From positions 1 through 56,141 of the IMG/VR virus record IMGVR_UViG_3300017613_000845: DNA of 56,141 nt; one strand, written 5' to 3'. Both the position numbers and the translations under genes were made by a program. This document shows positions 1 through 56,141 of the stretch, one piece after another (the stretch's first letter is position 1; each line of letters begins with the position of its first letter). The DNA comes from a virus. Below the pieces are notes generated by a model, which was not told where the DNA came from, ran no database searches, and saw nothing but the letters and a program-made list of their open reading frames with translations.

Positions 1-23
1 ACGGGTTCCTTGCTTTTCAAAAT

Positions 24-170
24 TCAACCAGAGCGGCCGTCTCCGGTCTCGATTTTTGAAGCTTCACCTTCACCCGACGCACCCGACAACTTGTCGGAGA
101 CGCCGCGAGGCGAGACGAGAGGTGTGATTTTCGAAACCAACTCGCCTAAACCTCGCCAACCCAATGGCAT
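24..170 (-). CDS. Small hypothetical ORF, 48 aa
   Basis: A 48-codon ORF starts with ATG three bases after the stop of the gene at 173-529. There is no clear ribosome binding site and no recognisable domain; the C-terminal half is rich in Gly, Ser and Glu. The region is more GC-rich than its surroundings and contains the inverted repeat CCGACAA-C-TTGTCGG at 85-99. It could equally be non-coding sequence after the operon, so the coding call is weak. Confidence 0.25.
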   Translation of the reverse strand: MPLGWRGLGELVSKITPLVSPRGVSDKLSGASGEGEASKIETGDGRSG

Positions 171-172
171 AC

Positions 173-529
173 CTATGGAACAAAAATTCGACTAGGCTCT
201 TTCTTAGCAGCTTTTTGTTTCTTTCGAATCTCATCATGTCCATATTTAATATCCATCAAACGCTGAATATCTTTTGCACACTCATACCAAGCTTCTCGGA
301 GAACCATTGTGGGCTTCTCTTTATCCAAAATTTGTAACTGGATAAGGTCTTGATCAGCCTGTAACTCACAGTAAAACCGTAAAGCTTCAATTACGAGAAG
401 TTGAGCCAGGCCTCCGCTTGGGTGGAAGTCCATTATGTCTTTCATGAACTCGACATTGGACATTTTTTGTAAACGTTTTATCTTGTCTTCTTCCTCCTGG
501 GGTACAAACTCTATATCTTCCTCTTTCAC
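173..529 (-). CDS. Hypothetical acidic protein, GTG start (118 aa)
   Basis: The protein is not recognised. I chose the GTG start at 529 because GGAGG lies six bases upstream (536-540); an upstream ATG at 577 in the same frame has no such site. The N-terminal 20 residues are highly acidic (EEDIEF, QEEEDK), the middle (SGGLAQLLVIEALRFY) looks like a helix, and the C-terminus is Lys-rich. It overlaps the ORF at 387-671 by 143 bases in a different frame. The two could be halves of one gene joined by a +1 shift or separated by an indel. It sits at the downstream end of the replication and nucleotide-metabolism operon. Confidence 0.6.
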   Translation of the reverse strand: MKEEDIEFVPQEEEDKIKRLQKMSNVEFMKDIMDFHPSGGLAQLLVIEALRFYCELQADQDLIQLQILDKEKPTMVLREAWYECAKDIQRLMDIKYGHDEIRKKQKAAKKEPSRIFVP

Positions 530-671
530 GCTGTTCCTCCAAACTCTTTTCAACTTCCCATTTACGGACGTCGTCAACCTCAGTTCTTATTTCAGACACT
601 TTCAAAGCGTCCGGCGTATCTTCTTCAAGTATCAATTTAACCACTTTGAAGAAGACTTCATACATCTCCAT
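387..671 (-). CDS. Hypothetical protein, coding quality doubtful after residue ~50
   Basis: The ATG at 671 overlaps the TGA of the nucleotidyltransferase-like gene (TGATG), with AGGA upstream, so initiation here looks real. The first 50 residues (MEMYEVFFKVVKLILEEDTP, then acidic and helical) look like protein. From about residue 50 the composition turns into Arg/Gly/Pro-rich sequence typical of an out-of-frame read, exactly where the GTG-initiated ORF at 529 begins. Either the gene overlaps its neighbour unusually far, or this is the 5' part of one approximately 165-residue gene read through a +1 shift near 520-530, or there is a sequence error. Confidence 0.4.
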   Translation of the reverse strand: MEMYEVFFKVVKLILEEDTPDALKVSEIRTEVDDVRKWEVEKSLEEQRERGRYRVCTPGGRRQDKTFTKNVQCRVHERHNGLPPKRRPGSTSRN

Positions 672-1582
672 CAGTTGAATATCCTGTCAATAACCCCACC
701 GACATACGTTGAGTTTATCTTAGAGCTGTCAACATCTTTTAAAGCTTTGATGAGTTGCCACATGTATGCCATGTCAACACCCGTCAATTGCTCTCTAAGT
801 ATTGCAGGGTCTGATAAATCGATCTCGGAAATCTGCCACATAATTTTCAACTGTTCACCGGCTGTTATTCTCCAGCCTCTTTCAATAAACTTCTTCATGC
901 GAAAGATACTGGCTATGGGGTATAGAGAACCCCGATAGACCAATGTACGCGCCAGCATGTTTTCCAACGCTTCCAGCTTCAGCTCAAGATGTCCAAAACC
1001 CATAGAAGATGTCGCATACCAACACATAGCATGTTCGAAATCATAGTTGTTGTGAATCTCTTCAGGAGAACCAAAGAAGCGAATGATTAACTGAATATCA
1101 TCGGTGAGACTGATGGCGTTTTGAGACATGAAAGAAATATCATACTTAGGTCTTTCAATACTTTTGTGATATCTCTCATGTTTTTGATCGATATCCAGCT
1201 CACCACCAGTATCATCACCTTCAACGATACCTTCAGACTGTACCCAAAGCACCACTCGCTCTTCTTCAATACCCCTACAATTTACGATTTTCTCTTCTCT
1301 GACCTCCAACCGCCTATTGCTGTCATATCTACTGTTGTATAAATCACAGTAATAGCCTGCTATAGCCATCGCCGCTTCTTTATTTCGAAAGTAAATATCA
1401 TAGTCATTTACCTTTTCTCCCAACAGCATTGAACAAATACTACCTCCTGTGACAATTATATTATCTTGCACAACAGCCTTAACTGATGCATCCTTAATCG
1501 AATCGACCCAATCATTCACCTTTTCATACAGGTGTTTTTTAATCGTCTTCGCTTTCCAGCCTATTCTTGGATATTCGTTCAT
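671..1582 (-). CDS. Nucleotidyltransferase-fold protein (303 aa)
   Basis: Residues 43-64 carry the signature of the Pol-beta/NTase superfamily: GGS at 46-48, then after a short helix DYDIYF with Asp60 and Asp62 as candidate metal ligands. Proteins of this type are common in large lytic phages and are usually annotated as nucleotidyltransferases; the substrate is not known from sequence. The C-terminal half is helical without a recognised motif. The start ATG at 1582 overlaps the stop of the upstream 65-residue membrane protein (ATGA), with AGAGGAAAA upstream, indicating translational coupling in the ligase operon. The fold is likely; activity and target (nucleotide, tRNA or protein) are open. 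Confidence 0.6.
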   Translation of the reverse strand: MNEYPRIGWKAKTIKKHLYEKVNDWVDSIKDASVKAVVQDNIIVTGGSICSMLLGEKVNDYDIYFRNKEAAMAIAGYYCDLYNSRYDSNRRLEVREEKIVNCRGIEEERVVLWVQSEGIVEGDDTGGELDIDQKHERYHKSIERPKYDISFMSQNAISLTDDIQLIIRFFGSPEEIHNNYDFEHAMCWYATSSMGFGHLELKLEALENMLARTLVYRGSLYPIASIFRMKKFIERGWRITAGEQLKIMWQISEIDLSDPAILREQLTGVDMAYMWQLIKALKDVDSSKINSTYVGGVIDRIFN

Positions 1583-1776
1583 CTTTTCCTCTTACCACAT
1601 TCATAAATGACCATACGGTTCGCCTTGTCGGCTACCACCACGGCGTGCTTTTCCATATTATATTGAGCACATGGATTAACAATCGCCTCCTGTATCCCTT
1701 TCTTATAGAACGAGATAGATAGTGAAGCGATCCCGACAAGAACTGTAATAACTGCCAAGATTCTGGCTATTAGCAT
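1579..1776 (-). CDS. Small single-pass membrane protein (65 aa)
   Basis: The product starts MLIARILAVITVLVGIASLS, a single N-terminal hydrophobic segment that could be a membrane anchor or uncleaved signal. A soluble tail of about 40 residues with two cysteines follows (NPC, YEC). The ATG at 1776 lies one base past the ligase stop and has GGAG nine bases upstream; longer in-frame starts would run into the ligase gene and are rejected. The 3' end overlaps the start of the nucleotidyltransferase-like gene. The family is not recognised. The orientation of the Cys-containing tail (periplasmic or cytoplasmic) cannot be decided here. Confidence 0.65.
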   Translation of the reverse strand: MLIARILAVITVLVGIASLSISFYKKGIQEAIVNPCAQYNMEKHAVVVADKANRMVIYECGKRKR

Positions 1777-1777
1777 T

Positions 1778-3073
1778 TTATAACTCCAATATGTATTCAG
1801 TTGTATCCGCTGAAGTCTTGTCATGCCTGACCTCGACGAACCTGGGTAAGAACAATGAGAAACCTTCTTCATCACGCTTATTTATCACTTCATTAAATCT
1901 GACGGTGATGATCAACGGCGTCGACGGCAACTTATGCTCCCAGAACATGTCACGTTCTTCGTCTGTGAATCCCGAGATGGCCACTTTCAAATCACCGTCT
2001 TGAGACTCACACTCCATAGCTCCCAATGTTCCGGCGTATTTACCATTACCTTCTTTCAAACCCACGGCGACCAACTCACATTCCTTCTCGGCTTTCATTT
2101 TAACTTGAGCACGAGAAGTACCATCTTTCCAAATGCCGCCGATGGTTTTCAGAATAATCCCTTCACCACCTTCGGAGCGTATGTCCTCATAATAATTCTG
2201 AGCTTCTTCCAAAGAACCTACACGTACTGTCGCAATGACGCTGACGTCAGGATTGTCTTTTTGAACTGCCGACACTAACTTGTCATAACGCATTACATAG
2301 GGTATTCCGTAGATACTGCATCCAATCGGAATTATGTCCCATACCTTAAAAGAGACTTCAACATCATCTGGCAAATCCCCTCCTTGTAAAAGCCGATTTA
2401 AAAAGCCATTTCCCGTTTTTCTATCAAAGTAGCAACCCATCTCATTCGTCACAAGAGCTTCACCGTGGTATTGGAAGCCAGGTTCTAAATAGTCGGCAAG
2501 GCTGTCGAACAGTGGAGGGAGCTTACGCCCCTTCCGAGTAAACACAGAGACACCTTGTTTACCCGACACTTCAATGTTCACGAACATGCCATCGGCTTTC
2601 TCTTGGGCATATAATTTCTCATCCCAAGGAAGGTTCGCTAAAGGCATTTCTTTCATTGTGGAACAGCGCATATAGGGAAATGTTTTAATCAATCCCGGCA
2701 CAGCCTTGTTCAATGACTTGGCTGTGAAACCAGCCCTGAGATCTTTCTTCAGGATACGTTGAAAGAGTTGTTGAGAATCCCAACTCATCTCGCTTAAGTG
2801 TTCATCAATTCGAACAAGAGCGTCGTTTCCTGTCACGGAACGTGCGGCGAGCATATCTAAAAGTTCCCAATCTGTATCTATAAAACTGTCAGAAGCATAG
2901 TTAGGCATGGGAAACTTAAGAACCCCATAATTCTTGTGAGGGTCATACGCATACTCACAAACCTTCCGGAATGTCTCATCTTCCAGAAACTCCTCCAGAT
3001 ACTCTATCTTGGCGTTCTTTGACGATTCTCCGGCGATCAACTCCAGAAATTGAAAAACATCGTTTGTGTTCAT
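1778..3073 (-). CDS. ATP-dependent DNA ligase
   Basis: This enzyme seals nicks in duplex DNA through an adenylated-lysine intermediate. The nucleotidyltransferase motifs appear in order: motif I EKADG with the adenylated Lys159, motif III HGEAL at 203-207, motif IV EGIILK at 304-309, and motif V with KMK at 325-327. An OB-fold-sized C-terminal part follows. The length (431 residues) and the position of the active lysine match T4-type ligase closely. The start at 3073 has AAGGAAAC upstream. It is the first of a block of ligase, small membrane protein and nucleotidyltransferase-like genes with little or no spacing. Its role is joining Okazaki fragments and repair intermediates during phage replication. 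Confidence 0.95.
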   Translation of the reverse strand: MNTNDVFQFLELIAGESSKNAKIEYLEEFLEDETFRKVCEYAYDPHKNYGVLKFPMPNYASDSFIDTDWELLDMLAARSVTGNDALVRIDEHLSEMSWDSQQLFQRILKKDLRAGFTAKSLNKAVPGLIKTFPYMRCSTMKEMPLANLPWDEKLYAQEKADGMFVNIEVSGKQGVSVFTRKGRKLPPLFDSLADYLEPGFQYHGEALVTNEMGCYFDRKTGNGFLNRLLQGGDLPDDVEVSFKVWDIIPIGCSIYGIPYVMRYDKLVSAVQKDNPDVSVIATVRVGSLEEAQNYYEDIRSEGGEGIILKTIGGIWKDGTSRAQVKMKAEKECELVAVGLKEGNGKYAGTLGAMECESQDGDLKVAISGFTDEERDMFWEHKLPSTPLIITVRFNEVINKRDEEGFSLFLPRFVEVRHDKTSADTTEYILEL

Positions 3074-3082
3074 ATTGTTTCC

Positions 3083-3523
3083 TTATATTGTGCAAATTAT
3101 GCTTGTGTGACCACCTATATAGTGTCCACGAGAGCGCTGAATCTTACCCAGTTGTTGCAATGTCAGATAGTCATCTTCACTGGCCTTGAAATGATAGTCA
3201 AAACTTACAATAAGCTTGTACTTGCCTATCTTTCGAGCCTTCTCATAGCGATGCACAAAACCATCACCCGATACAATTGTATGTGGAGACTCCATAAAGC
3301 CCTCATAAAGATGGTCAAGCTCTCCCTGACGGTGACTGGGAATTCTGAAGGTGATGACTGCTGAATCTATTCCAATGTATTGACTTTCTTGCAAGTCATC
3401 TACATACCCAAGAATGCCTTTTACGTAGTCTTTAATCCCATTACGCATTCCAAGCATCTCATAGCTCATGTCGAACTCGTTGAGCTCTTTCAGACGCTTC
3501 TTAAATCTTCTAATACTTAACAT
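3083..3523 (-). CDS. Hypothetical protein (146 aa)
   Basis: The protein is not recognised. It is basic at the N-terminus (IRRFKKRLKEL), followed by mixed alpha/beta sequence with no cysteine cluster, signal peptide or membrane segment; the C-terminus is strand-like. The ATG at 3523 is preceded by TTGGAGG, a strong ribosome binding site. It lies between a stem-loop (3541-3560) that separates it from the ribonucleotide reductase and the ligase start ten bases downstream, so it may be the first gene of the ligase sub-operon. Confidence 0.7.
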   Translation of the reverse strand: MLSIRRFKKRLKELNEFDMSYEMLGMRNGIKDYVKGILGYVDDLQESQYIGIDSAVITFRIPSHRQGELDHLYEGFMESPHTIVSGDGFVHRYEKARKIGKYKLIVSFDYHFKASEDDYLTLQQLGKIQRSRGHYIGGHTSIICTI

Positions 3524-3540
3524 ATTACCTCCAATTTTAT

Positions 3541-3560
3541 ACCCCTCATCGTGGAGGGGT
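3541..3560 (-). terminator. Stem-loop between RNR and the ligase sub-operon
   Basis: Seven-base perfect arms ACCCCTC / GAGGGGT enclose a six-base loop. On the minus strand the stem is followed by ATAAAATTGGAGG, so the U-tract is too poor for a classical terminator. A near-identical stem and flank occurs at 20218-20236. It could be an attenuator, an RNA-processing site or a 3'-end stabiliser. Confidence 0.45.
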
Positions 3561-3570
3561 ATATTCTAAA

Positions 3571-5538
3571 TCAGCGAATAGGACAAGCGCCCTGCTCACA
3601 TTCATCATCACTCAGACCTAAGTCTCCCACAGAACCGATCTCGGTGATCAGCTTAGTGCTGGCGACCAACGCCTCATAGGTTTCTTTTGAAATTTCTTCA
3701 TAAGGAGCTTGATCGAAACCGTGCTCACTGTGAAGAAGAAAAGAAAGAGTCTTGTGTCTTTCTGAATAGTTCTTTCTCAAGTAGTTCTTAATTTCCGGAA
3801 TCTCTTCCTTATGGTAATATACAGTACATGAGACACTGTTGTCAGACCAGATTGTTTGTAGAAGTTGAATCAATTCGAGCTGTTTGATGGCTGTCATAGA
3901 TTCAGCCAATACTGTACCTTCAGGATACTCAAAAGGAAATGTGACCAATGTTGTACCGAAGTCTTCCGTGCCGTCGATATTTTTCTTATACTCCAAAGGA
4001 TATCCATGACTCCGACACACTTCAACCAAAGGATTCTCAGTTGACATGCTAATTCTTCTATACATGTAACGAGCATACCCTGGATGTATTCCCGGAGTAA
4101 CGCCCGGCAATAGAGATAGAGTACCGCTGGGTTTAACAGTCGTCAGCTTAATCGACTCAGGCATCCCTTTACTAGCGGAGTACTCTTTGTCGAATTCACG
4201 TAACGCTGTATAAGCCGCATCCAACCATTCCAACTGTTCCTCAGTCGCTTGCAGTATACCTGTCATGCCTACACCCATTCGCAAGTTGGTGTGAACCACT
4301 TTTGAAGTTTCTGGATGATGTGACGGCAACAGCAATGAGTGTTTATTTACACGGTACAGCAGAGTAGACAGATCGATCAATTCTTTTTCACTTTCGATGT
4401 TCGGCAAGTATATCTCCGAAAGACAACAAGTTTCAAAGTTCTCCAACGATTGCTCGGCACACGGGTTATAGCCTTCCACCCTAGGATCTGGGTATTGTGT
4501 TTCTCCCAAACGACCGCATGCTCTGGACAGGTCTAAGTTTATCAGGCCGTAAGGCTCTCCACGGCCTTCATAACCATCCCAAAAATACGAATGCAGATCA
4601 TTAGTGTCACTACATACAACACTGTTATTAGACATGCTGCGCCACTTAGGAATATTACCCATGTCCCAACGCTTAGCCAAAAGGTATTCCACATCATCCG
4701 GATCTCCTAAAGCTATCTGAGCGGAACGTCTCACATTTCCCGCCACTATTATGAACCCAATAATATTCATTATATCCAAAGCGTCAATCGGCTTCAGCTT
4801 CTTACCCTTTCGCCTTTCCAACACCTCACTGATAGCACCAATCCCCCACACTAAGTCTTCTGGTCCGGAAGCTGTGCCTCCGAAACCCTTAATGGGAGCA
4901 CCCTTAGATCTGATAACTTGTGTCGAGAAATTAAATGTTCCTTTCTCTTCAGAGTGTGAAAGAAATGCGGCCTTCAAAGTCTTACCTAAAAGCCGCACCC
5001 ATCCCTCTCGTGAATCAGGGACGATAAAATCTGCACCACCATCATCAAATCTTGTAGGAGCACTGAACCAAGTCTTGACCTCGGGCAGCTTATCTACATG
5101 CTCTTTTTGAATATTATATCCAACACCTGACCCCAATGCAAGCATATCCATAGCCCAAGTGAAAGGGCGTATCGGATGATCCACTGTTGTGAATGCACAG
5201 TTCTGCATAGACGCCAATCCAAACTGAGCAACCGTCTTTGTCCCTGCTTGCCAGAGAAATCTCCCTGCCACAGAGCCTTTCAAGCTCAGCATGTAACCAG
5301 CCAACCTCACAGCTTCTTCTTTGGTGAAACCACAACCAAACTGCTCATCGGCGGCGTTGATAACTCTTAACACAGTGTCTTCAAACTCTTCCGTCGGTGC
5401 ATTTGCATCCAATAAACTATCATCCAACTCTTCTTCAGAGATGTCTTCGAACTTACGAGCATACGTGCGCTTGTAAGTCAGGTAACCCACAGAACTCCAG
5501 GGTGTTTCGACATCCGGTAAATCTTCATATTTTAACAT
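3571..5538 (-). CDS. nrdJ: Adenosylcobalamin-dependent ribonucleoside-triphosphate reductase (class II, monomeric)
   Basis: The enzyme reduces ribonucleotides to deoxyribonucleotides using coenzyme B12 and no oxygen-dependent second subunit. It resembles the monomeric Lactobacillus leichmannii RTPR family: Cys114 in MQNCAF, the active-site segment NPCAEQ with Cys360 and Glu362 plus Cys371/Cys372, the AGNVRRSA segment at 266-273, the phosphate-binding TVKPSGT loop, and a C-terminal redox pair Cys647 and Cys652 in CEQGACPIR. The length of 655 residues is slightly below the bacterial enzyme. A weak AAGG lies upstream of the ATG at 5538, which follows the primase-helicase stop by 13 bases. A phage carrying it depends on host B12 or B12 uptake. 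Confidence 0.93.
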   Translation of the reverse strand: MLKYEDLPDVETPWSSVGYLTYKRTYARKFEDISEEELDDSLLDANAPTEEFEDTVLRVINAADEQFGCGFTKEEAVRLAGYMLSLKGSVAGRFLWQAGTKTVAQFGLASMQNCAFTTVDHPIRPFTWAMDMLALGSGVGYNIQKEHVDKLPEVKTWFSAPTRFDDGGADFIVPDSREGWVRLLGKTLKAAFLSHSEEKGTFNFSTQVIRSKGAPIKGFGGTASGPEDLVWGIGAISEVLERRKGKKLKPIDALDIMNIIGFIIVAGNVRRSAQIALGDPDDVEYLLAKRWDMGNIPKWRSMSNNSVVCSDTNDLHSYFWDGYEGRGEPYGLINLDLSRACGRLGETQYPDPRVEGYNPCAEQSLENFETCCLSEIYLPNIESEKELIDLSTLLYRVNKHSLLLPSHHPETSKVVHTNLRMGVGMTGILQATEEQLEWLDAAYTALREFDKEYSASKGMPESIKLTTVKPSGTLSLLPGVTPGIHPGYARYMYRRISMSTENPLVEVCRSHGYPLEYKKNIDGTEDFGTTLVTFPFEYPEGTVLAESMTAIKQLELIQLLQTIWSDNSVSCTVYYHKEEIPEIKNYLRKNYSERHKTLSFLLHSEHGFDQAPYEEISKETYEALVASTKLITEIGSVGDLGLSDDECEQGACPIR

Positions 5539-5551
5539 CTATAACTCAGCC

Positions 5552-7207
5552 TTATATTTTAGTAAAGTTTTGGTTTTCCAATACTTCGAAGTCAGAAACT
5601 CCAGAAGGCGATAAACGACCTGTGCTGTGATTGTAGAAAGCGCCTTCAACTTTTCCTGTAAGGCCTGTGAATCTGCTTTTCAGCACTGTCATCTTAATCG
5701 TATTCTGTACCTTCTCACTCTCCGCAGTCATGTCTCTGGCGAAAGCAACGATGTCGAAACTTACTTGCTTTATTGAGCCCGAGCCTCTGATGTCGTCCAA
5801 CGTAGGAAGAACTCCTTGTTCAAACGACTTCTTGCCACTTGGCACTTTTCGTAAATGGCTTATCAACCCGATCCAAACTTTAGGATGTCTTTTGACCAAT
5901 CTCAAAAGATCATTCATCATTTTGTCTTGAGCTTCCAACCCAGTTAAGTTTTCAACCCCCTCGGAGACCAATATTGTTATATGGTCTATGTATAATTCTT
6001 CACAGCCCGAGAGTGCCATGTACTCCAATTGATCAACAATGGAGTGGTCACTCACTGATCCTTGATGGTCCAGCAAGACTATCCTATCATCATTGAACAC
6101 CACATCAAAACCTTTCTTCAAATCATCCAAAGGAATCTCTTCTTCAGCAGGATTACGCCTCAGCTGCATTCCAGCCAGCTTTCTGGCGGTTTCCGCAGGA
6201 GACTCTTCCAAAGAAATGATTCCGATCTTCCTTTCAGAAGCTAGTATTGTGTCCAACATTATCTCACGAAGGATTGTACTCTTACCTGATCCTGTACCTG
6301 ATATGAATAGGGCTATCTCACCGCCTCTTTTACCCTTGAGCTTTTGATTTAGTCCATCTAAACACTCCGGATATGGTATAGATTCGATGCTGTTATACTC
6401 AACGAGAGACTCCCATAAAGCTTCTTTACCGATGATTCCAGCAGGTACATAAGGAGCAGCTTCAAAAATACACTGCAATAGGGCATTGCCACCCTTACTC
6501 ATAAAGACATCATTGGCGTCATTCTCGGGCAACTTTGTCGTCTTCACCTTGTCGACTCCGATGATCTTGATAGCTTCCGAGCGTGCGTGTTCTCCGGCGT
6601 CATCTTCGTCAAAACATAATACAACTTCTTTAAACGAACGAATCCAATCTCTGTCTTTCAACAAATGCTTTGACATAGCAGAGGATGACAATCCAACAAT
6701 CGGATACATCTTCTTATACTTGTCATAACTCGCTTGTGCGATGGATAGCGTATCTATTTCACCCTCCGCGATGATGAGACGTCTACCAGCACCGTTGAAC
6801 AACTCTTTACCGAAAAGTCCTTGAGATTTACCTATCCATCTGAAATCTTTTTCGATCAACAGTCTCTTTTTATATGCCTTACCTCCTTCATATGGATAGT
6901 AGTGTGCATCGAACTTACCATCTGTTCCAAAAGAGACCCGAACTCCGTAAAACTCAGTGACGGACTTCATAATACCTCTTTCGCGAAACCCCCTAACCGC
7001 ATACTCTTTTATCTCAGCCAATTGGCCAGAGACATCTATCTTAATTTTTGCAGGAACTTTCACTTCTTCAACCTCTTCATTACTTTTAAAATAGCGTTGA
7101 CAAGAAAAACAGAAAGAAGAACCATCTTCGTAAATTTGACGCGCATCGCTCGACCCACAACCGCCTGTGTCCAAACAGGGCTGCTTATATGTTACGATAC
7201 TACTCAT
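5552..7207 (-). CDS. Bifunctional DNA primase-helicase (T7 gp4-like)
   Basis: This is a replicative fork protein that makes RNA primers and unwinds DNA as a hexamer. Residues 11-36 form a Cys4 zinc-binding module (C11, C17, C33, C36). A TOPRIM domain follows, with IIAEGEIDT near 145-153 and the acidic CFDEDDAG near 198-205. The RecA-like helicase domain has Walker A GTGSGKST at 304-311, the IISLEE strand near 330 and Walker B LYIDH near 400. At 551 residues it is close to T7 gp4A (566). Its start overlaps the upstream 70-residue membrane protein by eight bases. It is expected to work with the family A polymerase and SSB in this window. Confidence 0.95.
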   Translation of the reverse strand: MSSIVTYKQPCLDTGGCGSSDARQIYEDGSSFCFSCQRYFKSNEEVEEVKVPAKIKIDVSGQLAEIKEYAVRGFRERGIMKSVTEFYGVRVSFGTDGKFDAHYYPYEGGKAYKKRLLIEKDFRWIGKSQGLFGKELFNGAGRRLIIAEGEIDTLSIAQASYDKYKKMYPIVGLSSSAMSKHLLKDRDWIRSFKEVVLCFDEDDAGEHARSEAIKIIGVDKVKTTKLPENDANDVFMSKGGNALLQCIFEAAPYVPAGIIGKEALWESLVEYNSIESIPYPECLDGLNQKLKGKRGGEIALFISGTGSGKSTILREIMLDTILASERKIGIISLEESPAETARKLAGMQLRRNPAEEEIPLDDLKKGFDVVFNDDRIVLLDHQGSVSDHSIVDQLEYMALSGCEELYIDHITILVSEGVENLTGLEAQDKMMNDLLRLVKRHPKVWIGLISHLRKVPSGKKSFEQGVLPTLDDIRGSGSIKQVSFDIVAFARDMTAESEKVQNTIKMTVLKSRFTGLTGKVEGAFYNHSTGRLSPSGVSDFEVLENQNFTKI

Positions 7208-7412
7208 CGAGGGTCTCTTTATCTTCTTTCACCTTCACCAATTGGTGGGCTATCGTCCCGAACATGGCCAGATTAATCGCAAGAATAAACCACTCCAAAG
7301 TGGTGAGTGCAGAGAATCCTAAACTTAAAGCCTTCGAAAAGATTTCATAAAACAGATATAGAAATATCCCTAAGAAACCCGTCATACTAAAAAATCGTAT
7401 TAAACTTAACAT
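7200..7412 (-). CDS. Small two-pass membrane protein (70 aa)
   Basis: Two hydrophobic stretches (residues about 8-30 and 38-58) are followed by a charged tail KVKEDKETLDE. The ATG at 7412 has TAGGAG eight bases upstream; the 3' end overlaps the primase-helicase start by eight bases, so the two are translationally coupled. The family is not recognised. It may be a membrane-interacting accessory of replication or of host takeover, but nothing in the sequence decides this. Confidence 0.65.
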   Translation of the reverse strand: MLSLIRFFSMTGFLGIFLYLFYEIFSKALSLGFSALTTLEWFILAINLAMFGTIAHQLVKVKEDKETLDE

Positions 7413-7420
7413 CGCTACTC

Positions 7421-7882
7421 CTATATTTTATAATTTATGGCATCTTCCAACCTTTGCTTGTGCAAGGCGGAGACCGGCTCTTTCACATTCCAGGCCACCT
7501 TTTCGATTCTTGTGTTGTACCAGTCGTATGTCGTGGGCGCTTCCACATGACACAGTGTCCAGGTTTCAGCATAGGACAGGCCGCTTTTTGTTTCATACTC
7601 ATCGAGCACTATGAAATCAAATTCATTCATCCCTCGCGCGTCCCAGATCTCTTTGAGCAGCTTTGAAGACGAGCAGTATTGTTTCCAATTCGACTCACGA
7701 CCGCTGTTCGCACCTCGCATCACTCGATAAAGCTTCTTCCCCAGATAGAAACGATTGATCGCATTGTCTCTAATGATGTAGATAAAACCTATCTTCTTCT
7801 TTGTGGAGTGCATTTGCGTAGGAAAATCCCAACGTCCATTTGTGTACATCGGGTTTTTCTTTTGAACCTTAGGAATCAGCAT
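7421..7882 (-). CDS. GIY-YIG-like nuclease
   Basis: Residues 32-50 (GFIYIIRD, then FYLGKK) match the two-strand GIY-YIG core, with Tyr35 and Tyr46. WKQYCSSSKLLKE (66-78) corresponds to the conserved segment seen in phage GIY-YIG proteins, and Glu106 in SYAE is a candidate metal ligand. Such proteins in phages are either free-standing homing endonucleases or structure-specific nucleases. Here it lies directly behind the exonuclease gene, with its ATG overlapping the exonuclease stop (TGATG), which suggests a fixed role in DNA processing such as junction resolution in place of T7 endonuclease I. That role is inference; the fold assignment is moderate. Confidence 0.6.
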   Translation of the reverse strand: MLIPKVQKKNPMYTNGRWDFPTQMHSTKKKIGFIYIIRDNAINRFYLGKKLYRVMRGANSGRESNWKQYCSSSKLLKEIWDARGMNEFDFIVLDEYETKSGLSYAETWTLCHVEAPTTYDWYNTRIEKVAWNVKEPVSALHKQRLEDAINYKI

Positions 7883-8733
7883 CAGTCTCTAAACTCCTTC
7901 ACAAGTTCCCAATGATCACAATTGAACTGATCCTCGAGCGTTTTCAGGATATAGATAAGCCGCCCATTGAACATCAACATTTCATACCACTCATCATGAT
8001 AGGCCGCAATATAGTGACTAACAACACACTCCTGAAACTCAGCTTCATTCTTCAAGGCTGCAATCTCCTTAGCCGCTGTTATGGGACCAACTCCTGGAAT
8101 ACCTGGAATATTGTCCGTGGGGTCCCCTTGAATAAGCTGTTGATAATAAAATCGCATAGCTTCATCTTCAGTTACAGTCACGAGTTCCTTCTTCTGAGGA
8201 TTGTAGTGTTTGCCTGGGATACATTTTAGGTCTTTGTCAATGGACACAACTATGAAAGGCTCATTTGCAGCTCGATGCTCTTCAGCCCAGATACGGACAT
8301 AGTCGTCAGCTTCCATACCGATTGCCTCAACAGCATAGTCGTTGGCCACCGCGAGCCGTCTAACACCGTCGATGAAACGACCTCTTGTTTCGCCTTTAGA
8401 AGCCAACACAGCATTTTGACGTTTACGATTGTCTTTATAGTCTGCATAGAAATCATCACGAAAGTTGGTGTCGGACTTCACAGCCATTTTCATCTTTGAG
8501 GTATAGAACTTGGACATCAACTCTCCTAAGTCTTTCTCAAAATTCTTCCAAGACCTTTCCATATATTTACGGTCTTCTTCTTTGTTGTGATGTAACGGTT
8601 TCACTTTCCCGTCGGAATCGAGTTCAGTCACCTGCACGAACTCTCCTCTTTGTTTTGTGATCCTCCTCTTCCACTCATCGTAACGACATGCTCTGTGGCA
8701 CATCACATCTCCGTCAATTATTAATGTTGTCAT
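7882..8733 (-). CDS. 5'-3' exonuclease (FEN / T7 gp6 type)
   Basis: This enzyme degrades 5' ends, removes primers and breaks down host DNA. FEN-family signatures are visible: the N-terminal LIIDGDV strand with its Asp, GMEADDYV near residue 138-145, VSIDKDL near 163-169, and the helix-hairpin-helix-like stretch GDPTDNIPGIPGVGP near 203-217 with two further metal-binding Asp residues. At 283 residues it is close to T7 gp6 (300). The start at 8733 lies inside the 3' end of the HD nucleotidase gene and has AGGAT upstream. Confidence 0.93.
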   Translation of the reverse strand: MTTLIIDGDVMCHRACRYDEWKRRITKQRGEFVQVTELDSDGKVKPLHHNKEEDRKYMERSWKNFEKDLGELMSKFYTSKMKMAVKSDTNFRDDFYADYKDNRKRQNAVLASKGETRGRFIDGVRRLAVANDYAVEAIGMEADDYVRIWAEEHRAANEPFIVVSIDKDLKCIPGKHYNPQKKELVTVTEDEAMRFYYQQLIQGDPTDNIPGIPGVGPITAAKEIAALKNEAEFQECVVSHYIAAYHDEWYEMLMFNGRLIYILKTLEDQFNCDHWELVKEFRD

Positions 8734-9307
8734 GGCTTATCCTAGGAACTCCCTGGTTCCGCATGATGGTTTCGATTTCAACTAAAATGCGAACGGGTAA
8801 GTCTTGATGTTTAATGAATAGGTTTTTAAAAATTTCAATGGCATTTTCTCTACCTTCCAAGAAGTGTTCATTTTCTGAATACTCCAGTTCATCGTCAATT
8901 TCTCGAAAAACCGCAAGTATGTCTGCGGCCTTTACAATCAAATATGTCAAAGGCTGATATACCAAGTCGAATTCAGGAAGTGCAGCTCTCATAAACTCTT
9001 TCTCAATCTTAGCTAGTAAAAATTTTAACTCAGGAAACTCAGCCTTCACAGGAAAGGGAACGTCACCTGTAAAAACTTCTGGAATGTCATGTAGAAGAGA
9101 ATATTCTAAGACTTGACTTTTGAGCCTCAATAGGCCGATCGGCTCCATCATCTCTTCTAAAAGCTCATGCATATCTTCAAGAATAAACAAAGAATACATC
9201 GCAACCTCATATGAGTGTTCTGCTATACTACTTCGCTTACCCACAAGATGTCTGCCTGCCCATCTGTGAACGTGTCCCGCTCTGACGGGTAGATCATATT
9301 TATTCAT
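8714..9307 (-). CDS. HD-domain 5'-deoxynucleotidase (YfbR-like, 197 aa)
   Basis: This is likely a metal-dependent dNMP phosphohydrolase that adjusts the deoxynucleotide pool. The YfbR pattern is clear: SSIAEHS gives the first His, LLHDIPEVFTGD gives the HD pair and the Glu/Asp of the active site, FPVK follows, and VKAADILA supplies the last Asp. The ATG at 9307 is preferred over upstream in-frame starts because it overlaps the preceding gene only by its last codons and begins MNKYDLPVRAGHVHRW, which reads like the family N-terminus. It overlaps the exonuclease start by 20 bases and belongs to the same nucleotide and replication operon. Confidence 0.85.
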   Translation of the reverse strand: MNKYDLPVRAGHVHRWAGRHLVGKRSSIAEHSYEVAMYSLFILEDMHELLEEMMEPIGLLRLKSQVLEYSLLHDIPEVFTGDVPFPVKAEFPELKFLLAKIEKEFMRAALPEFDLVYQPLTYLIVKAADILAVFREIDDELEYSENEHFLEGRENAIEIFKNLFIKHQDLPVRILVEIETIMRNQGVPRISHDNINN

Positions 9308-9497
9308 CGTCACATATCTCAGTAATCCAGATAGCACCCTCATCCCCATGAAGTACCGCCCCACAACCTCGAACTACTTCTGTGACCAACGCCAGACTTT
9401 CTTCACCCAAGTCTTCATTGACATAGTAAGTAGCTTCTGCTTCACGAGCTTTCTCCACACTGGAAAATTTATTTCTGTTCCATAACTCAACTTTCAT
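9300..9497 (-). CDS. Hypothetical small acidic protein (65 aa)
   Basis: The start at 9497 (MKVELWNRNKFSS) is fixed by GGAGG six bases upstream; a longer in-frame start at 9539 would overlap the previous gene further. The product is acidic and alpha/beta-like and ends in ICDDE. No family is recognised. It belongs to a ladder of tiny genes between 9300 and 10345, each overlapping its neighbour by a few bases. Confidence 0.65.
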   Translation of the reverse strand: MKVELWNRNKFSSVEKAREAEATYYVNEDLGEESLALVTEVVRGCGAVLHGDEGAIWITEICDDE

Positions 9498-9684
9498 GTT
9501 TTTCCTCCAATTTGTCAGCACCACGTTTACATTCACCATCTTTGCAAAATACTTGATTATTGTTTATATACGCTTTCAACTCTGCTATTTCAGCATCCTT
9601 TGCTTTAACATCTTTGTATTTAACCCATTCTCCGTGACTAGTTTCCCACCAATTATTTCGTCCATCTAGATGGTATCTATCCAT
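9487..9684 (-). CDS. Hypothetical small protein (65 aa)
   Basis: The start at ATG 9684 follows GGAGAAGGG; a GTG one codon upstream is also possible. The N-terminus is Trp/His-rich (NNWWETSHGEW), followed by a helical segment and a C-terminal pair of cysteines (FCKDGECK). The start overlaps the stop of the zinc-ribbon gene upstream. No family is recognised. Confidence 0.6.
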   Translation of the reverse strand: MDRYHLDGRNNWWETSHGEWVKYKDVKAKDAEIAELKAYINNNQVFCKDGECKRGADKLEEKHES

Positions 9685-9814
9685 CACCCTTCTCCAGTTC
9701 TTTTTCCAATTTATCTAGGCATTCTTTACATGCCACTCCATCAGCGAAATAATCCCAATCTTCTTTCTTAGTGTCTTTAGTTTTACCGCATAATCTACAA
9801 GTATAGTTACTCAT
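9677..9814 (-). CDS. Small zinc-ribbon protein (45 aa)
   Basis: MSNYTCRLCGK and ACKECLDK give two CxxC knuckles about 24 residues apart, a typical small zinc ribbon. The C-terminus ELEKGDG has the same codons as the ends of the two upstream small genes, and they contain the ribosome binding site GGAGAAGGG of the next gene. The ATG at 9814 has GGAGAAGA upstream. It probably binds nucleic acid or protein; no function is assigned. Confidence 0.65.
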   Translation of the reverse strand: MSNYTCRLCGKTKDTKKEDWDYFADGVACKECLDKLEKELEKGDG

Positions 9815-9983
9815 CACTCTTCTCCAGCTCGTCTGCGTAATCCTCAAACATAGCAACCACACCCTGCCCCATGTATTCTTTTTTATATACCTCAATCATC
9901 TCCCGAATAGCATCGGCTTTGATTTTATTGAGTGAATACTCATTCATCCAATCATCACATAGTATTACATCTGGCTCACTCAT
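9807..9983 (-). CDS. Hypothetical small acidic protein (58 aa)
   Basis: The product starts MSEPDVILCDDW at 9983, directly behind GGAGAAGGGTG. It is acidic and helical and ends DELEKSDE. Longer in-frame starts run back through the upstream gene and are rejected. It is translationally coupled to both neighbours by short overlaps. No family is recognised. Confidence 0.6.
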   Translation of the reverse strand: MSEPDVILCDDWMNEYSLNKIKADAIREMIEVYKKEYMGQGVVAMFEDYADELEKSDE

Positions 9984-10152
9984 CACCCTTCTCCAGCTTT
10001 TCCTCCCATGATAACGTTGCTCTATGTATGGCCTTTCCATTGAAACGCTCTATGGTCTCGTCAAAGCCAACTTCATCCAGAGATTCCAAAACTTCAACCT
10101 CTGAATCGGCCTCGACGATCCCCCCTTGTTCTTCACTGATCCCAATGCGCAT
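9976..10152 (-). CDS. Hypothetical small acidic protein (58 aa)
   Basis: The ATG at 10152 (MRIGISEEQGG) has GAGGAG about ten bases upstream, inside the end of the preceding gene. The protein is acidic, ends KLEKGDE, and these last codons form the ribosome binding site of the next gene. A TTG start 11 codons upstream is possible but less likely. No family is recognised. Confidence 0.55.
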   Translation of the reverse strand: MRIGISEEQGGIVEADSEVEVLESLDEVGFDETIERFNGKAIHRATLSWEEKLEKGDE

Positions 10153-10345
10153 CTTTGCGTAACTCCTCTTCTCGTTCTTGCTCAAAAACTATCAGCTCGT
10201 CCTCATCCGCGTTACATTTATCTTGTGTGCAGAAAGGTTCGTCCTTGGAGTGCATTGGACAGTTCTTGTAGTAGCATTCGGTCATTTTCTCTTTCTCCTT
10301 TTTGGGAGGACCCATCACAGTCTCCCACCATTCTTGAAATAACAT
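10133..10345 (-). CDS. Cys-rich small protein (70 aa, or 50 aa from an internal ATG)
   Basis: The first ATG (10345) overlaps the stop of the 115-residue gene (TAATG) and has AGGAGG upstream; a second ATG at 10285 also has a good GGAG. The segment TECYYKNCPMH...FCTQDKCN holds four cysteines and a histidine and is probably a small zinc-binding fold. An acidic helical tail follows. Similar short Cys-rich proteins occur in many lytic phages without known function. Confidence 0.65.
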   Translation of the reverse strand: MLFQEWWETVMGPPKKEKEKMTECYYKNCPMHSKDEPFCTQDKCNADEDELIVFEQEREEELRKDAHWDQ

Positions 10346-10692
10346 TAAATATCCTCCTTTGCCTCTTCGGAACAGAGGACGTGTAGTGGTATTATTTTGC
10401 CGTCATATTCTATTTCAGTATCTTTACTCAAGTCATAACCGCCAGTATCTTCCATCCGCAAGGCTCTTACTCTTTTATGTTTGTGGTATAATTTACCACC
10501 ACATTGTTGCATCAGATGGAAACAGATAGCCACAAAAGTTGTGGTGCTGACGCAACGTACATTCGGCTCATAGCCGTCACCAAAACCCCACGGCAGATCG
10601 TTCACAGGAGTTGCCCCCTGATTAAAAACGAAACTACCGTAGGTACTGACCGAGTCACCTGCCTTATTAAGACCATGTAATAATGTGGCCAT
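10345..10692 (-). CDS. Hypothetical protein (115 aa)
   Basis: The protein is not recognised. It begins MATLLHGLNKAGDS at an ATG with TAGGAGAG seven bases upstream, ten bases after the DNA polymerase stop. The middle contains a hydrophobic, Cys-containing stretch (FVAICFHLMQQCGG); the C-terminus is acidic. Being placed directly downstream of the polymerase and coupled to the small Cys-rich gene, it belongs to the replication operon, but its role is not visible. Confidence 0.65.
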   Translation of the reverse strand: MATLLHGLNKAGDSVSTYGSFVFNQGATPVNDLPWGFGDGYEPNVRCVSTTTFVAICFHLMQQCGGKLYHKHKRVRALRMEDTGGYDLSKDTEIEYDGKIIPLHVLCSEEAKEDI

Positions 10693-10701
10693 TACGCTCT
10701 C

Positions 10702-12720
10702 CTAATGTATATCCAGCCAAGTGTCACCTATTTTGGCGTCCCCGTCCATTATCTCAATACCATATAACTTCGGACCTTCTTTGAATGCGTTTGCACCTAT
10801 TTCTCCGGCACGTTCGGCATACTCTACAGGGGTCATGAAGTCTTCCTCATCATGGTAATATATGAGAGGTTGGTACGGAATGTTTTCTTCTTCCAACTTT
10901 TGCATAGTCAACATCACGGCTGTGGAGCATGTAATCTTCTCCAAGGACTGTAAGAGGTATACAAGAAGTTTGTGAAACGAATCCACATAAACCCTATTAC
11001 CGGCCATCGAAGGAATATAGCCATACCCATGTTTAGAAGTGGCACCGAAGATTCTCGCCAATTTGTCCGTCAACGCTTCAAACCCTGGCACAGCGGCCAC
11101 GAAGAGTTTCTTAAATTGGTTGCCTTTCTTGACATCTTGTTTGTCAAATATGTAGCTCCATAATTTCTTTCCGGAAGCTCCAAATAAGAAAGCATACAAG
11201 ATTCTCTTAGCTCTGGCTCTGGGCACTTTGTGATCGATACCCATTTGTTTTAGTGCCACAGTCATCTTCTCGGCGTTGTACGTATGGATATCACCATTCA
11301 AGATAATGTCGATATACTCTTCATCACCTAAATAGTGTGCCAATCCACGTGCCTGGTTTCCGGCTGAGTCACAACCAATTGCTTTCCACCCAGGATCTGT
11401 CTTAAATAGCTCACGCATTTCCGGACCCCATTTACTTTCTGGAGTACCATCGTCGTTGAGCTCTCCTGAAGGAACATTCACAATTATTTTATGACGTGTT
11501 CGCATACTGGGCGTTCCTATAAGCATCGATTCTCCATGGAGTCTGTTGTTTTCGTCCACGTTTTGTAACCAACCTTTCACAACACCATATCTAGATTCGG
11601 CTGTTGTGAAGTCCCGATAAAGCATGCCGTCCTTGCCCAGAAATTCGAGACTGTCGTCTGTTATTTTAGGAGAAGTTTCGATAAGCTGCTTAGTTATAGG
11701 GTCTCTCACATACTGTCCATTGTCTTTTTTGTAGTTAAATTCAGTGGGAACCCAACCATGCCTGAACAGAAATATCTTGACGTCATCCGGAGATGAGAGT
11801 CTTAAGTCAGGAAATTCAACACGACAGTAAGGACCATCTATCGGACGCATGCCATGCTTCTTGACGGCCTTGGCGATTGCGAGTAAGTCTTCTGAATCCG
11901 TACCATTCGCAACTATATTTTCAGCTTCCTTCTTCGTGATATCATATCCACTCAAAGGATCAACGTCAAACCATTTAGCCGTATGTGCATGGTAGGCTCC
12001 AGCTTTCAACCATATAGGCTTCTTCACCTCACCTTCATGCCTATGAGGTATCTTATCCCGTATCTTAGCTTTCCTCCCAAGTTTATTTTCCAATTTCCCT
12101 CTGATACTTTGCAGCTCTTCGAAAAGTTTCACAAAGAGTTTCAAGGCATTTTCTGTATCAAACGGCCATCCATAATATTGAGCTGTCGCCTGCCAGCGTG
12201 CTGCGTAATGCTCGGCCTGCAAGTATGTCTTTATTTCTGGATTTGTTCTGTATAGATTTTTAAACTCACGTATCACTACGTCATAAACTTTATCGTTCAG
12301 GTTCACATCTTGGTGACAATACTCTCCCATCTCTTCAGTATACCCCAATTCAAAAAGGGCGGGATCGAAGGAAATTTTAGGGAAACCCAGGAACTCGCCC
12401 CAAGCCTCCAAAGAGTGCCCTTTGTAGCCAAATCTACGATAGTCTAAGATCTGAGACATTAAGAGCGTATCATGAAATGTTGTGCCTTTCTTAAAAGTAA
12501 ATCCAAATAACTTCAACAAAATTATATTGTCATATCCTAGAATATTATGTCCTATGATGACATCGCCATGCTCATTGAAGTAGTCGATCCACCCTAAATC
12601 ACCTTCCAAAAACTCTAAACGCTCTCCTGTTTGTCTGTTGTGAATCACCAATGTCCACATGGAATGAACATTGGCAATTATCTTATCATTAGTCTCCACG
12701 TCGTACACTAGCCTAGCCAT
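10702..12720 (-). CDS. DNA polymerase, family A (T7 gp5-like) with 3'-5' exonuclease
   Basis: This is the replicative polymerase. The proofreading domain has DVE at 7-9 (Exo I), HNILGYDN with Asp64 (Exo II) and YCHQD ending at Asp138 (Exo III). The polymerase domain has motif A with Asp451 in CDSAGNQAR, motif B RARAKRILYAFLFGA with Arg501, Lys505 and Tyr509 (the Pol I position-762 residue), and motif C HDE at 623-625. In motif A a Gln (456) stands where Pol I and T7 have the steric-gate Glu, and an Ala follows Tyr509 where Gly is usual. The length of 672 is near T7 gp5 (704). The start overlaps the stop of the upstream gene (TGATG). Confidence 0.96.
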   Translation of the reverse strand: MARLVYDVETNDKIIANVHSMWTLVIHNRQTGERLEFLEGDLGWIDYFNEHGDVIIGHNILGYDNIILLKLFGFTFKKGTTFHDTLLMSQILDYRRFGYKGHSLEAWGEFLGFPKISFDPALFELGYTEEMGEYCHQDVNLNDKVYDVVIREFKNLYRTNPEIKTYLQAEHYAARWQATAQYYGWPFDTENALKLFVKLFEELQSIRGKLENKLGRKAKIRDKIPHRHEGEVKKPIWLKAGAYHAHTAKWFDVDPLSGYDITKKEAENIVANGTDSEDLLAIAKAVKKHGMRPIDGPYCRVEFPDLRLSSPDDVKIFLFRHGWVPTEFNYKKDNGQYVRDPITKQLIETSPKITDDSLEFLGKDGMLYRDFTTAESRYGVVKGWLQNVDENNRLHGESMLIGTPSMRTRHKIIVNVPSGELNDDGTPESKWGPEMRELFKTDPGWKAIGCDSAGNQARGLAHYLGDEEYIDIILNGDIHTYNAEKMTVALKQMGIDHKVPRARAKRILYAFLFGASGKKLWSYIFDKQDVKKGNQFKKLFVAAVPGFEALTDKLARIFGATSKHGYGYIPSMAGNRVYVDSFHKLLVYLLQSLEKITCSTAVMLTMQKLEEENIPYQPLIYYHDEEDFMTPVEYAERAGEIGANAFKEGPKLYGIEIMDGDAKIGDTWLDIH

Positions 12721-12941
12721 CAGTAGTCCTCGCAGGCTGCACAGAAGGCACCCTCGGGGCGCATATCAACCCCGTGGACGCATTCATAAGGTAAGTGTTT
12801 CTTTCGTTTGAAAGACTCACGGCACTCGACACAATAAATAGGGTCTCCATGCCAACCAGTGGAACCGCATCTCACTTTCACGATTTTATAATCATACTGT
12901 GTCGGTATAGACTGGGACACCATATTTTCGCATCTTGCCAT
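12720..12941 (-). CDS. Small zinc-finger-like protein (73 aa)
   Basis: The product contains YCVEC and FCAAC knuckles plus additional Cys (MARCENM, VRCGS, YECVHG), suggesting one or two zinc-binding modules. The ATG at 12941 is supported by GAGGAG eight bases upstream; a longer in-frame start would overlap the upstream gene. It lies between the hypothetical 183-residue gene and the DNA polymerase, with overlapping start and stop. No function is assigned; nucleic-acid binding is possible. Confidence 0.65.
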   Translation of the reverse strand: MARCENMVSQSIPTQYDYKIVKVRCGSTGWHGDPIYCVECRESFKRKKHLPYECVHGVDMRPEGAFCAACEDY

Positions 12942-12942
12942 T

Positions 12943-13494
12943 CTATCTCTCCTCGAAATACTTCGCAATAATTGTCTCAACATTCTCCACTTTTATCGGC
13001 TCACCATTTATTAAATAAGCTATTAGAAAGTCCAAATACCACTTGGTCTTGAGAAGCTCTTGCAAAGTATCATCCTTCTTACCACACCTGTCCAGATACT
13101 TTTCAAGCAGCATTTTGATGCCTGCAAAGAAGTCCCTGGAACGGTATTGTTGTGTCTCGATCCACTGCATATCTTTAATGAAGCTTTTGTAGTGCTTAGG
13201 ATCTACAGCAACTTGAATCCTAGGGACGTCGAGATCAACTCTGATATCTCCCAACCTCACGTCCGCATCAGCCCATTGGAAATTTCTGGCTTGCACGTCA
13301 CACCACTCTCCCAATTCTTCTGGGGAACTGAGTGTGTCTATAATAACGCTTTCGATATTAAGAATCTCAACAAAACGGGGAGCAATTACGTCGTTGTCTT
13401 TGATATGATGTAGATTGGTTGTTTGAGAAATCTTATGAGATAGATCGTCGCAATCCGCATCTGCATATTTACGTCTATAGATATAATCGGCCAT
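12943..13494 (-). CDS. Hypothetical protein (183 aa)
   Basis: The protein is not recognised. It is largely helical with an acidic first half and a C-terminus ending KYFEER. Its ATG overlaps the SSB stop (TAATG), so the two are translationally coupled, and it precedes the zinc-finger and polymerase genes. The position between SSB and polymerase suggests a replication accessory, but no motif supports a particular role. Confidence 0.65.
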   Translation of the reverse strand: MADYIYRRKYADADCDDLSHKISQTTNLHHIKDNDVIAPRFVEILNIESVIIDTLSSPEELGEWCDVQARNFQWADADVRLGDIRVDLDVPRIQVAVDPKHYKSFIKDMQWIETQQYRSRDFFAGIKMLLEKYLDRCGKKDDTLQELLKTKWYLDFLIAYLINGEPIKVENVETIIAKYFEER

Positions 13495-14081
13495 TAGAAG
13501 TCTGCATCTTCGTCGTCTATAGAACCTACTCCTATTTTAGGAGAAGGTGTCTTCTTGCCCGTGTCGAACGGGACGTCATCCTCTTCTTCAGGCGGCGGTG
13601 TTATGACTTCGGTCTGAGTATGTCCGAAGCCGGCTGTATCTTTCGGCTTGTAGACAATATGCTTAGTCAACTGTAAACCCATAAGAACGCTGCCGAAGCC
13701 CGTACCATCTTCATATGCATATTGAAACACACGCACATTACCGATAGAGCCGTTACCAATCGATCTTGGATCAACTTCATCGAGATTTCCGTCCACAACT
13801 TCAGGACACTTGGAGGGTTCCCCTTGACTGTTGAAAGAATTTCTTCGAAGATTCACACGCCAGAATATTTCATCAACAAGCGGATTCTCGTCTTCATCTT
13901 CAGGGATAATTTTCTTTGGATTCAAGTTCTGAGCAATCCAACGATCTTTTGCTTCTTTACTCTGTGTCCTGATTTGAATCTCCCAAGAAGGGTTCTTTTT
14001 GTCGAATTTGGTGTTAGGTCGTTTTGGATCCAACTTTGTGAACCATATCTCGCAATTTTCAATAACTATATGTTCGCTCAT
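13494..14081 (-). CDS. Single-stranded DNA-binding protein (T7 gp2.5-like)
   Basis: This 195-residue protein has a beta-rich OB-fold-like body (EIWFTKLDPKRPNTKF, then WEIQIRT), a central variable loop and a strongly acidic C-terminal tail EEEDDVPF...DDEDADF ending in an aromatic residue. That tail with a terminal Phe is the hallmark of phage gp2.5-type SSBs, which use it to contact polymerase and primase-helicase. The start at 14081 overlaps the stop of the 65-residue gene. Its placement just downstream of RNA polymerase and upstream of DNA polymerase fits the T7 replication-module order. Confidence 0.85.
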   Translation of the reverse strand: MSEHIVIENCEIWFTKLDPKRPNTKFDKKNPSWEIQIRTQSKEAKDRWIAQNLNPKKIIPEDEDENPLVDEIFWRVNLRRNSFNSQGEPSKCPEVVDGNLDEVDPRSIGNGSIGNVRVFQYAYEDGTGFGSVLMGLQLTKHIVYKPKDTAGFGHTQTEVITPPPEEEDDVPFDTGKKTPSPKIGVGSIDDEDADF

Positions 14082-14275
14082 TCTTCACTATCTCCTGGAT
14101 ATTCTCCGGGCATTAGACCCGTGATTAAAAATTCCCGCTCATCGGCGGTTAGGTTTGGAAAGACGTTCTGGACAAGTTCGGAGCCATAATTATAGCGTAG
14201 GTAGTCCTCCTTAGTTATGTCCAATTCCATCTCATTTATTTTACCCGTAAATGGGTGCATTTTCTTTATTAACAA
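14078..14275 (-). CDS. Small conserved phage protein (65 aa)
   Basis: The segment MHPFTGKINEMELDIT, followed by a YLRY helix and NVFPNLTADEREFLITG, resembles a small protein often found in T7-like phages next to SSB or polymerase genes; its role is unknown. The start may be TTG at 14275, four bases behind GGAGGAACC, or the ATG at 14260, which has only a weak site. It is coupled to the SSB gene by a four-base overlap. Confidence 0.65.
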   Translation of the reverse strand: MLIKKMHPFTGKINEMELDITKEDYLRYNYGSELVQNVFPNLTADEREFLITGLMPGEYPGDSEE

Positions 14276-14790
14276 GGTTCCTCCGGATCACATTTTAAGT
14301 CGTCTTCATTCGTCGTTTCGTCTAGGATGTCTTCAGCGTCCATCTGTTTGCGTCCCTCATACTCATCGAGTAAAGCTTCATTGTCCTCCAAAACCTCAGC
14401 TTCTCTGGCAGCCGACAACTCAATAGATTGGAGAAGAGTGGGAACTAGTTCTGCGGCGTGCGCAGGTATGAGCCAAGTATCTCCTCCAGAATTGTTGGTT
14501 ATCTGTGTAAGCTGTACATACTTACCGTCCAAAACCCATTCACAGATATCAAACGCATCTGAGGCTTCAAACAGAGTAGCCCAACCGTCAGCTGAACCCG
14601 CGTTGGGAATGCTCGTGGGTATTTGTTTAATATCTAAAAAGGATTCAACCACATATACATTTCCACCTAAATAGTAATCAAAAGGACCGTTTGCATACTC
14701 CGGTTCAGGGTCTCCTATCTCTCTTATGAATTTAACTAAGGCTTTATCCGCCAGAACTTTCACTTCTGACATTCTTTTGAATTTTCTCAT
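14269..14790 (-). CDS. Hypothetical acidic protein (173 aa)
   Basis: The protein is not recognised. It has an alpha/beta body with several Trp and Gly residues (NAGSADGWATLFEASD) and a very acidic C-terminal third (EVLEDNEALLDEYEGRK, then DDLKCDPEEPC). The ATG at 14790 overlaps the RNA polymerase stop (ATGA); a second ATG six codons in is possible. The acidic tail could mimic DNA or contact basic partners, but this is speculation. It is co-transcribed with the polymerase and SSB. Confidence 0.65.
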   Translation of the reverse strand: MRKFKRMSEVKVLADKALVKFIREIGDPEPEYANGPFDYYLGGNVYVVESFLDIKQIPTSIPNAGSADGWATLFEASDAFDICEWVLDGKYVQLTQITNNSGGDTWLIPAHAAELVPTLLQSIELSAAREAEVLEDNEALLDEYEGRKQMDAEDILDETTNEDDLKCDPEEPC

Positions 14791-17036
14791 GCGAACGCAT
14801 ACTCCGATTCTAAAATTAAATTAATATCCAATTTCCCAAAGTCGACCCTCTCGATATCCCCTCCTATGTCTTTCAGCAATTGATAGATTGGGTTTGTTTT
14901 ATGTAATTCCACAAACGTTTCTCTGATCAACTTATAGAGCTTAGGCATATCGGCCAACAAACAGCCGAAAGAATCATGCACTGTGGTCACCGGGAAATCG
15001 GCGTAAGCAACAGTCATTGACAAGTGTCCGGCATCCAAACTGTGTATAGCATTCGGAGCGGCTCCTTGCGACTGCTTTCTTTTTGAAGGTATCGAATCCT
15101 CAAGAAAACACACCATTAATTGCATTGTGTTGTCATAATATCCAGTTCGATTACGAGTACCTTTAGGTGGGCCGTATTGAACCCATATCTTTTTAACCTT
15201 ACCTTCTGTATAATTTTGAACAACAGGAAAGTTTGTTATCGGAACAGTCCATTCCAAAAACCTGCCCTCATCTTCAGCTTTCTTACCGGCGGCTTCAAAT
15301 ATTTGCAAGAGTTTCATCGGACGTTTCAGCGATTTCTTACAGTCATTGAACACCTCTCTTCCGAGATAAGCGCCCCAAGATTGTTCCAAAAACAGAAGTA
15401 AATCAATACCGTGCTTCTTGGAGTCATCGATGATTTGCTGACCGAGACCGTAAGGAGTTCCTCCATAAGGCAATGTCATGGTATTTCGTTTAACTATCTT
15501 TCGCTTTTCTTTGGCGTCGGTAATCCTCAACCAATAAATAGGTGCGGCGAACACATAAATATTCTTATTCTCCATTTTAAATTCACGAAGAACTTCACCC
15601 CACTCACGTCTGATATCACTACCTTGAGGAGCTTCTGTATATTTCCGCTTATAGTATATTAGAGCGTCTATAAACTCTTCACAGGCTTGAATCTCATCAA
15701 TTGACATCTCCGCAGCTTTCTTGGCCAACACTTCCCAGACATGGTCTCCGACGTACTTGTAGAGATCTCCTGGATAACTCAATGGTACTAAATTGACATG
15801 TGGTGCCGTGACTTCGTCTCTGGTCAAGGCGGCCAGATGTTGACTGCCGTTGTTTGAGCCATCAATAAAGCACTCTAAACTTGAGCTGTACTCATACACA
15901 TGCTCAAGAGTCCCTTTGGCCTTGTAATCATAATTAGCCCATTTGTAACACTCACGCAATTCTAAACAAGCCGCTAAGAATTGCCAAGGCTTATCGGCGT
16001 GCATCCACCCTTGATGTGTCTTGGGTGACTTTGCGTAAGACAATAAGATTTCAATATTGTTGATAGACCACTCATAACGATCGTGCAACGGTATTTTATC
16101 TGTTTTTAAATTATCTTCTCTGCCACTCTCACCACCCCAGTTGGACGCTATACTCACCATCAACCAGAAGTAACCATCCTTACCAATTCGCTTGGAATCC
16201 TCTCTCAGCAATAATCCTTTGGCGACATCGCTGCCTTGCTCATGAAGGTATGCTGAAGAAGCGTACTTACGGCCTCTAAAATCGAAGTAATAAAGGTGGT
16301 AAAATGTTTCACCCAAGAAGCGACTGGCTATGCTGTCTATCGCACGTGCCTCTCTGAGTTTGGTGGCTTTGGCTTCCGGATTATGCTGTTCCCAGATATC
16401 CGCGAAAGCATCCGTTTTGAACTTCAACGCCCACCTTTGTATCCTGAATATATCAGAATTGATATTCCATCCAACTTGCTGAGCTTTATTCAGCGTGTCG
16501 AAAAGAATGGGGTGGTCTCCGTAATTGATCTTGCCCAAGACATCTTTATTGCCTGTCTTAACCATCGGAATACCTGTGGCGTGTCGACTTGTTCTCCACA
16601 TCGCGTAAGGTTCTAAGGAAGGCAATTTATCGATCTCACGCGTATCCAGCTCTTGCCAGAGCGTGCAAAGATGATCGTCTTCCAATACTTCTACAATATA
16701 AGCGGCGTGTCCTCTTTTACCTTGCCCGAGGCGCACCGTCAAAATACCTAAGTCTTGAAAGGTATAAAGAATAAACGCCCCTGTGCGTGCGGCCAGCGCC
16801 GAGTTTCGTCTCCCTCCTGTCACATTTCGCATCTTATGGCCTATGGCTGAAATCACCTCCACCATATAAATGTCTGTATACTTACCCTTCTTAGGTCTAG
16901 TGTACAGATATAAAACTGCTATAACCTCATTAAGATACGCATCAGGATCAATATCTTTGAGATACTTTAAGGGGTTTTGGGGAGCTATCTCAGTTCCCAG
17001 CCTCCTCTTAATCGACTTCAGTATTTTCTGTCTCAT
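14787..17036 (-). CDS. Single-subunit DNA-dependent RNA polymerase (T7-like, short N-terminal domain)
   Basis: This polymerase should transcribe phage middle or late genes. Motifs: FDFRGRKYA at 251-259 (T7 DWRGRVYA); motif A Asp392 in FIDGSNNGSQH; motif B Arg513, Lys517 and Tyr524 in the stretch ending MTLPYGG; NAIHSLDAGH at 661-670; motif C His686-Asp687 in VHDSFG. The DxRGR loop lies at residue 252 instead of 421 in T7, so about 170 residues of the N-terminal domain, which in T7 helps promoter recognition and opening, are missing. The C-terminal catalytic core is full length. Total 749 versus 883 residues. A weak ribosome site precedes the ATG, but the 34-residue ORF upstream overlaps it and may couple translation. 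Confidence 0.95.
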   Translation of the reverse strand: MRQKILKSIKRRLGTEIAPQNPLKYLKDIDPDAYLNEVIAVLYLYTRPKKGKYTDIYMVEVISAIGHKMRNVTGGRRNSALAARTGAFILYTFQDLGILTVRLGQGKRGHAAYIVEVLEDDHLCTLWQELDTREIDKLPSLEPYAMWRTSRHATGIPMVKTGNKDVLGKINYGDHPILFDTLNKAQQVGWNINSDIFRIQRWALKFKTDAFADIWEQHNPEAKATKLREARAIDSIASRFLGETFYHLYYFDFRGRKYASSAYLHEQGSDVAKGLLLREDSKRIGKDGYFWLMVSIASNWGGESGREDNLKTDKIPLHDRYEWSINNIEILLSYAKSPKTHQGWMHADKPWQFLAACLELRECYKWANYDYKAKGTLEHVYEYSSSLECFIDGSNNGSQHLAALTRDEVTAPHVNLVPLSYPGDLYKYVGDHVWEVLAKKAAEMSIDEIQACEEFIDALIYYKRKYTEAPQGSDIRREWGEVLREFKMENKNIYVFAAPIYWLRITDAKEKRKIVKRNTMTLPYGGTPYGLGQQIIDDSKKHGIDLLLFLEQSWGAYLGREVFNDCKKSLKRPMKLLQIFEAAGKKAEDEGRFLEWTVPITNFPVVQNYTEGKVKKIWVQYGPPKGTRNRTGYYDNTMQLMVCFLEDSIPSKRKQSQGAAPNAIHSLDAGHLSMTVAYADFPVTTVHDSFGCLLADMPKLYKLIRETFVELHKTNPIYQLLKDIGGDIERVDFGKLDINLILESEYAFA

Positions 17037-17112
17037 CTAACAATTCAATTTCCTTAATAAGTTTTGGAATAAGTGCGAAAAAGCAAATACCAACTAAAAG
17101 CTTAATTATCAC
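17008..17112 (-). CDS. Tiny membrane protein (34 aa), GTG start
   Basis: A GTG at 17112 is preceded by AGGAGAAAGATA, an excellent ribosome binding site lying inside the end of the upstream ORF. The product has one hydrophobic segment (IIKLLVGICFFALIPKLI) and an acidic tail. It overlaps the first codons of the RNA polymerase by 29 bases, so it may act as a coupling leader for the polymerase as well as a small membrane protein. Confidence 0.5.
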   Translation of the reverse strand: MIIKLLVGICFFALIPKLIKEIELLDETENTEVD

Positions 17113-17248
17113 TATCTTTCTCCTGTATGTAATATAGTATAAACGCAACAATACATATCAAATCCAGACGCCCCATTCTAGAAAAAGCTATGAGGCCAAT
17201 GAATATAAGAAAATAGTGGATAACACGAACTTTAGTTGATCTTGCCAT
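17102..17248 (-). CDS. Tiny membrane protein (48 aa)
   Basis: The ATG at 17248 has GGAG eight bases upstream (17257-17260), just after a poly-T terminator. The product begins MARSTKVRVIHYFLIFIGLI; two hydrophobic segments (about 8-22 and 29-41) are separated by a basic turn, and the end is charged (QEKDSDN). It overlaps the 34-residue ORF. It belongs to the cluster of small membrane proteins at 17.0-18.95 kb; no family is recognised. Confidence 0.6.
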   Translation of the reverse strand: MARSTKVRVIHYFLIFIGLIAFSRMGRLDLICIVAFILYYIQEKDSDN

Positions 17249-17261
17249 AATAAAATCTCCG

Positions 17262-17308
17262 AAAAAAAAAAAATAAGGGGTTTGTAGGTTTCCTAGCCCA
17301 ACCTCCCC
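17262..17308 (-). terminator. Rho-independent-like terminator with T12 tract
   Basis: On the minus strand an imperfect hairpin (GGGGAGGTT ... TAGG AAA CCTA ... AAACCCC) is followed by TTA and twelve consecutive T. It lies between the 101-residue early gene and the RNA polymerase sub-operon and should reduce read-through from early genes into the replication genes. Confidence 0.7.
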
Positions 17309-17334
17309 GAAGGGTGATTGGAATAGGATGTCTG

Positions 17335-17640
17335 CTACAAGACCGTTACGTTACTCGGACGATTTCTGTCTATCAGATCTTGTACTTCTTTTATTTGATG
17401 CTTTTCGATAAAAAACGGGATAAGCGACCCATCGGACTTGTCTAAGACGCTGTAGACTTCAATAGTATTGAAGAGAGTTCCAAATAGCTTCCTCTCCCCC
17501 ATAATATATAAAGTCGACGGATCGTGATCACGTCTCCCTCTCGTGTATACCTCTTGGTTAAGAACTAGGCGGTTTAGAGGTGGTCGCTCCTTTAAACCTG
17601 CAGGTGCGTAGATGCCGCCTAGATCAAGTATGTCAGCCAT
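17335..17640 (-). CDS. Hypothetical protein (101 aa)
   Basis: The start at 17640 (MADILDLGGIYAPAG) has AAGGAG eight bases upstream; a longer in-frame start has none. The N-terminal half contains a Pro/Arg-rich stretch (GLKERPPLNRLV, YTRGRRDHDPS), and the rest is beta-like ending SNVTVL. No family is recognised. It is the last gene before the T12 terminator and overlaps the upstream 58-residue membrane protein, so it belongs to the presumed early transcript. Confidence 0.65.
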   Translation of the reverse strand: MADILDLGGIYAPAGLKERPPLNRLVLNQEVYTRGRRDHDPSTLYIMGERKLFGTLFNTIEVYSVLDKSDGSLIPFFIEKHQIKEVQDLIDRNRPSNVTVL

Positions 17641-17809
17641 TGTCGGTCTCCTTGGTGAAGTGCCGATATGTTTTATAGATGACGACTGCTGCAAGTGTGA
17701 GTACTAACACAAATACAAAAAGTCTGACAGCTTGTATAAACATCATCGGCATAATAACCATAGAATAGAACATGGCCAAACCCCCAACTATTGTAAAGAA
17801 AATAGCCAT
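17633..17809 (-). CDS. Small two-pass membrane protein (58 aa)
   Basis: The ATG at 17809 is preceded by AAGGAGGAATC, an ideal ribosome site. The product has two hydrophobic segments (residues 2-25 and 30-46, FVFVLVLTLAAVVIY) and a basic tail (KTYRHFTKETDNG). Methionine is abundant in the first segment (MFYSMVIMPMMF). It is one of a string of small membrane proteins and is coupled to the 101-residue gene downstream. Confidence 0.6.
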   Translation of the reverse strand: MAIFFTIVGGLAMFYSMVIMPMMFIQAVRLFVFVLVLTLAAVVIYKTYRHFTKETDNG

Positions 17810-17818
17810 GATTCCTCC

Positions 17819-18100
17819 TTAAGTGGCATTCACAATTTTTGGATCGGAAGTTGAATCTTTCTCAGAAGATTCCTCGATTGTCTTTTTGACAACTTTGAGA
17901 TGCTCCTTTGCTTTCTCAACTTTCGCTTCTGCTTTCTTAATCTTACGCTCATTTCGCGACTTAATATACTTGTCAACCCTCATAGCGGCTTTGTCTAGAG
18001 CGATCCAGAACAGAACCACTAAGGAGATTGCAGCAAGTATTCCTGCGAATTGAGTGAGAATTGTAAGTATTCCTTTTATAACTCCAGTTATAAAACCCAT
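17819..18100 (-). CDS. Membrane protein with coiled-coil tail (93 aa)
   Basis: One or two hydrophobic N-terminal segments (VIKGILTILTQFAGILAAIS...LFWIAL) are followed by about 45 residues of Lys/Glu-rich helix (RKIKKAEAKVEKAKEHLKVV), probably cytoplasmic coiled coil. GAGGAAA precedes the ATG at 18100. The C-terminus is Ser/Asp-rich. No family is recognised. It belongs to the small membrane protein cluster. Confidence 0.65.
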   Translation of the reverse strand: MGFITGVIKGILTILTQFAGILAAISLVVLFWIALDKAAMRVDKYIKSRNERKIKKAEAKVEKAKEHLKVVKKTIEESSEKDSTSDPKIVNAT

Positions 18101-18114
18101 AATAGTTTCCTCAG

Positions 18115-18444
18115 TTAGTGAGACTTTACAGCCTCAGGTGAACGATCAGATTTAAAGAAACTAGTCACTGTCTCTTTATAGTTTGTTTTCTTTTCGGGAT
18201 TTTCTAAACGCTCCTGTTTTCTTTTCTCGAAAAGCTTTCTGCCATAAATAATACTAACGGCGCCCAAAGCAACCATCGCCACGAATGAAATCATAACACC
18301 CATTGGCGGTACGATAAACGCGACTGAAGTAATTCCGAAGAATGTACCGACTCGAACGAGCATCGCGGTGAATAGCATTTGGTAAGCTGCAGCGACCCAG
18401 GCTATACCGATAACTGTAAAAATAATTGATAATAATAATAACAT
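18115..18444 (-). CDS. Multi-pass membrane protein (109 aa)
   Basis: Three hydrophobic segments fill residues 2-70 (MLLLLSIIFTVIGIAWVAAA, MLVRVGTFFGITSVAFIV, ISFVAMVALGAVSIIYG), followed by a basic and polar cytoplasmic-type tail. No holin-like context or lysis gene is adjacent, so a holin assignment is not supported. It is part of the small membrane protein cluster. Confidence 0.65.
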   Translation of the reverse strand: MLLLLSIIFTVIGIAWVAAAYQMLFTAMLVRVGTFFGITSVAFIVPPMGVMISFVAMVALGAVSIIYGRKLFEKRKQERLENPEKKTNYKETVTSFFKSDRSPEAVKSH

Positions 18445-18478
18445 GTTGTTTCCCTCACATTGAGAAGCTTAGTTTAAT

Positions 18479-18736
18479 TTAAGAAAGTACGGTGCATACT
18501 TTCTGACGTAGTATTTTTTGTTCATGGCGATAAAGCTGGTCAGCTTCGATTGCCACACCGAATGAATTTTTGAGCAAGTTCAATCCCATAAATACAGCAC
18601 CGATTGCCCAGAATTGGCTACCGGCCGCCCAAAGAGCAGGCACCGCATTTAATAGAACTAGACCTAATAGTGCTCCAGCTAGAGCGATTAGGGTGATGAT
18701 TATAAATTGTATAATACTTTTAGTTGACTTTTTCAT
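18479..18736 (-). CDS. Small two-pass membrane protein (85 aa)
   Basis: A basic N-terminus (MKKSTKS) leads into two hydrophobic segments (IIQFIIITLIALAGALLGLV and WAIGAVFMGLNLL) and a polar tail RHEQKILRQK. The ATG at 18736 has AAGGAAC upstream. The N-terminus could also be read as a signal anchor. No family is recognised. Confidence 0.6.
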   Translation of the reverse strand: MKKSTKSIIQFIIITLIALAGALLGLVLLNAVPALWAAGSQFWAIGAVFMGLNLLKNSFGVAIEADQLYRHEQKILRQKVCTVLS

Positions 18737-18751
18737 GGTAGTTCCTTTTAA

Positions 18752-18949
18752 TTACTGAACAGTTAATTCAAGTTCTGTGTTGGTATGTTGTGTCGGATAG
18801 CCTTTAGAAGCTCTGAGAGCATCTTTCTTTGCTTGTTCTTCAAGTTCAACTATTTCAAAAGCGCGTGCATAAATTGCTTTAGTGAATAGAGTGGAAGTTC
18901 CGATGAATGTTACTGCGATTGCTAAGATTACTAATAATAAAGTTATCAT
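18752..18949 (-). CDS. Small single-pass membrane protein (65 aa)
   Basis: The hydrophobic N-terminus MITLLLVILAIAVTFIGTST is followed by an amphipathic helix (AFEIVELEEQAKKDALRASK) and a polar end. The ATG at 18949 has AAAAGGAAT upstream. It is the first gene after the structured leader at 18950-19140 and therefore the first gene of the small membrane protein transcript. Confidence 0.6.
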   Translation of the reverse strand: MITLLLVILAIAVTFIGTSTLFTKAIYARAFEIVELEEQAKKDALRASKGYPTQHTNTELELTVQ

Positions 18950-19140
18950 GATGTATTCCTTTTAATGGTGGGTTAATTGAAGGGCGCCATCCCTTCGTGT
19001 GCGACTTACATATTCGCGCGGCATTTAAGTGAAACGGGGTCGCGACCAGCCCCTACCATACGCCTGTAGACGTAATGCGATCCTCTGTGAAATAAGTGAG
19101 AAAGGAAGAAGCCACAGGTGCTGCTCATAACAGTCTTCTT
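18950..19140 (-). promoter_or_regulatory. Structured leader, two hairpins, no gene seen
   Basis: About 190 bases lie between the promoter-like element and the first membrane protein gene. On the minus strand GGGG...CCCC arms around GGTCGCGACC (19036-19053) form one hairpin, and GAAGGG-ATGGCG-CCCTTC (18978-18995) forms another. The latter is followed by AATTAACCC, a degenerate copy of the element at 20354 and 42529. A 43-codon ORF beginning inside the promoter-like element is not convincing. It may be a regulatory 5' UTR. Confidence 0.45.
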
Positions 19141-19175
19141 TTATCCTTTTCATATAAGATACCCGTATTTGCGCG
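19141..19175 (-). promoter_or_regulatory. Promoter-like element, copy A
   Basis: On the minus strand GCGC-AAATACGGGTATCTTATATG-AAAAGGAT is shared, apart from two single-base indels in G and A runs, with 20174-20204. AATACG followed about ten bases later by TATA resembles the layout of T7-type promoters. It lies just after the stop of the 95-residue gene and upstream of a 190-base leader. Either the phage RNA polymerases or the host holoenzyme could use it. Confidence 0.55.
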
Positions 19176-19178
19176 TTT

Positions 19179-19466
19179 TTATTTACACAAATCTCGGAAC
19201 ATACGATCAACTTTCTCAGCCCGTAGGCCAGGAAAGCTCTCCACAACATGCTCAGACACAGTACTTCCGTAGTGTTGAACACAGTATAGAGGTAGCCCGC
19301 TTCTGGTGCAGAACTTGTCAAAGTACACATAATAGTCACTGAACCTGAAAGTGAAACGTTCGTTTTCAGGAGTTTCCATTTTGTAACCTTGTGCTCTTTG
19401 TTTCTCAGCTTCCAGGAAACCCCGTAAGCGTTTGCTCAGTTTAAATCTTTCTTTGGGAGACTTCAT
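19179..19466 (-). CDS. Hypothetical basic protein (95 aa)
   Basis: The protein is not recognised. It has a basic N-terminus (KSPKERFKLSKRLRGFLEAE), an aromatic-rich middle (FTFRFSDYYVYFDKFC) and three cysteines. The ATG at 19466 comes two bases after the upstream stop, with GAGGTG nearby. It is the last of four small genes downstream of promoter-like element B and is probably an early gene. Confidence 0.6.
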   Translation of the reverse strand: MKSPKERFKLSKRLRGFLEAEKQRAQGYKMETPENERFTFRFSDYYVYFDKFCTRSGLPLYCVQHYGSTVSEHVVESFPGLRAEKVDRMFRDLCK

Positions 19467-19467
19467 A

Positions 19468-19680
19468 TTAAGACACCTCTATTACAGTACCGGGCTTCAG
19501 TTGACTCATGATGAAGCGATCTGCTTCTTTCTGAGCGTAATGCATATTTTTAAACCGTCTGGTGGAAACCAAACCGTCTTCGTCAATCATCAACTCCACT
19601 TCATTTCTGACCTCTAACCCAAGCTCTTTCAAAAGAAAGGCTTCCAGTCGACTACTTTGCTTTTTGGTTAAAGGTCTCAT
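19468..19680 (-). CDS. Hypothetical protein (70 aa)
   Basis: The start at 19680 (MRPLTKKQSSRLEAF) has AAAGGAGAC upstream; a longer in-frame start would run into the previous gene. The protein has a helical N-terminus, then strand-like segments, ending KPGTVIEVS. No family is recognised. It is an early-region gene in an operon of four with near-touching boundaries. Confidence 0.6.
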   Translation of the reverse strand: MRPLTKKQSSRLEAFLLKELGLEVRNEVELMIDEDGLVSTRRFKNMHYAQKEADRFIMSQLKPGTVIEVS

Positions 19681-19681
19681 T

Positions 19682-19885
19682 TTAAGTCTCCTTTGTGAAG
19701 TCTGAAATGATATCATCAAGTAGACCCAGAGTGCATTTACCATTTATCAATGCACTCTTTTCATCCCAACTTAATGTTATTATGAACGCCTCGGGAGACT
19801 CTGGTGTTACTTCGAGATTCAAATCCTTGTTGGAAGTTTCACGACGTATTGTGTCTGCTACACGCAATGCCAATTCGAGGTTCAT
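19682..19885 (-). CDS. Hypothetical acidic protein (67 aa)
   Basis: The start is chosen at 19885 (MNLELALRVADTIRRE) with GGGGTGGAA upstream; an alternative in-frame start nine codons earlier is possible. It is acidic and alpha/beta in pattern. Its start overlaps the stop of the 82-residue gene. No family is recognised. Confidence 0.6.
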   Translation of the reverse strand: MNLELALRVADTIRRETSNKDLNLEVTPESPEAFIITLSWDEKSALINGKCTLGLLDDIISDFTKET

Positions 19886-20130
19886 GATTCCACCCCCATC
19901 AACTTCTCCCATTCATCTTTGAGTGTTTCCAAAGAGTCAGTGATGTCATCTTGAGCCACATAGAACTTATCACGCAGCTTTCGTTGAATCGCCGCAGGTA
20001 CAACCTCAGGGACTTCTCCCAAGCGGATTTCATCTATGTCGTTTGAAAGCGTGTTTGTCATATCTTCAATCCGATCGATACTTCTTTCTAATGCCTTCAA
20101 TTGGTCTTCATCTATAATATAGCTTTTCAT
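19882..20130 (-). CDS. Hypothetical helical protein (82 aa)
   Basis: The start at 20130 (MKSYIIDEDQLKALERSI) is the first ATG after promoter-like element B, with AGAGG upstream. Most of the protein is predicted helix with heptad-like acidic repeats (DRIEDMTNTLSNDIDEIR), possibly a coiled coil. A longer frame back to 20211 runs through the promoter-like element and is rejected. It is the first gene of the presumed early transcript. Confidence 0.6.
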   Translation of the reverse strand: MKSYIIDEDQLKALERSIDRIEDMTNTLSNDIDEIRLGEVPEVVPAAIQRKLRDKFYVAQDDITDSLETLKDEWEKLMGVES

Positions 20131-20173
20131 GGTATGGCCTCTTGCAAGAGTAATGAGAAAGAACGCCCTGTTC

Positions 20174-20204
20174 TTCCTTTCATATAAGATACCGTATTTT
20201 CCGC
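20174..20204 (-). promoter_or_regulatory. Promoter-like element, copy B
   Basis: On the minus strand GCGG-AAAATACGGTATCTTATATG-AAAGGA nearly repeats copy A at 19141-19175. It is placed between a stem-loop (20218-20236) and the first of four small genes, giving a leader of about 45 bases. The arrangement of a stem-loop followed by a promoter-like element is what one expects at a transcription-unit boundary. Confidence 0.6.
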
Positions 20205-20217
20205 AATTCAATTTTTA

Positions 20218-20236
20218 ACCCCTCATTACGAGGGGT
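20218..20236 (-). terminator. Stem-loop before promoter-like element B
   Basis: Arms ACCCCTC / GAGGGGT enclose a five-base loop. On the minus strand it is followed by TAAAAATTG. Stem and both flanks match the stem-loop at 3541-3560. The U-tract is weak, so termination efficiency is uncertain. Confidence 0.5.
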
Positions 20237-20353
20237 ATTATTCTGAAGAATTGTTTCTGGAGTTTGGAAGCATTTATAATCTCCTACTTCTATCTTTAGT
20301 AATTTCAACAACGACCAATTCCATTTAGATGATATATGGGGAGAGGCGGCTAA

Positions 20354-20369
20354 GGGTTAATTTAACGGG
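20354..20369. repeat. 16-bp repeat element, copy 1
   Basis: The plus-strand sequence GGGTTAATTTAACGGG occurs here and identically at 42529-42544, both in intergenic DNA. A degenerate form GGGTTAATTGAAGGG is at 18970-18984. The core GTTAA-T-TTAAC is an inverted repeat, suggesting a protein-binding site or promoter element. Confidence 0.5.
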
Positions 20370-20473
20370 TTTCACCAATAAACCTTTGATTTATAAAGAA
20401 ATTTTTCGGCGGTCTCCAGAGTGGGCGCAGACGAAATGCCAAAATGCCCCATCACCGACGTATCGGTCACCCC

Positions 20474-21010
20474 TCAAACGGCTCGTGGTGGAGCAGGGAG
20501 GCGGCCAGTTTCGGGATTTCCGGCTTCCGAGATTTCTAAGTGGGCGGTACTTTCGATTACACCGGCGTTTTCTTCCTTGAATAATAGGTACTCTTCATAG
20601 GAAACTGCAGTCAAATATTCTCGCGCCTCACTTTCATTTTTATCGCCAGGTACGTAATGAGAGGCAATCCATTTCACATCTTCCAAGACATACCCCACAC
20701 GCTTTGTTCCGGCTTTCGCTATGGATATGTTATAACCTTCCATAATTTGAACGCCAAGCTCTTCTGTCCAATACAGCAACTTACCTTCAATCATGATACT
20801 TACATGATCATATTTATGTAAGCTGCCTATCGCGAAGGTTCCGGCGGGCATGATGATCTCTCTGGCGTACACATTGTCGCCCTGGAAATTACGAACAGGC
20901 GTTTCTTTTTGAGGTTGCTTCAACATTTCCTTTTCCAAGAATTCCAAGCGTTGCATCATGGGTACTTCATTCGCACCCATGACTTGTTCAACCAATCTAT
21001 TTATGGACAT
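20474..21010 (-). CDS. Cupin-like protein (178 aa)
   Basis: After an N-terminal helical segment, residues about 50-125 read as a small beta-barrel: YAREIIMPAGTFAIGSLHK, DHVSIMIEGKLLYWT, IMEGYNISIAKAGTKRVGYV. This spacing and the Gly/His pattern resemble the phage cupin-like proteins that often accompany tail genes; whether a metal is bound is unclear because only a few His residues are present. The start at 21010 has AAAGGAGATC upstream. It is the last gene of the structural operon, after the tail-tip protein. It may be a virion-associated or tail-assembly protein. Confidence 0.55.
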   Translation of the reverse strand: MSINRLVEQVMGANEVPMMQRLEFLEKEMLKQPQKETPVRNFQGDNVYAREIIMPAGTFAIGSLHKYDHVSIMIEGKLLYWTEELGVQIMEGYNISIAKAGTKRVGYVLEDVKWIASHYVPGDKNESEAREYLTAVSYEEYLLFKEENAGVIESTAHLEISEAGNPETGRLPAPPRAV

Positions 21011-21041
21011 TTTAGATCTCCTTTCGGAGAGACGTATCGGC

Positions 21042-21386
21042 TTATTCATCCGGCATTTTCTCCAAAATGGTTTCGGGAGCTTCCTGCAGCGCCATTAGCT
21101 TTTTCTTGAAAGCTTTTCGATTTACGGGTTTTCCTGTGTTGTCTATATCCGCAAGTTTCCTACGTAAGGTCTCCATGCAGCCGTCGCAAAGGAAATCATC
21201 TTCGACCCCGACAAGCTTTCTCACATCTTGGATTTGAAAAGGCCAAGCCCAGATCCCACACTTACATAGATACTTAGTCTTGTAAGTGTTTCCGAACTTT
21301 ATCTTTCCAACTTTCAAATTATGCACCACCGAGTTTTCCAGAGCTTCTTTTAAAGAAGGCACATTCCACTTATCACTAGTATCCAT
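21042..21386 (-). CDS. Zinc-finger-like small protein (114 aa)
   Basis: CKCG near residue 42 and CDGC near residue 68 form a split Cys4 site, probably binding zinc. The C-terminal third is basic and helical (RRKLADIDNTGKPVNRKAFK). The ATG overlaps the stop of the tail-tip gene. No family is recognised. Its position among structural genes suggests a role in late functions, but the content is that of a small nucleic-acid- or protein-binding module. Confidence 0.6.
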   Translation of the reverse strand: MDTSDKWNVPSLKEALENSVVHNLKVGKIKFGNTYKTKYLCKCGIWAWPFQIQDVRKLVGVEDDFLCDGCMETLRRKLADIDNTGKPVNRKAFKKKLMALQEAPETILEKMPDE

Positions 21387-24300
21387 TATTCACCTCCCAT
21401 CACTAAAAAGTTGACACCGGGAACCCCTGCTGGAGTGCCGGTCACATCGCCTGCGCCTGTTCCTGTTACATAACTAACACTGTTTATAGTAACACTCGGA
21501 GCTGAAGCCCCTGAGTACGTCTCCACAGACACTCCAAACTCAGTGCCGCCGTGATTCGTCAACCCGTCAACAACAATCACTCTCTTCTGGTCTGTGAATG
21601 TCTTAGAAGCAACTCCCAAAGTACATATGAAGTTCTGAGTAGCCCGTTGAACCCAACCACCGCCATCATTTGTATAGAAGCCTAAGGTCACCATACCTCC
21701 AAAGTAGAAACCAAATACGCCTTCAGCGTCGTACTCGTTGTAAACAGTAACATCAAAATCAAAAGTATAACTGTCATCGAAAGCCTCCGAAGCATCTGAC
21801 TTATGAAGCTCGAAATCATGTGTCCCGTTAGTCAACACTGTTGTGTCCGTGACTGTGCTCGGAGAGGTCGCCAGTTCTTTCAAGCGAATCTCAGCTGTGA
21901 ACCCTGAAGTTGACTGATTTATAGCTTTCACATCCTGATAGTAGTCATTTGCGAACGCCGACCAAGTGCTCAAGGCGCCTGCTCCAATTCTAATGAAAGG
22001 TACTGTCGCCCAAACAGGGTCAAATGTGTAACCTTCACCATCTCTGATCGTTCCAGTCTCAAGACCGAATGCAATTCCTCTGTGTGTTGTGTCTCCACCT
22101 GTCTGTTCGATTAAGGTATCGCCTCCCAACACGCCTGCCCCCACAATGGTTGCTTCCACGTAACCACTCAAAAGAAGACCTGAATTAAGTAAAGCTGCGA
22201 TGGAAGATTCCGAGCCATCCACCACATCTATTCTGGGTCGAGCAAATGCAGCTGTTTCAGCTGTGGCTACATACTGCATAACACGGTGCATCTGTTGTGT
22301 AGCACCGACAGCCGATTTGAAATCTGTTCCCGAAAGGACTTTTGTATTGGTTTCAGGATCATAAACGCCTGACTTCAAAGACTGTGTTGTACTGCTATAA
22401 CTACTGCTGTGGAGATACCCCACTATGAGAAACCACTTATCCAACTCAGGCAGCTCACCTGACCAAAAATAAGGATCACCATTTGGTGTATCATCTAGAT
22501 CAAGGGTCATTGTTGTGTCGTCACAACCGAAATAAATATCACTTGAGGCTGAAGATTGCTTAGCCCATACAGATAGTCTGTGTGTGCTTGTATGTGAGAA
22601 GCCTCCGCTGTCCGGATATACTTTAGACCAACCACCTGAGATGCTCCCTATTGTATTTCCGAGACACTCCCACAAAGGCTCAGGAGTGCCGTCCGGACCG
22701 ATGTCTAAGATAATGTTGTTTTCGATAATATCGCCGGCTCTTACCCAGTCAGACACGACGCCTGTTTGCGTACTCCCGGTACCGATTATCCATTCACCAA
22801 TATTCAATATATTGTTGGCGAGGCTGTTGTCTTGTGAGTACAACCAACCGGTACCGTTCCAATAAAATGGGGCGTTACCTTGGTCTATCTGATACCACAT
22901 ATCTCCAACCGACAAAGCAGTGGGATAACCTCCGAACATGAAATCACAGTTGTTGGCGGTCTGGTCTAACATCAGCAACCCTGAGATATCCGCATCGTCC
23001 ATCGTTAGATAGACTGTGTAGTCTGTCGGAGGGGAGCTGGTTGGGGTCACCAACGTGAATTGATTTGCTATCCCAGCTCTGAAAGCTATTTCTGCGTCTT
23101 GCGGCGTACCCACCACCAAATCGTCGCCATCTAAAGAAATTCTGACACTAGATTGAACATTGTCAACCGATTGATCAAGTATTGAATATAGTTTAGTAGC
23201 CGACGGAACATCATAAATATGAATAAGTCTGGCGTCTGAAGAACTTCCGTGACCTGCGATCGCCAAAGTATCGCCGTCGAGCGCCATCTCACCTCCGAAG
23301 TTGTCGTCAATCATCCGAGGGTTGTCGATGGTCTGTAAGAGGCTTCCGTCAGTTATATCAAATATATAAACTCTACCGACGTCCGGGGTGGCGCCGACTG
23401 AAGCATTGGACGCACCCACCACCAAATTTGTGCCATCCAACTGCAACTCTCTACCGAACCAACAGTAATCTTCGGGGTTAGGATTTGTGATCTCTCGTAT
23501 CGAAGCGTATGTGGTCGCGTTGAAGATGTGTATCTTACCCCAGCCAACCCCTGTGAATTGTTCAGAGATTCCAATATACGTACTATCCATCACCACTTCC
23601 ATGCCCCAACCCCCGCTGGTTTGTATGGTGGGTGATGGGAACGTGTGCAAAAGCGTTCCTGTTGATATCTGGAAGAGATATACTTCGCCAACACCATTTG
23701 TGCCACCATGATCTCTGAAAGATGAATCGGCCACCAAGACACGGTCTCCCAAAGCCGCCATGTCGGAACCGAATCTATTTTGTGGACTCCAAGGGTCTGG
23801 ATGCAACAGACTTCGAATGTAAGCGCCTGTTGTGATGTTGAAGATGTAAACTTTCCCCTGTTCATATGACGGAATAGGGTTATATGGAGCACTGACAATC
23901 AAGTTGGTTCCTGAAATCGCCATCCTGGCACCGAAATTGCCGTTTTGACTGGGTGCTGAGAAGGGGTGATAATTGTCTATTGTTCTCAAAAGTGCTCCAG
24001 TTGATGTGTTGTACACAGTCACCTCACCTGAATTGGAATCAGCTCTATGAGCGGCCACCACTGTATAAGTCCCTGTGAGCAAGACTTCATTACCAAATTC
24101 ATCATCTGCTGTGTGTAAAGTTGGTTCAAGTTTGTAATCAGCGGGATAATCACCGACATTAGCAGTCCACCAAGAATAGAAGGCAGTCCGTTCTGCGGCC
24201 GTTATTGCTTCAGTATGGATGGAAACTTCATCAAGTGTTAAATCTAAGTCACCAAATGATGAATTAAAAATTGAAAAAGGAGCGTCAAGATCTCCAGTCC

Positions 24301-27300
24301 AATCCACAGCTGTTGATGAGATGTCTATGGAATCAGTGTTTTCTCCGTTAACCTCAAAGGTTAAAAGACCTGTGCCAGTTTTATCACATACAAGAGAGAT
24401 ATAAGCAGTTTCAAAATCAAAAAGCACTCCAATAAGATGAAATCCAATATTTCCAGTTGCAAAGCCGAGTTCCACTTCACCATCTTCAAAGACTTCAGCG
24501 ACAAGCATCCAACTATTACCTAGTCCACCACCCAGTAAAAGACTCCCTCCTTCCAACAAAGTTCCTGCAGAAATCGCAAATTCCATTGTAAAGTCGGTTG
24601 TAAGTGTCACATCTGATATTGATGCTGCTGATATGGTCTGTAAATTACTTTGAGTTTTCGCTCGTCCTGTACCATCCGCCAGTGTTGAAGCGGCATCAAA
24701 TCCAGCTGTTCCTGCATCTATACTATAAGTAAGGTTATGATTTCCCATAGAATCTAAAGCAACTGTTCCTGTTATTTCATCTAACTTCCAATACCATTCC
24801 GGAAGAGAAGCCACTTTAGTGGACATGAAGGTATCAGGTAGTCCAGCCAAAGCTCCAAATTCAAAGTCTGCAAGACCTCTGTCGTAAACTTTTATTTCAT
24901 CAAGGTAACCGTCGAAGAATGAGCTGTCGTAGCCTTCATCGTTTCGACAAGCCATTCTGATGTAGTTTGTATCAGCGTAATCCAGACCACCTGCGTATGC
25001 AACTGTATCTTCTAATATACCGTCAACATAGACTTTTATATTAGCGCCGTCATACTTGAAACCAAAACGGCTATTCTCTCCTGTATTGACAGCCGAAATA
25101 CTTTCAGCAAAAGCCCAGTCTGTGTTCAAGACAGTTCCTGTATTACTACCTATATAGACACGTATTTTGCCGTCAGCTTGCGTCTCTATTCTCCAACCGC
25201 CGATTTCAGGGTTTGCGGAGGCTGATTGAAGTATGGTAGACACCTCGGTTGTCGTATGTCGTGAGCAAAAACTTACAGAGATTTCTGAAGGTTTTATGGC
25301 TTCATTATCGTCGGCCATGCCGTAATCATTTGCGGCCGAATCGAAATTGAAAGCTTCATCTAAACACCCTAAGACCCCTGTGTTCTCCGGCAATCTAAAC
25401 TTAGGCTCGAAGAATGCCTGATTTCTGTCTCCTACTGTGCCGTCATTGAATGTATTGGAGCCTACTTCAAAACCCACAGAAGGCCATTCGGAGCCTGTTC
25501 GAGCGTGTATTCGAGGAGCGTGACCGCTCACCGACACGGTTTGTACCGCAGCGATATACCTACCTGCCGCTAAAATAGGTAAATCATAATAGGTGTCAAC
25601 TGTAGTCCCTAAGTTTTGATCTTCAGCCGCTACACCGTCTGTCATGTAGATTGCGTAGTGCTTGACGGCAATACCTGCCGGAGCCTCCCAAGAGAGTCTG
25701 CCGGCCGTCAACCCTATCATTGTTTCCGACGGTTGCGAATAAGTGAGATTCTTCACTTGAGGAACAAGAGAGTTCCAAACACTTCTGGCTGGAACAACTT
25801 CATCATCAGGAGCGTTCCAAGCGAAAGTTCTGGCGTCGAACACGGTCAACTTCAATTCAAGTAAGCTGTCTTTTGTGACCGTAAGCTCATCGATCATATA
25901 TAGAATTGAGTTGATTTCCAGCTCATTGCTCTGAACATGCAACACATCTCCGGGTTCAAGATATAGAAAGTCTTTCGAAAGACTCAGCACCAAGGAGTGT
26001 GAATTTCGAGAACGTCTCACAACTTCCTCAGCATAAGCTTTTGCGTGATGTATATTTGTTACGCCTGCAGGGCTGGCTGTTGTTTCCAATTGTAGTCCAT
26101 TGTCTTCATCAATATATGTTGTTAGATAAGGACCATCAGCGTCGTATTTGTCAGGCCAACTTGCGCTGTCTTTTTCAAAATCCTTGCTCTCATTCAAGAA
26201 CTCCACTGTGCAAAAGTTGTAGCGATCACTTAAGTCAGGCCATGCAATATTTATAGTCTCATTAATTATAATGTCGTCGTCTGTTAGATAGGCCGCCACA
26301 AGTTGCTGATCTGGTCCGATATCCCAATCGTCTTCCCAGTCGGAAGTCACACCAGGCTCATCTGTTGTCGTCTTGTTCGCTCTGAATAGATTTATCTGAT
26401 TCGCACCGTAAATGTGCTGTACTATGTCGCCTTCATTCCAAGAACCAGCCGTCCAAATTTCTGGATAAAGGAGACGCAGACTGTACATACCATTGGACCA
26501 AAAGAGGCGTGCGTGGCTCATAGCGCTCAGGATCTTTTCGACATTCGTTCTTATGCTATTTCCTGTGTCGAGAACACCGTTGAATTCATATCTTTGTAGA
26601 GTACGATCTCCAACTTCTTTGCTCCAAAGCTTTCCTTCTTTCGGTAAGACAGTTGAGCCATTCACTTCCACCAACTTGCCGCAGATCTCTTGCGCCAAAT
26701 AAAAGCTTTCCAGATCAACCTTATTAATATCAAGGCCGCCGCCATACTTGGAGTTCGTCAAATAGTCCAGAAGAACAAGTGCCGCATTGTTTGAGTATTC
26801 CTTGAGGGCGGTAAGCGTGTAGCCTTCACCATCGTTGTCGTCCACTCCGTACACGGCGATACCCTTTACATAATAAGTAACATTCGGAGGTCCATGATAT
26901 TGTGGATCGTCCCTATCTATTTTAAATACGCAAGCCGCGTACGCTACATTCTGAAACTGTGAGTTGTGCGTCACACCGTCCGCTATTGTAGGGAAGTTTG
27001 TATGCATCAATGTGCTGGGACCCCCTTCACGATGTACTGAGATTCTTCCGGAAGAGCCATACTCATCATCATCAAAATCTAAGTCGTTGATGTCCACATA
27101 GTTGACAGCACTTAGACCTCTGTAGCTCAGCACCTGGTTAAAGAATAGGAACTCTTTCTTGGTTCCTGTCTGGTTAGAGCTTAAAGCAGAGTTCATCCAT
27201 CCACGTCTGGAGTGTGAGTAAGGGAACATACCTGCAGCAGGCTGCTCCACAGTCGCCGGAACCACCGTGAGAGCGCCCGAACCGGCGGAGTAACCTGAAA

Positions 27301-28027
27301 TCTTACATAGAGAAGCTATCACTGTAGGGGTGAATGTCATCTCTTTCGTGATCACATCTTCCCAAGGTCCAACATCATCATCAAACGGTGGGTGATAAAG
27401 CGTAATTTGTCTTCCGATTGGGAATAGTGCAGCTCGGCCGGTTTGAACTGTCACCGAAAGAGTGCCTTGATTGTCTCTAGTTATTGTATTGCCTATGATA
27501 GAGTCTTCCAAATCTTCTGCGCTGAAGTAGTCTCCGCTTGCGTAATCAGGTCCGGCATACGCAATTATGTACCAGTATGCATATGAGAGATTCATGAATC
27601 CGCCATACCCTGCCTCGCCGTCGAACGTAACATCGAGCATCCTGATGGCGAGAGCGCTGAGCGTTGAAGTTCCTGGGATTGTGAAAGTGTTATATCTTGA
27701 GTATACTGAACCGGATGTTGTGAACGTTGAAGTATTGGTGTCCACAGGTGTAAACGTGAAACTATCCGCAGTTCGATGGAACACCCTGTTCCCTCCGATC
27801 TTAGATCGTCCATACACAACAGGGACGTTCATGACGTCGCTCTCGGTGTTGAATTGGAAACCTTTTTGCTTATCGGCCTCTTCCTCGGCGGCTGCTTGTT
27901 GCGCTTTTATTTTGTCTCTCTGCCGCTTCGCCTGTACTTGAGAATAGGCCATTGTGGCGACAGTGAACCACATATATGCGACTGTAACTTTAAGCAAGCC
28001 AGCCAGTGCAGTAACTACCCAAACCAT
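21386..28027 (-). CDS. gpJ-like central tail protein with LamG and FG-GAP domains (2213 aa)
   Basis: Residues 1 to about 750 look like the central tail-tip (lambda gpJ / TIP attachment) family: a hydrophobic N-terminus, VPVVYGRSKIGGNRVF near residue 70, and the YLEPGDVLHVQS segment near 690. A fibronectin type III-like domain follows (about 755-850). LamG/concanavalin-like modules follow at about 860-1050 and 1075-1290, then a run of FG-GAP-type beta-propeller blades at about 1310-1650 (FGARMAISGTNLIVSAPYN, FGSDMAALGDRVLVADSS, FGGEMALDGDTLAIAG). The last 550 residues are beta-rich with WAKQSS...IYFGCDD-type segments found in marine phage tail proteins. It probably forms the tail tip and binds the host receptor. 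Its start overlaps nothing and lies one base after the preceding gene. Confidence 0.88.
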   Translation of the reverse strand: MVWVVTALAGLLKVTVAYMWFTVATMAYSQVQAKRQRDKIKAQQAAAEEEADKQKGFQFNTESDVMNVPVVYGRSKIGGNRVFHRTADSFTFTPVDTNTSTFTTSGSVYSRYNTFTIPGTSTLSALAIRMLDVTFDGEAGYGGFMNLSYAYWYIIAYAGPDYASGDYFSAEDLEDSIIGNTITRDNQGTLSVTVQTGRAALFPIGRQITLYHPPFDDDVGPWEDVITKEMTFTPTVIASLCKISGYSAGSGALTVVPATVEQPAAGMFPYSHSRRGWMNSALSSNQTGTKKEFLFFNQVLSYRGLSAVNYVDINDLDFDDDEYGSSGRISVHREGGPSTLMHTNFPTIADGVTHNSQFQNVAYAACVFKIDRDDPQYHGPPNVTYYVKGIAVYGVDDNDGEGYTLTALKEYSNNAALVLLDYLTNSKYGGGLDINKVDLESFYLAQEICGKLVEVNGSTVLPKEGKLWSKEVGDRTLQRYEFNGVLDTGNSIRTNVEKILSAMSHARLFWSNGMYSLRLLYPEIWTAGSWNEGDIVQHIYGANQINLFRANKTTTDEPGVTSDWEDDWDIGPDQQLVAAYLTDDDIIINETINIAWPDLSDRYNFCTVEFLNESKDFEKDSASWPDKYDADGPYLTTYIDEDNGLQLETTASPAGVTNIHHAKAYAEEVVRRSRNSHSLVLSLSKDFLYLEPGDVLHVQSNELEINSILYMIDELTVTKDSLLELKLTVFDARTFAWNAPDDEVVPARSVWNSLVPQVKNLTYSQPSETMIGLTAGRLSWEAPAGIAVKHYAIYMTDGVAAEDQNLGTTVDTYYDLPILAAGRYIAAVQTVSVSGHAPRIHARTGSEWPSVGFEVGSNTFNDGTVGDRNQAFFEPKFRLPENTGVLGCLDEAFNFDSAANDYGMADDNEAIKPSEISVSFCSRHTTTEVSTILQSASANPEIGGWRIETQADGKIRVYIGSNTGTVLNTDWAFAESISAVNTGENSRFGFKYDGANIKVYVDGILEDTVAYAGGLDYADTNYIRMACRNDEGYDSSFFDGYLDEIKVYDRGLADFEFGALAGLPDTFMSTKVASLPEWYWKLDEITGTVALDSMGNHNLTYSIDAGTAGFDAASTLADGTGRAKTQSNLQTISAASISDVTLTTDFTMEFAISAGTLLEGGSLLLGGGLGNSWMLVAEVFEDGEVELGFATGNIGFHLIGVLFDFETAYISLVCDKTGTGLLTFEVNGENTDSIDISSTAVDWTGDLDAPFSIFNSSFGDLDLTLDEVSIHTEAITAAERTAFYSWWTANVGDYPADYKLEPTLHTADDEFGNEVLLTGTYTVVAAHRADSNSGEVTVYNTSTGALLRTIDNYHPFSAPSQNGNFGARMAISGTNLIVSAPYNPIPSYEQGKVYIFNITTGAYIRSLLHPDPWSPQNRFGSDMAALGDRVLVADSSFRDHGGTNGVGEVYLFQISTGTLLHTFPSPTIQTSGGWGMEVVMDSTYIGISEQFTGVGWGKIHIFNATTYASIREITNPNPEDYCWFGRELQLDGTNLVVGASNASVGATPDVGRVYIFDITDGSLLQTIDNPRMIDDNFGGEMALDGDTLAIAGHGSSSDARLIHIYDVPSATKLYSILDQSVDNVQSSVRISLDGDDLVVGTPQDAEIAFRAGIANQFTLVTPTSSPPTDYTVYLTMDDADISGLLMLDQTANNCDFMFGGYPTALSVGDMWYQIDQGNAPFYWNGTGWLYSQDNSLANNILNIGEWIIGTGSTQTGVVSDWVRAGDIIENNIILDIGPDGTPEPLWECLGNTIGSISGGWSKVYPDSGGFSHTSTHRLSVWAKQSSASSDIYFGCDDTTMTLDLDDTPNGDPYFWSGELPELDKWFLIVGYLHSSSYSSTTQSLKSGVYDPETNTKVLSGTDFKSAVGATQQMHRVMQYVATAETAAFARPRIDVVDGSESSIAALLNSGLLLSGYVEATIVGAGVLGGDTLIEQTGGDTTHRGIAFGLETGTIRDGEGYTFDPVWATVPFIRIGAGALSTWSAFANDYYQDVKAINQSTSGFTAEIRLKELATSPSTVTDTTVLTNGTHDFELHKSDASEAFDDSYTFDFDVTVYNEYDAEGVFGFYFGGMVTLGFYTNDGGGWVQRATQNFICTLGVASKTFTDQKRVIVVDGLTNHGGTEFGVSVETYSGASAPSVTINSVSYVTGTGAGDVTGTPAGVPGVNFLVMGGE

Positions 28028-28642
28028 TTAATCATCTCCTATTCTTCCCCAATTCACTGTTAACCCTTCGGAGCCTTCATAAAGCTCATCATAGTCAGTA
28101 TGCGTGGGATATTGCTGGTTAATAAAATTCTTTGAAGTTAATATAGATCTTTGAATATCCAAAGCAGCCATCGGCGCAGCACCCTCCACAACCAAGATTG
28201 TCTCTTCGTTTAGACTGATTGAGTAGTTGGCGCTATTTAAGTAGCCACTATAGACAGTAAAATACTCATCATAAGGCGTGCCTGGTTCTGCTCCAAATTC
28301 CAGAGCGTCCGACCCATTCACAAAACCTCCTAAAAGCAGAATGTCAGTGCCCACGAGCTGTGTCCCTGTTCCCGACTCGAAAAAGGGTCTGAGTAGAAAT
28401 TCAGGATCGTGAAAACCTATGCCATATGCGCCCTTGTCCAATAAACTGGAGATTGTGGGAGGGTCTAAAGACGCAAGCCCTGAATCTGTCAAGTATGTTT
28501 CACCGTTGTAGTCGAAATCATAAGGCAGTGTGGTGTAACGGAGGTACTCGTTAGAAGGGTTTGGACCGATTTGGATTAGTATAAAAGGGTTCGGGTCATC
28601 TCTGCCCATAAGTGTCATCAAATTCGCTGACAGTTTTTTCAT
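28028..28642 (-). CDS. Distal tail protein, tail-tip assembly (204 aa)
   Basis: Its position between the tape measure and gpJ-like genes, its beta-rich composition and the N-terminus FILIQIGPNPSNEYLRYTTL, followed by DFDYNGETYLT, resemble the DUF2163/DUF1833-type tail-tip proteins that sit next to the gpJ homolog. It ends in NWGRIGDD at a stop next to the gpJ-like start. Its function in assembling the tail tip is inferred from order and family resemblance only. Confidence 0.6.
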   Translation of the reverse strand: MKKLSANLMTLMGRDDPNPFILIQIGPNPSNEYLRYTTLPYDFDYNGETYLTDSGLASLDPPTISSLLDKGAYGIGFHDPEFLLRPFFESGTGTQLVGTDILLLGGFVNGSDALEFGAEPGTPYDEYFTVYSGYLNSANYSISLNEETILVVEGAAPMAALDIQRSILTSKNFINQQYPTHTDYDELYEGSEGLTVNWGRIGDD

Positions 28643-29349
28643 TAGAGCGCCTCCACAAATTGTAAGTTGCTCAAATCTTCGAGAATGCCGTCTAGGTAGC
28701 GTAACCCTAGAACAGAGCCGACTTCCTGATAGCAGGACATGGCAACATTCTTTCCTAGGTGGATCACTTCAGAACCGCCCACAGGCGCTGTCAACGCCGG
28801 TAACGTGGAAATGTTGGCTGTGTTTGCACCTATGTTTATTGAGTCGATATTTGTTATGAGATATACCTTATCATGGCCATTAAACTTTATAAAATCTCCT
28901 TTGAAAACTTGAGAGTCGGCGTTCAACGTCATAGCGAAGGTGCTTGCTCCAACAGTAACCGGCGCATTTGTGCTACCTGTCCCTTTTGAGAACATAATCT
29001 CACCGCCCGCGCTTGCAGGGTATTCAACCGAGGGTGTTCCATCTTGTAAACCTACTGCGGTTCCTCCATACTTGATCATCAGCGGTGGACGAACGAACAA
29101 AACCTCCGTAGCACCTTTTATCATGTTGTTTATAAAGTAATCGACAGATTGCGAACCTGAGATGCCACTTGTCTCAATACGCCACCTTTGTGCTAACCCC
29201 CTACTGGTGCGTCGTTTCAGCGAGAGTGTGTCGGACGCCGATTCTAAACGTTCCGGGGTAACCGAAAGAGGTGATAGGAACTTACAAAGGAGTTGACCTT
29301 CACTTCCGTCTGCGTCATTCGCTGTTGTGATATCTAATACTCCAAACAT
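28642..29349 (-). CDS. Distal tail protein (235 aa)
   Basis: Beta-rich protein directly after the tape measure; the stop of the latter and this ATG overlap. The region QRWRIETSGISGSQ followed by a strand-rich, Gly/Ala-rich middle is consistent with a distal tail or tail-hub component as found in this position in lambda-like and marine siphophages. No catalytic motif is seen. The assignment rests mainly on gene order. Confidence 0.6.
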   Translation of the reverse strand: MFGVLDITTANDADGSEGQLLCKFLSPLSVTPERLESASDTLSLKRRTSRGLAQRWRIETSGISGSQSVDYFINNMIKGATEVLFVRPPLMIKYGGTAVGLQDGTPSVEYPASAGGEIMFSKGTGSTNAPVTVGASTFAMTLNADSQVFKGDFIKFNGHDKVYLITNIDSINIGANTANISTLPALTAPVGGSEVIHLGKNVAMSCYQEVGSVLGLRYLDGILEDLSNLQFVEAL

Positions 29350-32300
29350 TATCTATACCCCTTATCTCTGTTGTAAGCATTTATGCCGGTGGCTAACTGT
29401 GGTAGCATTCCAAATACCTCTTTACGTGTCTGTTTTGAAACATCGCCTGTTATGCTCAGATTCACTGTTGTCATATCTTTCGATCGCGCATCGGCGGATT
29501 TCTGCAACATCGAACCTCCTCTGTCGGATGACACAGCACCACCTTTGGCGAAGTGTCTTAGCTTGTCATCATTAATAGCTTTCACCAATGATCCGTATTT
29601 TCTGGTGGACTCTGCATTAATTACATATTCACCATCCGAAAGCATTGCTGGAATACTGTCTGAGGTGCCTGTACCAGGACCGCTTATATAACCACCTGTG
29701 GCCGCCGCTAATACTGGACCACCCTCAGAGAATGAAAATAGTGTCTTCAAAACACTCCCTATCAGCTTTCCAATGCTCTCCCCAATGCCTCCAAATGCAT
29801 CTTGGAAGCTTGACTCGAATACACTGGCGATTCCCTTAAACACTCCATCAACCATCTGTTCAGAGAATGTGTCCATGAGATTTGAAACTAAGCTGTCTCG
29901 TAAGCGATTGGTGAAGGTACTCCAAACGGACTCACCCTCATCAGCTTCGCCTTTGAAGAGTCCTGAGAAAGCGCTTTGCATCTCACCTTTCATTGCCGAT
30001 GCGAAAGCCGCAGTCTGCTCCGCCAATTTTTCACTGGGGTTTTCAGTGGCCTTCACCAACTCTTCACCAAACTTACGTTCCAATTTAACTAAATGTTCAG
30101 CAATCAATGCTCTGGAAGCTTCATCAGTGGCTGGGTCTAGCTCTTCTAAAGACGATTTCAAAGCAATCATCGCTTTCGCTATTCCTTGTAACATAGAATC
30201 ATTTGCATTACTTACCATCTGATAGGCCTGCTCATCGTATGATAGATTTGCTTCTTTGAAAGTACCACGAGCCGACACTCCGAAAGCCTCACCTTTGCCG
30301 TACTTCTCTTTGTATTTATTCACTTGACTGTCACGTTCACTCTGTTGCGCAAGTCTTCCAAAGTTGTTCTTGTTATCATTGAAGTCCTCAACCTTATCAG
30401 CAAAGTTCCAAGCCGTCATCAATAGGTTGCGTAAATGATCTATAGGGAGGTCTTGTAAAGATTTAACATAATCGGTGAGTCTCGGGAATTGTTTTGTGAT
30501 CTCACCTATGGCGTCATCACGAGTGACCTCGCCGATCATCATGTTGCGCTCCATCCGTGAAGAGCCTGTCAGAATATCACGCAGACTTTTGGCTTTTCGT
30601 AAAGCTCTGCCGAGCTGGTCGGCGATTTCCTCAAACCGATGTGCGTTGTTCTTGTCCAGAAGCTGTCTTCTAATTGCTTGGATCTTACTGTCAGCTTGTT
30701 GAAGTCGTCCCAGATCTTCTTTGTTTATGAACATCGCCTGACCTTCACCAATACCCATACGGCTCAGCATACTAAAGATTTTACCGGCGCTGTCGTAAAG
30801 CCTATCCAATTCAATTGTGGCAACCTTATTCATAAGTATGAGTTTCTCTTGAATCAGTTTATCAATTCTTAACTTATCTGCGGTATTATCTAGATTTTTG
30901 ATATCTCTGTTTAATTTCTCTATCTCATCGGCCATCACTCTTAAATCGGCGAGCGCCGCGTCTCCGAAGCCTCCAAGATCTTCAAAGGCCATATTCAATC
31001 CGAATGAGGATAGACTGGCCAGCATTCCGTTGACGGTCGAAGGCATCTTATTTAAATCTTCCAAAGCATCTCTGAACATCTTATTCAAAATGCTCCAAGC
31101 TTCGGGAAGCTCATCGAAGGTGTCTTCTAGATAGTCCATTGCGTTTTGCATGTCAAATAGATGTTGAGCACCTGCTTTTAGAGCTTTCTCTCCTTTAAAC
31201 TCCAGAACGCCTGCAGTATCGATTCCTAAATAGTTTCCAAAAGCGATTTGAGCTTTGAGACCGCCTTCATTCAAAAGCTTCTTCTGAAGATTTTTCATGG
31301 TGGTGTCTATCTCTCTTTCTAATCTCTTACGCTCTTTGTCACCCAACTCCACATCAACTCTCAAAGCCTTCTGATCTTCAAAGATTGCCCTGGCCATACT
31401 GGATAGTTCACCAGCTAGCTCAATGCCAATGTCTTCAAAAGCGTCGTCATCAAAACCTTTGAGTTTTATGTCGCTGAAAAGATTTTCCATATTTTCTTTA
31501 GCAGAGACTCTAAACGCATCCGAACGTGCTTTCAATTCGTCGAATTTAATTCTTAAGTTCTCAACGTCACCAACAGCCTTTCGCCACTCTTCAAAGTTGG
31601 CGGCGTTTCGAATGGCCTCGTCTGCTTCTTTGGCCTTTAATCCAATATCCTTCATCGCAGATAGTATTGGGTCGCTGGCCGCAAACATCTCTTCGCGGTT
31701 TATACTCACACCAATAAGATTCATATTCGATTGTAATGCATTCAGACTCTTTTGGAAAGTCTTTATATTTGCATTTCTCTCATTGCTGGCGAAAGCAGCA
31801 TCCAGGCGTGCTTCCACATCGATGGCGGCATCTGACATCCTTTTAAATACACCGGTGGTGTCATTTTCAAGAGTTATTATATTATTAGGCATGGACCTTT
31901 GTATCGCCTCCAATGCCTTCATCGACACCAAATATGTCTGCATTGCACGCGTTAGGCCTAGTTCCTCATCAGCACTTATGTCATACGTCTCACCTAACTT
32001 CTCTCTAGCTTTTAAAATATTCTTGAGCATTTCTTGGACAGCAGAACCATCCTCACCCTTAAAGCCTACATCGTAAAGAGTCTTTCTTTTAGCTTCATGG
32101 GCTTTACGAGCATCAGTGGTCTCTCTCTTATCTTTTTCAAAATGATCATTCCAGCTCCTTATTGTGATCATCATACTTCCGAATCCATGAGCAAGATCCG
32201 CCATACCTTGCCCAACTTGGCCGTACCAGTCTAAATCTTCAAATTGAAACGCCTTCAGCTGTTCTGTCGTACCAACGTAATCTTTAGCCTGTTTAACAAT

Positions 32301-35300
32301 TAAACGCTTTGTGTAGTTATCCAATCCACGATTCAACGCCTCAAGAGCTTTTGTGTTCTCCTCTGAATAATAACCAGTCTCTTCATACTCGTTCTGTGCC
32401 TCCACGAGAAGATCGTTCAACTCTTTAACTCGCTTCTTTATATGGGCATCTTGACGTTTAGACAGCTCGTCCATGTCGACACCCTTCAGAGTGAAATCGA
32501 TTTCCACCCCTTCGGCTTCAGCCAACGCCTTAGCATCTTCATTTAACCCTTCGAGTGTCTTCTTAACTTCAGCCTTCCAACCGACGAGCTTCTTAAGCCA
32601 GTCAGTCATTTTACCGCCGAATAAGAAATAGTCCGCAACAGCCACAACACCGACAGCTATCCATGTCCAGATGTTTGTGAAAAATCCGAATATGAGCTTT
32701 CCAAAACCTTTTAAAATCGGTAAGATGGTTTTTATTGTAAAGATTGCATGAAGCTGTCTACCAAACATAGTCGCAAGCCCTGTGCCTATCAAAGTGCCCC
32801 AGACTTCACCTATGCCCAGCATCTCTCCAGCCATACTACCTACAAGTCCTCCGACACCAGCTATGAACAGGCGAGAGAGTCCGCTAATCTTCTTTGTGGT
32901 GTGGCTCAAGCGTCTGGTTATTTCGTCGAAAGCTTGCGCCATCCCTAAGTCCACTCTGGCACTTGTTCCGATACGCAAGAAGATACCGCTGATTAAGTCT
33001 TTCCATTTTATGAACTTGATGGCAAGACCAGCAAGTGTGGCGGCAACTGCCAATCCCACCAACGCAAGCGGATTGTCAAGTACCAAAGCGTTCCAATGTT
33101 TAGCGACATCGTCCATTATCCCTTTCGCTTTCGAAACTGGATCTTCTCTATCGCCTTCAGCGGCGAATAGTGAATTTGTCATTGCTATTAAAGCCACACC
33201 CAGCCCAACTTTGAAGGCCACCCGTCCCAGCTTGCCGTAAGCCAATGCACCCAACAATCCGTCGGCACCGGCCATCTTCACGGCCTTTGCGCTCAACCTG
33301 GTAAAGCCTGCGGAGATCCAACCCATCAAACCACCGATTTGTGTCTTGAAATTGGATACATTTTTACCTGCAAGAACACCGGAGAAGTCAATACCAGCTA
33401 AGCTACTGCTTACTGTGGCCACCAGACTGGTGATGCCTGCCGACATATTTCTAAAAGTTCTACGGATTTTAACCAGAGTTCGCTTACCGCCAGCTCCCAG
33501 TGCAATCTGCTCCATGATAGAAGAACCCGCAACCATAAGAGGTGCTAATGTTCGAGCCAGTCTAGTAGAAGCGCTTCGGTATGCGTCCGCCAGAATATCA
33601 TGGATTTTGCCACCCAATCCGACATTGCCTGCCAAGATATCTCCCAGTGTGTTTTGACCAACGTTGCTTGAGCCTAATCGACCCATCCAGTTTCCAACGT
33701 CCCTGAGCACGTCTCGTGTCTTGTCTTTGATAACGCCCCAGCCGTCTCCGCCTGTCATTGTCAGGTACAGCAGCCCACCTTCCAGTGCAAAATGCGCCAT
33801 CTGGTTATTTGCAAATACAGAATCCAAACCACCGAAAGCACTTATCAAAAGACCGATCCCTGCGATTACACGTGATGGTCCAAATCTTCCAAAGAGCTGT
33901 CGTGATAAAAAGCCTTCACGTGCTATAATACTACCATTGGAGCCCATGATTCCGAAAACCATCTTATTGAGACCAGTGAGCGCGGTCTGTACATATTTAA
34001 ATGTCTTTCCTTTAAATCCAATTGCCCCTAATCCTTTTAGAGCACCAGCTCCGAATATAAATGCTCCCAATAGACCTAAAGGTCCAGAGGCACCTACTAA
34101 GTCGCCTACTTTAAATAGCCCTCTAAAGATTGGACCGATAAGCATCAATTCCGATAGAAAGCCTCTCACAAACTCAGAAAGCGTTCCGAACACAACGTTC
34201 AGAACTTCAGGAAGGGTTTCTATTGCTGTGTTTATAAACGTGGCGACGGCACCACCAGCTGTACGTGCTATCTCACCGACAATGCTGACATCCAGAAGGT
34301 TTCTACTGACAGCATCCACAGCTAATGTACCTATCTTAGCCAACGCCGCGACTATACCCGTTAACAGTGCCTTTTTCAAAGCACCGTCGGGGAATAATGC
34401 CTTGACGGCTAAGAAGCCAATACCAAGCATTGCTCCTGTGACAGCGTGTGGTATCCTTTTGTGAATCTCGTCTACGATATGTAAAACAGATTCTTTAAGA
34501 CCTTCCAAGACCTCTCCGAAAGTTCTCTTCTTTGGTTTCTTATTGAGAATGTCGCTGAAATCAACATCGCGTAACTTATTATATAAGAACACTCCGTTGG
34601 AGGTTCCTTCTACTTCTTTGAATATGGCAATAGTCCCATCTCTGAAACTCAACAAACCACCACGAACCATGTTCCAAAGTCCTAATGAGGAGCTTACGAC
34701 ATTATCTATCGTATCAGTCCACCAAGAACTACCTATTACTTTTTCATATATTTCATAGAACACATTAATAACTTGTCGTCCGAATTTTACAATATTCTCC
34801 AAAGCTCTATCTAAGGAACCTGAACTTAGTTCTTTAATATCTTCGACAAGCCCACTGACTCCCTCTTTAGCGAGTAAGACAAAAGCGACTCTGATCTCAG
34901 TCAGTCGCCTTAAAACAGTACTTAGGCCTGTGCCTATCGCAACGCCGACCAGCGTCATGATGTCCACTATCTGAGTGCCTAATTCTCGTATTGCTTTTAA
35001 AGGTCTTTGTAAAAACCTCGGACTGATTTCAGATAGCGCATCGAACATTCTATTCCAAGCGATTCTGACAATTAGTCCCAATCCTGCGAAAGCATTGACA
35101 AGCACATCCACTAGATCTGCGGCGAAGTATTCAACCGTTTTCATGAAGCCTACTGTTGTAAAAACAAGGCTTCCCAACAAGACCTCTCCAAAGTCTTCTA
35201 ATGCTTCTTTGGGATCGTCTTTGATATTTTTAAAAATATCAATAAGCCCTTTACCTAAAGAGACCGCTAGCGTGCCAGTCAAGAAACTGATTTTGGATGT

Positions 35301-37358
35301 AAGATTTACTAAAGCGTTGAGGATTCCTGCAACAGCGTTTCCGATGTTTGCTCCTAAAAGAAAGAAGGAGTCGATAAGCGTGAGTGTGAACATCTTGACG
35401 GCTTTTATTGGCTTCTTTAGAAACTTCGGACTTATGTCCAAAGCCACATCGAAAGCTTTACCCCAGTATTTACTGAGTGTCGCACCTACTCCAATAAAGA
35501 AGATTGTGAGACCTTGGGTTAGTAGTTTGAGGCCTTCAAGCACCAGAGGGATTGCCGAAAGCACAGCAATTCCGATGACAGTTCCCACCTCGCGCCAATC
35601 TTCAGAAGTCATCTCTGCTATCTTTTTAAACCAACCACTTATGGTTTTTCCGAAATACTTGAAGATAGACATGGTCTTATCAACAGCGTCTGCTGCTAAA
35701 TCGTACAGCCCAGACATTGTGTCCGTCCACCAGGAGCCGCCTATAACGGCTACATAAATGGCGTGGAATATCGAAATGACATTCTTTCCGAATTCAGACA
35801 TCTTGCTTACAACGTTGTCCAGTGTTGCGCTGTCTAGTATCTTTTCGTAGAAACGTTTAATTACATCAGCTATTGCGAGAAACACACTTTTTATAGATGG
35901 AAACATAACGTCTGTTAGGAGTTTATCCAATTCCCAAAAAGATAATCGTACGTTGAATGTTGATCTTATTATTTCAGTAAATGATTTGAGTAATGACTCA
36001 ATTTGGCCAGGACGTACCAGAGCTAAAGTATTCGGAATGAACCCCCAATATTGTTTAAACTCCAGGAACTCAACACCTATTGTGATCATTGCGGTTGCGA
36101 TTTTGTCAGCCCATGAGTTTACCTGAGCAATCAAGGCATCACCTAGCTGCTCAAAAGCTGCATGGTACTTTTTCAAATTCTCGATACTGAACATCTTTTG
36201 TATAGTTTCAATATCAAAACCTGCTGCCGCCCAATATTGAGGACTCAGTCGTTTCAAAGTCTTGATGGCTTTATCTACATCACTTTCAATCTTTATCAGA
36301 TCTATAAATTTAAAACGATTCCACCTAGCCACGTTCCCACCGAAGAAATCGTCGACATCTCTTATTATTCTGTTGATATCTTCGCTGAAAGTGTCTGAGA
36401 AAAAGCCTTGAGGCATAATACGCGCAAAAGATTGACCGATACCGCTTAGTATTTTCAAAAACGGCCCAGCTATATATTTAGCGGTCTTCTTCCACATGTT
36501 ATATTGATAGACAACTCTCGTGCCCAATTCGAAAGCCCCGTCCGAGGCCTTTCTTATGGATTTGTCCCAAGAGATCATAGCCCTACTAATACTCTCTGAA
36601 ACCCCCAATCCTTTATCAAGTTCGTTGATGTAGATCTTTATACCGTCCGTTAAGACAGCTTTGGTTTTGGTGACGGTAGGTATTACATCTTTAAATTCTT
36701 TATCCAGTACAGCAGCTTGAGATGCAATAGCTTCAAATACAGCTTTGGATTCCAATGCACCCGCCTCACCCAGCTTTTTCAAAGAGCCAAGTGGCACGTC
36801 CAATCCATCAGCTATGGCTATCGCGAGTCGAGGAATCTGCTCCATGACCGCTATCAATTCTTGCCCTCTAAGCTGCCCTGCGCCCAAACCCTGGCCGAGC
36901 TGCACGATGGCCGACTTCGCGGATTCTGCCCCAGAGCTTGCCAGAGTGGATGCCTGTTGCACAGCTTTCGTGACCAACAGCAGCTTTTTCATGTCAACGG
37001 TTCTGCCTCGCATTGACCGACCGAATACTCCGAATGTTGTTACAGTGTTGTCCAACGATACTCTGGTCTCTTGTGCAATCTTATACAAGCCTGCTTGCGC
37101 TTTTGCTAATTTATTTGTTCTTCCTGTAACTACTGCTATCTTGTTCCCCAGGTCAGTGAACTCAGAAGAAATCTTCGCAACAGAACTCACCGAAACATGC
37201 GCGGCGAGCGCTGTGCCTAAGCCTACAAAGGCTCTACTCAGATTCTTGGAAGCTCGAGACGCCGTTGATTCTATATTTTCCAGCGACTTTACCACTTTCT
37301 TAAGATCGCGTTCCGCTCTTTGCGTTTTCGCATTTACGTCAACAATAACACCAGACAT
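29349..37358 (-). CDS. Tail tape measure protein (2669 aa)
   Basis: The protein sets tail length and probably forms a channel for DNA entry. The N-terminal 250 residues contain the tape-measure domain (GLGAGQLRGQELIAVMEQIP, then LAIAIADGLDVP). Long hydrophobic helical segments and coiled coils fill the middle, and the C-terminus has GPGTGTSDSIPAMLSDGEYV, a typical tape-measure end. Start 37358 (MSGVIVDVNAK) is supported by TAGGAG; an in-frame ATG 11 codons earlier has none. Internal duplications are visible: VIGGSWWTDTM and VIGSSWWTDTI about 335 residues apart, and ISPKFLKKPIKAVK and ISPRFLQRPLKAIR about 136 apart. At about 0.15 nm per residue the tail could approach 400 nm. Confidence 0.93.
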   Translation of the reverse strand: MSGVIVDVNAKTQRAERDLKKVVKSLENIESTASRASKNLSRAFVGLGTALAAHVSVSSVAKISSEFTDLGNKIAVVTGRTNKLAKAQAGLYKIAQETRVSLDNTVTTFGVFGRSMRGRTVDMKKLLLVTKAVQQASTLASSGAESAKSAIVQLGQGLGAGQLRGQELIAVMEQIPRLAIAIADGLDVPLGSLKKLGEAGALESKAVFEAIASQAAVLDKEFKDVIPTVTKTKAVLTDGIKIYINELDKGLGVSESISRAMISWDKSIRKASDGAFELGTRVVYQYNMWKKTAKYIAGPFLKILSGIGQSFARIMPQGFFSDTFSEDINRIIRDVDDFFGGNVARWNRFKFIDLIKIESDVDKAIKTLKRLSPQYWAAAGFDIETIQKMFSIENLKKYHAAFEQLGDALIAQVNSWADKIATAMITIGVEFLEFKQYWGFIPNTLALVRPGQIESLLKSFTEIIRSTFNVRLSFWELDKLLTDVMFPSIKSVFLAIADVIKRFYEKILDSATLDNVVSKMSEFGKNVISIFHAIYVAVIGGSWWTDTMSGLYDLAADAVDKTMSIFKYFGKTISGWFKKIAEMTSEDWREVGTVIGIAVLSAIPLVLEGLKLLTQGLTIFFIGVGATLSKYWGKAFDVALDISPKFLKKPIKAVKMFTLTLIDSFFLLGANIGNAVAGILNALVNLTSKISFLTGTLAVSLGKGLIDIFKNIKDDPKEALEDFGEVLLGSLVFTTVGFMKTVEYFAADLVDVLVNAFAGLGLIVRIAWNRMFDALSEISPRFLQRPLKAIRELGTQIVDIMTLVGVAIGTGLSTVLRRLTEIRVAFVLLAKEGVSGLVEDIKELSSGSLDRALENIVKFGRQVINVFYEIYEKVIGSSWWTDTIDNVVSSSLGLWNMVRGGLLSFRDGTIAIFKEVEGTSNGVFLYNKLRDVDFSDILNKKPKKRTFGEVLEGLKESVLHIVDEIHKRIPHAVTGAMLGIGFLAVKALFPDGALKKALLTGIVAALAKIGTLAVDAVSRNLLDVSIVGEIARTAGGAVATFINTAIETLPEVLNVVFGTLSEFVRGFLSELMLIGPIFRGLFKVGDLVGASGPLGLLGAFIFGAGALKGLGAIGFKGKTFKYVQTALTGLNKMVFGIMGSNGSIIAREGFLSRQLFGRFGPSRVIAGIGLLISAFGGLDSVFANNQMAHFALEGGLLYLTMTGGDGWGVIKDKTRDVLRDVGNWMGRLGSSNVGQNTLGDILAGNVGLGGKIHDILADAYRSASTRLARTLAPLMVAGSSIMEQIALGAGGKRTLVKIRRTFRNMSAGITSLVATVSSSLAGIDFSGVLAGKNVSNFKTQIGGLMGWISAGFTRLSAKAVKMAGADGLLGALAYGKLGRVAFKVGLGVALIAMTNSLFAAEGDREDPVSKAKGIMDDVAKHWNALVLDNPLALVGLAVAATLAGLAIKFIKWKDLISGIFLRIGTSARVDLGMAQAFDEITRRLSHTTKKISGLSRLFIAGVGGLVGSMAGEMLGIGEVWGTLIGTGLATMFGRQLHAIFTIKTILPILKGFGKLIFGFFTNIWTWIAVGVVAVADYFLFGGKMTDWLKKLVGWKAEVKKTLEGLNEDAKALAEAEGVEIDFTLKGVDMDELSKRQDAHIKKRVKELNDLLVEAQNEYEETGYYSEENTKALEALNRGLDNYTKRLIVKQAKDYVGTTEQLKAFQFEDLDWYGQVGQGMADLAHGFGSMMITIRSWNDHFEKDKRETTDARKAHEAKRKTLYDVGFKGEDGSAVQEMLKNILKAREKLGETYDISADEELGLTRAMQTYLVSMKALEAIQRSMPNNIITLENDTTGVFKRMSDAAIDVEARLDAAFASNERNANIKTFQKSLNALQSNMNLIGVSINREEMFAASDPILSAMKDIGLKAKEADEAIRNAANFEEWRKAVGDVENLRIKFDELKARSDAFRVSAKENMENLFSDIKLKGFDDDAFEDIGIELAGELSSMARAIFEDQKALRVDVELGDKERKRLEREIDTTMKNLQKKLLNEGGLKAQIAFGNYLGIDTAGVLEFKGEKALKAGAQHLFDMQNAMDYLEDTFDELPEAWSILNKMFRDALEDLNKMPSTVNGMLASLSSFGLNMAFEDLGGFGDAALADLRVMADEIEKLNRDIKNLDNTADKLRIDKLIQEKLILMNKVATIELDRLYDSAGKIFSMLSRMGIGEGQAMFINKEDLGRLQQADSKIQAIRRQLLDKNNAHRFEEIADQLGRALRKAKSLRDILTGSSRMERNMMIGEVTRDDAIGEITKQFPRLTDYVKSLQDLPIDHLRNLLMTAWNFADKVEDFNDNKNNFGRLAQQSERDSQVNKYKEKYGKGEAFGVSARGTFKEANLSYDEQAYQMVSNANDSMLQGIAKAMIALKSSLEELDPATDEASRALIAEHLVKLERKFGEELVKATENPSEKLAEQTAAFASAMKGEMQSAFSGLFKGEADEGESVWSTFTNRLRDSLVSNLMDTFSEQMVDGVFKGIASVFESSFQDAFGGIGESIGKLIGSVLKTLFSFSEGGPVLAAATGGYISGPGTGTSDSIPAMLSDGEYVINAESTRKYGSLVKAINDDKLRHFAKGGAVSSDRGGSMLQKSADARSKDMTTVNLSITGDVSKQTRKEVFGMLPQLATGINAYNRDKGYR

Positions 37359-37382
37359 CTCAAGTCTCCTATTAATATTTAA

Positions 37383-37401
37383 GCCCCACATTATGTGGGG
37401 C
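37383..37401. terminator. Strong stem-loop before the tape measure gene
   Basis: Eight-base arms GCCCCACA / TGTGGGGC enclose a three-base loop. The T-rich flank (AGTTTTATTTATTT) is on the plus-strand side, so it would be a better terminator for plus-strand transcripts, yet no plus-strand gene is present. On the minus strand it lies 24 bases before the tape measure start. It may be an attenuator or RNA stabiliser. Confidence 0.4.
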
Positions 37402-37405
37402 AGTT

Positions 37406-37717
37406 TTATTTATTTCTCACAATTATACCACTTGGTCTAACTTTTGGATTTCTTAGAACAGCTTTTTCTATGAAACGTAGACCGGCTCTTTTACTTGTTC
37501 CCTTGTTTATAATAGAAACATAAGGAACATCGTTTTCGATTGAATCTTCTGTCATACGCCAACCATCTCGGGATCTCCCTGTATCAACAGGGTTTCCGGC
37601 TCTTATATCGTTAAAAAGCCCACGTTGGACACGTTTGGTTTTTGTACGAGCATCTGCTTTGAAATCTTTCTTAAGCTCAATCAGAGTCTCTGAAAGACCC
37701 TTTACTTGAATCTTCAT
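37406..37717 (-). CDS. HK97 gp10-like tail/neck protein (103 aa)
   Basis: The pattern GNPVDTGRSRDGWR, NDVPYVSIINKGTSKRAG and RFIEKAVLRN matches the HK97-gp10 / tail-completion family (DTG...S, Y...vE.G, A at the end). The ATG at 37717 lies inside the end of the chaperone extension ORF and has GAGGTAA upstream. In most siphophages this gene precedes the major tail gene; here it stands between the tail chaperones and the tape measure. Confidence 0.65.
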   Translation of the reverse strand: MKIQVKGLSETLIELKKDFKADARTKTKRVQRGLFNDIRAGNPVDTGRSRDGWRMTEDSIENDVPYVSIINKGTSKRAGLRFIEKAVLRNPKVRPSGIIVRNK

Positions 37718-38027
37718 AATTTACCTCATCTCCACCTTTGGCGGAAACAATGCCTTGGTAGAGCGCTGAATTTTTGAAATTCTTCATAGAAGTCTTTCCG
37801 TTATCCATGTCTTCTTGCTCTGACATAATCGCCAGACTTTCAAAGACTTGGCCTGGTTTAGCATCTGTTCCGAAAGCACACATTAATTTATAGGCACGAG
37901 AATCTTCTCGCCAACCTAATGGCTTTCTTTCAAAATACTGCATCCAAGCAACTAACTCTTCATAAGGCATCTCTCTTTTAACTTCAAAAGCAAACTTGCC
38001 TAAGGCTAATGCAACCTCATGCACCAT
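37677..38027 (-). CDS. Tail assembly chaperone, frameshift extension (GT-type)
   Basis: The sequence VHEVALALGKFAFEV followed by EELVAWMQYFERKPLGW is typical of the T part of lambda G/GT-like tail chaperones. The open frame extends upstream without a stop past this ATG (VVLADEDW) into the end of the preceding ORF, where a -1 shift at CCCAAAC (38060-38066) would join the two. It is therefore expected mainly as the C-terminal part of a fusion protein that recruits tail tube subunits to the tape measure. An independent start at 38027 is possible but has no good ribosome site. Confidence 0.8.
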   Translation of the reverse strand: MVHEVALALGKFAFEVKREMPYEELVAWMQYFERKPLGWREDSRAYKLMCAFGTDAKPGQVFESLAIMSEQEDMDNGKTSMKNFKNSALYQGIVSAKGGDEVNYEDSSKGSFRDSD

Positions 38028-38047
38028 CCAATCTTCATCAGCCAGTA

Positions 38048-38422
38048 CTACTTTTGGGCGTTTGGGTCAATACCTGAGAACTTCATAATTTCGTTAGAAA
38101 GATTAATGAGTTCACCCAGAGGCATTTTGTCGAAATCTTCATCGTCTAACTCTTTAGCATCATCCACAGCCATTCTGATAACTTCTTTCAGGGAATTAAA
38201 CCCTTCACTATCTTTAGCTTCTTCATTGCCGGCCATCTCTGTAGCTTGGTTTTGGATTTCCATAACTTCAGCAACACTTAATTTAGCAATTTCAACCTTA
38301 CCGTTCATAAACTTTACGCTTTTGGTAATTCGTTTATTTATGAGAGCTTTAAAATTATTTACAGTTTCTTCGGACACGTTATTCTCCCGTGAATTTTTCT
38401 GAATTTGAATGTTGGAATTCAT
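38048..38422 (-). CDS. Tail assembly chaperone (G-type)
   Basis: A 124-residue helical, acidic protein between the major tail and tape measure genes, the usual place of the short tail chaperone. SVKFMNGKVEIAKLSVAEVM resembles the N-terminal strand-helix of this family. Its last codons contain the slippery heptamer C CCA AAC followed 12 bases later by the TAG at 38048-38050. Start 38422 has GAGGAAAAA upstream, inside the end of the 78-residue gene. Confidence 0.8.
   Translation of the reverse strand: MNSNIQIQKNSRENNVSEETVNNFKALINKRITKSVKFMNGKVEIAKLSVAEVMEIQNQATEMAGNEEAKDSEGFNSLKEVIRMAVDDAKELDDEDFDKMPLGELINLSNEIMKFSGIDPNAQK
38060..38066 (-). promoter_or_regulatory. Programmed -1 ribosomal frameshift site CCCAAAC
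   Basis: The heptamer is in the required phase (C CCA AAC) in the zero frame of the G-type chaperone. A -1 slip continues RPKVVLADEDWMVHEVAL into the extension ORF with no stop in between. Canonical X XXY YYZ pattern, and in the position where tail chaperone frameshifts occur in other siphophages. Confidence 0.8.
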
Positions 38423-38615
38423 CTAGATTTTTCCTCATCGTATGTAGTACGGATAAAGTCTGAAAGACCTCCGTTGATTTTTCTTGATCATCTGCAAACT
38501 CAGCCACTCTGTCAAATGTCTTTCGTATGCTAATATCAATACTCTTCCGCATGTGCTTAGCCGTTGTTCTTAAGACGTAAGCCATGCTGAAGGGCTTTTG
38601 ATTTTCTTCTGTCAT
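38379..38615 (-). CDS. Hypothetical small helical protein (78 aa)
   Basis: It lies between the terminator behind the major tail gene and the G-type chaperone, overlapping the latter by 44 bases. It is helical with mixed charge (AKHMRKSIDISIRKTFDRVA) and ends NSEKFTGE. No family is recognised. It may be a tail-assembly accessory. The ATG at 38615 comes just after the T-tract of the terminator, so there is little room for a ribosome binding site. Confidence 0.55.
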   Translation of the reverse strand: MTEENQKPFSMAYVLRTTAKHMRKSIDISIRKTFDRVAEFADDQEKSTEVFQTLSVLHTMRKNLDEFQHSNSEKFTGE

Positions 38616-38618
38616 AAT

Positions 38619-38680
38619 AAAAAAGTGAGGCGCGAACGCTCGTCATTTAAGCCATCCTTACACTCGAGGATAGCCCTCAC
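38619..38680 (-). terminator. Terminator behind the major tail gene
   Basis: On the minus strand GTGAGG pairs with CCTCAC across a longer insert that itself holds a hairpin (CTATCCT...AGGATGG), followed by six T. It lies 20 bases after the major tail gene. Partial termination here would lower tail chaperone and tape measure expression relative to capsid and tail tube. Confidence 0.8.
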
Positions 38681-38701
38681 AATATCACTTTAGGGGAGTG
38701 A

Positions 38702-39259
38702 TTAGGTAGATGACGTGAATGTGTAAGCACCGTACGTGTCTGACTGGACAGAAATAGTCAGAGTTGCCGTGGATGCATCAGTCAACTGAGGGTTCACCTG
38801 AAGTGCTTCAACCTTCCCTACAAAGTAGTAAGAAGTGTTTTGCACAGCAGATGCGATTACACCACCGATCTCACCATCCGCAGCGCCGTAATCAGGTGGC
38901 AGCTCGTTCAACAGAGTGAAACGGAAAGCGTACTGATTACCATCAGCGATGATATCGCCCAGGTTACTTCCAGCCGCCCAATCTGTGGCGATGTAGTTGA
39001 CCTGAATTTCCATTGTAGGTGCGTCTGCTTGACCCTGAACCTGCTGAGAGGTTGCTTGGCCAAATACAGGAACATTCACAATGTTAGGTGGTGTACCGAT
39101 TGAAGGAAATTCTCGAACGTTTCTGATACGGTAGAAATCCGAATCTTCATTCAAGAACAGAGCCTCGAAACCTGCTTGGTCGTACGTCGCAGGAGCGTTA
39201 GCAGTTGCTACTGAAAGGTCGGTGTACATTGAAGCACCGATAGAACTAATATGTGTCAT
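38702..39259 (-). CDS. Major tail (tube) protein (185 aa)
   Basis: Beta-rich 185-residue protein directly upstream of a strong terminator and the tail chaperones. The sequence DFYRIRNVREFPSIGTPPNI, then VQGQADAPTMEIQVNYI and a C-terminus TLTISVQSDTYGAYTFT, fits the tail tube family in which a subunit is stacked in rings around the tape measure. GGAG lies upstream of the ATG. The assignment is from order, size and pattern; the strong terminator fits a highly expressed gene. Confidence 0.8.
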   Translation of the reverse strand: MTHISSIGASMYTDLSVATANAPATYDQAGFEALFLNEDSDFYRIRNVREFPSIGTPPNIVNVPVFGQATSQQVQGQADAPTMEIQVNYIATDWAAGSNLGDIIADGNQYAFRFTLLNELPPDYGAADGEIGGVIASAVQNTSYYFVGKVEALQVNPQLTDASTATLTISVQSDTYGAYTFTSST

Positions 39260-39264
39260 TGTAT

Positions 39265-39669
39265 TTAAACTCCGAAATAATTAAATGAAATTGAGTAAGT
39301 GAGCATATAAAGCGTGCTGTTGTCAGGGTCTACCTGACCGCCACTCAAAGCGCCTGCTTCGAACTGGGTAGTTCCAAAACCAGAATCTCTGAATGTCTTT
39401 CCACGCAAATACGTCTCCAACTTATCTGCTATAAAAGATGCCCTAGAAGGACCTTCTCCTGCAGATATAAATATGTCTATTATTAACTGTCCACTGACCG
39501 AGTTGATGTCAACACCAACACTGCCTGGAATAATTGATACCCTTATGAATTCATCGCCCGAAGCATCTGAAATATAGTTACTTGGATATGTCGCTATCGA
39601 TTCCGAAAGCCAAGCCCTCGTCGCAAACAACGAAAACACATCTGTCTCAATGTCTAAGAATTTACCCAT
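39265..39669 (-). CDS. Tail terminator protein (134 aa)
   Basis: The ATG at 39669 has AAGGAG eight bases upstream; a TTG two codons earlier is not preferred. Alternating strand and helix, with FIRVSIIPGSVGVDIN and GQLIIDIFISAGEGPSRAS then ADKLETYL, resembles the gpU/Gp17-like tail terminator family that caps the tail tube. It stands directly before the major tail gene, as expected for this protein. Confidence 0.65.
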   Translation of the reverse strand: MGKFLDIETDVFSLFATRAWLSESIATYPSNYISDASGDEFIRVSIIPGSVGVDINSVSGQLIIDIFISAGEGPSRASFIADKLETYLRGKTFRDSGFGTTQFEAGALSGGQVDPDNSTLYMLTYSISFNYFGV

Positions 39670-39671
39670 CT

Positions 39672-40025
39672 TCAAAGCTCCTTATAGATTTCAAGATATA
39701 TTAAATATCCATCATCTTCAATAGGTTTGCCTACGCTCCAGACAACGCCTGAAATTTCGACTTGGTCATACTGCGTCACATCACCTAAATCTTCTTTTTG
39801 TAACATCAAAGATTTATTCAGTGTGTCGCGTGACTTACTTTGCTTTTTAGATTTGGTAATAACAGCTAAAACAGATGTACGTATCGGAGCTGCGGCCACA
39901 ATTTGCTTCGTTTTAAAATTAAAGCTCGTGACGTTATTTCTAACAAGTGTCACGGTTGTTGCCAAATCACCGATTGAGTTGAATGCAAATTTGACTTGTC
40001 TTTTAACCAAATTTGAGTAACCCAT
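39672..40025 (-). CDS. Head-closure / head-tail joining protein (117 aa)
   Basis: Small beta-rich protein between the connector and the tail terminator, the usual place of the head-closure (stopper) protein. LATTVTLVRNNVTSFNFKTK and QVEISGVVWSVGKP suit the small SH3-like beta-barrel of this family. The ATG overlaps the connector stop (TAATG), preceded by GGAGGGC. The assignment is by order and pattern. Confidence 0.6.
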   Translation of the reverse strand: MGYSNLVKRQVKFAFNSIGDLATTVTLVRNNVTSFNFKTKQIVAAAPIRTSVLAVITKSKKQSKSRDTLNKSLMLQKEDLGDVTQYDQVEISGVVWSVGKPIEDDGYLIYLEIYKEL

Positions 40026-40504
40026 TAGTTAGCCCTCCACCAATGTACTGCTCCTTTATTTTTCAACAAAGGCTTGATGAATTGCCGAACCAAAGAAGGT
40101 AAACTGGGAGGTGTCTTTATATCAACAAGTTCGATTGGACCGACCTTGATCTTGCTAACACCGCCAGAATTATCCAAGAGACCATCATTCAAAAGCAAAT
40201 GATAGGCCAATTCATAAGTGGCTTTCAAAATACGTGCAGGTACGACATCATCTTCTAAAATAACATCACACCCGACCCGAGGGTCAAAGTAATCACCGTA
40301 TCTTGGAAAAGCCAATTCTTGGGAGTCACTCACAGCATAACCTGTCCAACTCATATTATCGAGCACTGTCGTCGCGGTCACAAGAGATTTCTCTTTATCG
40401 GAATCGGTCATCGCATCCCACTCAGCAACATCTAGACGATCTTCGAAATATGCATCAGCTTCAGTTAAATCTACATAAGAATTTGTATTCTTTACGAGAG
40501 CCAT
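40025..40504 (-). CDS. Head-tail connector (adaptor), DnaT-like family (159 aa)
   Basis: NSYVDLTEADAYFEDRLDVA followed by WDAMTDSDKEKSLVTATTVL and LAFPRYG is the pattern of the phage adaptor family often annotated as DnaT-like. The helical bundle mounts on the portal below the capsid. A ribosome site GGAGAAG precedes the ATG at 40504. It is placed directly after the major capsid gene. Confidence 0.75.
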   Translation of the reverse strand: MALVKNTNSYVDLTEADAYFEDRLDVAEWDAMTDSDKEKSLVTATTVLDNMSWTGYAVSDSQELAFPRYGDYFDPRVGCDVILEDDVVPARILKATYELAYHLLLNDGLLDNSGGVSKIKVGPIELVDIKTPPSLPSLVRQFIKPLLKNKGAVHWWRAN

Positions 40505-40523
40505 AGTCTTCTCCCAATCTCAA

Positions 40524-41729
40524 TTAATCGTGGAAAACAGGTAAAATACCGAGGCTCAGTGCCGAGTCGGTTTTACGAACCCAAGTACCAGTAGTGTCTG
40601 CGAGAACATCCGTACAAGCTGTAAGAGCTGTAGGTGTGCTTGACTCAACTGCGTACTTATACTCAGCATCGGATGGGAATTTATCTTGAGATCCCGCCCA
40701 ATTGTAACCGGCTGGGTGTATAACATAGCCCCAACGGTACCAAATCTGAGTAGTACCACCACCTTTATAAGCGCGAGGGTTACGGCCAATTTCAACATCA
40801 TTTTCAACATTCAAAGATTCCATAGCTAAAGCGCCAGGAAGTACAATAAATGAAGTAAGATCGCCACCGATATCTACACCAGCACCGGTGTTCAGCTTAG
40901 TAACTTCTGCAGAAGACATGCTTTGAGTAGCACGAGTCTGAATCAGTCGGAACTTACCTTGGAAGATAGTATTGAAGTCCATATTACCTTCGGTAACACG
41001 ATCTTGGTCAACTAAATTAGCTGAGCGTAAGGAAGCCATAACTGCAGGACTTGTCACCAAGTATGCATAAGCAGGCTCATAGTCTTTCCATGCCATTCCC
41101 ATAGCATTCAAGAAACCTTCAGCTCGTTGTGCACCAACGTAAGCAGCATTAGCTGCACCTGCGCCGTCTTTACCCGGAGCAGTAATAAGAGGTACGGTGT
41201 CTCCTAGATCAACATAGAAACCGAATTTCTTATCAGTAGGATCATTCACGAACGATTGTCCGCCAGTACCAGTTCCACCGCCACCCACAGCTGCGCCGTT
41301 GATAGCTTCTGAAATGGCAACACCCTTCAATACAGCAAGGATAGCGTCATGCTCGTCTTGCGCACGAGTCTCACCGAAATCACGACCGACTTTCGCCAAA
41401 CCGTCATCTTGGGTAACAAGCTTTTGCAAGTTAACTTTCTCAGCACCGTGTGTACGGGCTGTCTTAACATAGTTCAGATACTCAGAACCGTAAGTAGTCA
41501 TGTCACCGTCAGCTGAATCAGTTAACGATGCGACATTTACTGTAGGGTTAAGAGGCTTGAACCAACGCATCTGTCCAATGTATGTTTCACCACTGGTGTC
41601 GATGTCTGGGTTTCCGCCCACAATATCTGTGCCTGATAGTTTTCGAGCATTAGTATATGCTTCGTCGGAGTATCCACCGAGAGTCTCTTGGAGGACGTAA
41701 TTAGTCGCTCCAGCTACATCTTGTCTCAT
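40524..41729 (-). CDS. Major capsid protein (401 aa)
   Basis: The protein follows the scaffold gene and precedes the connectors. The sequence contains an N-arm (DTSGETYIGQMRWFKPLNPT), a Gly-rich loop (AAVGGGGTGTGG) in the middle and a beta-rich end with a GALAMESLNVENDVEIGRNP segment, consistent with an HK97-fold capsid protein of the type found in DUF4055-portal phages. GAGGAAATT precedes the ATG. There is no protease gene nearby, so assembly probably depends on a non-cleaved scaffold. Confidence 0.85.
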   Translation of the reverse strand: MRQDVAGATNYVLQETLGGYSDEAYTNARKLSGTDIVGGNPDIDTSGETYIGQMRWFKPLNPTVNVASLTDSADGDMTTYGSEYLNYVKTARTHGAEKVNLQKLVTQDDGLAKVGRDFGETRAQDEHDAILAVLKGVAISEAINGAAVGGGGTGTGGQSFVNDPTDKKFGFYVDLGDTVPLITAPGKDGAGAANAAYVGAQRAEGFLNAMGMAWKDYEPAYAYLVTSPAVMASLRSANLVDQDRVTEGNMDFNTIFQGKFRLIQTRATQSMSSAEVTKLNTGAGVDIGGDLTSFIVLPGALAMESLNVENDVEIGRNPRAYKGGGTTQIWYRWGYVIHPAGYNWAGSQDKFPSDAEYKYAVESSTPTALTACTDVLADTTGTWVRKTDSALSLGILPVFHD

Positions 41730-41746
41730 TTAAATTTCCTCAATTA

Positions 41747-42445
41747 TTACCGTCGAAGTTTACCTTCTTCGGCCATTTTGAGAACTTCACTTTGTGGTCT
41801 ATCAAACAAAGACGTTGATTTACCAGAACCTGTGCTAGTTCCCGTACTTGAGCTGCTCGTACCAGAGCCACTAGATGTTTTTGCCTTAAAGAGAAAACCG
41901 TTATTTTCATCTTCTGAAAAAGCGGTCACGTATTCTGAAATTGATTTCCCTGAGGTATGTACCCATGTGCCTTCGTCGTTCTGAACAAGTTTCTCCGTAA
42001 TATCTTTAAATGCCATTTCATTAGCATTTACACTACGGAAATCAAGAGTTCTCAAAGCTTCTCTGACAGTAATGTCTCTGGACAGTTCGACATTTGTCTT
42101 CTCGAGCTCTGCATTTTTAGCCTTCTCTGCGGTTAAAGACTCGTCTCTTTCCGCCAATCGTTTATCGAAAGCCTCTTGATGCTTACCTTCTTCTTCAAGG
42201 CGTTTTAATTCGTCATCCTTTTCTTTGTCTTCATACGTTTTAACTTTGTCTAATGCAGCATCACGCGCCGCATAGGCATTGTCTAAGTTCTCTTTAATTG
42301 GTTTCAATGCTATTTCAATACCTTCTTTGATTTGATCTTCTATGGAAGGTGTCTGATCCTTCGAAGAAGTCTTATCGTCAGTTTTGGTTTTGTCGTCATC
42401 GCCACCAGTTTTATCATCTTTTGTAGTCTTGTCTTCATCAGCCAT
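41747..42445 (-). CDS. Capsid scaffold protein (232 aa)
   Basis: Start 42445 (MADEDKTTKDDKTGG) is preferred to an in-frame start nine codons earlier because GGAGAA lies upstream. It is strongly acidic at the N-terminus with DDKTKTDDKT repeats, then a long coiled coil (LDKVKTYEDKEKDDELKRLE, AEKAKNAELEKTNVELSRD) and a Ser/Gly-rich linker before a basic C-terminus (QSEVLKMAEEGKLRR). This layout with a basic end is typical of phage scaffolds that bind the inside of the capsid shell. It lies just before the capsid gene. Confidence 0.85.
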   Translation of the reverse strand: MADEDKTTKDDKTGGDDDKTKTDDKTSSKDQTPSIEDQIKEGIEIALKPIKENLDNAYAARDAALDKVKTYEDKEKDDELKRLEEEGKHQEAFDKRLAERDESLTAEKAKNAELEKTNVELSRDITVREALRTLDFRSVNANEMAFKDITEKLVQNDEGTWVHTSGKSISEYVTAFSEDENNGFLFKAKTSSGSGTSSSSTGTSTGSGKSTSLFDRPQSEVLKMAEEGKLRR

Positions 42446-42500
42446 TACATGTTTTCTCCGAGTACAACTCATTGGGGGACATCACACAGTAATGCCCATG

Positions 42501-42545
42501 AAAAATATTCTTAAGCTATATTTAGCTTGGGTTAATTTAACGGGG
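42501..42545 (-). promoter_or_regulatory. Intergenic hairpin and 16-bp repeat copy 2
   Basis: GGGTTAATTTAACGGG (42529-42544, plus strand) repeats the element at 20354. Next to it AAGCTA-TATT-TAGCTT (42513-42528) forms a six-base hairpin, and a T5 run follows on the minus strand, weakly terminator-like. It separates the MuF-RNA polymerase gene from the scaffold and capsid genes, so a promoter or attenuator for the capsid operon is possible. Confidence 0.5.
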
Positions 42546-42550
42546 TTTTC

Positions 42551-45500
42551 TCAGCCCACGCCGTACCAATATGCATCTTCCTCAAAAAGCTGTCGAACAT
42601 CTTTTAGGATATCTTCTTGAGTCAGTATATCAGTGTCTCTTAAACGTCTACCACCTACTCGTGACCTTCCTACAACAGGAATAAGACCCGATTCGATTGC
42701 TTCATTTAAGTATTTGTCATAAAGATTTCTAGGCAAACCTCTCGCGAGCATCTCATCCAGAGTATCCTTAATTGTATTTGATTTCAGAGCCTTGGCATAA
42801 ATTTGACGGAGACCATCCCTAGCTTTCAACATATCAGCCGCATTTGTGAAAAATGCATCATGAATAGTTGATGTAGGAACACCGTTCTTCTGACCCCAAA
42901 GGTGGAACCGCTTCACAACAACAGCATCATTGGAATGGTTACCGTTTACAGCGAACGCCGTTCGAGCTTTCGTGGCGTCGGCGATGTCGTTAATATTACC
43001 GGAATCGTTTATTATCTGCTCCCACCAAGTAGCTTCTGATTTTTGAGGCACTTGTAGGATGTTTGTAATCCATTCCCCATCTTTATTACGATACCGAAGG
43101 CGCTCTTCGAAGACCTGCGTGAAGTTTTGCTCAATTGTTTTCCCATCAAAGTTTTTCCATGGAATGCTTGTCCACTTCGATGGTAATTTATTTGCTTCAA
43201 AGACTTCTACTTCATAAAGCTTTTGCAACTTTAATAACTCAACCTTCAGATATTTCGCCCCTGTTCTTCTTTTTGTGGCGGCTTGCGTCCCATAGAACAT
43301 ATTATGCAAAGTGCCATTGGGTTTCCACCAGCTGAATTTTTGCAGAACTCTCTGAGCGAAAGAACCTTGAACAGGAATGCCTAGAATTTCAGCCAATTTA
43401 GAGTCAATCTCAGTACGCTCTCTTGAGCCATAAAGTTTCAGCTTTATCAAGTGTTTCCAATCGAAAGCGCTCTTTGAAGGTTTGGCGTTTATCAAGAAAT
43501 CTTCCGCCAGTCTACCTAAGAATTTTGTGAAGTCTTTTAAAATAGGCACCTGAATAGACAAATACTCGCTCATTATCTTGGCAATCTCTTTAAAATCTTG
43601 AGGAGTAACCACCTTTACATACGATCGAGTCATTCGGTTCACCAGCTCTTTCGTAGCTGGGTCTAAAAAGTACAATTGCTCTATGATATCATTACCAGGG
43701 TCAGTGCCTTTATTGAAAATGTCTCGAACGTTAGCACGTAAAACCTTCAATTCAGCTACTATGTCCTTGTCCACTAACTCATACCTGGCTATTCTCGCGG
43801 AGATTTCACTTAGAACAGTCTCTCTATCAGCCGCTTTAACCACTAGTGTTCCAGGCTTTCTGTCCAAAACTTTAGCAAGCTTACCCTCTACATTGAGAAT
43901 GCCTGTGCGTTCGCCAGCGCCGTAGAACGTAACCATGTTCTGAGCCTTAGCAGCCTTTCTGAGGTCTTTCTCAGTCAATCCAAATTTCTGATTTAATTTT
44001 CTAAAACGAGGATCGTTGAAAGTACTGGCTGCTATTTCATCATAAAGTCTTTGTTTTTGATTAGTAGGTATAACATTACTCAGTTCAGCAAGTTGTTTAT
44101 TTCTTGTGGTCAATGCAATAATCTGCGCACCTGAAGATGAGGCATCCTGTTCTAAAGCTAACGCAGTACGATACTGGCGCAATGAAGCAAGCGCTTTCTT
44201 AGAGTAGTTGCCAGTCAAGTGATTATCTATCTTCGCCACTTCAATCGCAAATCTGAAAAATTTTCCCAATTCTTCACCCTCTATCTTGGACACGAAATCC
44301 GATTTGAGAACGGCTCTGAAATCGTTTGGCTTACCACGCATCATATGATTTCCAATCTTAACCAAATGCGGACGCCATTGTTCAGCAATCTTTTGTCTTC
44401 CTGTAACACTCAAAGAATTAAATCTTCCTTCGAAATAGTCATCAAGGCCACCCAGAAAAGCTCCTACCTGGTCCTGTAAGTTTTTGAAATCAACTTCACT
44501 AAAGAACTTAGACTCCGCTGTATTCAAGAAGGGTCTAAAAGTTTCTCCAGACTGCGGACCAATAAAACCACGATCATAAATCCTGGCACGATGATCAATG
44601 AAAGCATGATTACTAAAAGCTGACTTATTGTTCCTAAACCAGTCCATCGCCTTAAAGCGTTCATAAGAGTCTCCTCGAGAGATTATATACTTCTTATATT
44701 GATTTAAATCATCAAAATATTTAGCGGCGCCTCGGTCATCTTTAAAATTCATCAGACCTGTTATAAAGTCATAAAAGTCTTCATCTATCTTATATTTCGC
44801 TGAACTGGTCCAGTTCAGAGCTGTCACCAACTCTTTATCTATGAACTCTTCAGGAAAGTCTGAAAAGCTGCTGGTAGATGTAACAGGGATACGAGTGTCT
44901 GAGTATAGCCCTACACGATTCTTAGTAAAATATGTTTTATAACCTTCTCTGAAATATAAACGATTCTTAGGCTCTGTCACTCCGATGCGTAACCCCACTT
45001 CAATACTTCTGTTTAGCTCAGCGTATCTTCTGATCCTATCGTCAGTTATCCTTAAGTTGTACGAAAACGTATCATAATATGGTCCGAAGTATTGACCACT
45101 CATTCTACTTTTCATTCTTCGTTTTTGAACACCTAGTGTCTCTAAGTCGAAGAATGTCTTATTTGACTCTAGAAGCTTCTTCCCCAACCTATGCCAGGTG
45201 AGCCGAGTTCCATTTAGGTTTGCCAGGTTGTAAAGATCTCTACCCAACGCCACAGACAACTGATCAACGTCTGGACCGTCTGCTAGTGAGAGTCTGTGTG
45301 CAAATTTCAAGTAGAACTGTTGAAGCCTATCACCGTCTAGCCGAGATCTGATATGATATGGTATATGTCTGTCAAAGACGTCCCGTAGCTCACGAGCTAT
45401 CTTAGGAGCAGTTCTATCTTCCCATTTATTACGCTCTTTTATATTACTAATAAAGGTAGCGCTGAGCTTGTCAAAAGTAGTTGGACCTAATACAGGATCT

Positions 45501-47164
45501 ATATAGTTGCTCTGTGCAAGCTTTTTCAATAGATTTGCATCTTTCCTTAATGTCGTTTCCACAAAATCTGAAACATTCATTACATCAAACTTGATCTGCG
45601 CTTGTGCAACGGCTTTGAAATTAGTCCAAGGCTCAGCGTTCTTACGAAACCTGGTGAATAAGATTCTAAGATTATCAGTCACAACAGCTCTTTCATTCAC
45701 ACTCATGTAGCCCGAGAGACTATTTATGAATTTATCAATATACTCCTTATCCGCCGTCTTCAACTCCAAACTCTCACGAACCAACCTTAAATTATTATCC
45801 AAGACTGCTTGTGATGGTGGAAAGAGACGAGCGTCGTCGTAACGGCCTGTTACTGGGTTATAAATCAGTTGATCCTCTCGTGGAAGCTGCGTCATCACTT
45901 TACGTTTTTGGGCACGCTTAGTGCCAATTAAGTTACCTCTGTAATTGGTTAGAGAAAGCGTGCCGTTTAATTCTTTAGATTGCAATACATAATAATCTCG
46001 CAGCGTATTAGTTAGCTTGCGGTTGTCAATAAAGTCATCAGGAGATATAACACCCAACTGCATCGCATCTAATTTCTCTTTAGCGTGCGCAAACCGTTGA
46101 GTATCGCCTGCATGGTTATATTCAGTGTCTGTCAATTTACGTAACTGTCGAATTCCCAGGGTTCCTCCTTCCGGAGCCACAAACTTAGATAATGGCAACT
46201 TACCCTTGTTGAATAGATCGACCTTTTGATAATCACCCAAATGTCTGAATTGCACTTTCTGAGGTTGCCTCAACAACCAAGCACTGTAAGACTCTTTCAA
46301 CGGCGTCTGACCGTCATAGAAAGCTCTTTGTCTTGGAGATAGTTTCTTTAAATTCCTTTTACGAACTTGAGCAACGCTCTCCAGACTTGCTAAATCGTCC
46401 CAACTCTTAACCACAGGAACCGTAGTCGAGCGACAGTTATAGTGTGCCGGAGGTAAATATCTTCTGTCATCCATGGCGAAGACCTTACCGTCACGAGAGG
46501 CACACACCTGCGTAGTCCTGCCGTCCAGAACAGCCACATATTGCCAGCCTTTCAGGGCTTTTTCGTTGGCGGCGTAAACTGCGTGATCTACTTGTGCATG
46601 TACGCTTGTCATGGCCGTTGTGGTCAAAGCTCTGGATTGGTTTCGAGTAATCTTATGAACATTGCCCTTACGAACATTCCTAGCTATGACTGCCTCAGTA
46701 TCACCGTCCGCAATACCTTTACGAATGATTTGAGCAATACGCTTACGTTCATTCGCCTGTATGCCTTTCCAACCCATCTCCAAAGTTTTGTTTTGGTGTA
46801 AGGGAGTGTGTAATACAATATCTTCTGAGATACGTCTGGCTGGATTTTTCACTCTCCAAACCTTACTGAGAGCCGCCTCTAAGCTTTGATACATGTATGA
46901 AGTCTGGTCTGCCGCCAAATCCAACAAAGATCTCTTTGAAACTCCGAAAAGCTTTTTATAGGTCTTTGTCAACTCCACATCCAAGTTTCTTTGAAATTGT
47001 TTGAAAGTTTTAGAACTCAGCTTAGATTTTCGTATCAACGAATCAACACGCACAACATGTCCATTCAGAACTATTTCCAACTTCTTGTGAGAATTCATCT
47101 CGTAAAGTCGAAGCATTGCCGAACGATCTATTTGCTTATCATATATTGATGTATTTACATTCAT
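42551..47164 (-). CDS. MuF-domain head protein fused to a single-subunit RNA polymerase (1537 aa)
   Basis: Residues about 130-250 are a MuF domain, with the family signature DGRTTQVCASRDGKVF (214-229) and PPAHYNCRSTTVPV (238-251). The C-terminal part carries every catalytic motif of T7/N4-type RNA polymerases: FIDHRARIY at 855-863 (T7 DWRGRVY), a PQSGETFR segment, motif A Asp1007 in QDASSSGAQ, motif B Arg1069, Lys1073 and Tyr1081 with the exact T7 spacing (T7 R627, K631, Y639), GNHSNDA at 1408-1414 and motif C His1435-Asp1436. The motif B to C distance (355) is larger than in T7 (173). The gene lies between portal and scaffold, and its ATG overlaps the portal stop. It is probably a virion RNA polymerase held in the head by the MuF part. 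Confidence 0.88.
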   Translation of the reverse strand: MNVNTSIYDKQIDRSAMLRLYEMNSHKKLEIVLNGHVVRVDSLIRKSKLSSKTFKQFQRNLDVELTKTYKKLFGVSKRSLLDLAADQTSYMYQSLEAALSKVWRVKNPARRISEDIVLHTPLHQNKTLEMGWKGIQANERKRIAQIIRKGIADGDTEAVIARNVRKGNVHKITRNQSRALTTTAMTSVHAQVDHAVYAANEKALKGWQYVAVLDGRTTQVCASRDGKVFAMDDRRYLPPAHYNCRSTTVPVVKSWDDLASLESVAQVRKRNLKKLSPRQRAFYDGQTPLKESYSAWLLRQPQKVQFRHLGDYQKVDLFNKGKLPLSKFVAPEGGTLGIRQLRKLTDTEYNHAGDTQRFAHAKEKLDAMQLGVISPDDFIDNRKLTNTLRDYYVLQSKELNGTLSLTNYRGNLIGTKRAQKRKVMTQLPREDQLIYNPVTGRYDDARLFPPSQAVLDNNLRLVRESLELKTADKEYIDKFINSLSGYMSVNERAVVTDNLRILFTRFRKNAEPWTNFKAVAQAQIKFDVMNVSDFVETTLRKDANLLKKLAQSNYIDPVLGPTTFDKLSATFISNIKERNKWEDRTAPKIARELRDVFDRHIPYHIRSRLDGDRLQQFYLKFAHRLSLADGPDVDQLSVALGRDLYNLANLNGTRLTWHRLGKKLLESNKTFFDLETLGVQKRRMKSRMSGQYFGPYYDTFSYNLRITDDRIRRYAELNRSIEVGLRIGVTEPKNRLYFREGYKTYFTKNRVGLYSDTRIPVTSTSSFSDFPEEFIDKELVTALNWTSSAKYKIDEDFYDFITGLMNFKDDRGAAKYFDDLNQYKKYIISRGDSYERFKAMDWFRNNKSAFSNHAFIDHRARIYDRGFIGPQSGETFRPFLNTAESKFFSEVDFKNLQDQVGAFLGGLDDYFEGRFNSLSVTGRQKIAEQWRPHLVKIGNHMMRGKPNDFRAVLKSDFVSKIEGEELGKFFRFAIEVAKIDNHLTGNYSKKALASLRQYRTALALEQDASSSGAQIIALTTRNKQLAELSNVIPTNQKQRLYDEIAASTFNDPRFRKLNQKFGLTEKDLRKAAKAQNMVTFYGAGERTGILNVEGKLAKVLDRKPGTLVVKAADRETVLSEISARIARYELVDKDIVAELKVLRANVRDIFNKGTDPGNDIIEQLYFLDPATKELVNRMTRSYVKVVTPQDFKEIAKIMSEYLSIQVPILKDFTKFLGRLAEDFLINAKPSKSAFDWKHLIKLKLYGSRERTEIDSKLAEILGIPVQGSFAQRVLQKFSWWKPNGTLHNMFYGTQAATKRRTGAKYLKVELLKLQKLYEVEVFEANKLPSKWTSIPWKNFDGKTIEQNFTQVFEERLRYRNKDGEWITNILQVPQKSEATWWEQIINDSGNINDIADATKARTAFAVNGNHSNDAVVVKRFHLWGQKNGVPTSTIHDAFFTNAADMLKARDGLRQIYAKALKSNTIKDTLDEMLARGLPRNLYDKYLNEAIESGLIPVVGRSRVGGRRLRDTDILTQEDILKDVRQLFEEDAYWYGVG

Positions 47165-48735
47165 TCATCTAAGTTTCCATTCTTTTGAGCATTCTGGAAA
47201 AACTCATCTTGTTCACTATCATCTGAAACAAGTTCGTCTTCATTGATTTCTTTCTGCCCTTCTTCATCGTCATACTCAGGTGAAAGAATGTCATTCTGTT
47301 TCAAGATCTGTAACCAAATTGAGCGAGGTATAATACCATTTTCATACCACTCTGTAGCCAATCTCAACCAGTCAGCGCCCAGGGGTATTGGGTTGAAATC
47401 TGCAGACAGGCTGAAAGAGATATCAGACTCCAACAAATCGTCGCCATAACGCCAATTCAACATGAACACAATGATCTTATTCATTATCGCGCTGACCTTG
47501 CTATTTAAGGAACCTAGTTGAGCAGTTTGCGCGGCGTTTCTGATTTCCAAAGCAACACCTGATTGAGCTGTTTCAGGAGTCAACATTCGAATTCCCAACT
47601 TGGCCATCTCTTCGATAGCTGATGCAATAGCTTTCTCATAATCAGCTAGAGCGTCCGTGGGAGTTTTTAGAATGTCTGCTTTGTCTTCAGGTCCAAGTTT
47701 CATCCAAGAACCTAAGCCCCCATCCACCATTTCTTCAAAAGCTTCATCACTCATATCAGAATGGATAACAGGAGTATATGTGGCGGCTCCGTATAGCAAA
47801 TGGTTTCGCCTACTTATTTTATTATATAAGCTCACTTCCTTATCAACAATCGGTGATAGAATAGGTTCAACAATCTCCAGGCTGCCGTTCAAAGGCCATG
47901 CAGGGATTTGTGTGAGTCTTTCACCATGAGCTGTAATTGACTGTATTGTATCCACCAATTCAAACTTCAATTTAGAATTCTTCATCTCGATGTGCCTATG
48001 TCCCGCAACCACAGGAACTTGCTTAACTTCTGTGTCACGTTCATAGACTCGTATTTGATAATAGCCATCCATGATTTCATGTACATGTACAGTATCTTTG
48101 AATATAGGATGGAATTCATTTTCATCATCAAAACTCGGAATATTGTTACGGGTGATGACACGTCTGAGTAAATTATGACCTTGAGCATCTGTATCCATGT
48201 GCCAATTGATCACACTTTGACCTTTCCAAAGCACCGGATAAGGTGCATACTTCAAAGCTTCATCCGCAGTCAATTCATCGGCATTCTCTATAACAGGGTA
48301 ATCAACATACACCCAAGCTCTGGATGTTTGAATCTCTTCCCATAGAGCAGTATCCAGAAAAGCCGTCATAGATGAGTTATCTTGACTAAAATGATTCATA
48401 AGCCACTCATAAAGCTCATCAGGACTTCCTTCTGGAAGTTCCAAAATAGGTTTCTTTCTAAGCAATCCTCCAACAAGCATCTTTGCGAATTGAGCCACGA
48501 TTCCTGGTAGCTCAGCTTCGGCTTTGTAAAATTGATATTGATCGATCTCCATGCTCGGCGAAAAAGGAATCAACACGTTGCCCATATTGGGATCAAGATA
48601 GCTGTCCAGAGCTTTAACGTAACGTTCACCACTGCATATTGCCTTACATCTATCCCATATTGGCTTCATCGATTCATATTCTGCGTTTGGATCCGCAACA
48701 GTTTTTGTCTTATCAGCGGCGTTCGTCACTGCCAT
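47161..48735 (-). CDS. Portal protein (DUF4055 type, 524 aa)
   Basis: The dodecameric portal forms the DNA gate of the capsid. The N-terminal region WDRCKAICSGERYVK, the YGAATYTPVIH and GSWMKLGPEDKADIL segments, and the helix TPETAQSGVALEIRNAAQTA match the DUF4055 portal family. The acidic C-terminus (EDELVSDDSEQDEF) is typical. GAGAGGATAATCTA precedes the start. It is followed directly by the MuF-RNA polymerase gene, as MuF genes often follow portals. Confidence 0.9.
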   Translation of the reverse strand: MAVTNAADKTKTVADPNAEYESMKPIWDRCKAICSGERYVKALDSYLDPNMGNVLIPFSPSMEIDQYQFYKAEAELPGIVAQFAKMLVGGLLRKKPILELPEGSPDELYEWLMNHFSQDNSSMTAFLDTALWEEIQTSRAWVYVDYPVIENADELTADEALKYAPYPVLWKGQSVINWHMDTDAQGHNLLRRVITRNNIPSFDDENEFHPIFKDTVHVHEIMDGYYQIRVYERDTEVKQVPVVAGHRHIEMKNSKLKFELVDTIQSITAHGERLTQIPAWPLNGSLEIVEPILSPIVDKEVSLYNKISRRNHLLYGAATYTPVIHSDMSDEAFEEMVDGGLGSWMKLGPEDKADILKTPTDALADYEKAIASAIEEMAKLGIRMLTPETAQSGVALEIRNAAQTAQLGSLNSKVSAIMNKIIVFMLNWRYGDDLLESDISFSLSADFNPIPLGADWLRLATEWYENGIIPRSIWLQILKQNDILSPEYDDEEGQKEINEDELVSDDSEQDEFFQNAQKNGNLDE

Positions 48736-48739
48736 TAGA

Positions 48740-49015
48740 TTATCCTCTCAATCGAGCGTTGAATTCGGCGGTAGTGCCTTCGAAAACTTTTCGAGTTACC
48801 TGATGTGTGGCGATTATTTTGCCCTTGCCTTTCGACTCAATTCCCCACATGGCTGGTTGACGTTCATTACTGGCAAACGCTTCCCCTTCTTTCAATACCA
48901 CAGGCTTTGGTGCTGGAGTTGGCTCAGGCTTAGCCTCAACAACTTTCTCAACTTTAGTCTCGACTGGCTCTTTACTTCCACCTGCTCTAGGAGCGCTAAT
49001 TTTTGCTTTATTCAT
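48740..49015 (-). CDS. Hypothetical Pro/Lys-rich protein (91 aa)
   Basis: The low-complexity N-terminal half is rich in Lys, Pro, Val and Glu (KVEKVVEAKPEPTPAPKPVV), likely an extended linker, followed by a short folded C-terminus (ATHQVTRKVFEGTTAEFN). The ATG overlaps the TGA of the tiny upstream gene (ATGA). No family is recognised; the position just before the portal suggests a virion or head-assembly accessory. Confidence 0.65.
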   Translation of the reverse strand: MNKAKISAPRAGGSKEPVETKVEKVVEAKPEPTPAPKPVVLKEGEAFASNERQPAMWGIESKGKGKIIATHQVTRKVFEGTTAEFNARLRG

Positions 49016-49176
49016 TTTATACCTCGTTTCATTTTTAATCTAGGATGCTTGAGAAACTTTCTGTCAAAAACCACCGACCGTACAACTTTAGAAGTACGTC
49101 TCATAGCGGCTTTTACTCGCTGTCCCCAACTATTTTTCCAACTGTTACCCCAACTGTTACCCCATGAAGAGCCCAT
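49012..49176 (-). CDS. Tiny basic protein with NSWG repeats (54 aa)
   Basis: The product begins MGSSWGNSWGNSWKNSWGQR, four imperfect repeats of (G/K)NSWG, then a strongly basic tail (RRTSKVVRSVVFDRKFLKHP). The ATG overlaps the upstream stop (TAATG), and the TGA overlaps the next start, so it is tightly coupled on both sides. Short proteins with such Trp/Gly repeats are seen before portal genes in other phages; the function is unknown. Confidence 0.65.
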   Translation of the reverse strand: MGSSWGNSWGNSWKNSWGQRVKAAMRRTSKVVRSVVFDRKFLKHPRLKMKRGIK

Positions 49177-49982
49177 TAGACTGGTCCCCAAGGATCGTTG
49201 TCGGTACCAGTGCCTTTAACTTCTGTATCATTAACTTCTTTAACATTAACTCCTATTACCGACTGTCCATTATATCTGGATGATATGGTGGTGTCTATTC
49301 TTCCCAACTCTGTATCCAAATTTACTCTCACGGCGGCAGCAATCGCATCTATGTCAGATGACGACAGAACCACAGTCTCGGATAAAGCTCTCACTGTTGC
49401 AGACCACACAGCAGCCGCGATAACGGTCGCAGAGGGAATGTCTGTGGACAACTCTCTGGTGGTGTATTCCCAAATCTCTTGTGCGGTGAGACCGCCACCT
49501 CCACCTGATGTGAGAGTCCTGTCTACAGCCGCCCAGACGCCGGATATGATATCGTCTTTATCTTGCTGAGTGACGGCAGACCCTGTGTTGATTTCAATCA
49601 CCTCCACCTGTTTAGGCTCATAGGTGATGTCTACCTGGGTAGAAGCATTCAAAGGACTTCTGTCGAAACACCCAACGCCTTCATAACCATCATCTGAAAT
49701 AATAGAACCGGTGACGACCAGCTCATGGTCTGTATCAAAAGGTACAATACGTGTACCCAATAGCAACTTGACGAGTCTTTCAGTATACTTCACTCCAATC
49801 AAATCTTTGGCCTCATGGCCTGAAGAGGTCATAAAAACATCATACGGCCTTAGAGTTTCGTCAATTCTTCGAAGTGTTCGCATTTCCTTGTAAATATCAA
49901 TAGGATGTATGCTGGCACCTACTGTATCTGCATGTAAATAGATACGGCGAAGGTTTGGATCAATACTGGCGATAAGAGTCAT
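49176..49982 (-). CDS. Virion structural protein (268 aa)
   Basis: The N-terminal half, with PNLRRIYLHADTVGASIHPI, DIYKEMRTLRRIDETLRPYD and FDTDHELVVTGSIISDDGYE, resembles a protein found upstream of the portal in several marine siphophages, annotated as structural or fibre-associated. The C-terminal half has a Gly5 linker followed by a helix-rich part ending in repeated EVNDTEVKGTGT. No enzymatic motif is seen. The assignment is by resemblance and context. Confidence 0.6.
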   Translation of the reverse strand: MTLIASIDPNLRRIYLHADTVGASIHPIDIYKEMRTLRRIDETLRPYDVFMTSSGHEAKDLIGVKYTERLVKLLLGTRIVPFDTDHELVVTGSIISDDGYEGVGCFDRSPLNASTQVDITYEPKQVEVIEINTGSAVTQQDKDDIISGVWAAVDRTLTSGGGGGLTAQEIWEYTTRELSTDIPSATVIAAAVWSATVRALSETVVLSSSDIDAIAAAVRVNLDTELGRIDTTISSRYNGQSVIGVNVKEVNDTEVKGTGTDNDPWGPV

Positions 49983-50284
49983 TCAGAAATCACCAATCTT
50001 TCATCAATCATAGTGCCTCCGTGTTTCTCCATTGTCCAGATGTAAACAGTCTGAGCAATCATCGTATAAATCTCTATAGGGTCTATTATTCCATCATCAG
50101 CAACTGTACCTATCGGAAGGAAGCTAACATCGCTCAACTTCTTATAAATACGGTCGAAATCTCCGATAACTTGTAATTGAACCCCCTCGTCGTCAGTGAT
50201 AACTTTTTCAAGATTGACAGAGATAAATGGCTCCCCGTCAGGGAGCACATCTATACCTATCTTTCTTACCCTTAGGTAAATCAT
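49979..50284 (-). CDS. Hypothetical protein (101 aa)
   Basis: The protein is not recognised. Beta-rich N-terminal half with GIDVLPDGEPFISVNLEK and a helical C-terminus (DPIEIYTMIAQTVYIWTMEK). The stop overlaps the start of the 268-residue structural gene. The context is a block of virion genes upstream of the portal. A structural or assembly role is inferred from position only. Confidence 0.6.
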   Translation of the reverse strand: MIYLRVRKIGIDVLPDGEPFISVNLEKVITDDEGVQLQVIGDFDRIYKKLSDVSFLPIGTVADDGIIDPIEIYTMIAQTVYIWTMEKHGGTMIDERLVISE

Positions 50285-50286
50285 CG

Positions 50287-51813
50287 TTACACGTTAGTTT
50301 CAACACCAGGAGCACAAGAGAATGCAACTGTGGTGTTTTCGGTAATAGTGTAAAGAGTCTTGGCCTGAGTAGCACCACCATCACCTTCCACCAAACATAC
50401 ACAGTCTTTGTCTGTATTGGCTGAACCGCCTACAGTATCACCGGTGTAGTCGAAGGAGCTGATGATTTTATTGTTGACGTTGGCTGTGGAACACAGACCT
50501 TTGATGACAGCTGTGGATGGATCTTCCACCTCAACATAGCCCGCAGTATTGAATGCGGCCGCGAAGAAGTTGTGATACCAGGCATTGGAGTCGGCTTTAG
50601 CTGTAGCACCTACAGTGATCTCAAGAGATACGGTGAATGCATACGCCTTGGCTGTCCCGCCGTCATCTTTCATCACCACGCGCTGTTGGTCGGCGATGGG
50701 GACATTGTACATATACAAACCTTCACTGGCGAAAGGGCTGTCTAAGACAACCTTACCCTGAGCGTTGTAGCTGTACCAAGTGCCCACTCGTTTACCATTG
50801 GTGGTGTTGGTGACGTGAGCATTGATGTCATCGTCTGTCTGAGCAATCGCGTCAAGATACGCGACCATCTCGTCAAGATTACCTTCATCAGTGGGTGAAC
50901 CATTCGAGCCTGTACCTGGGTTGTTCAAAACCCAAGTGAACGTATAAGTACCTGTCTGGTCAGAGAATTCATCACGTTCAACAGGACTGTCCAACTCCTC
51001 AAGAGTCATATTATCCCAAGGGGCGATGGGGGTGTCATACACATCGGCGATCGTATAATTACCCGTGGTCAAGTGTCCAGATTCAGCAACAGCGAAACCT
51101 GTGGAGTAGTCGCCCAGCTCTGTAATACCCAAATCCGTCGTGGTTTCCTTACGGTCATAGTTGTAACCGAACGTTCGAACACTCACAGCTTCATAGGTTC
51201 TTGTGTCAAAGTCGCCGGCGCCTGCATCTGAAGGTGTGTTGCCTGTGTCACCGTACACTTGCACAGCTTCATCAAACTGACCCACTTTCGCGAAGTCGAC
51301 TGGAGCACCACCTATTGCTAACTGATAATAGGGTTGAGAACCTGATTCAATGTTGGATAAGCCCTTATTACCGAAGTAGATACGGTCAATACCACCATCA
51401 CTGGCCAGTTCCTTCCAACCAGAACCACGTAGGATATCTCTATCTGCATCTGTGGCCGGTTTTCTGGAGTTAACGAACGCGAACGCTCCGGCGAACTTGA
51501 AGGTCGCTTTAGTCCATCTATCGTAGCCACGCAATGTTTCATCGTTAGCTCTGCGCTCATTCTCGAAATCGTACACAGCCTCCAGCTTAAGACCGTCCAC
51601 CTCGATGAGAGGATTGGTGAAGTCACTCACGCCGTCCGTGTAAGAAGGGTGGTTTGTATCTGTGATGACAAAGTCCGCCAACTCGTCTGCGCGAATAAAC
51701 TCTATCAATCCGTTAGTTTTGTCAAAGAATACATTACCATCAGGGGAACCTGCTCGGCCTTCCGAGCTGGCAACTAATGATGCCCTGTTATTGGTTAAGT
51801 CGATTAGTGCCAT
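50287..51813 (-). CDS. Virion structural protein (508 aa)
   Basis: Beta-rich protein with SSEGRAGSPDGNVFFDKTNG, KLEAVYDFENERRANDE and many Gly/Asn/Thr-rich segments. The C-terminal part has four cysteines (LCSTANVN, CVCLVEG, FSCAPG), unusual for a cytoplasmic protein. Such proteins occur in the block between the lectin-like and portal genes in marine siphophages and are usually detected in virions. AGGAGATAT precedes the ATG. The function, for example head decoration or fibre, cannot be decided. Confidence 0.65.
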   Translation of the reverse strand: MALIDLTNNRASLVASSEGRAGSPDGNVFFDKTNGLIEFIRADELADFVITDTNHPSYTDGVSDFTNPLIEVDGLKLEAVYDFENERRANDETLRGYDRWTKATFKFAGAFAFVNSRKPATDADRDILRGSGWKELASDGGIDRIYFGNKGLSNIESGSQPYYQLAIGGAPVDFAKVGQFDEAVQVYGDTGNTPSDAGAGDFDTRTYEAVSVRTFGYNYDRKETTTDLGITELGDYSTGFAVAESGHLTTGNYTIADVYDTPIAPWDNMTLEELDSPVERDEFSDQTGTYTFTWVLNNPGTGSNGSPTDEGNLDEMVAYLDAIAQTDDDINAHVTNTTNGKRVGTWYSYNAQGKVVLDSPFASEGLYMYNVPIADQQRVVMKDDGGTAKAYAFTVSLEITVGATAKADSNAWYHNFFAAAFNTAGYVEVEDPSTAVIKGLCSTANVNNKIISSFDYTGDTVGGSANTDKDCVCLVEGDGGATQAKTLYTITENTTVAFSCAPGVETNV

Positions 51814-51817
51814 GTTT

Positions 51818-52156
51818 TTATATCTCCTGCTCGATGAGCTTTTGAGTAAGTATGTTATTCAGAGCCTCATTACGTTTCCGTAGATCTTCGACTTCTGAAA
51901 TAAGATGTTTGTTTTGAGTTGCAAGTAATTTATTTGCATTATTCTTCTGGAATTCGATACCAGCATTAAAAGCTTTTAACTCAGCTTCCCTGGCCATCTT
52001 CATTATAATAAACATATTCTGGTCTGATATAGTACTAGGGAACTGATAAAGATCCCTGTCAGTTATATTTTCTCGAACAAACCACTCAGATTTTATACCA
52101 TCTTTGGTATACTGAGTCATATGGGCTTGTTGTAATTCAATTAATTGTTCAGTCAT
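51818..52156 (-). CDS. Hypothetical coiled-coil protein (112 aa)
   Basis: Mostly helical; the last 50 residues (KHLISEVEDLRKRNEALNNI) are predicted coiled coil. The ATG lies inside the 3' end of the 756-residue gene upstream, and the stop is five bases from the next start. No family is recognised. It may be a chaperone or trimerisation partner for neighbouring fibre-like proteins, which is speculation. Confidence 0.6.
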   Translation of the reverse strand: MTEQLIELQQAHMTQYTKDGIKSEWFVRENITDRDLYQFPSTISDQNMFIIMKMAREAELKAFNAGIEFQKNNANKLLATQNKHLISEVEDLRKRNEALNNILTQKLIEQEI

Positions 52157-54419
52157 TCGTTTCCACCTCTGGATTTAAAGTTAATACTTGGTCAATGCTT
52201 TCTAATGTATAAGGGATCAGGGTCTCTGTGTATCCAGACGCCAACATTTGTACGAGAATATTATTAGTCGTGCCATCGTGTGAATATTGAAAAGTGGTTC
52301 CTGAGTTATTTTCAACACCGTCCAACTCATCGCCAAAACTACCGCTGGTGCCGTTGTCGTCATAGATTCTCACTTCAGCTCCATTGATAATGCCTGCAAT
52401 GGTGAAGGTTGCAGGTCTTTGCACCGTCACAGAACCACCTCCTGTATTAAATACTTTATCTTCATCAATATCGCTATTAGTTCCGACTATCCAAGTAAGT
52501 GTACCTGTTCCTTGCCATTCAAGGTGTTCGGTGGTTCTGGCATCGAAGGTAATGCCTTTAGCAGTAAGCGTTAAGTCACCTCCACCAGTTTTCTCTTCCA
52601 CCCTTATACCTAAAGGCCAATCTTCTACCTCGGTGTCTTCTAACTGTGTGTCTAGGTCAGACTGCATATTGACTTGAGTGTCAGTATCAATAGTGTAAGC
52701 AGGTATAGCTCCACGCCTAAACAATACATCTCGAATCTCTGTGACTTTCTCTAAAGCACCTGCACTGGTGTTGGGAGAGTTATCAGACCAAGAGCAGAAG
52801 TAAGCATACTTACAACTTGTAGAGGCATTGTAAGCTATATCTGTGCCGCCTGTTTCTAGGTTTCCGTCTGGGTCTCCCCATACAATATCGCCTGAGTGTG
52901 AGTTGAAAGAGCCTGAACCCAAAGGATTGCCATTGGTTAAAGCTAATGGTTGTTCAACACCATCCAGATATAGCCTCCACTCTTTAGGTGCTTCTGTTAA
53001 AGTGTAGCGCATAGCCACATGGTAAGGTCTATTCGGTGTCAGTTTAATACTACTAACAGCTTGAGAGTTGATAGCGTTGCCGGGATTATCTGCCGCCTGA
53101 GCCATTAATACATTACCTAGACCAGTAAGCAATGCTAAGTTCTGTACACCACCGCCCTCTTTCCAGAGACAAGCTAGTTGGTTCTGTACACCACCTAGTT
53201 TTATCCAAGTGGCAACTGTTCTTTCTGCTGAATCAATGGTTATATTCATATTGGAAGAGTCAGCACATTCCCTTCTTACTGTAGTACCTGCTATTAACAT
53301 ACTATGTGTAGTGTCTTCACAAATTGGGTCTGCTGTGAAATCAGATGTTCCTACTATATTAGATGTAGCAGGATTCGTATTACCTGACCTGCCAGAATCT
53401 ACATAAGCATCGTTGTTAAATTTCCACAGATGGTCGGCATTAAGTTCATCAAGTTTTACAGAGTAACTTGGTATACCAAATGATAGAGGGTAAGGTGTAG
53501 AAACATCGCCACTATCATTGGTTACAACCAAGTAGTTTACAACGTTATTAGGCAATGAACCTTGTACAAAATCTATCTGGATACTTGTATCTGACCATGT
53601 ATCAATACCTTGTGTAGTCTTGATAGTACCTGATACATCAGACCATACCTCAACCTTACCTGAGACCTGAGAAGCTTCAAACCCCCACCCTGTTATTGTC
53701 TTATTAGTATCAGTGAAGAAAGCAGAAGAAGGAGCAGTCAATACACCTATAGGCTGTACTTCACTAAGTATTACTGTATATACCTGTGATTCAGGTGTTG
53801 AGGCACTTGTAGTGTGAGTAAACGCAGGTGGGTCATAGCTTCCTGCACTAACTCCAGAGATGTCACATACAAAGTGGTTTCTGTGGTCGTTTGCTGTACC
53901 TGCCCATACCTGAGAGCGATTAGTAAACCCAGTAGGCATACCAACAGCGGTAATATCATCGTGAGTAACTGCTTGAAATACAACACACCAAGAATTATCA
54001 TAATCCGCTGTTGCCGCAACAGGGTTTGCATTAGGGGTATTAAGCTGAAATGAGTAAGAGAAATCCGCTATCGGAGTATTAGTATCAACACCACGATAGA
54101 CAAGCAAAGCCCCCGACATTGGTTCTGAGGTTATACCTGTAGCCCATGTGAACGTTGGATTGCTCTCACTACCATCGTGAATCTTGTAGTAGATAGCAGT
54201 CTCTTGGTCACGCCCTGAAGTAGAACGATTCCTTACAAGTTGAGTCCAACCATTGCCACCACCACCGTCATCATCCCAATTTCTTTGTGAAGTATTCTCT
54301 GACTGCTTAACGAAAGCAATCATAAGGTCATCAGTTTGCGCTGAAGCATGAATAGTAAATGTTAGGCTTAACGCACCTGCTGAATCCTGAGTATCTTTAC
54401 CTATAAAGGAAATAGCCAT
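52149..54419 (-). CDS. Adhesin-like virion protein with IPT/TIG and LamG domains (756 aa)
   Basis: Residues 1 to about 225 form a beta-rich domain; about 228-318 looks like an IPT/TIG immunoglobulin-like domain (ITGWGFEASQVSGKVEVWSD). About 330-545 is a LamG/concanavalin-like lectin domain (RTVATWIKLGG, EWRLYLDGVEQPL). The final ~190 residues form a beta-rich domain that also closes the next protein (NGAEVRIYD, ELDGVENNSGTTF, QYSHDGTTN). It is probably exposed on the virion and binds surface carbohydrates. The start overlaps the upstream stop (TAATG). Confidence 0.7.
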   Translation of the reverse strand: MAISFIGKDTQDSAGALSLTFTIHASAQTDDLMIAFVKQSENTSQRNWDDDGGGGNGWTQLVRNRSTSGRDQETAIYYKIHDGSESNPTFTWATGITSEPMSGALLVYRGVDTNTPIADFSYSFQLNTPNANPVAATADYDNSWCVVFQAVTHDDITAVGMPTGFTNRSQVWAGTANDHRNHFVCDISGVSAGSYDPPAFTHTTSASTPESQVYTVILSEVQPIGVLTAPSSAFFTDTNKTITGWGFEASQVSGKVEVWSDVSGTIKTTQGIDTWSDTSIQIDFVQGSLPNNVVNYLVVTNDSGDVSTPYPLSFGIPSYSVKLDELNADHLWKFNNDAYVDSGRSGNTNPATSNIVGTSDFTADPICEDTTHSMLIAGTTVRRECADSSNMNITIDSAERTVATWIKLGGVQNQLACLWKEGGGVQNLALLTGLGNVLMAQAADNPGNAINSQAVSSIKLTPNRPYHVAMRYTLTEAPKEWRLYLDGVEQPLALTNGNPLGSGSFNSHSGDIVWGDPDGNLETGGTDIAYNASTSCKYAYFCSWSDNSPNTSAGALEKVTEIRDVLFRRGAIPAYTIDTDTQVNMQSDLDTQLEDTEVEDWPLGIRVEEKTGGGDLTLTAKGITFDARTTEHLEWQGTGTLTWIVGTNSDIDEDKVFNTGGGSVTVQRPATFTIAGIINGAEVRIYDDNGTSGSFGDELDGVENNSGTTFQYSHDGTTNNILVQMLASGYTETLIPYTLESIDQVLTLNPEVETND

Positions 54420-55636
54420 TAGTCGTTCTCCTCAACAACGGGGAACAGTGTCAGAATCTGATCTGTACTGCTTAGAGTGAAGGTTTCGATGACCTCCTCG
54501 TAGCCTGAAGCCATCATCTGCACCTTAATGCTATTTGTCACACCTGAGTGTGAATACTCAAAACTTGTTCCCGAATTCGATTCAACACCATCTAACTCAG
54601 TGTTCATAGAGCCGTCGTCCGCGATTTCATTGTCATAGATTCGTACCTCAGCGCCGTTGATGACACCCTCTATGGTTAACGTCGCAGGATTTATAAAATT
54701 AATAGTTCCAGTACTTGTAGTTGATCCTATAGAGGCATCTGCCCCATTGGTATTTGTCCACGATAACGTACCTGTCCCATTATATTGCACATGGATAGAA
54801 CAAAGCGGGTCGAAAGTCACATTATCTGCTGTAAGTGAAATGCTACCAGACACATTTACCAAGATACTTAAAGGAGTGTTGCCACGAACCGTATCTGCCA
54901 GAGCATCTAGCCCTGCCTGATTAGTGATAGTCGTTGTAGGTGTAGCACCCTTCTCGAATAGTTCTTCTCGTATCTCTGTAGCAGTGGGTAATGTTTTGTT
55001 AGCCCAAGAAGCCCATTGATTATATGAACCATTCACAGGTGCTTGAAGCAATACAGTATCGCCACCAACACCCACTGTTCCGGCAGGGTCTGCAAATTCA
55101 GCAGTCCCTCTTATTGCTAGAGTGGTTGAGCCAAAAGTTATGCTTTGTTGTAATACACCGTCAACATAAAGCCTTAAGGTATCGTTGTATCCGTCACCTT
55201 GTAGTTCCCCATAAAGACAATAAGGTCTGTCGATTGCAAGGGCTAGTCCATAGACCTGCCTTACTGTACCTGTATCCACCGTTTCAAGCATCAAGTTATT
55301 ACCCATTGCCATGACAAACTGGAACGTAGGATCTGCATCACCTTCACCGTAAATACGAACAGGGTGAGCGTCTACCTTAGATATGGAAAACCAACCACCC
55401 ATGGCTTTACGGCTATGGGCAGTGTTACCTATTGTGGAAATAGAGCCTAATGTCATCCTGTCTCCAGCAATGGCATTGGTTTGTGCAGAGTTACTTACAT
55501 CTTCACAGATAGCAGAAGCCGCCACCGTACCAGTCATAGTAGCGGTAGCAGATCCAACACTATCTGTGCCACTTGAGCCATCGAAAGCCCATCTGTGGTC
55601 TGGAGATAGTGCATCTATATCTGTTGAGTAGGTCAT
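54419..55636 (-). CDS. LamG-type virion protein, paralog of the preceding C-terminal half (405 aa)
   Basis: Residues 1 to about 225 form a LamG-like lectin domain (DHRWAFDGSSGTDSVG, LRLYVDGVLQQSITFG); about 230-405 matches the C-terminal domain of the 756-residue neighbour (PATLTIEGVINGAEVRIYD, ELDGVESNSGTSF, YEEVIETFTL). The two genes are clearly related by duplication. A weak ribosome site precedes the ATG. It is presumably a virion surface or fibre component that binds glycans. Confidence 0.7.
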   Translation of the reverse strand: MTYSTDIDALSPDHRWAFDGSSGTDSVGSATATMTGTVAASAICEDVSNSAQTNAIAGDRMTLGSISTIGNTAHSRKAMGGWFSISKVDAHPVRIYGEGDADPTFQFVMAMGNNLMLETVDTGTVRQVYGLALAIDRPYCLYGELQGDGYNDTLRLYVDGVLQQSITFGSTTLAIRGTAEFADPAGTVGVGGDTVLLQAPVNGSYNQWASWANKTLPTATEIREELFEKGATPTTTITNQAGLDALADTVRGNTPLSILVNVSGSISLTADNVTFDPLCSIHVQYNGTGTLSWTNTNGADASIGSTTSTGTINFINPATLTIEGVINGAEVRIYDNEIADDGSMNTELDGVESNSGTSFEYSHSGVTNSIKVQMMASGYEEVIETFTLSSTDQILTLFPVVEEND

Positions 55637-55644
55637 CTTCTATA

Positions 55645-55794
55645 CTACGCTTCAGGCTCTAGATCAGTGAAGTTCATAACTGGATTTCCAGCCATATCAA
55701 TAAAATTAAATCTAACTTTCAATACCCAATATCCTTCAGCATCTTTTTCAGCTGAATTGATCAATCTTGCAATTGCTTTTAATACGTCAATCAT
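55645..55794 (-). CDS. Small hypothetical protein (49 aa)
   Basis: ATG at 55794 with ATAGGAGATAGACC upstream, a strong ribosome site. The product begins MIDVLKAIARLINSAEKDAE and continues GYWVLKVRFNFIDMAG; amphipathic helix then two strands. No family is recognised. It is separated by about ten bases from the genes on each side, so it is part of the same operon. Confidence 0.65.
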   Translation of the reverse strand: MIDVLKAIARLINSAEKDAEGYWVLKVRFNFIDMAGNPVMNFTDLEPEA

Positions 55795-55804
55795 GGTCTA
55801 TCTC

Positions 55805-55942
55805 CTATTTTATGTCGTTAGTTTCAGTATTGTTGCCCGGGCGTGTAATTACTCCACCACTTCCACCCTTTTTCACTCTCTTTGTAACAATATAAGCCAC
55901 TACTGCTACTAGAATGAGTACGCCTATCCAACCACTATCCAT
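55805..55942 (-). CDS. Small single-pass membrane protein (45 aa)
   Basis: ATG at 55942 with TAGGAGATAG upstream. One hydrophobic segment (WIGVLILVAVVAYIVT) is followed by a basic, Gly-rich tail (KRVKKGGSGGVI). It lies directly behind the spanin-like gene, so a lysis role such as a small holin or inner-membrane spanin partner is possible but not shown; the segment is short for a holin. Confidence 0.6.
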   Translation of the reverse strand: MDSGWIGVLILVAVVAYIVTKRVKKGGSGGVITRPGNNTETNDIK

Positions 55943-55944
55943 TT

Positions 55945-56141
55945 CTATCTCCTATGCTCTTCATTATGTACTTCGATAATCTTTTGATTAGCCTTATCGT
56001 TTTCATAACAGTTATTTTGATTACTATCTATCTTGACACCTACCGCTTCTGACATAGAGTCTTTCTCAGCTTCGGTAAATTTCGCGAATTCGCATGGACT
56101 GTCCAATTCCAAGGGAACATGAATGACACGATATCGATCAA
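55945..56141 (-). CDS. Partial gene at window edge, possibly outer-membrane spanin (Rz1-like)
   Basis: The 3' part of an ORF enters from the right edge. The visible 64 residues contain PLELDSPCEFAKF, then SNQNNCYENDKANQKIIEVH, a pattern (Pro/Leu region, helix, C...ND..N..I..H) seen at the C-terminal end of Rz1-like outer-membrane spanins. The N-terminus and any lipobox lie outside the window, so the assignment is tentative. A frame-consistent stop is at 55945-55947. Confidence 0.35.
   Translation of the reverse strand, partial: DRYRVIHVPLELDSPCEFAKFTEAEKDSMSEAVGVKIDSNQNNCYENDKANQKIIEVHNEEHRR

Follow-up and report, generated by a model that had tools for sequence, protein, structure and literature searches.

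The virus of IMG/VR record IMGVR_UViG_3300017613_000845, analyzed here over positions 1 to 56,141 of that record (the window, one strand of 56,141 nucleotides), encodes a MuF head protein fused to a complete single-subunit RNA polymerase (ssRNAP). We consider it likely that this polymerase is carried in the virion and injected into the cell, that it reads early genes from a promoter-like motif, M1, and that a second, free phage RNAP then takes over. The fusion gene lies on the minus strand and begins with an ATG codon, and its coordinates and length of 1537 residues are exactly those given by an earlier reading made without database searches (the sequence-only reading). Its parts are as follows.

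42551..47164, minus strand: MuF-ssRNAP fusion gene, 1537 aa (Pfam, PHROGs, homologues, AlphaFold model)
46133..47164, minus strand: MuF module, residues 1-344 (PF04233; 32% identity to Kolga gp59)
46421-46741, minus strand: Pfam MuF domain, residues 142-248 (PF04233, E=2.1e-14)
42554..45367, minus strand: ssRNAP region, residues about 600-1537 (PF00940; AlphaFold2 and Foldseek)

Both halves are recognized by curated profiles. Phage_Mu_F (PF04233) matches residues 142-248 with 54.6 bits against a curated Pfam cut-off of 29.6 (E=2.1e-14), and the head morphogenesis family phrog_241 spans residues 1-626 (PHROGs, E=1.4e-63), in agreement with the N-terminal MuF domain proposed earlier. RNA_pol (PF00940) matches in two stretches, the best at residues 1380-1475 (E=2.2e-12, 47 bits against a Pfam cut-off of 22), and the RNA polymerase family phrog_414 also matches the protein (PHROGs, E=1e-20). 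The polymerase had been placed in the last 700 residues; all of its motifs lie there, but the polymerase region is longer, the domain probably starting around residue 600. The following catalytic motifs were located by motif check and alignment.

44582..44596, minus strand: DxRxR motif, residues 857-861 (DHRAR)
44144..44146, minus strand: motif A, catalytic Asp1007 (within EQDASSSG)
43922..43960, minus strand: motif B, R1069/K1073/Y1081
42926..42937, minus strand: HSND motif, residues 1410-1413
42857..42862, minus strand: motif C, His1435-Asp1436

The order DxRxR, A, B, HSND, C and every residue position given in the sequence-only reading proved exact, as did its statement that motif B has the T7 intervals, with Lys 4 and Tyr 12 residues after Arg. 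D1007, K1073, Y1081, H1410, H1435, and D1436 are invariant across 82 aligned relatives wherever sequence is present, and these include Asp1007, Lys1073, and Asp1436, the three residues whose absence from homologues had been named as evidence against the assignment. Tyr1081 and His1410 correspond to T7 residues that are linked to the use of rNTPs. A lack of the polymerase right-hand fold had been named in the same way; such a fold is predicted for the C-terminal half by an AlphaFold2 model covering residues 350-1537 (pLDDT 75, pTM 0.70), for which T7 and mitochondrial RNAPs make up 50 of the 50 matches listed by Foldseek against the PDB (best match E=2.2e-17, probability 1.00). A profile search of the PDB with the fusion protein likewise matched T7 RNA polymerase entries only, and collinearly. 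An AlphaFold2 model of residues 1-640 was discarded because its confidence of 58 was too low, and a phmmer match to 1uly (E=0.002), weak and in a nondiagnostic region, was disregarded. Residues 1224-1331 (43172-43495) are missing from two relatives, Roseobacter phage DSS3_VP1 and contig L067, and are mostly modeled at low confidence, as for an optional insertion.

The aligned motifs of the fused enzyme follow the T7 pattern (DxRxR, DASSSG, RxxxK, YG, HSND, HD). HHalign matched the fused polymerase to T7 RNAP (5.8e-6) and to N4 RNAPII (1.6e-5), with no profile match to the N4 mini-vRNAP (E=0.13, 25 columns). In a phylogenetic tree the fused enzymes, including that of DSS3_VP1, form a single clade; the free RNAPs of these phages fall outside it and cluster with the free RNAP of DSS3_VP1 and with Kolga and T7-like RNAPs, this deep placement being uncertain. 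As judged from sequence comparison, the fused enzyme is a distinct ssRNAP lineage whose deep placement in the tree is uncertain because core identity to all outgroups is only about 13-21% (about 20% for T7). An origin as a recent duplicate of the free RNAP is not supported, the two belonging to separate clades of low identity.

The fused enzyme would work like a virion RNAP, and the parallel with phage N4 drawn in the sequence-only reading holds for function, as it was proposed there, and not for family: membership of the N4 vRNAP family is ruled out by motifs, profile comparison, and tree. Like gp50 of N4 (Schitoviridae), the protein carries an ssRNAP domain inside a large fusion, with a putative virion location here, and as in N4 a block of small early genes precedes the gene of a second phage ssRNAP (RNAPII in N4), the early transcription after injection that is known in N4 being proposed here. 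In contrast, the motifs of N4 vRNAP are degenerate (TRVGR for DxRxR and FDG for HDx, against DHRAR and HDAFF here), it has about 3500 aa and no MuF domain and belongs to a short-tailed phage, whereas the present protein has 1537 aa, a MuF domain, and a long-tailed context, and the two lie on separate tree branches. With T7 RNAP the fused enzyme shares all catalytic motifs and the predicted fold, but it differs in being fused to MuF and encoded in a head operon rather than as an early gene.

The head module surrounding the fusion gene contains the following genes.

47161..48735, minus strand: portal protein gene (phrog_145, 2.9e-58), with a 4-nt overlap with the fusion gene
41747..42472, minus strand: scaffold protein gene (phrog_206, 3.1e-9)
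40524..41729, minus strand: major head protein gene (phrog_247, 3.7e-19)
29349..37391, minus strand: tape measure protein gene, 2680 aa (phrog_17300, 2.9e-51)

On the transcribed strand the order is portal, fusion, scaffold, major head protein, and tail genes, then a block of small genes, the free T7-like RNAP, and a T7-like replication module. Based on the 2680-aa tape measure gene, this is a long-tailed phage. Since the fusion gene overlaps the portal gene and precedes the scaffold and capsid genes, the polymerase would be made with the head proteins, and it would then serve early genes only if packaged. A location within the head operon also suits a polymerase that is made late and acts as a second late RNAP in the producing cell, its MuF part being a tether to heads or a relic. 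We regard this as very unlikely, as MuF proteins are components of the procapsid interior (PMC6316719), and the fusion has stayed intact between this group and DSS3_VP1 even though these phages already have a free RNAP.

The MuF module of residues 1-344 is shared with gp59 of Pelagibacter phage Kolga at 32% identity.

L193 45152-47053: Kolga gp59, MuF with a putative zinc metallopeptidase

As the similarity ends near residue 344, the border of the module lies near that position. Kolga gp59 continues past MuF into another domain with HEFAHH, matching Peptidase_Mx1 at E=9e-5, below the Pfam cut-off; sequence comparison thus suggests that the C-terminal part joined to the MuF module behaves as exchangeable cargo. 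The SPP1 portal targets gp7 into the procapsid (PMC6316719), and MuF or gp7-like fusions to toxins or effectors are proposed to be injected (PMC6316719, PMC5512222). The protein described here resembles these effectors in having an N-terminal MuF domain beside the portal gene and a C-terminal enzyme that is proposed to be injected. C-terminal domains described on MuF proteins in excerpts of this literature are PBECR, 2H, RelA/SpoT, and toxins, a polymerase is not mentioned among the fused domains in the available part of a survey of MuF toxins, and a portion of the paper on MuF and polyvalent proteins (PMC5512222) associates virion RNAPs with N4-like phages.

The fusion recurs in over 100 metagenomic viruses. 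When viral contigs were first scanned with the full-length query, 148 stretches matched; a profile of the polymerase half matched at least 574. An assembly artefact or chimera is ruled out since many independent contigs have the same fusion. Homologues of the same architecture, which the sequence-only reading had proposed to look for, are also found in named phages: EBPR siphovirus 1 (gp47-gp49, 57% identity), where an HNH-bearing insertion interrupts the fusion copy, whose pieces are annotated as distinct genes, and the Roseobacter phages DSS3_VP1/DSS3_PM1 (Naomviridae; gp108, 30% identity over 91%), the gp108 of DSS3_VP1 exceeding both Pfam cut-offs (PF04233 and PF00940). Existing annotation in EBPR siphovirus 1 and in DSS3_VP1/PM1 is as a head or minor head protein only, and the EBPR paper of 2011 makes no mention of RNA polymerase. 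In the searchable open literature we found no description of a MuF-RNAP fusion; prior notice may exist in the description of DSS3_VP1. A host link to Gammaproteobacteria was set aside as weak, the genome-contig matches coming from one metagenome-assembled genome only, one match apparently being contig L004 (74,179 bases).

The virion-RNAP reading is strengthened by the free RNAP and by the M1 motif, which lie together in the window and had both escaped the sequence-only reading.

14787..17036, minus strand: second, free T7-like ssRNAP, 749 aa (phrog_414, 1.5e-108; PF00940, 9.9e-65)
17102..20211, minus strand: block of small genes (candidate early genes) between the M1 sites and the free RNAP gene
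19149..19174, minus strand: M1 promoter-like site, GCGCAAATACGG + GTATCTTATATGAA (motif scan)
20179..20204, minus strand: M1 promoter-like site, GCGGAAAATACG + GTATCTTATATGAA (motif scan)

A free ssRNAP is encoded by DSS3_VP1 and by all 14 contigs that were chosen for the fusion and measure at least 60 kb; the EBPR siphovirus 1 record, which is labelled partial, has the fused RNAP only. Two classes of motif, M1 and M2, were derived from intergenic sequence. M1, YGCGSAAAAANNGGTATCTTATATGA, is a highly conserved promoter-like motif made up of a 13-nt core and an upstream block at fixed spacing, almost invariant in 29 sites, the upstream block having played no part in site selection. Across 14 genomes there are 35 unique gene-direction sites, and 29 of these precede the free RNAP gene by no more than 7 kb (for uniform placement, P about 2e-24). 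Ten genomes have one to three M1 sites followed by small genes and then the free RNAP. Scanning for M1 by itself gave 102 stretches; from these, 19 further contigs with a length of at least 60 kb were picked, and all of them encode both fused and free RNAP, the fused gene being cut by the contig end in three of them. With regard to hairpin promoters, of the kind that N4 vRNAP recognizes upstream of the start site, M1 has no hairpin of its own. A stem of at least five pairs follows 56% of the sites against 13% of shuffles, the former count taking in four chance matches on the opposite strand. These hairpins, directly 3' of M1, have site-specific stems and A-rich loops and possibly form the 5' ends of early RNAs.

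Early transcription in T7 itself starts with the host RNAP, and M1 might be read in the same manner, the fused RNAP being active at a later stage or at other sites, for instance on no more than a few genes. Kolga lends this some weight, as it has a free but no fused RNAP, so early genes there can be expressed without the fusion. Nonetheless, we think host recognition of M1 unlikely: the near-invariant 13-nt core with its fixed-spacing block is unlike sigma-70 sites, a sigma-70 scan of 14-22 kb gave matches below chance and none at M1, and the fusion is present in every M1 contig tested.

The preferred model, in which the fused RNAP itself is injected and reads M1, would proceed as follows. The MuF module, like SPP1 gp7, would bind the portal, so that a few copies of the protein come to lie within the procapsid. 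Upon infection the fusion protein would exit via the long tail, either together with the DNA or before it, and its C-terminal T7-type polymerase would use M1 to transcribe the free RNAP gene as well as the small early genes. The free RNAP would then transcribe later units, with M2-type sites as candidates, including the portal-MuF-RNAP head operon, whose expression would reload the next virions with the fused RNAP. Against the model, passage of the fusion protein, about 175 kDa, through the tail would require it to unfold; the failure to recognize M1 in DSS3_VP1, the absence of a fused RNAP from Kolga, and the poor AlphaFold2 model of the MuF half also count against it. The analysis establishes the fusion, its predicted fold and catalytic residues, its place in the head operon, the second RNAP, and the motifs with their placement; we infer packaging, ejection, activity, and the pairing of polymerases with motifs.

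Thermus phage P23-45 offers a close parallel in being a long-tailed phage with an RNAP fused to a structural protein (gp96), and an equivalent two-RNAP cascade has been demonstrated in this siphovirus with unrelated two-barrel enzymes, the gp64 nvRNAP gene being expressed from promoters of the first RNAP and two promoter motifs being recognized (PMC10770324). The P23-45 enzymes are related to cellular RNAP, whereas the fold here is T7-type, and the fusion partner there is the tape measure rather than MuF, the tape measure here being the separate gene at 29349-37391. The P23-45 authors propose that transcription is coupled to DNA entry through a pore (PMC10770324), and SPP1 gp7 supports the initiation of infection (PMC6316719). 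Both points could favor a fused RNAP packaged and ejected mainly as a motor that pulls DNA in by transcription, the genes read mattering little. We find a mainly motor role quite unlikely, given that the placement of conserved M1 sites, at the free RNAP gene and the block of small genes, indicates promoter-directed use; the two roles are, moreover, compatible.

M2, ANCCCGTTAAATTAACCCT, lies upstream of other units, with 64 sites in gene direction and none in reverse in the window and its relatives.

42530..42543, minus strand: M2 site CCGTTAAATTAACC between the fusion and scaffold genes
20355..20368, minus strand: M2 site upstream of the M1 block
near 2341, 7416, 19334, 29404, and 45934 of DSS3_VP1 (L002/L195): TAATAGGTTACGTTAAAGAGGGGGA sites, before several units

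M2 sites are often paired, about 50-160 bp apart. In DSS3_VP1 no M1 was recognized despite the presence of the fusion; the T7-like motif TAATAGGTTACGTTAAAGAGGGGGA has five copies there, one of them 47 nt ahead of the portal gene. M1 may be read by the fused enzyme and M2 by the free enzyme. M1 belongs to a single phage clade, so that its co-occurrence with the fusion cannot by itself assign either motif to an enzyme.

The known settings of virion RNAPs are few: N4-like short-tailed phages, crAss-like phages, jumbo phages, and the tape measure fusion of P23-45. Virion RNAPs and MuF effectors are each known; what appears to be new is MuF joined to a separate T7-type lineage with its own candidate promoter class. 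On balance, we favor the view that widespread long-tailed phages possess a distinct, MuF-borne virion RNAP of T7 type with its own 26-bp promoter, M1, and a two-polymerase cascade that would need no host RNAP for the first genes. If true, a T7-type polymerase on MuF is a further simple route to a virion RNAP, with hundreds of metagenomic members, and one would expect a second specific pairing of promoter and polymerase beside the T7-type systems. The loading of an RNAP and its injection through a long tail become testable, and key experiments are practical because the name of DSS3_VP1 appears to point to a cultivated host, Ruegeria pomeroyi DSS-3. Annotations as "head morphogenesis" can hide polymerases.

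Group I introns interrupt the fusion gene in several relatives, at or near motif B (about residues 1074-1079) and, at another site, just before H1410 of HSND.

L078 5278-5592, L080 9467-9733, L081 13187-13463, and L051 14213-14419: group I introns (Rfam RF00028)

Introns in the most conserved catalytic codons are typical of essential enzymes, and their position here indirectly supports polymerase activity being under selection. Reading frames adjoining these introns resemble homing endonucleases, and the HNH gene gp48 of EBPR siphovirus 1 splits its fusion copy at the same place as the introns. An Rfam search of the window itself found no RNA families, group I introns included; a GIY-YIG (SegE-like) endonuclease ORF adjoins the exonuclease gene at 7421-7882. 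An in-frame insertion of about 216 aa near residues 1106-1120 occurs in L070-L074 and L077 (about 13364-14011 in L073), with no obvious intein or endonuclease features on reading. In five further contigs (G017, G021, G029, G030, and G032) the fused and/or free RNAP genes are broken into several pieces by insertions, with as many as four or more pieces in G029, a pattern that points to repeated invasion by introns.
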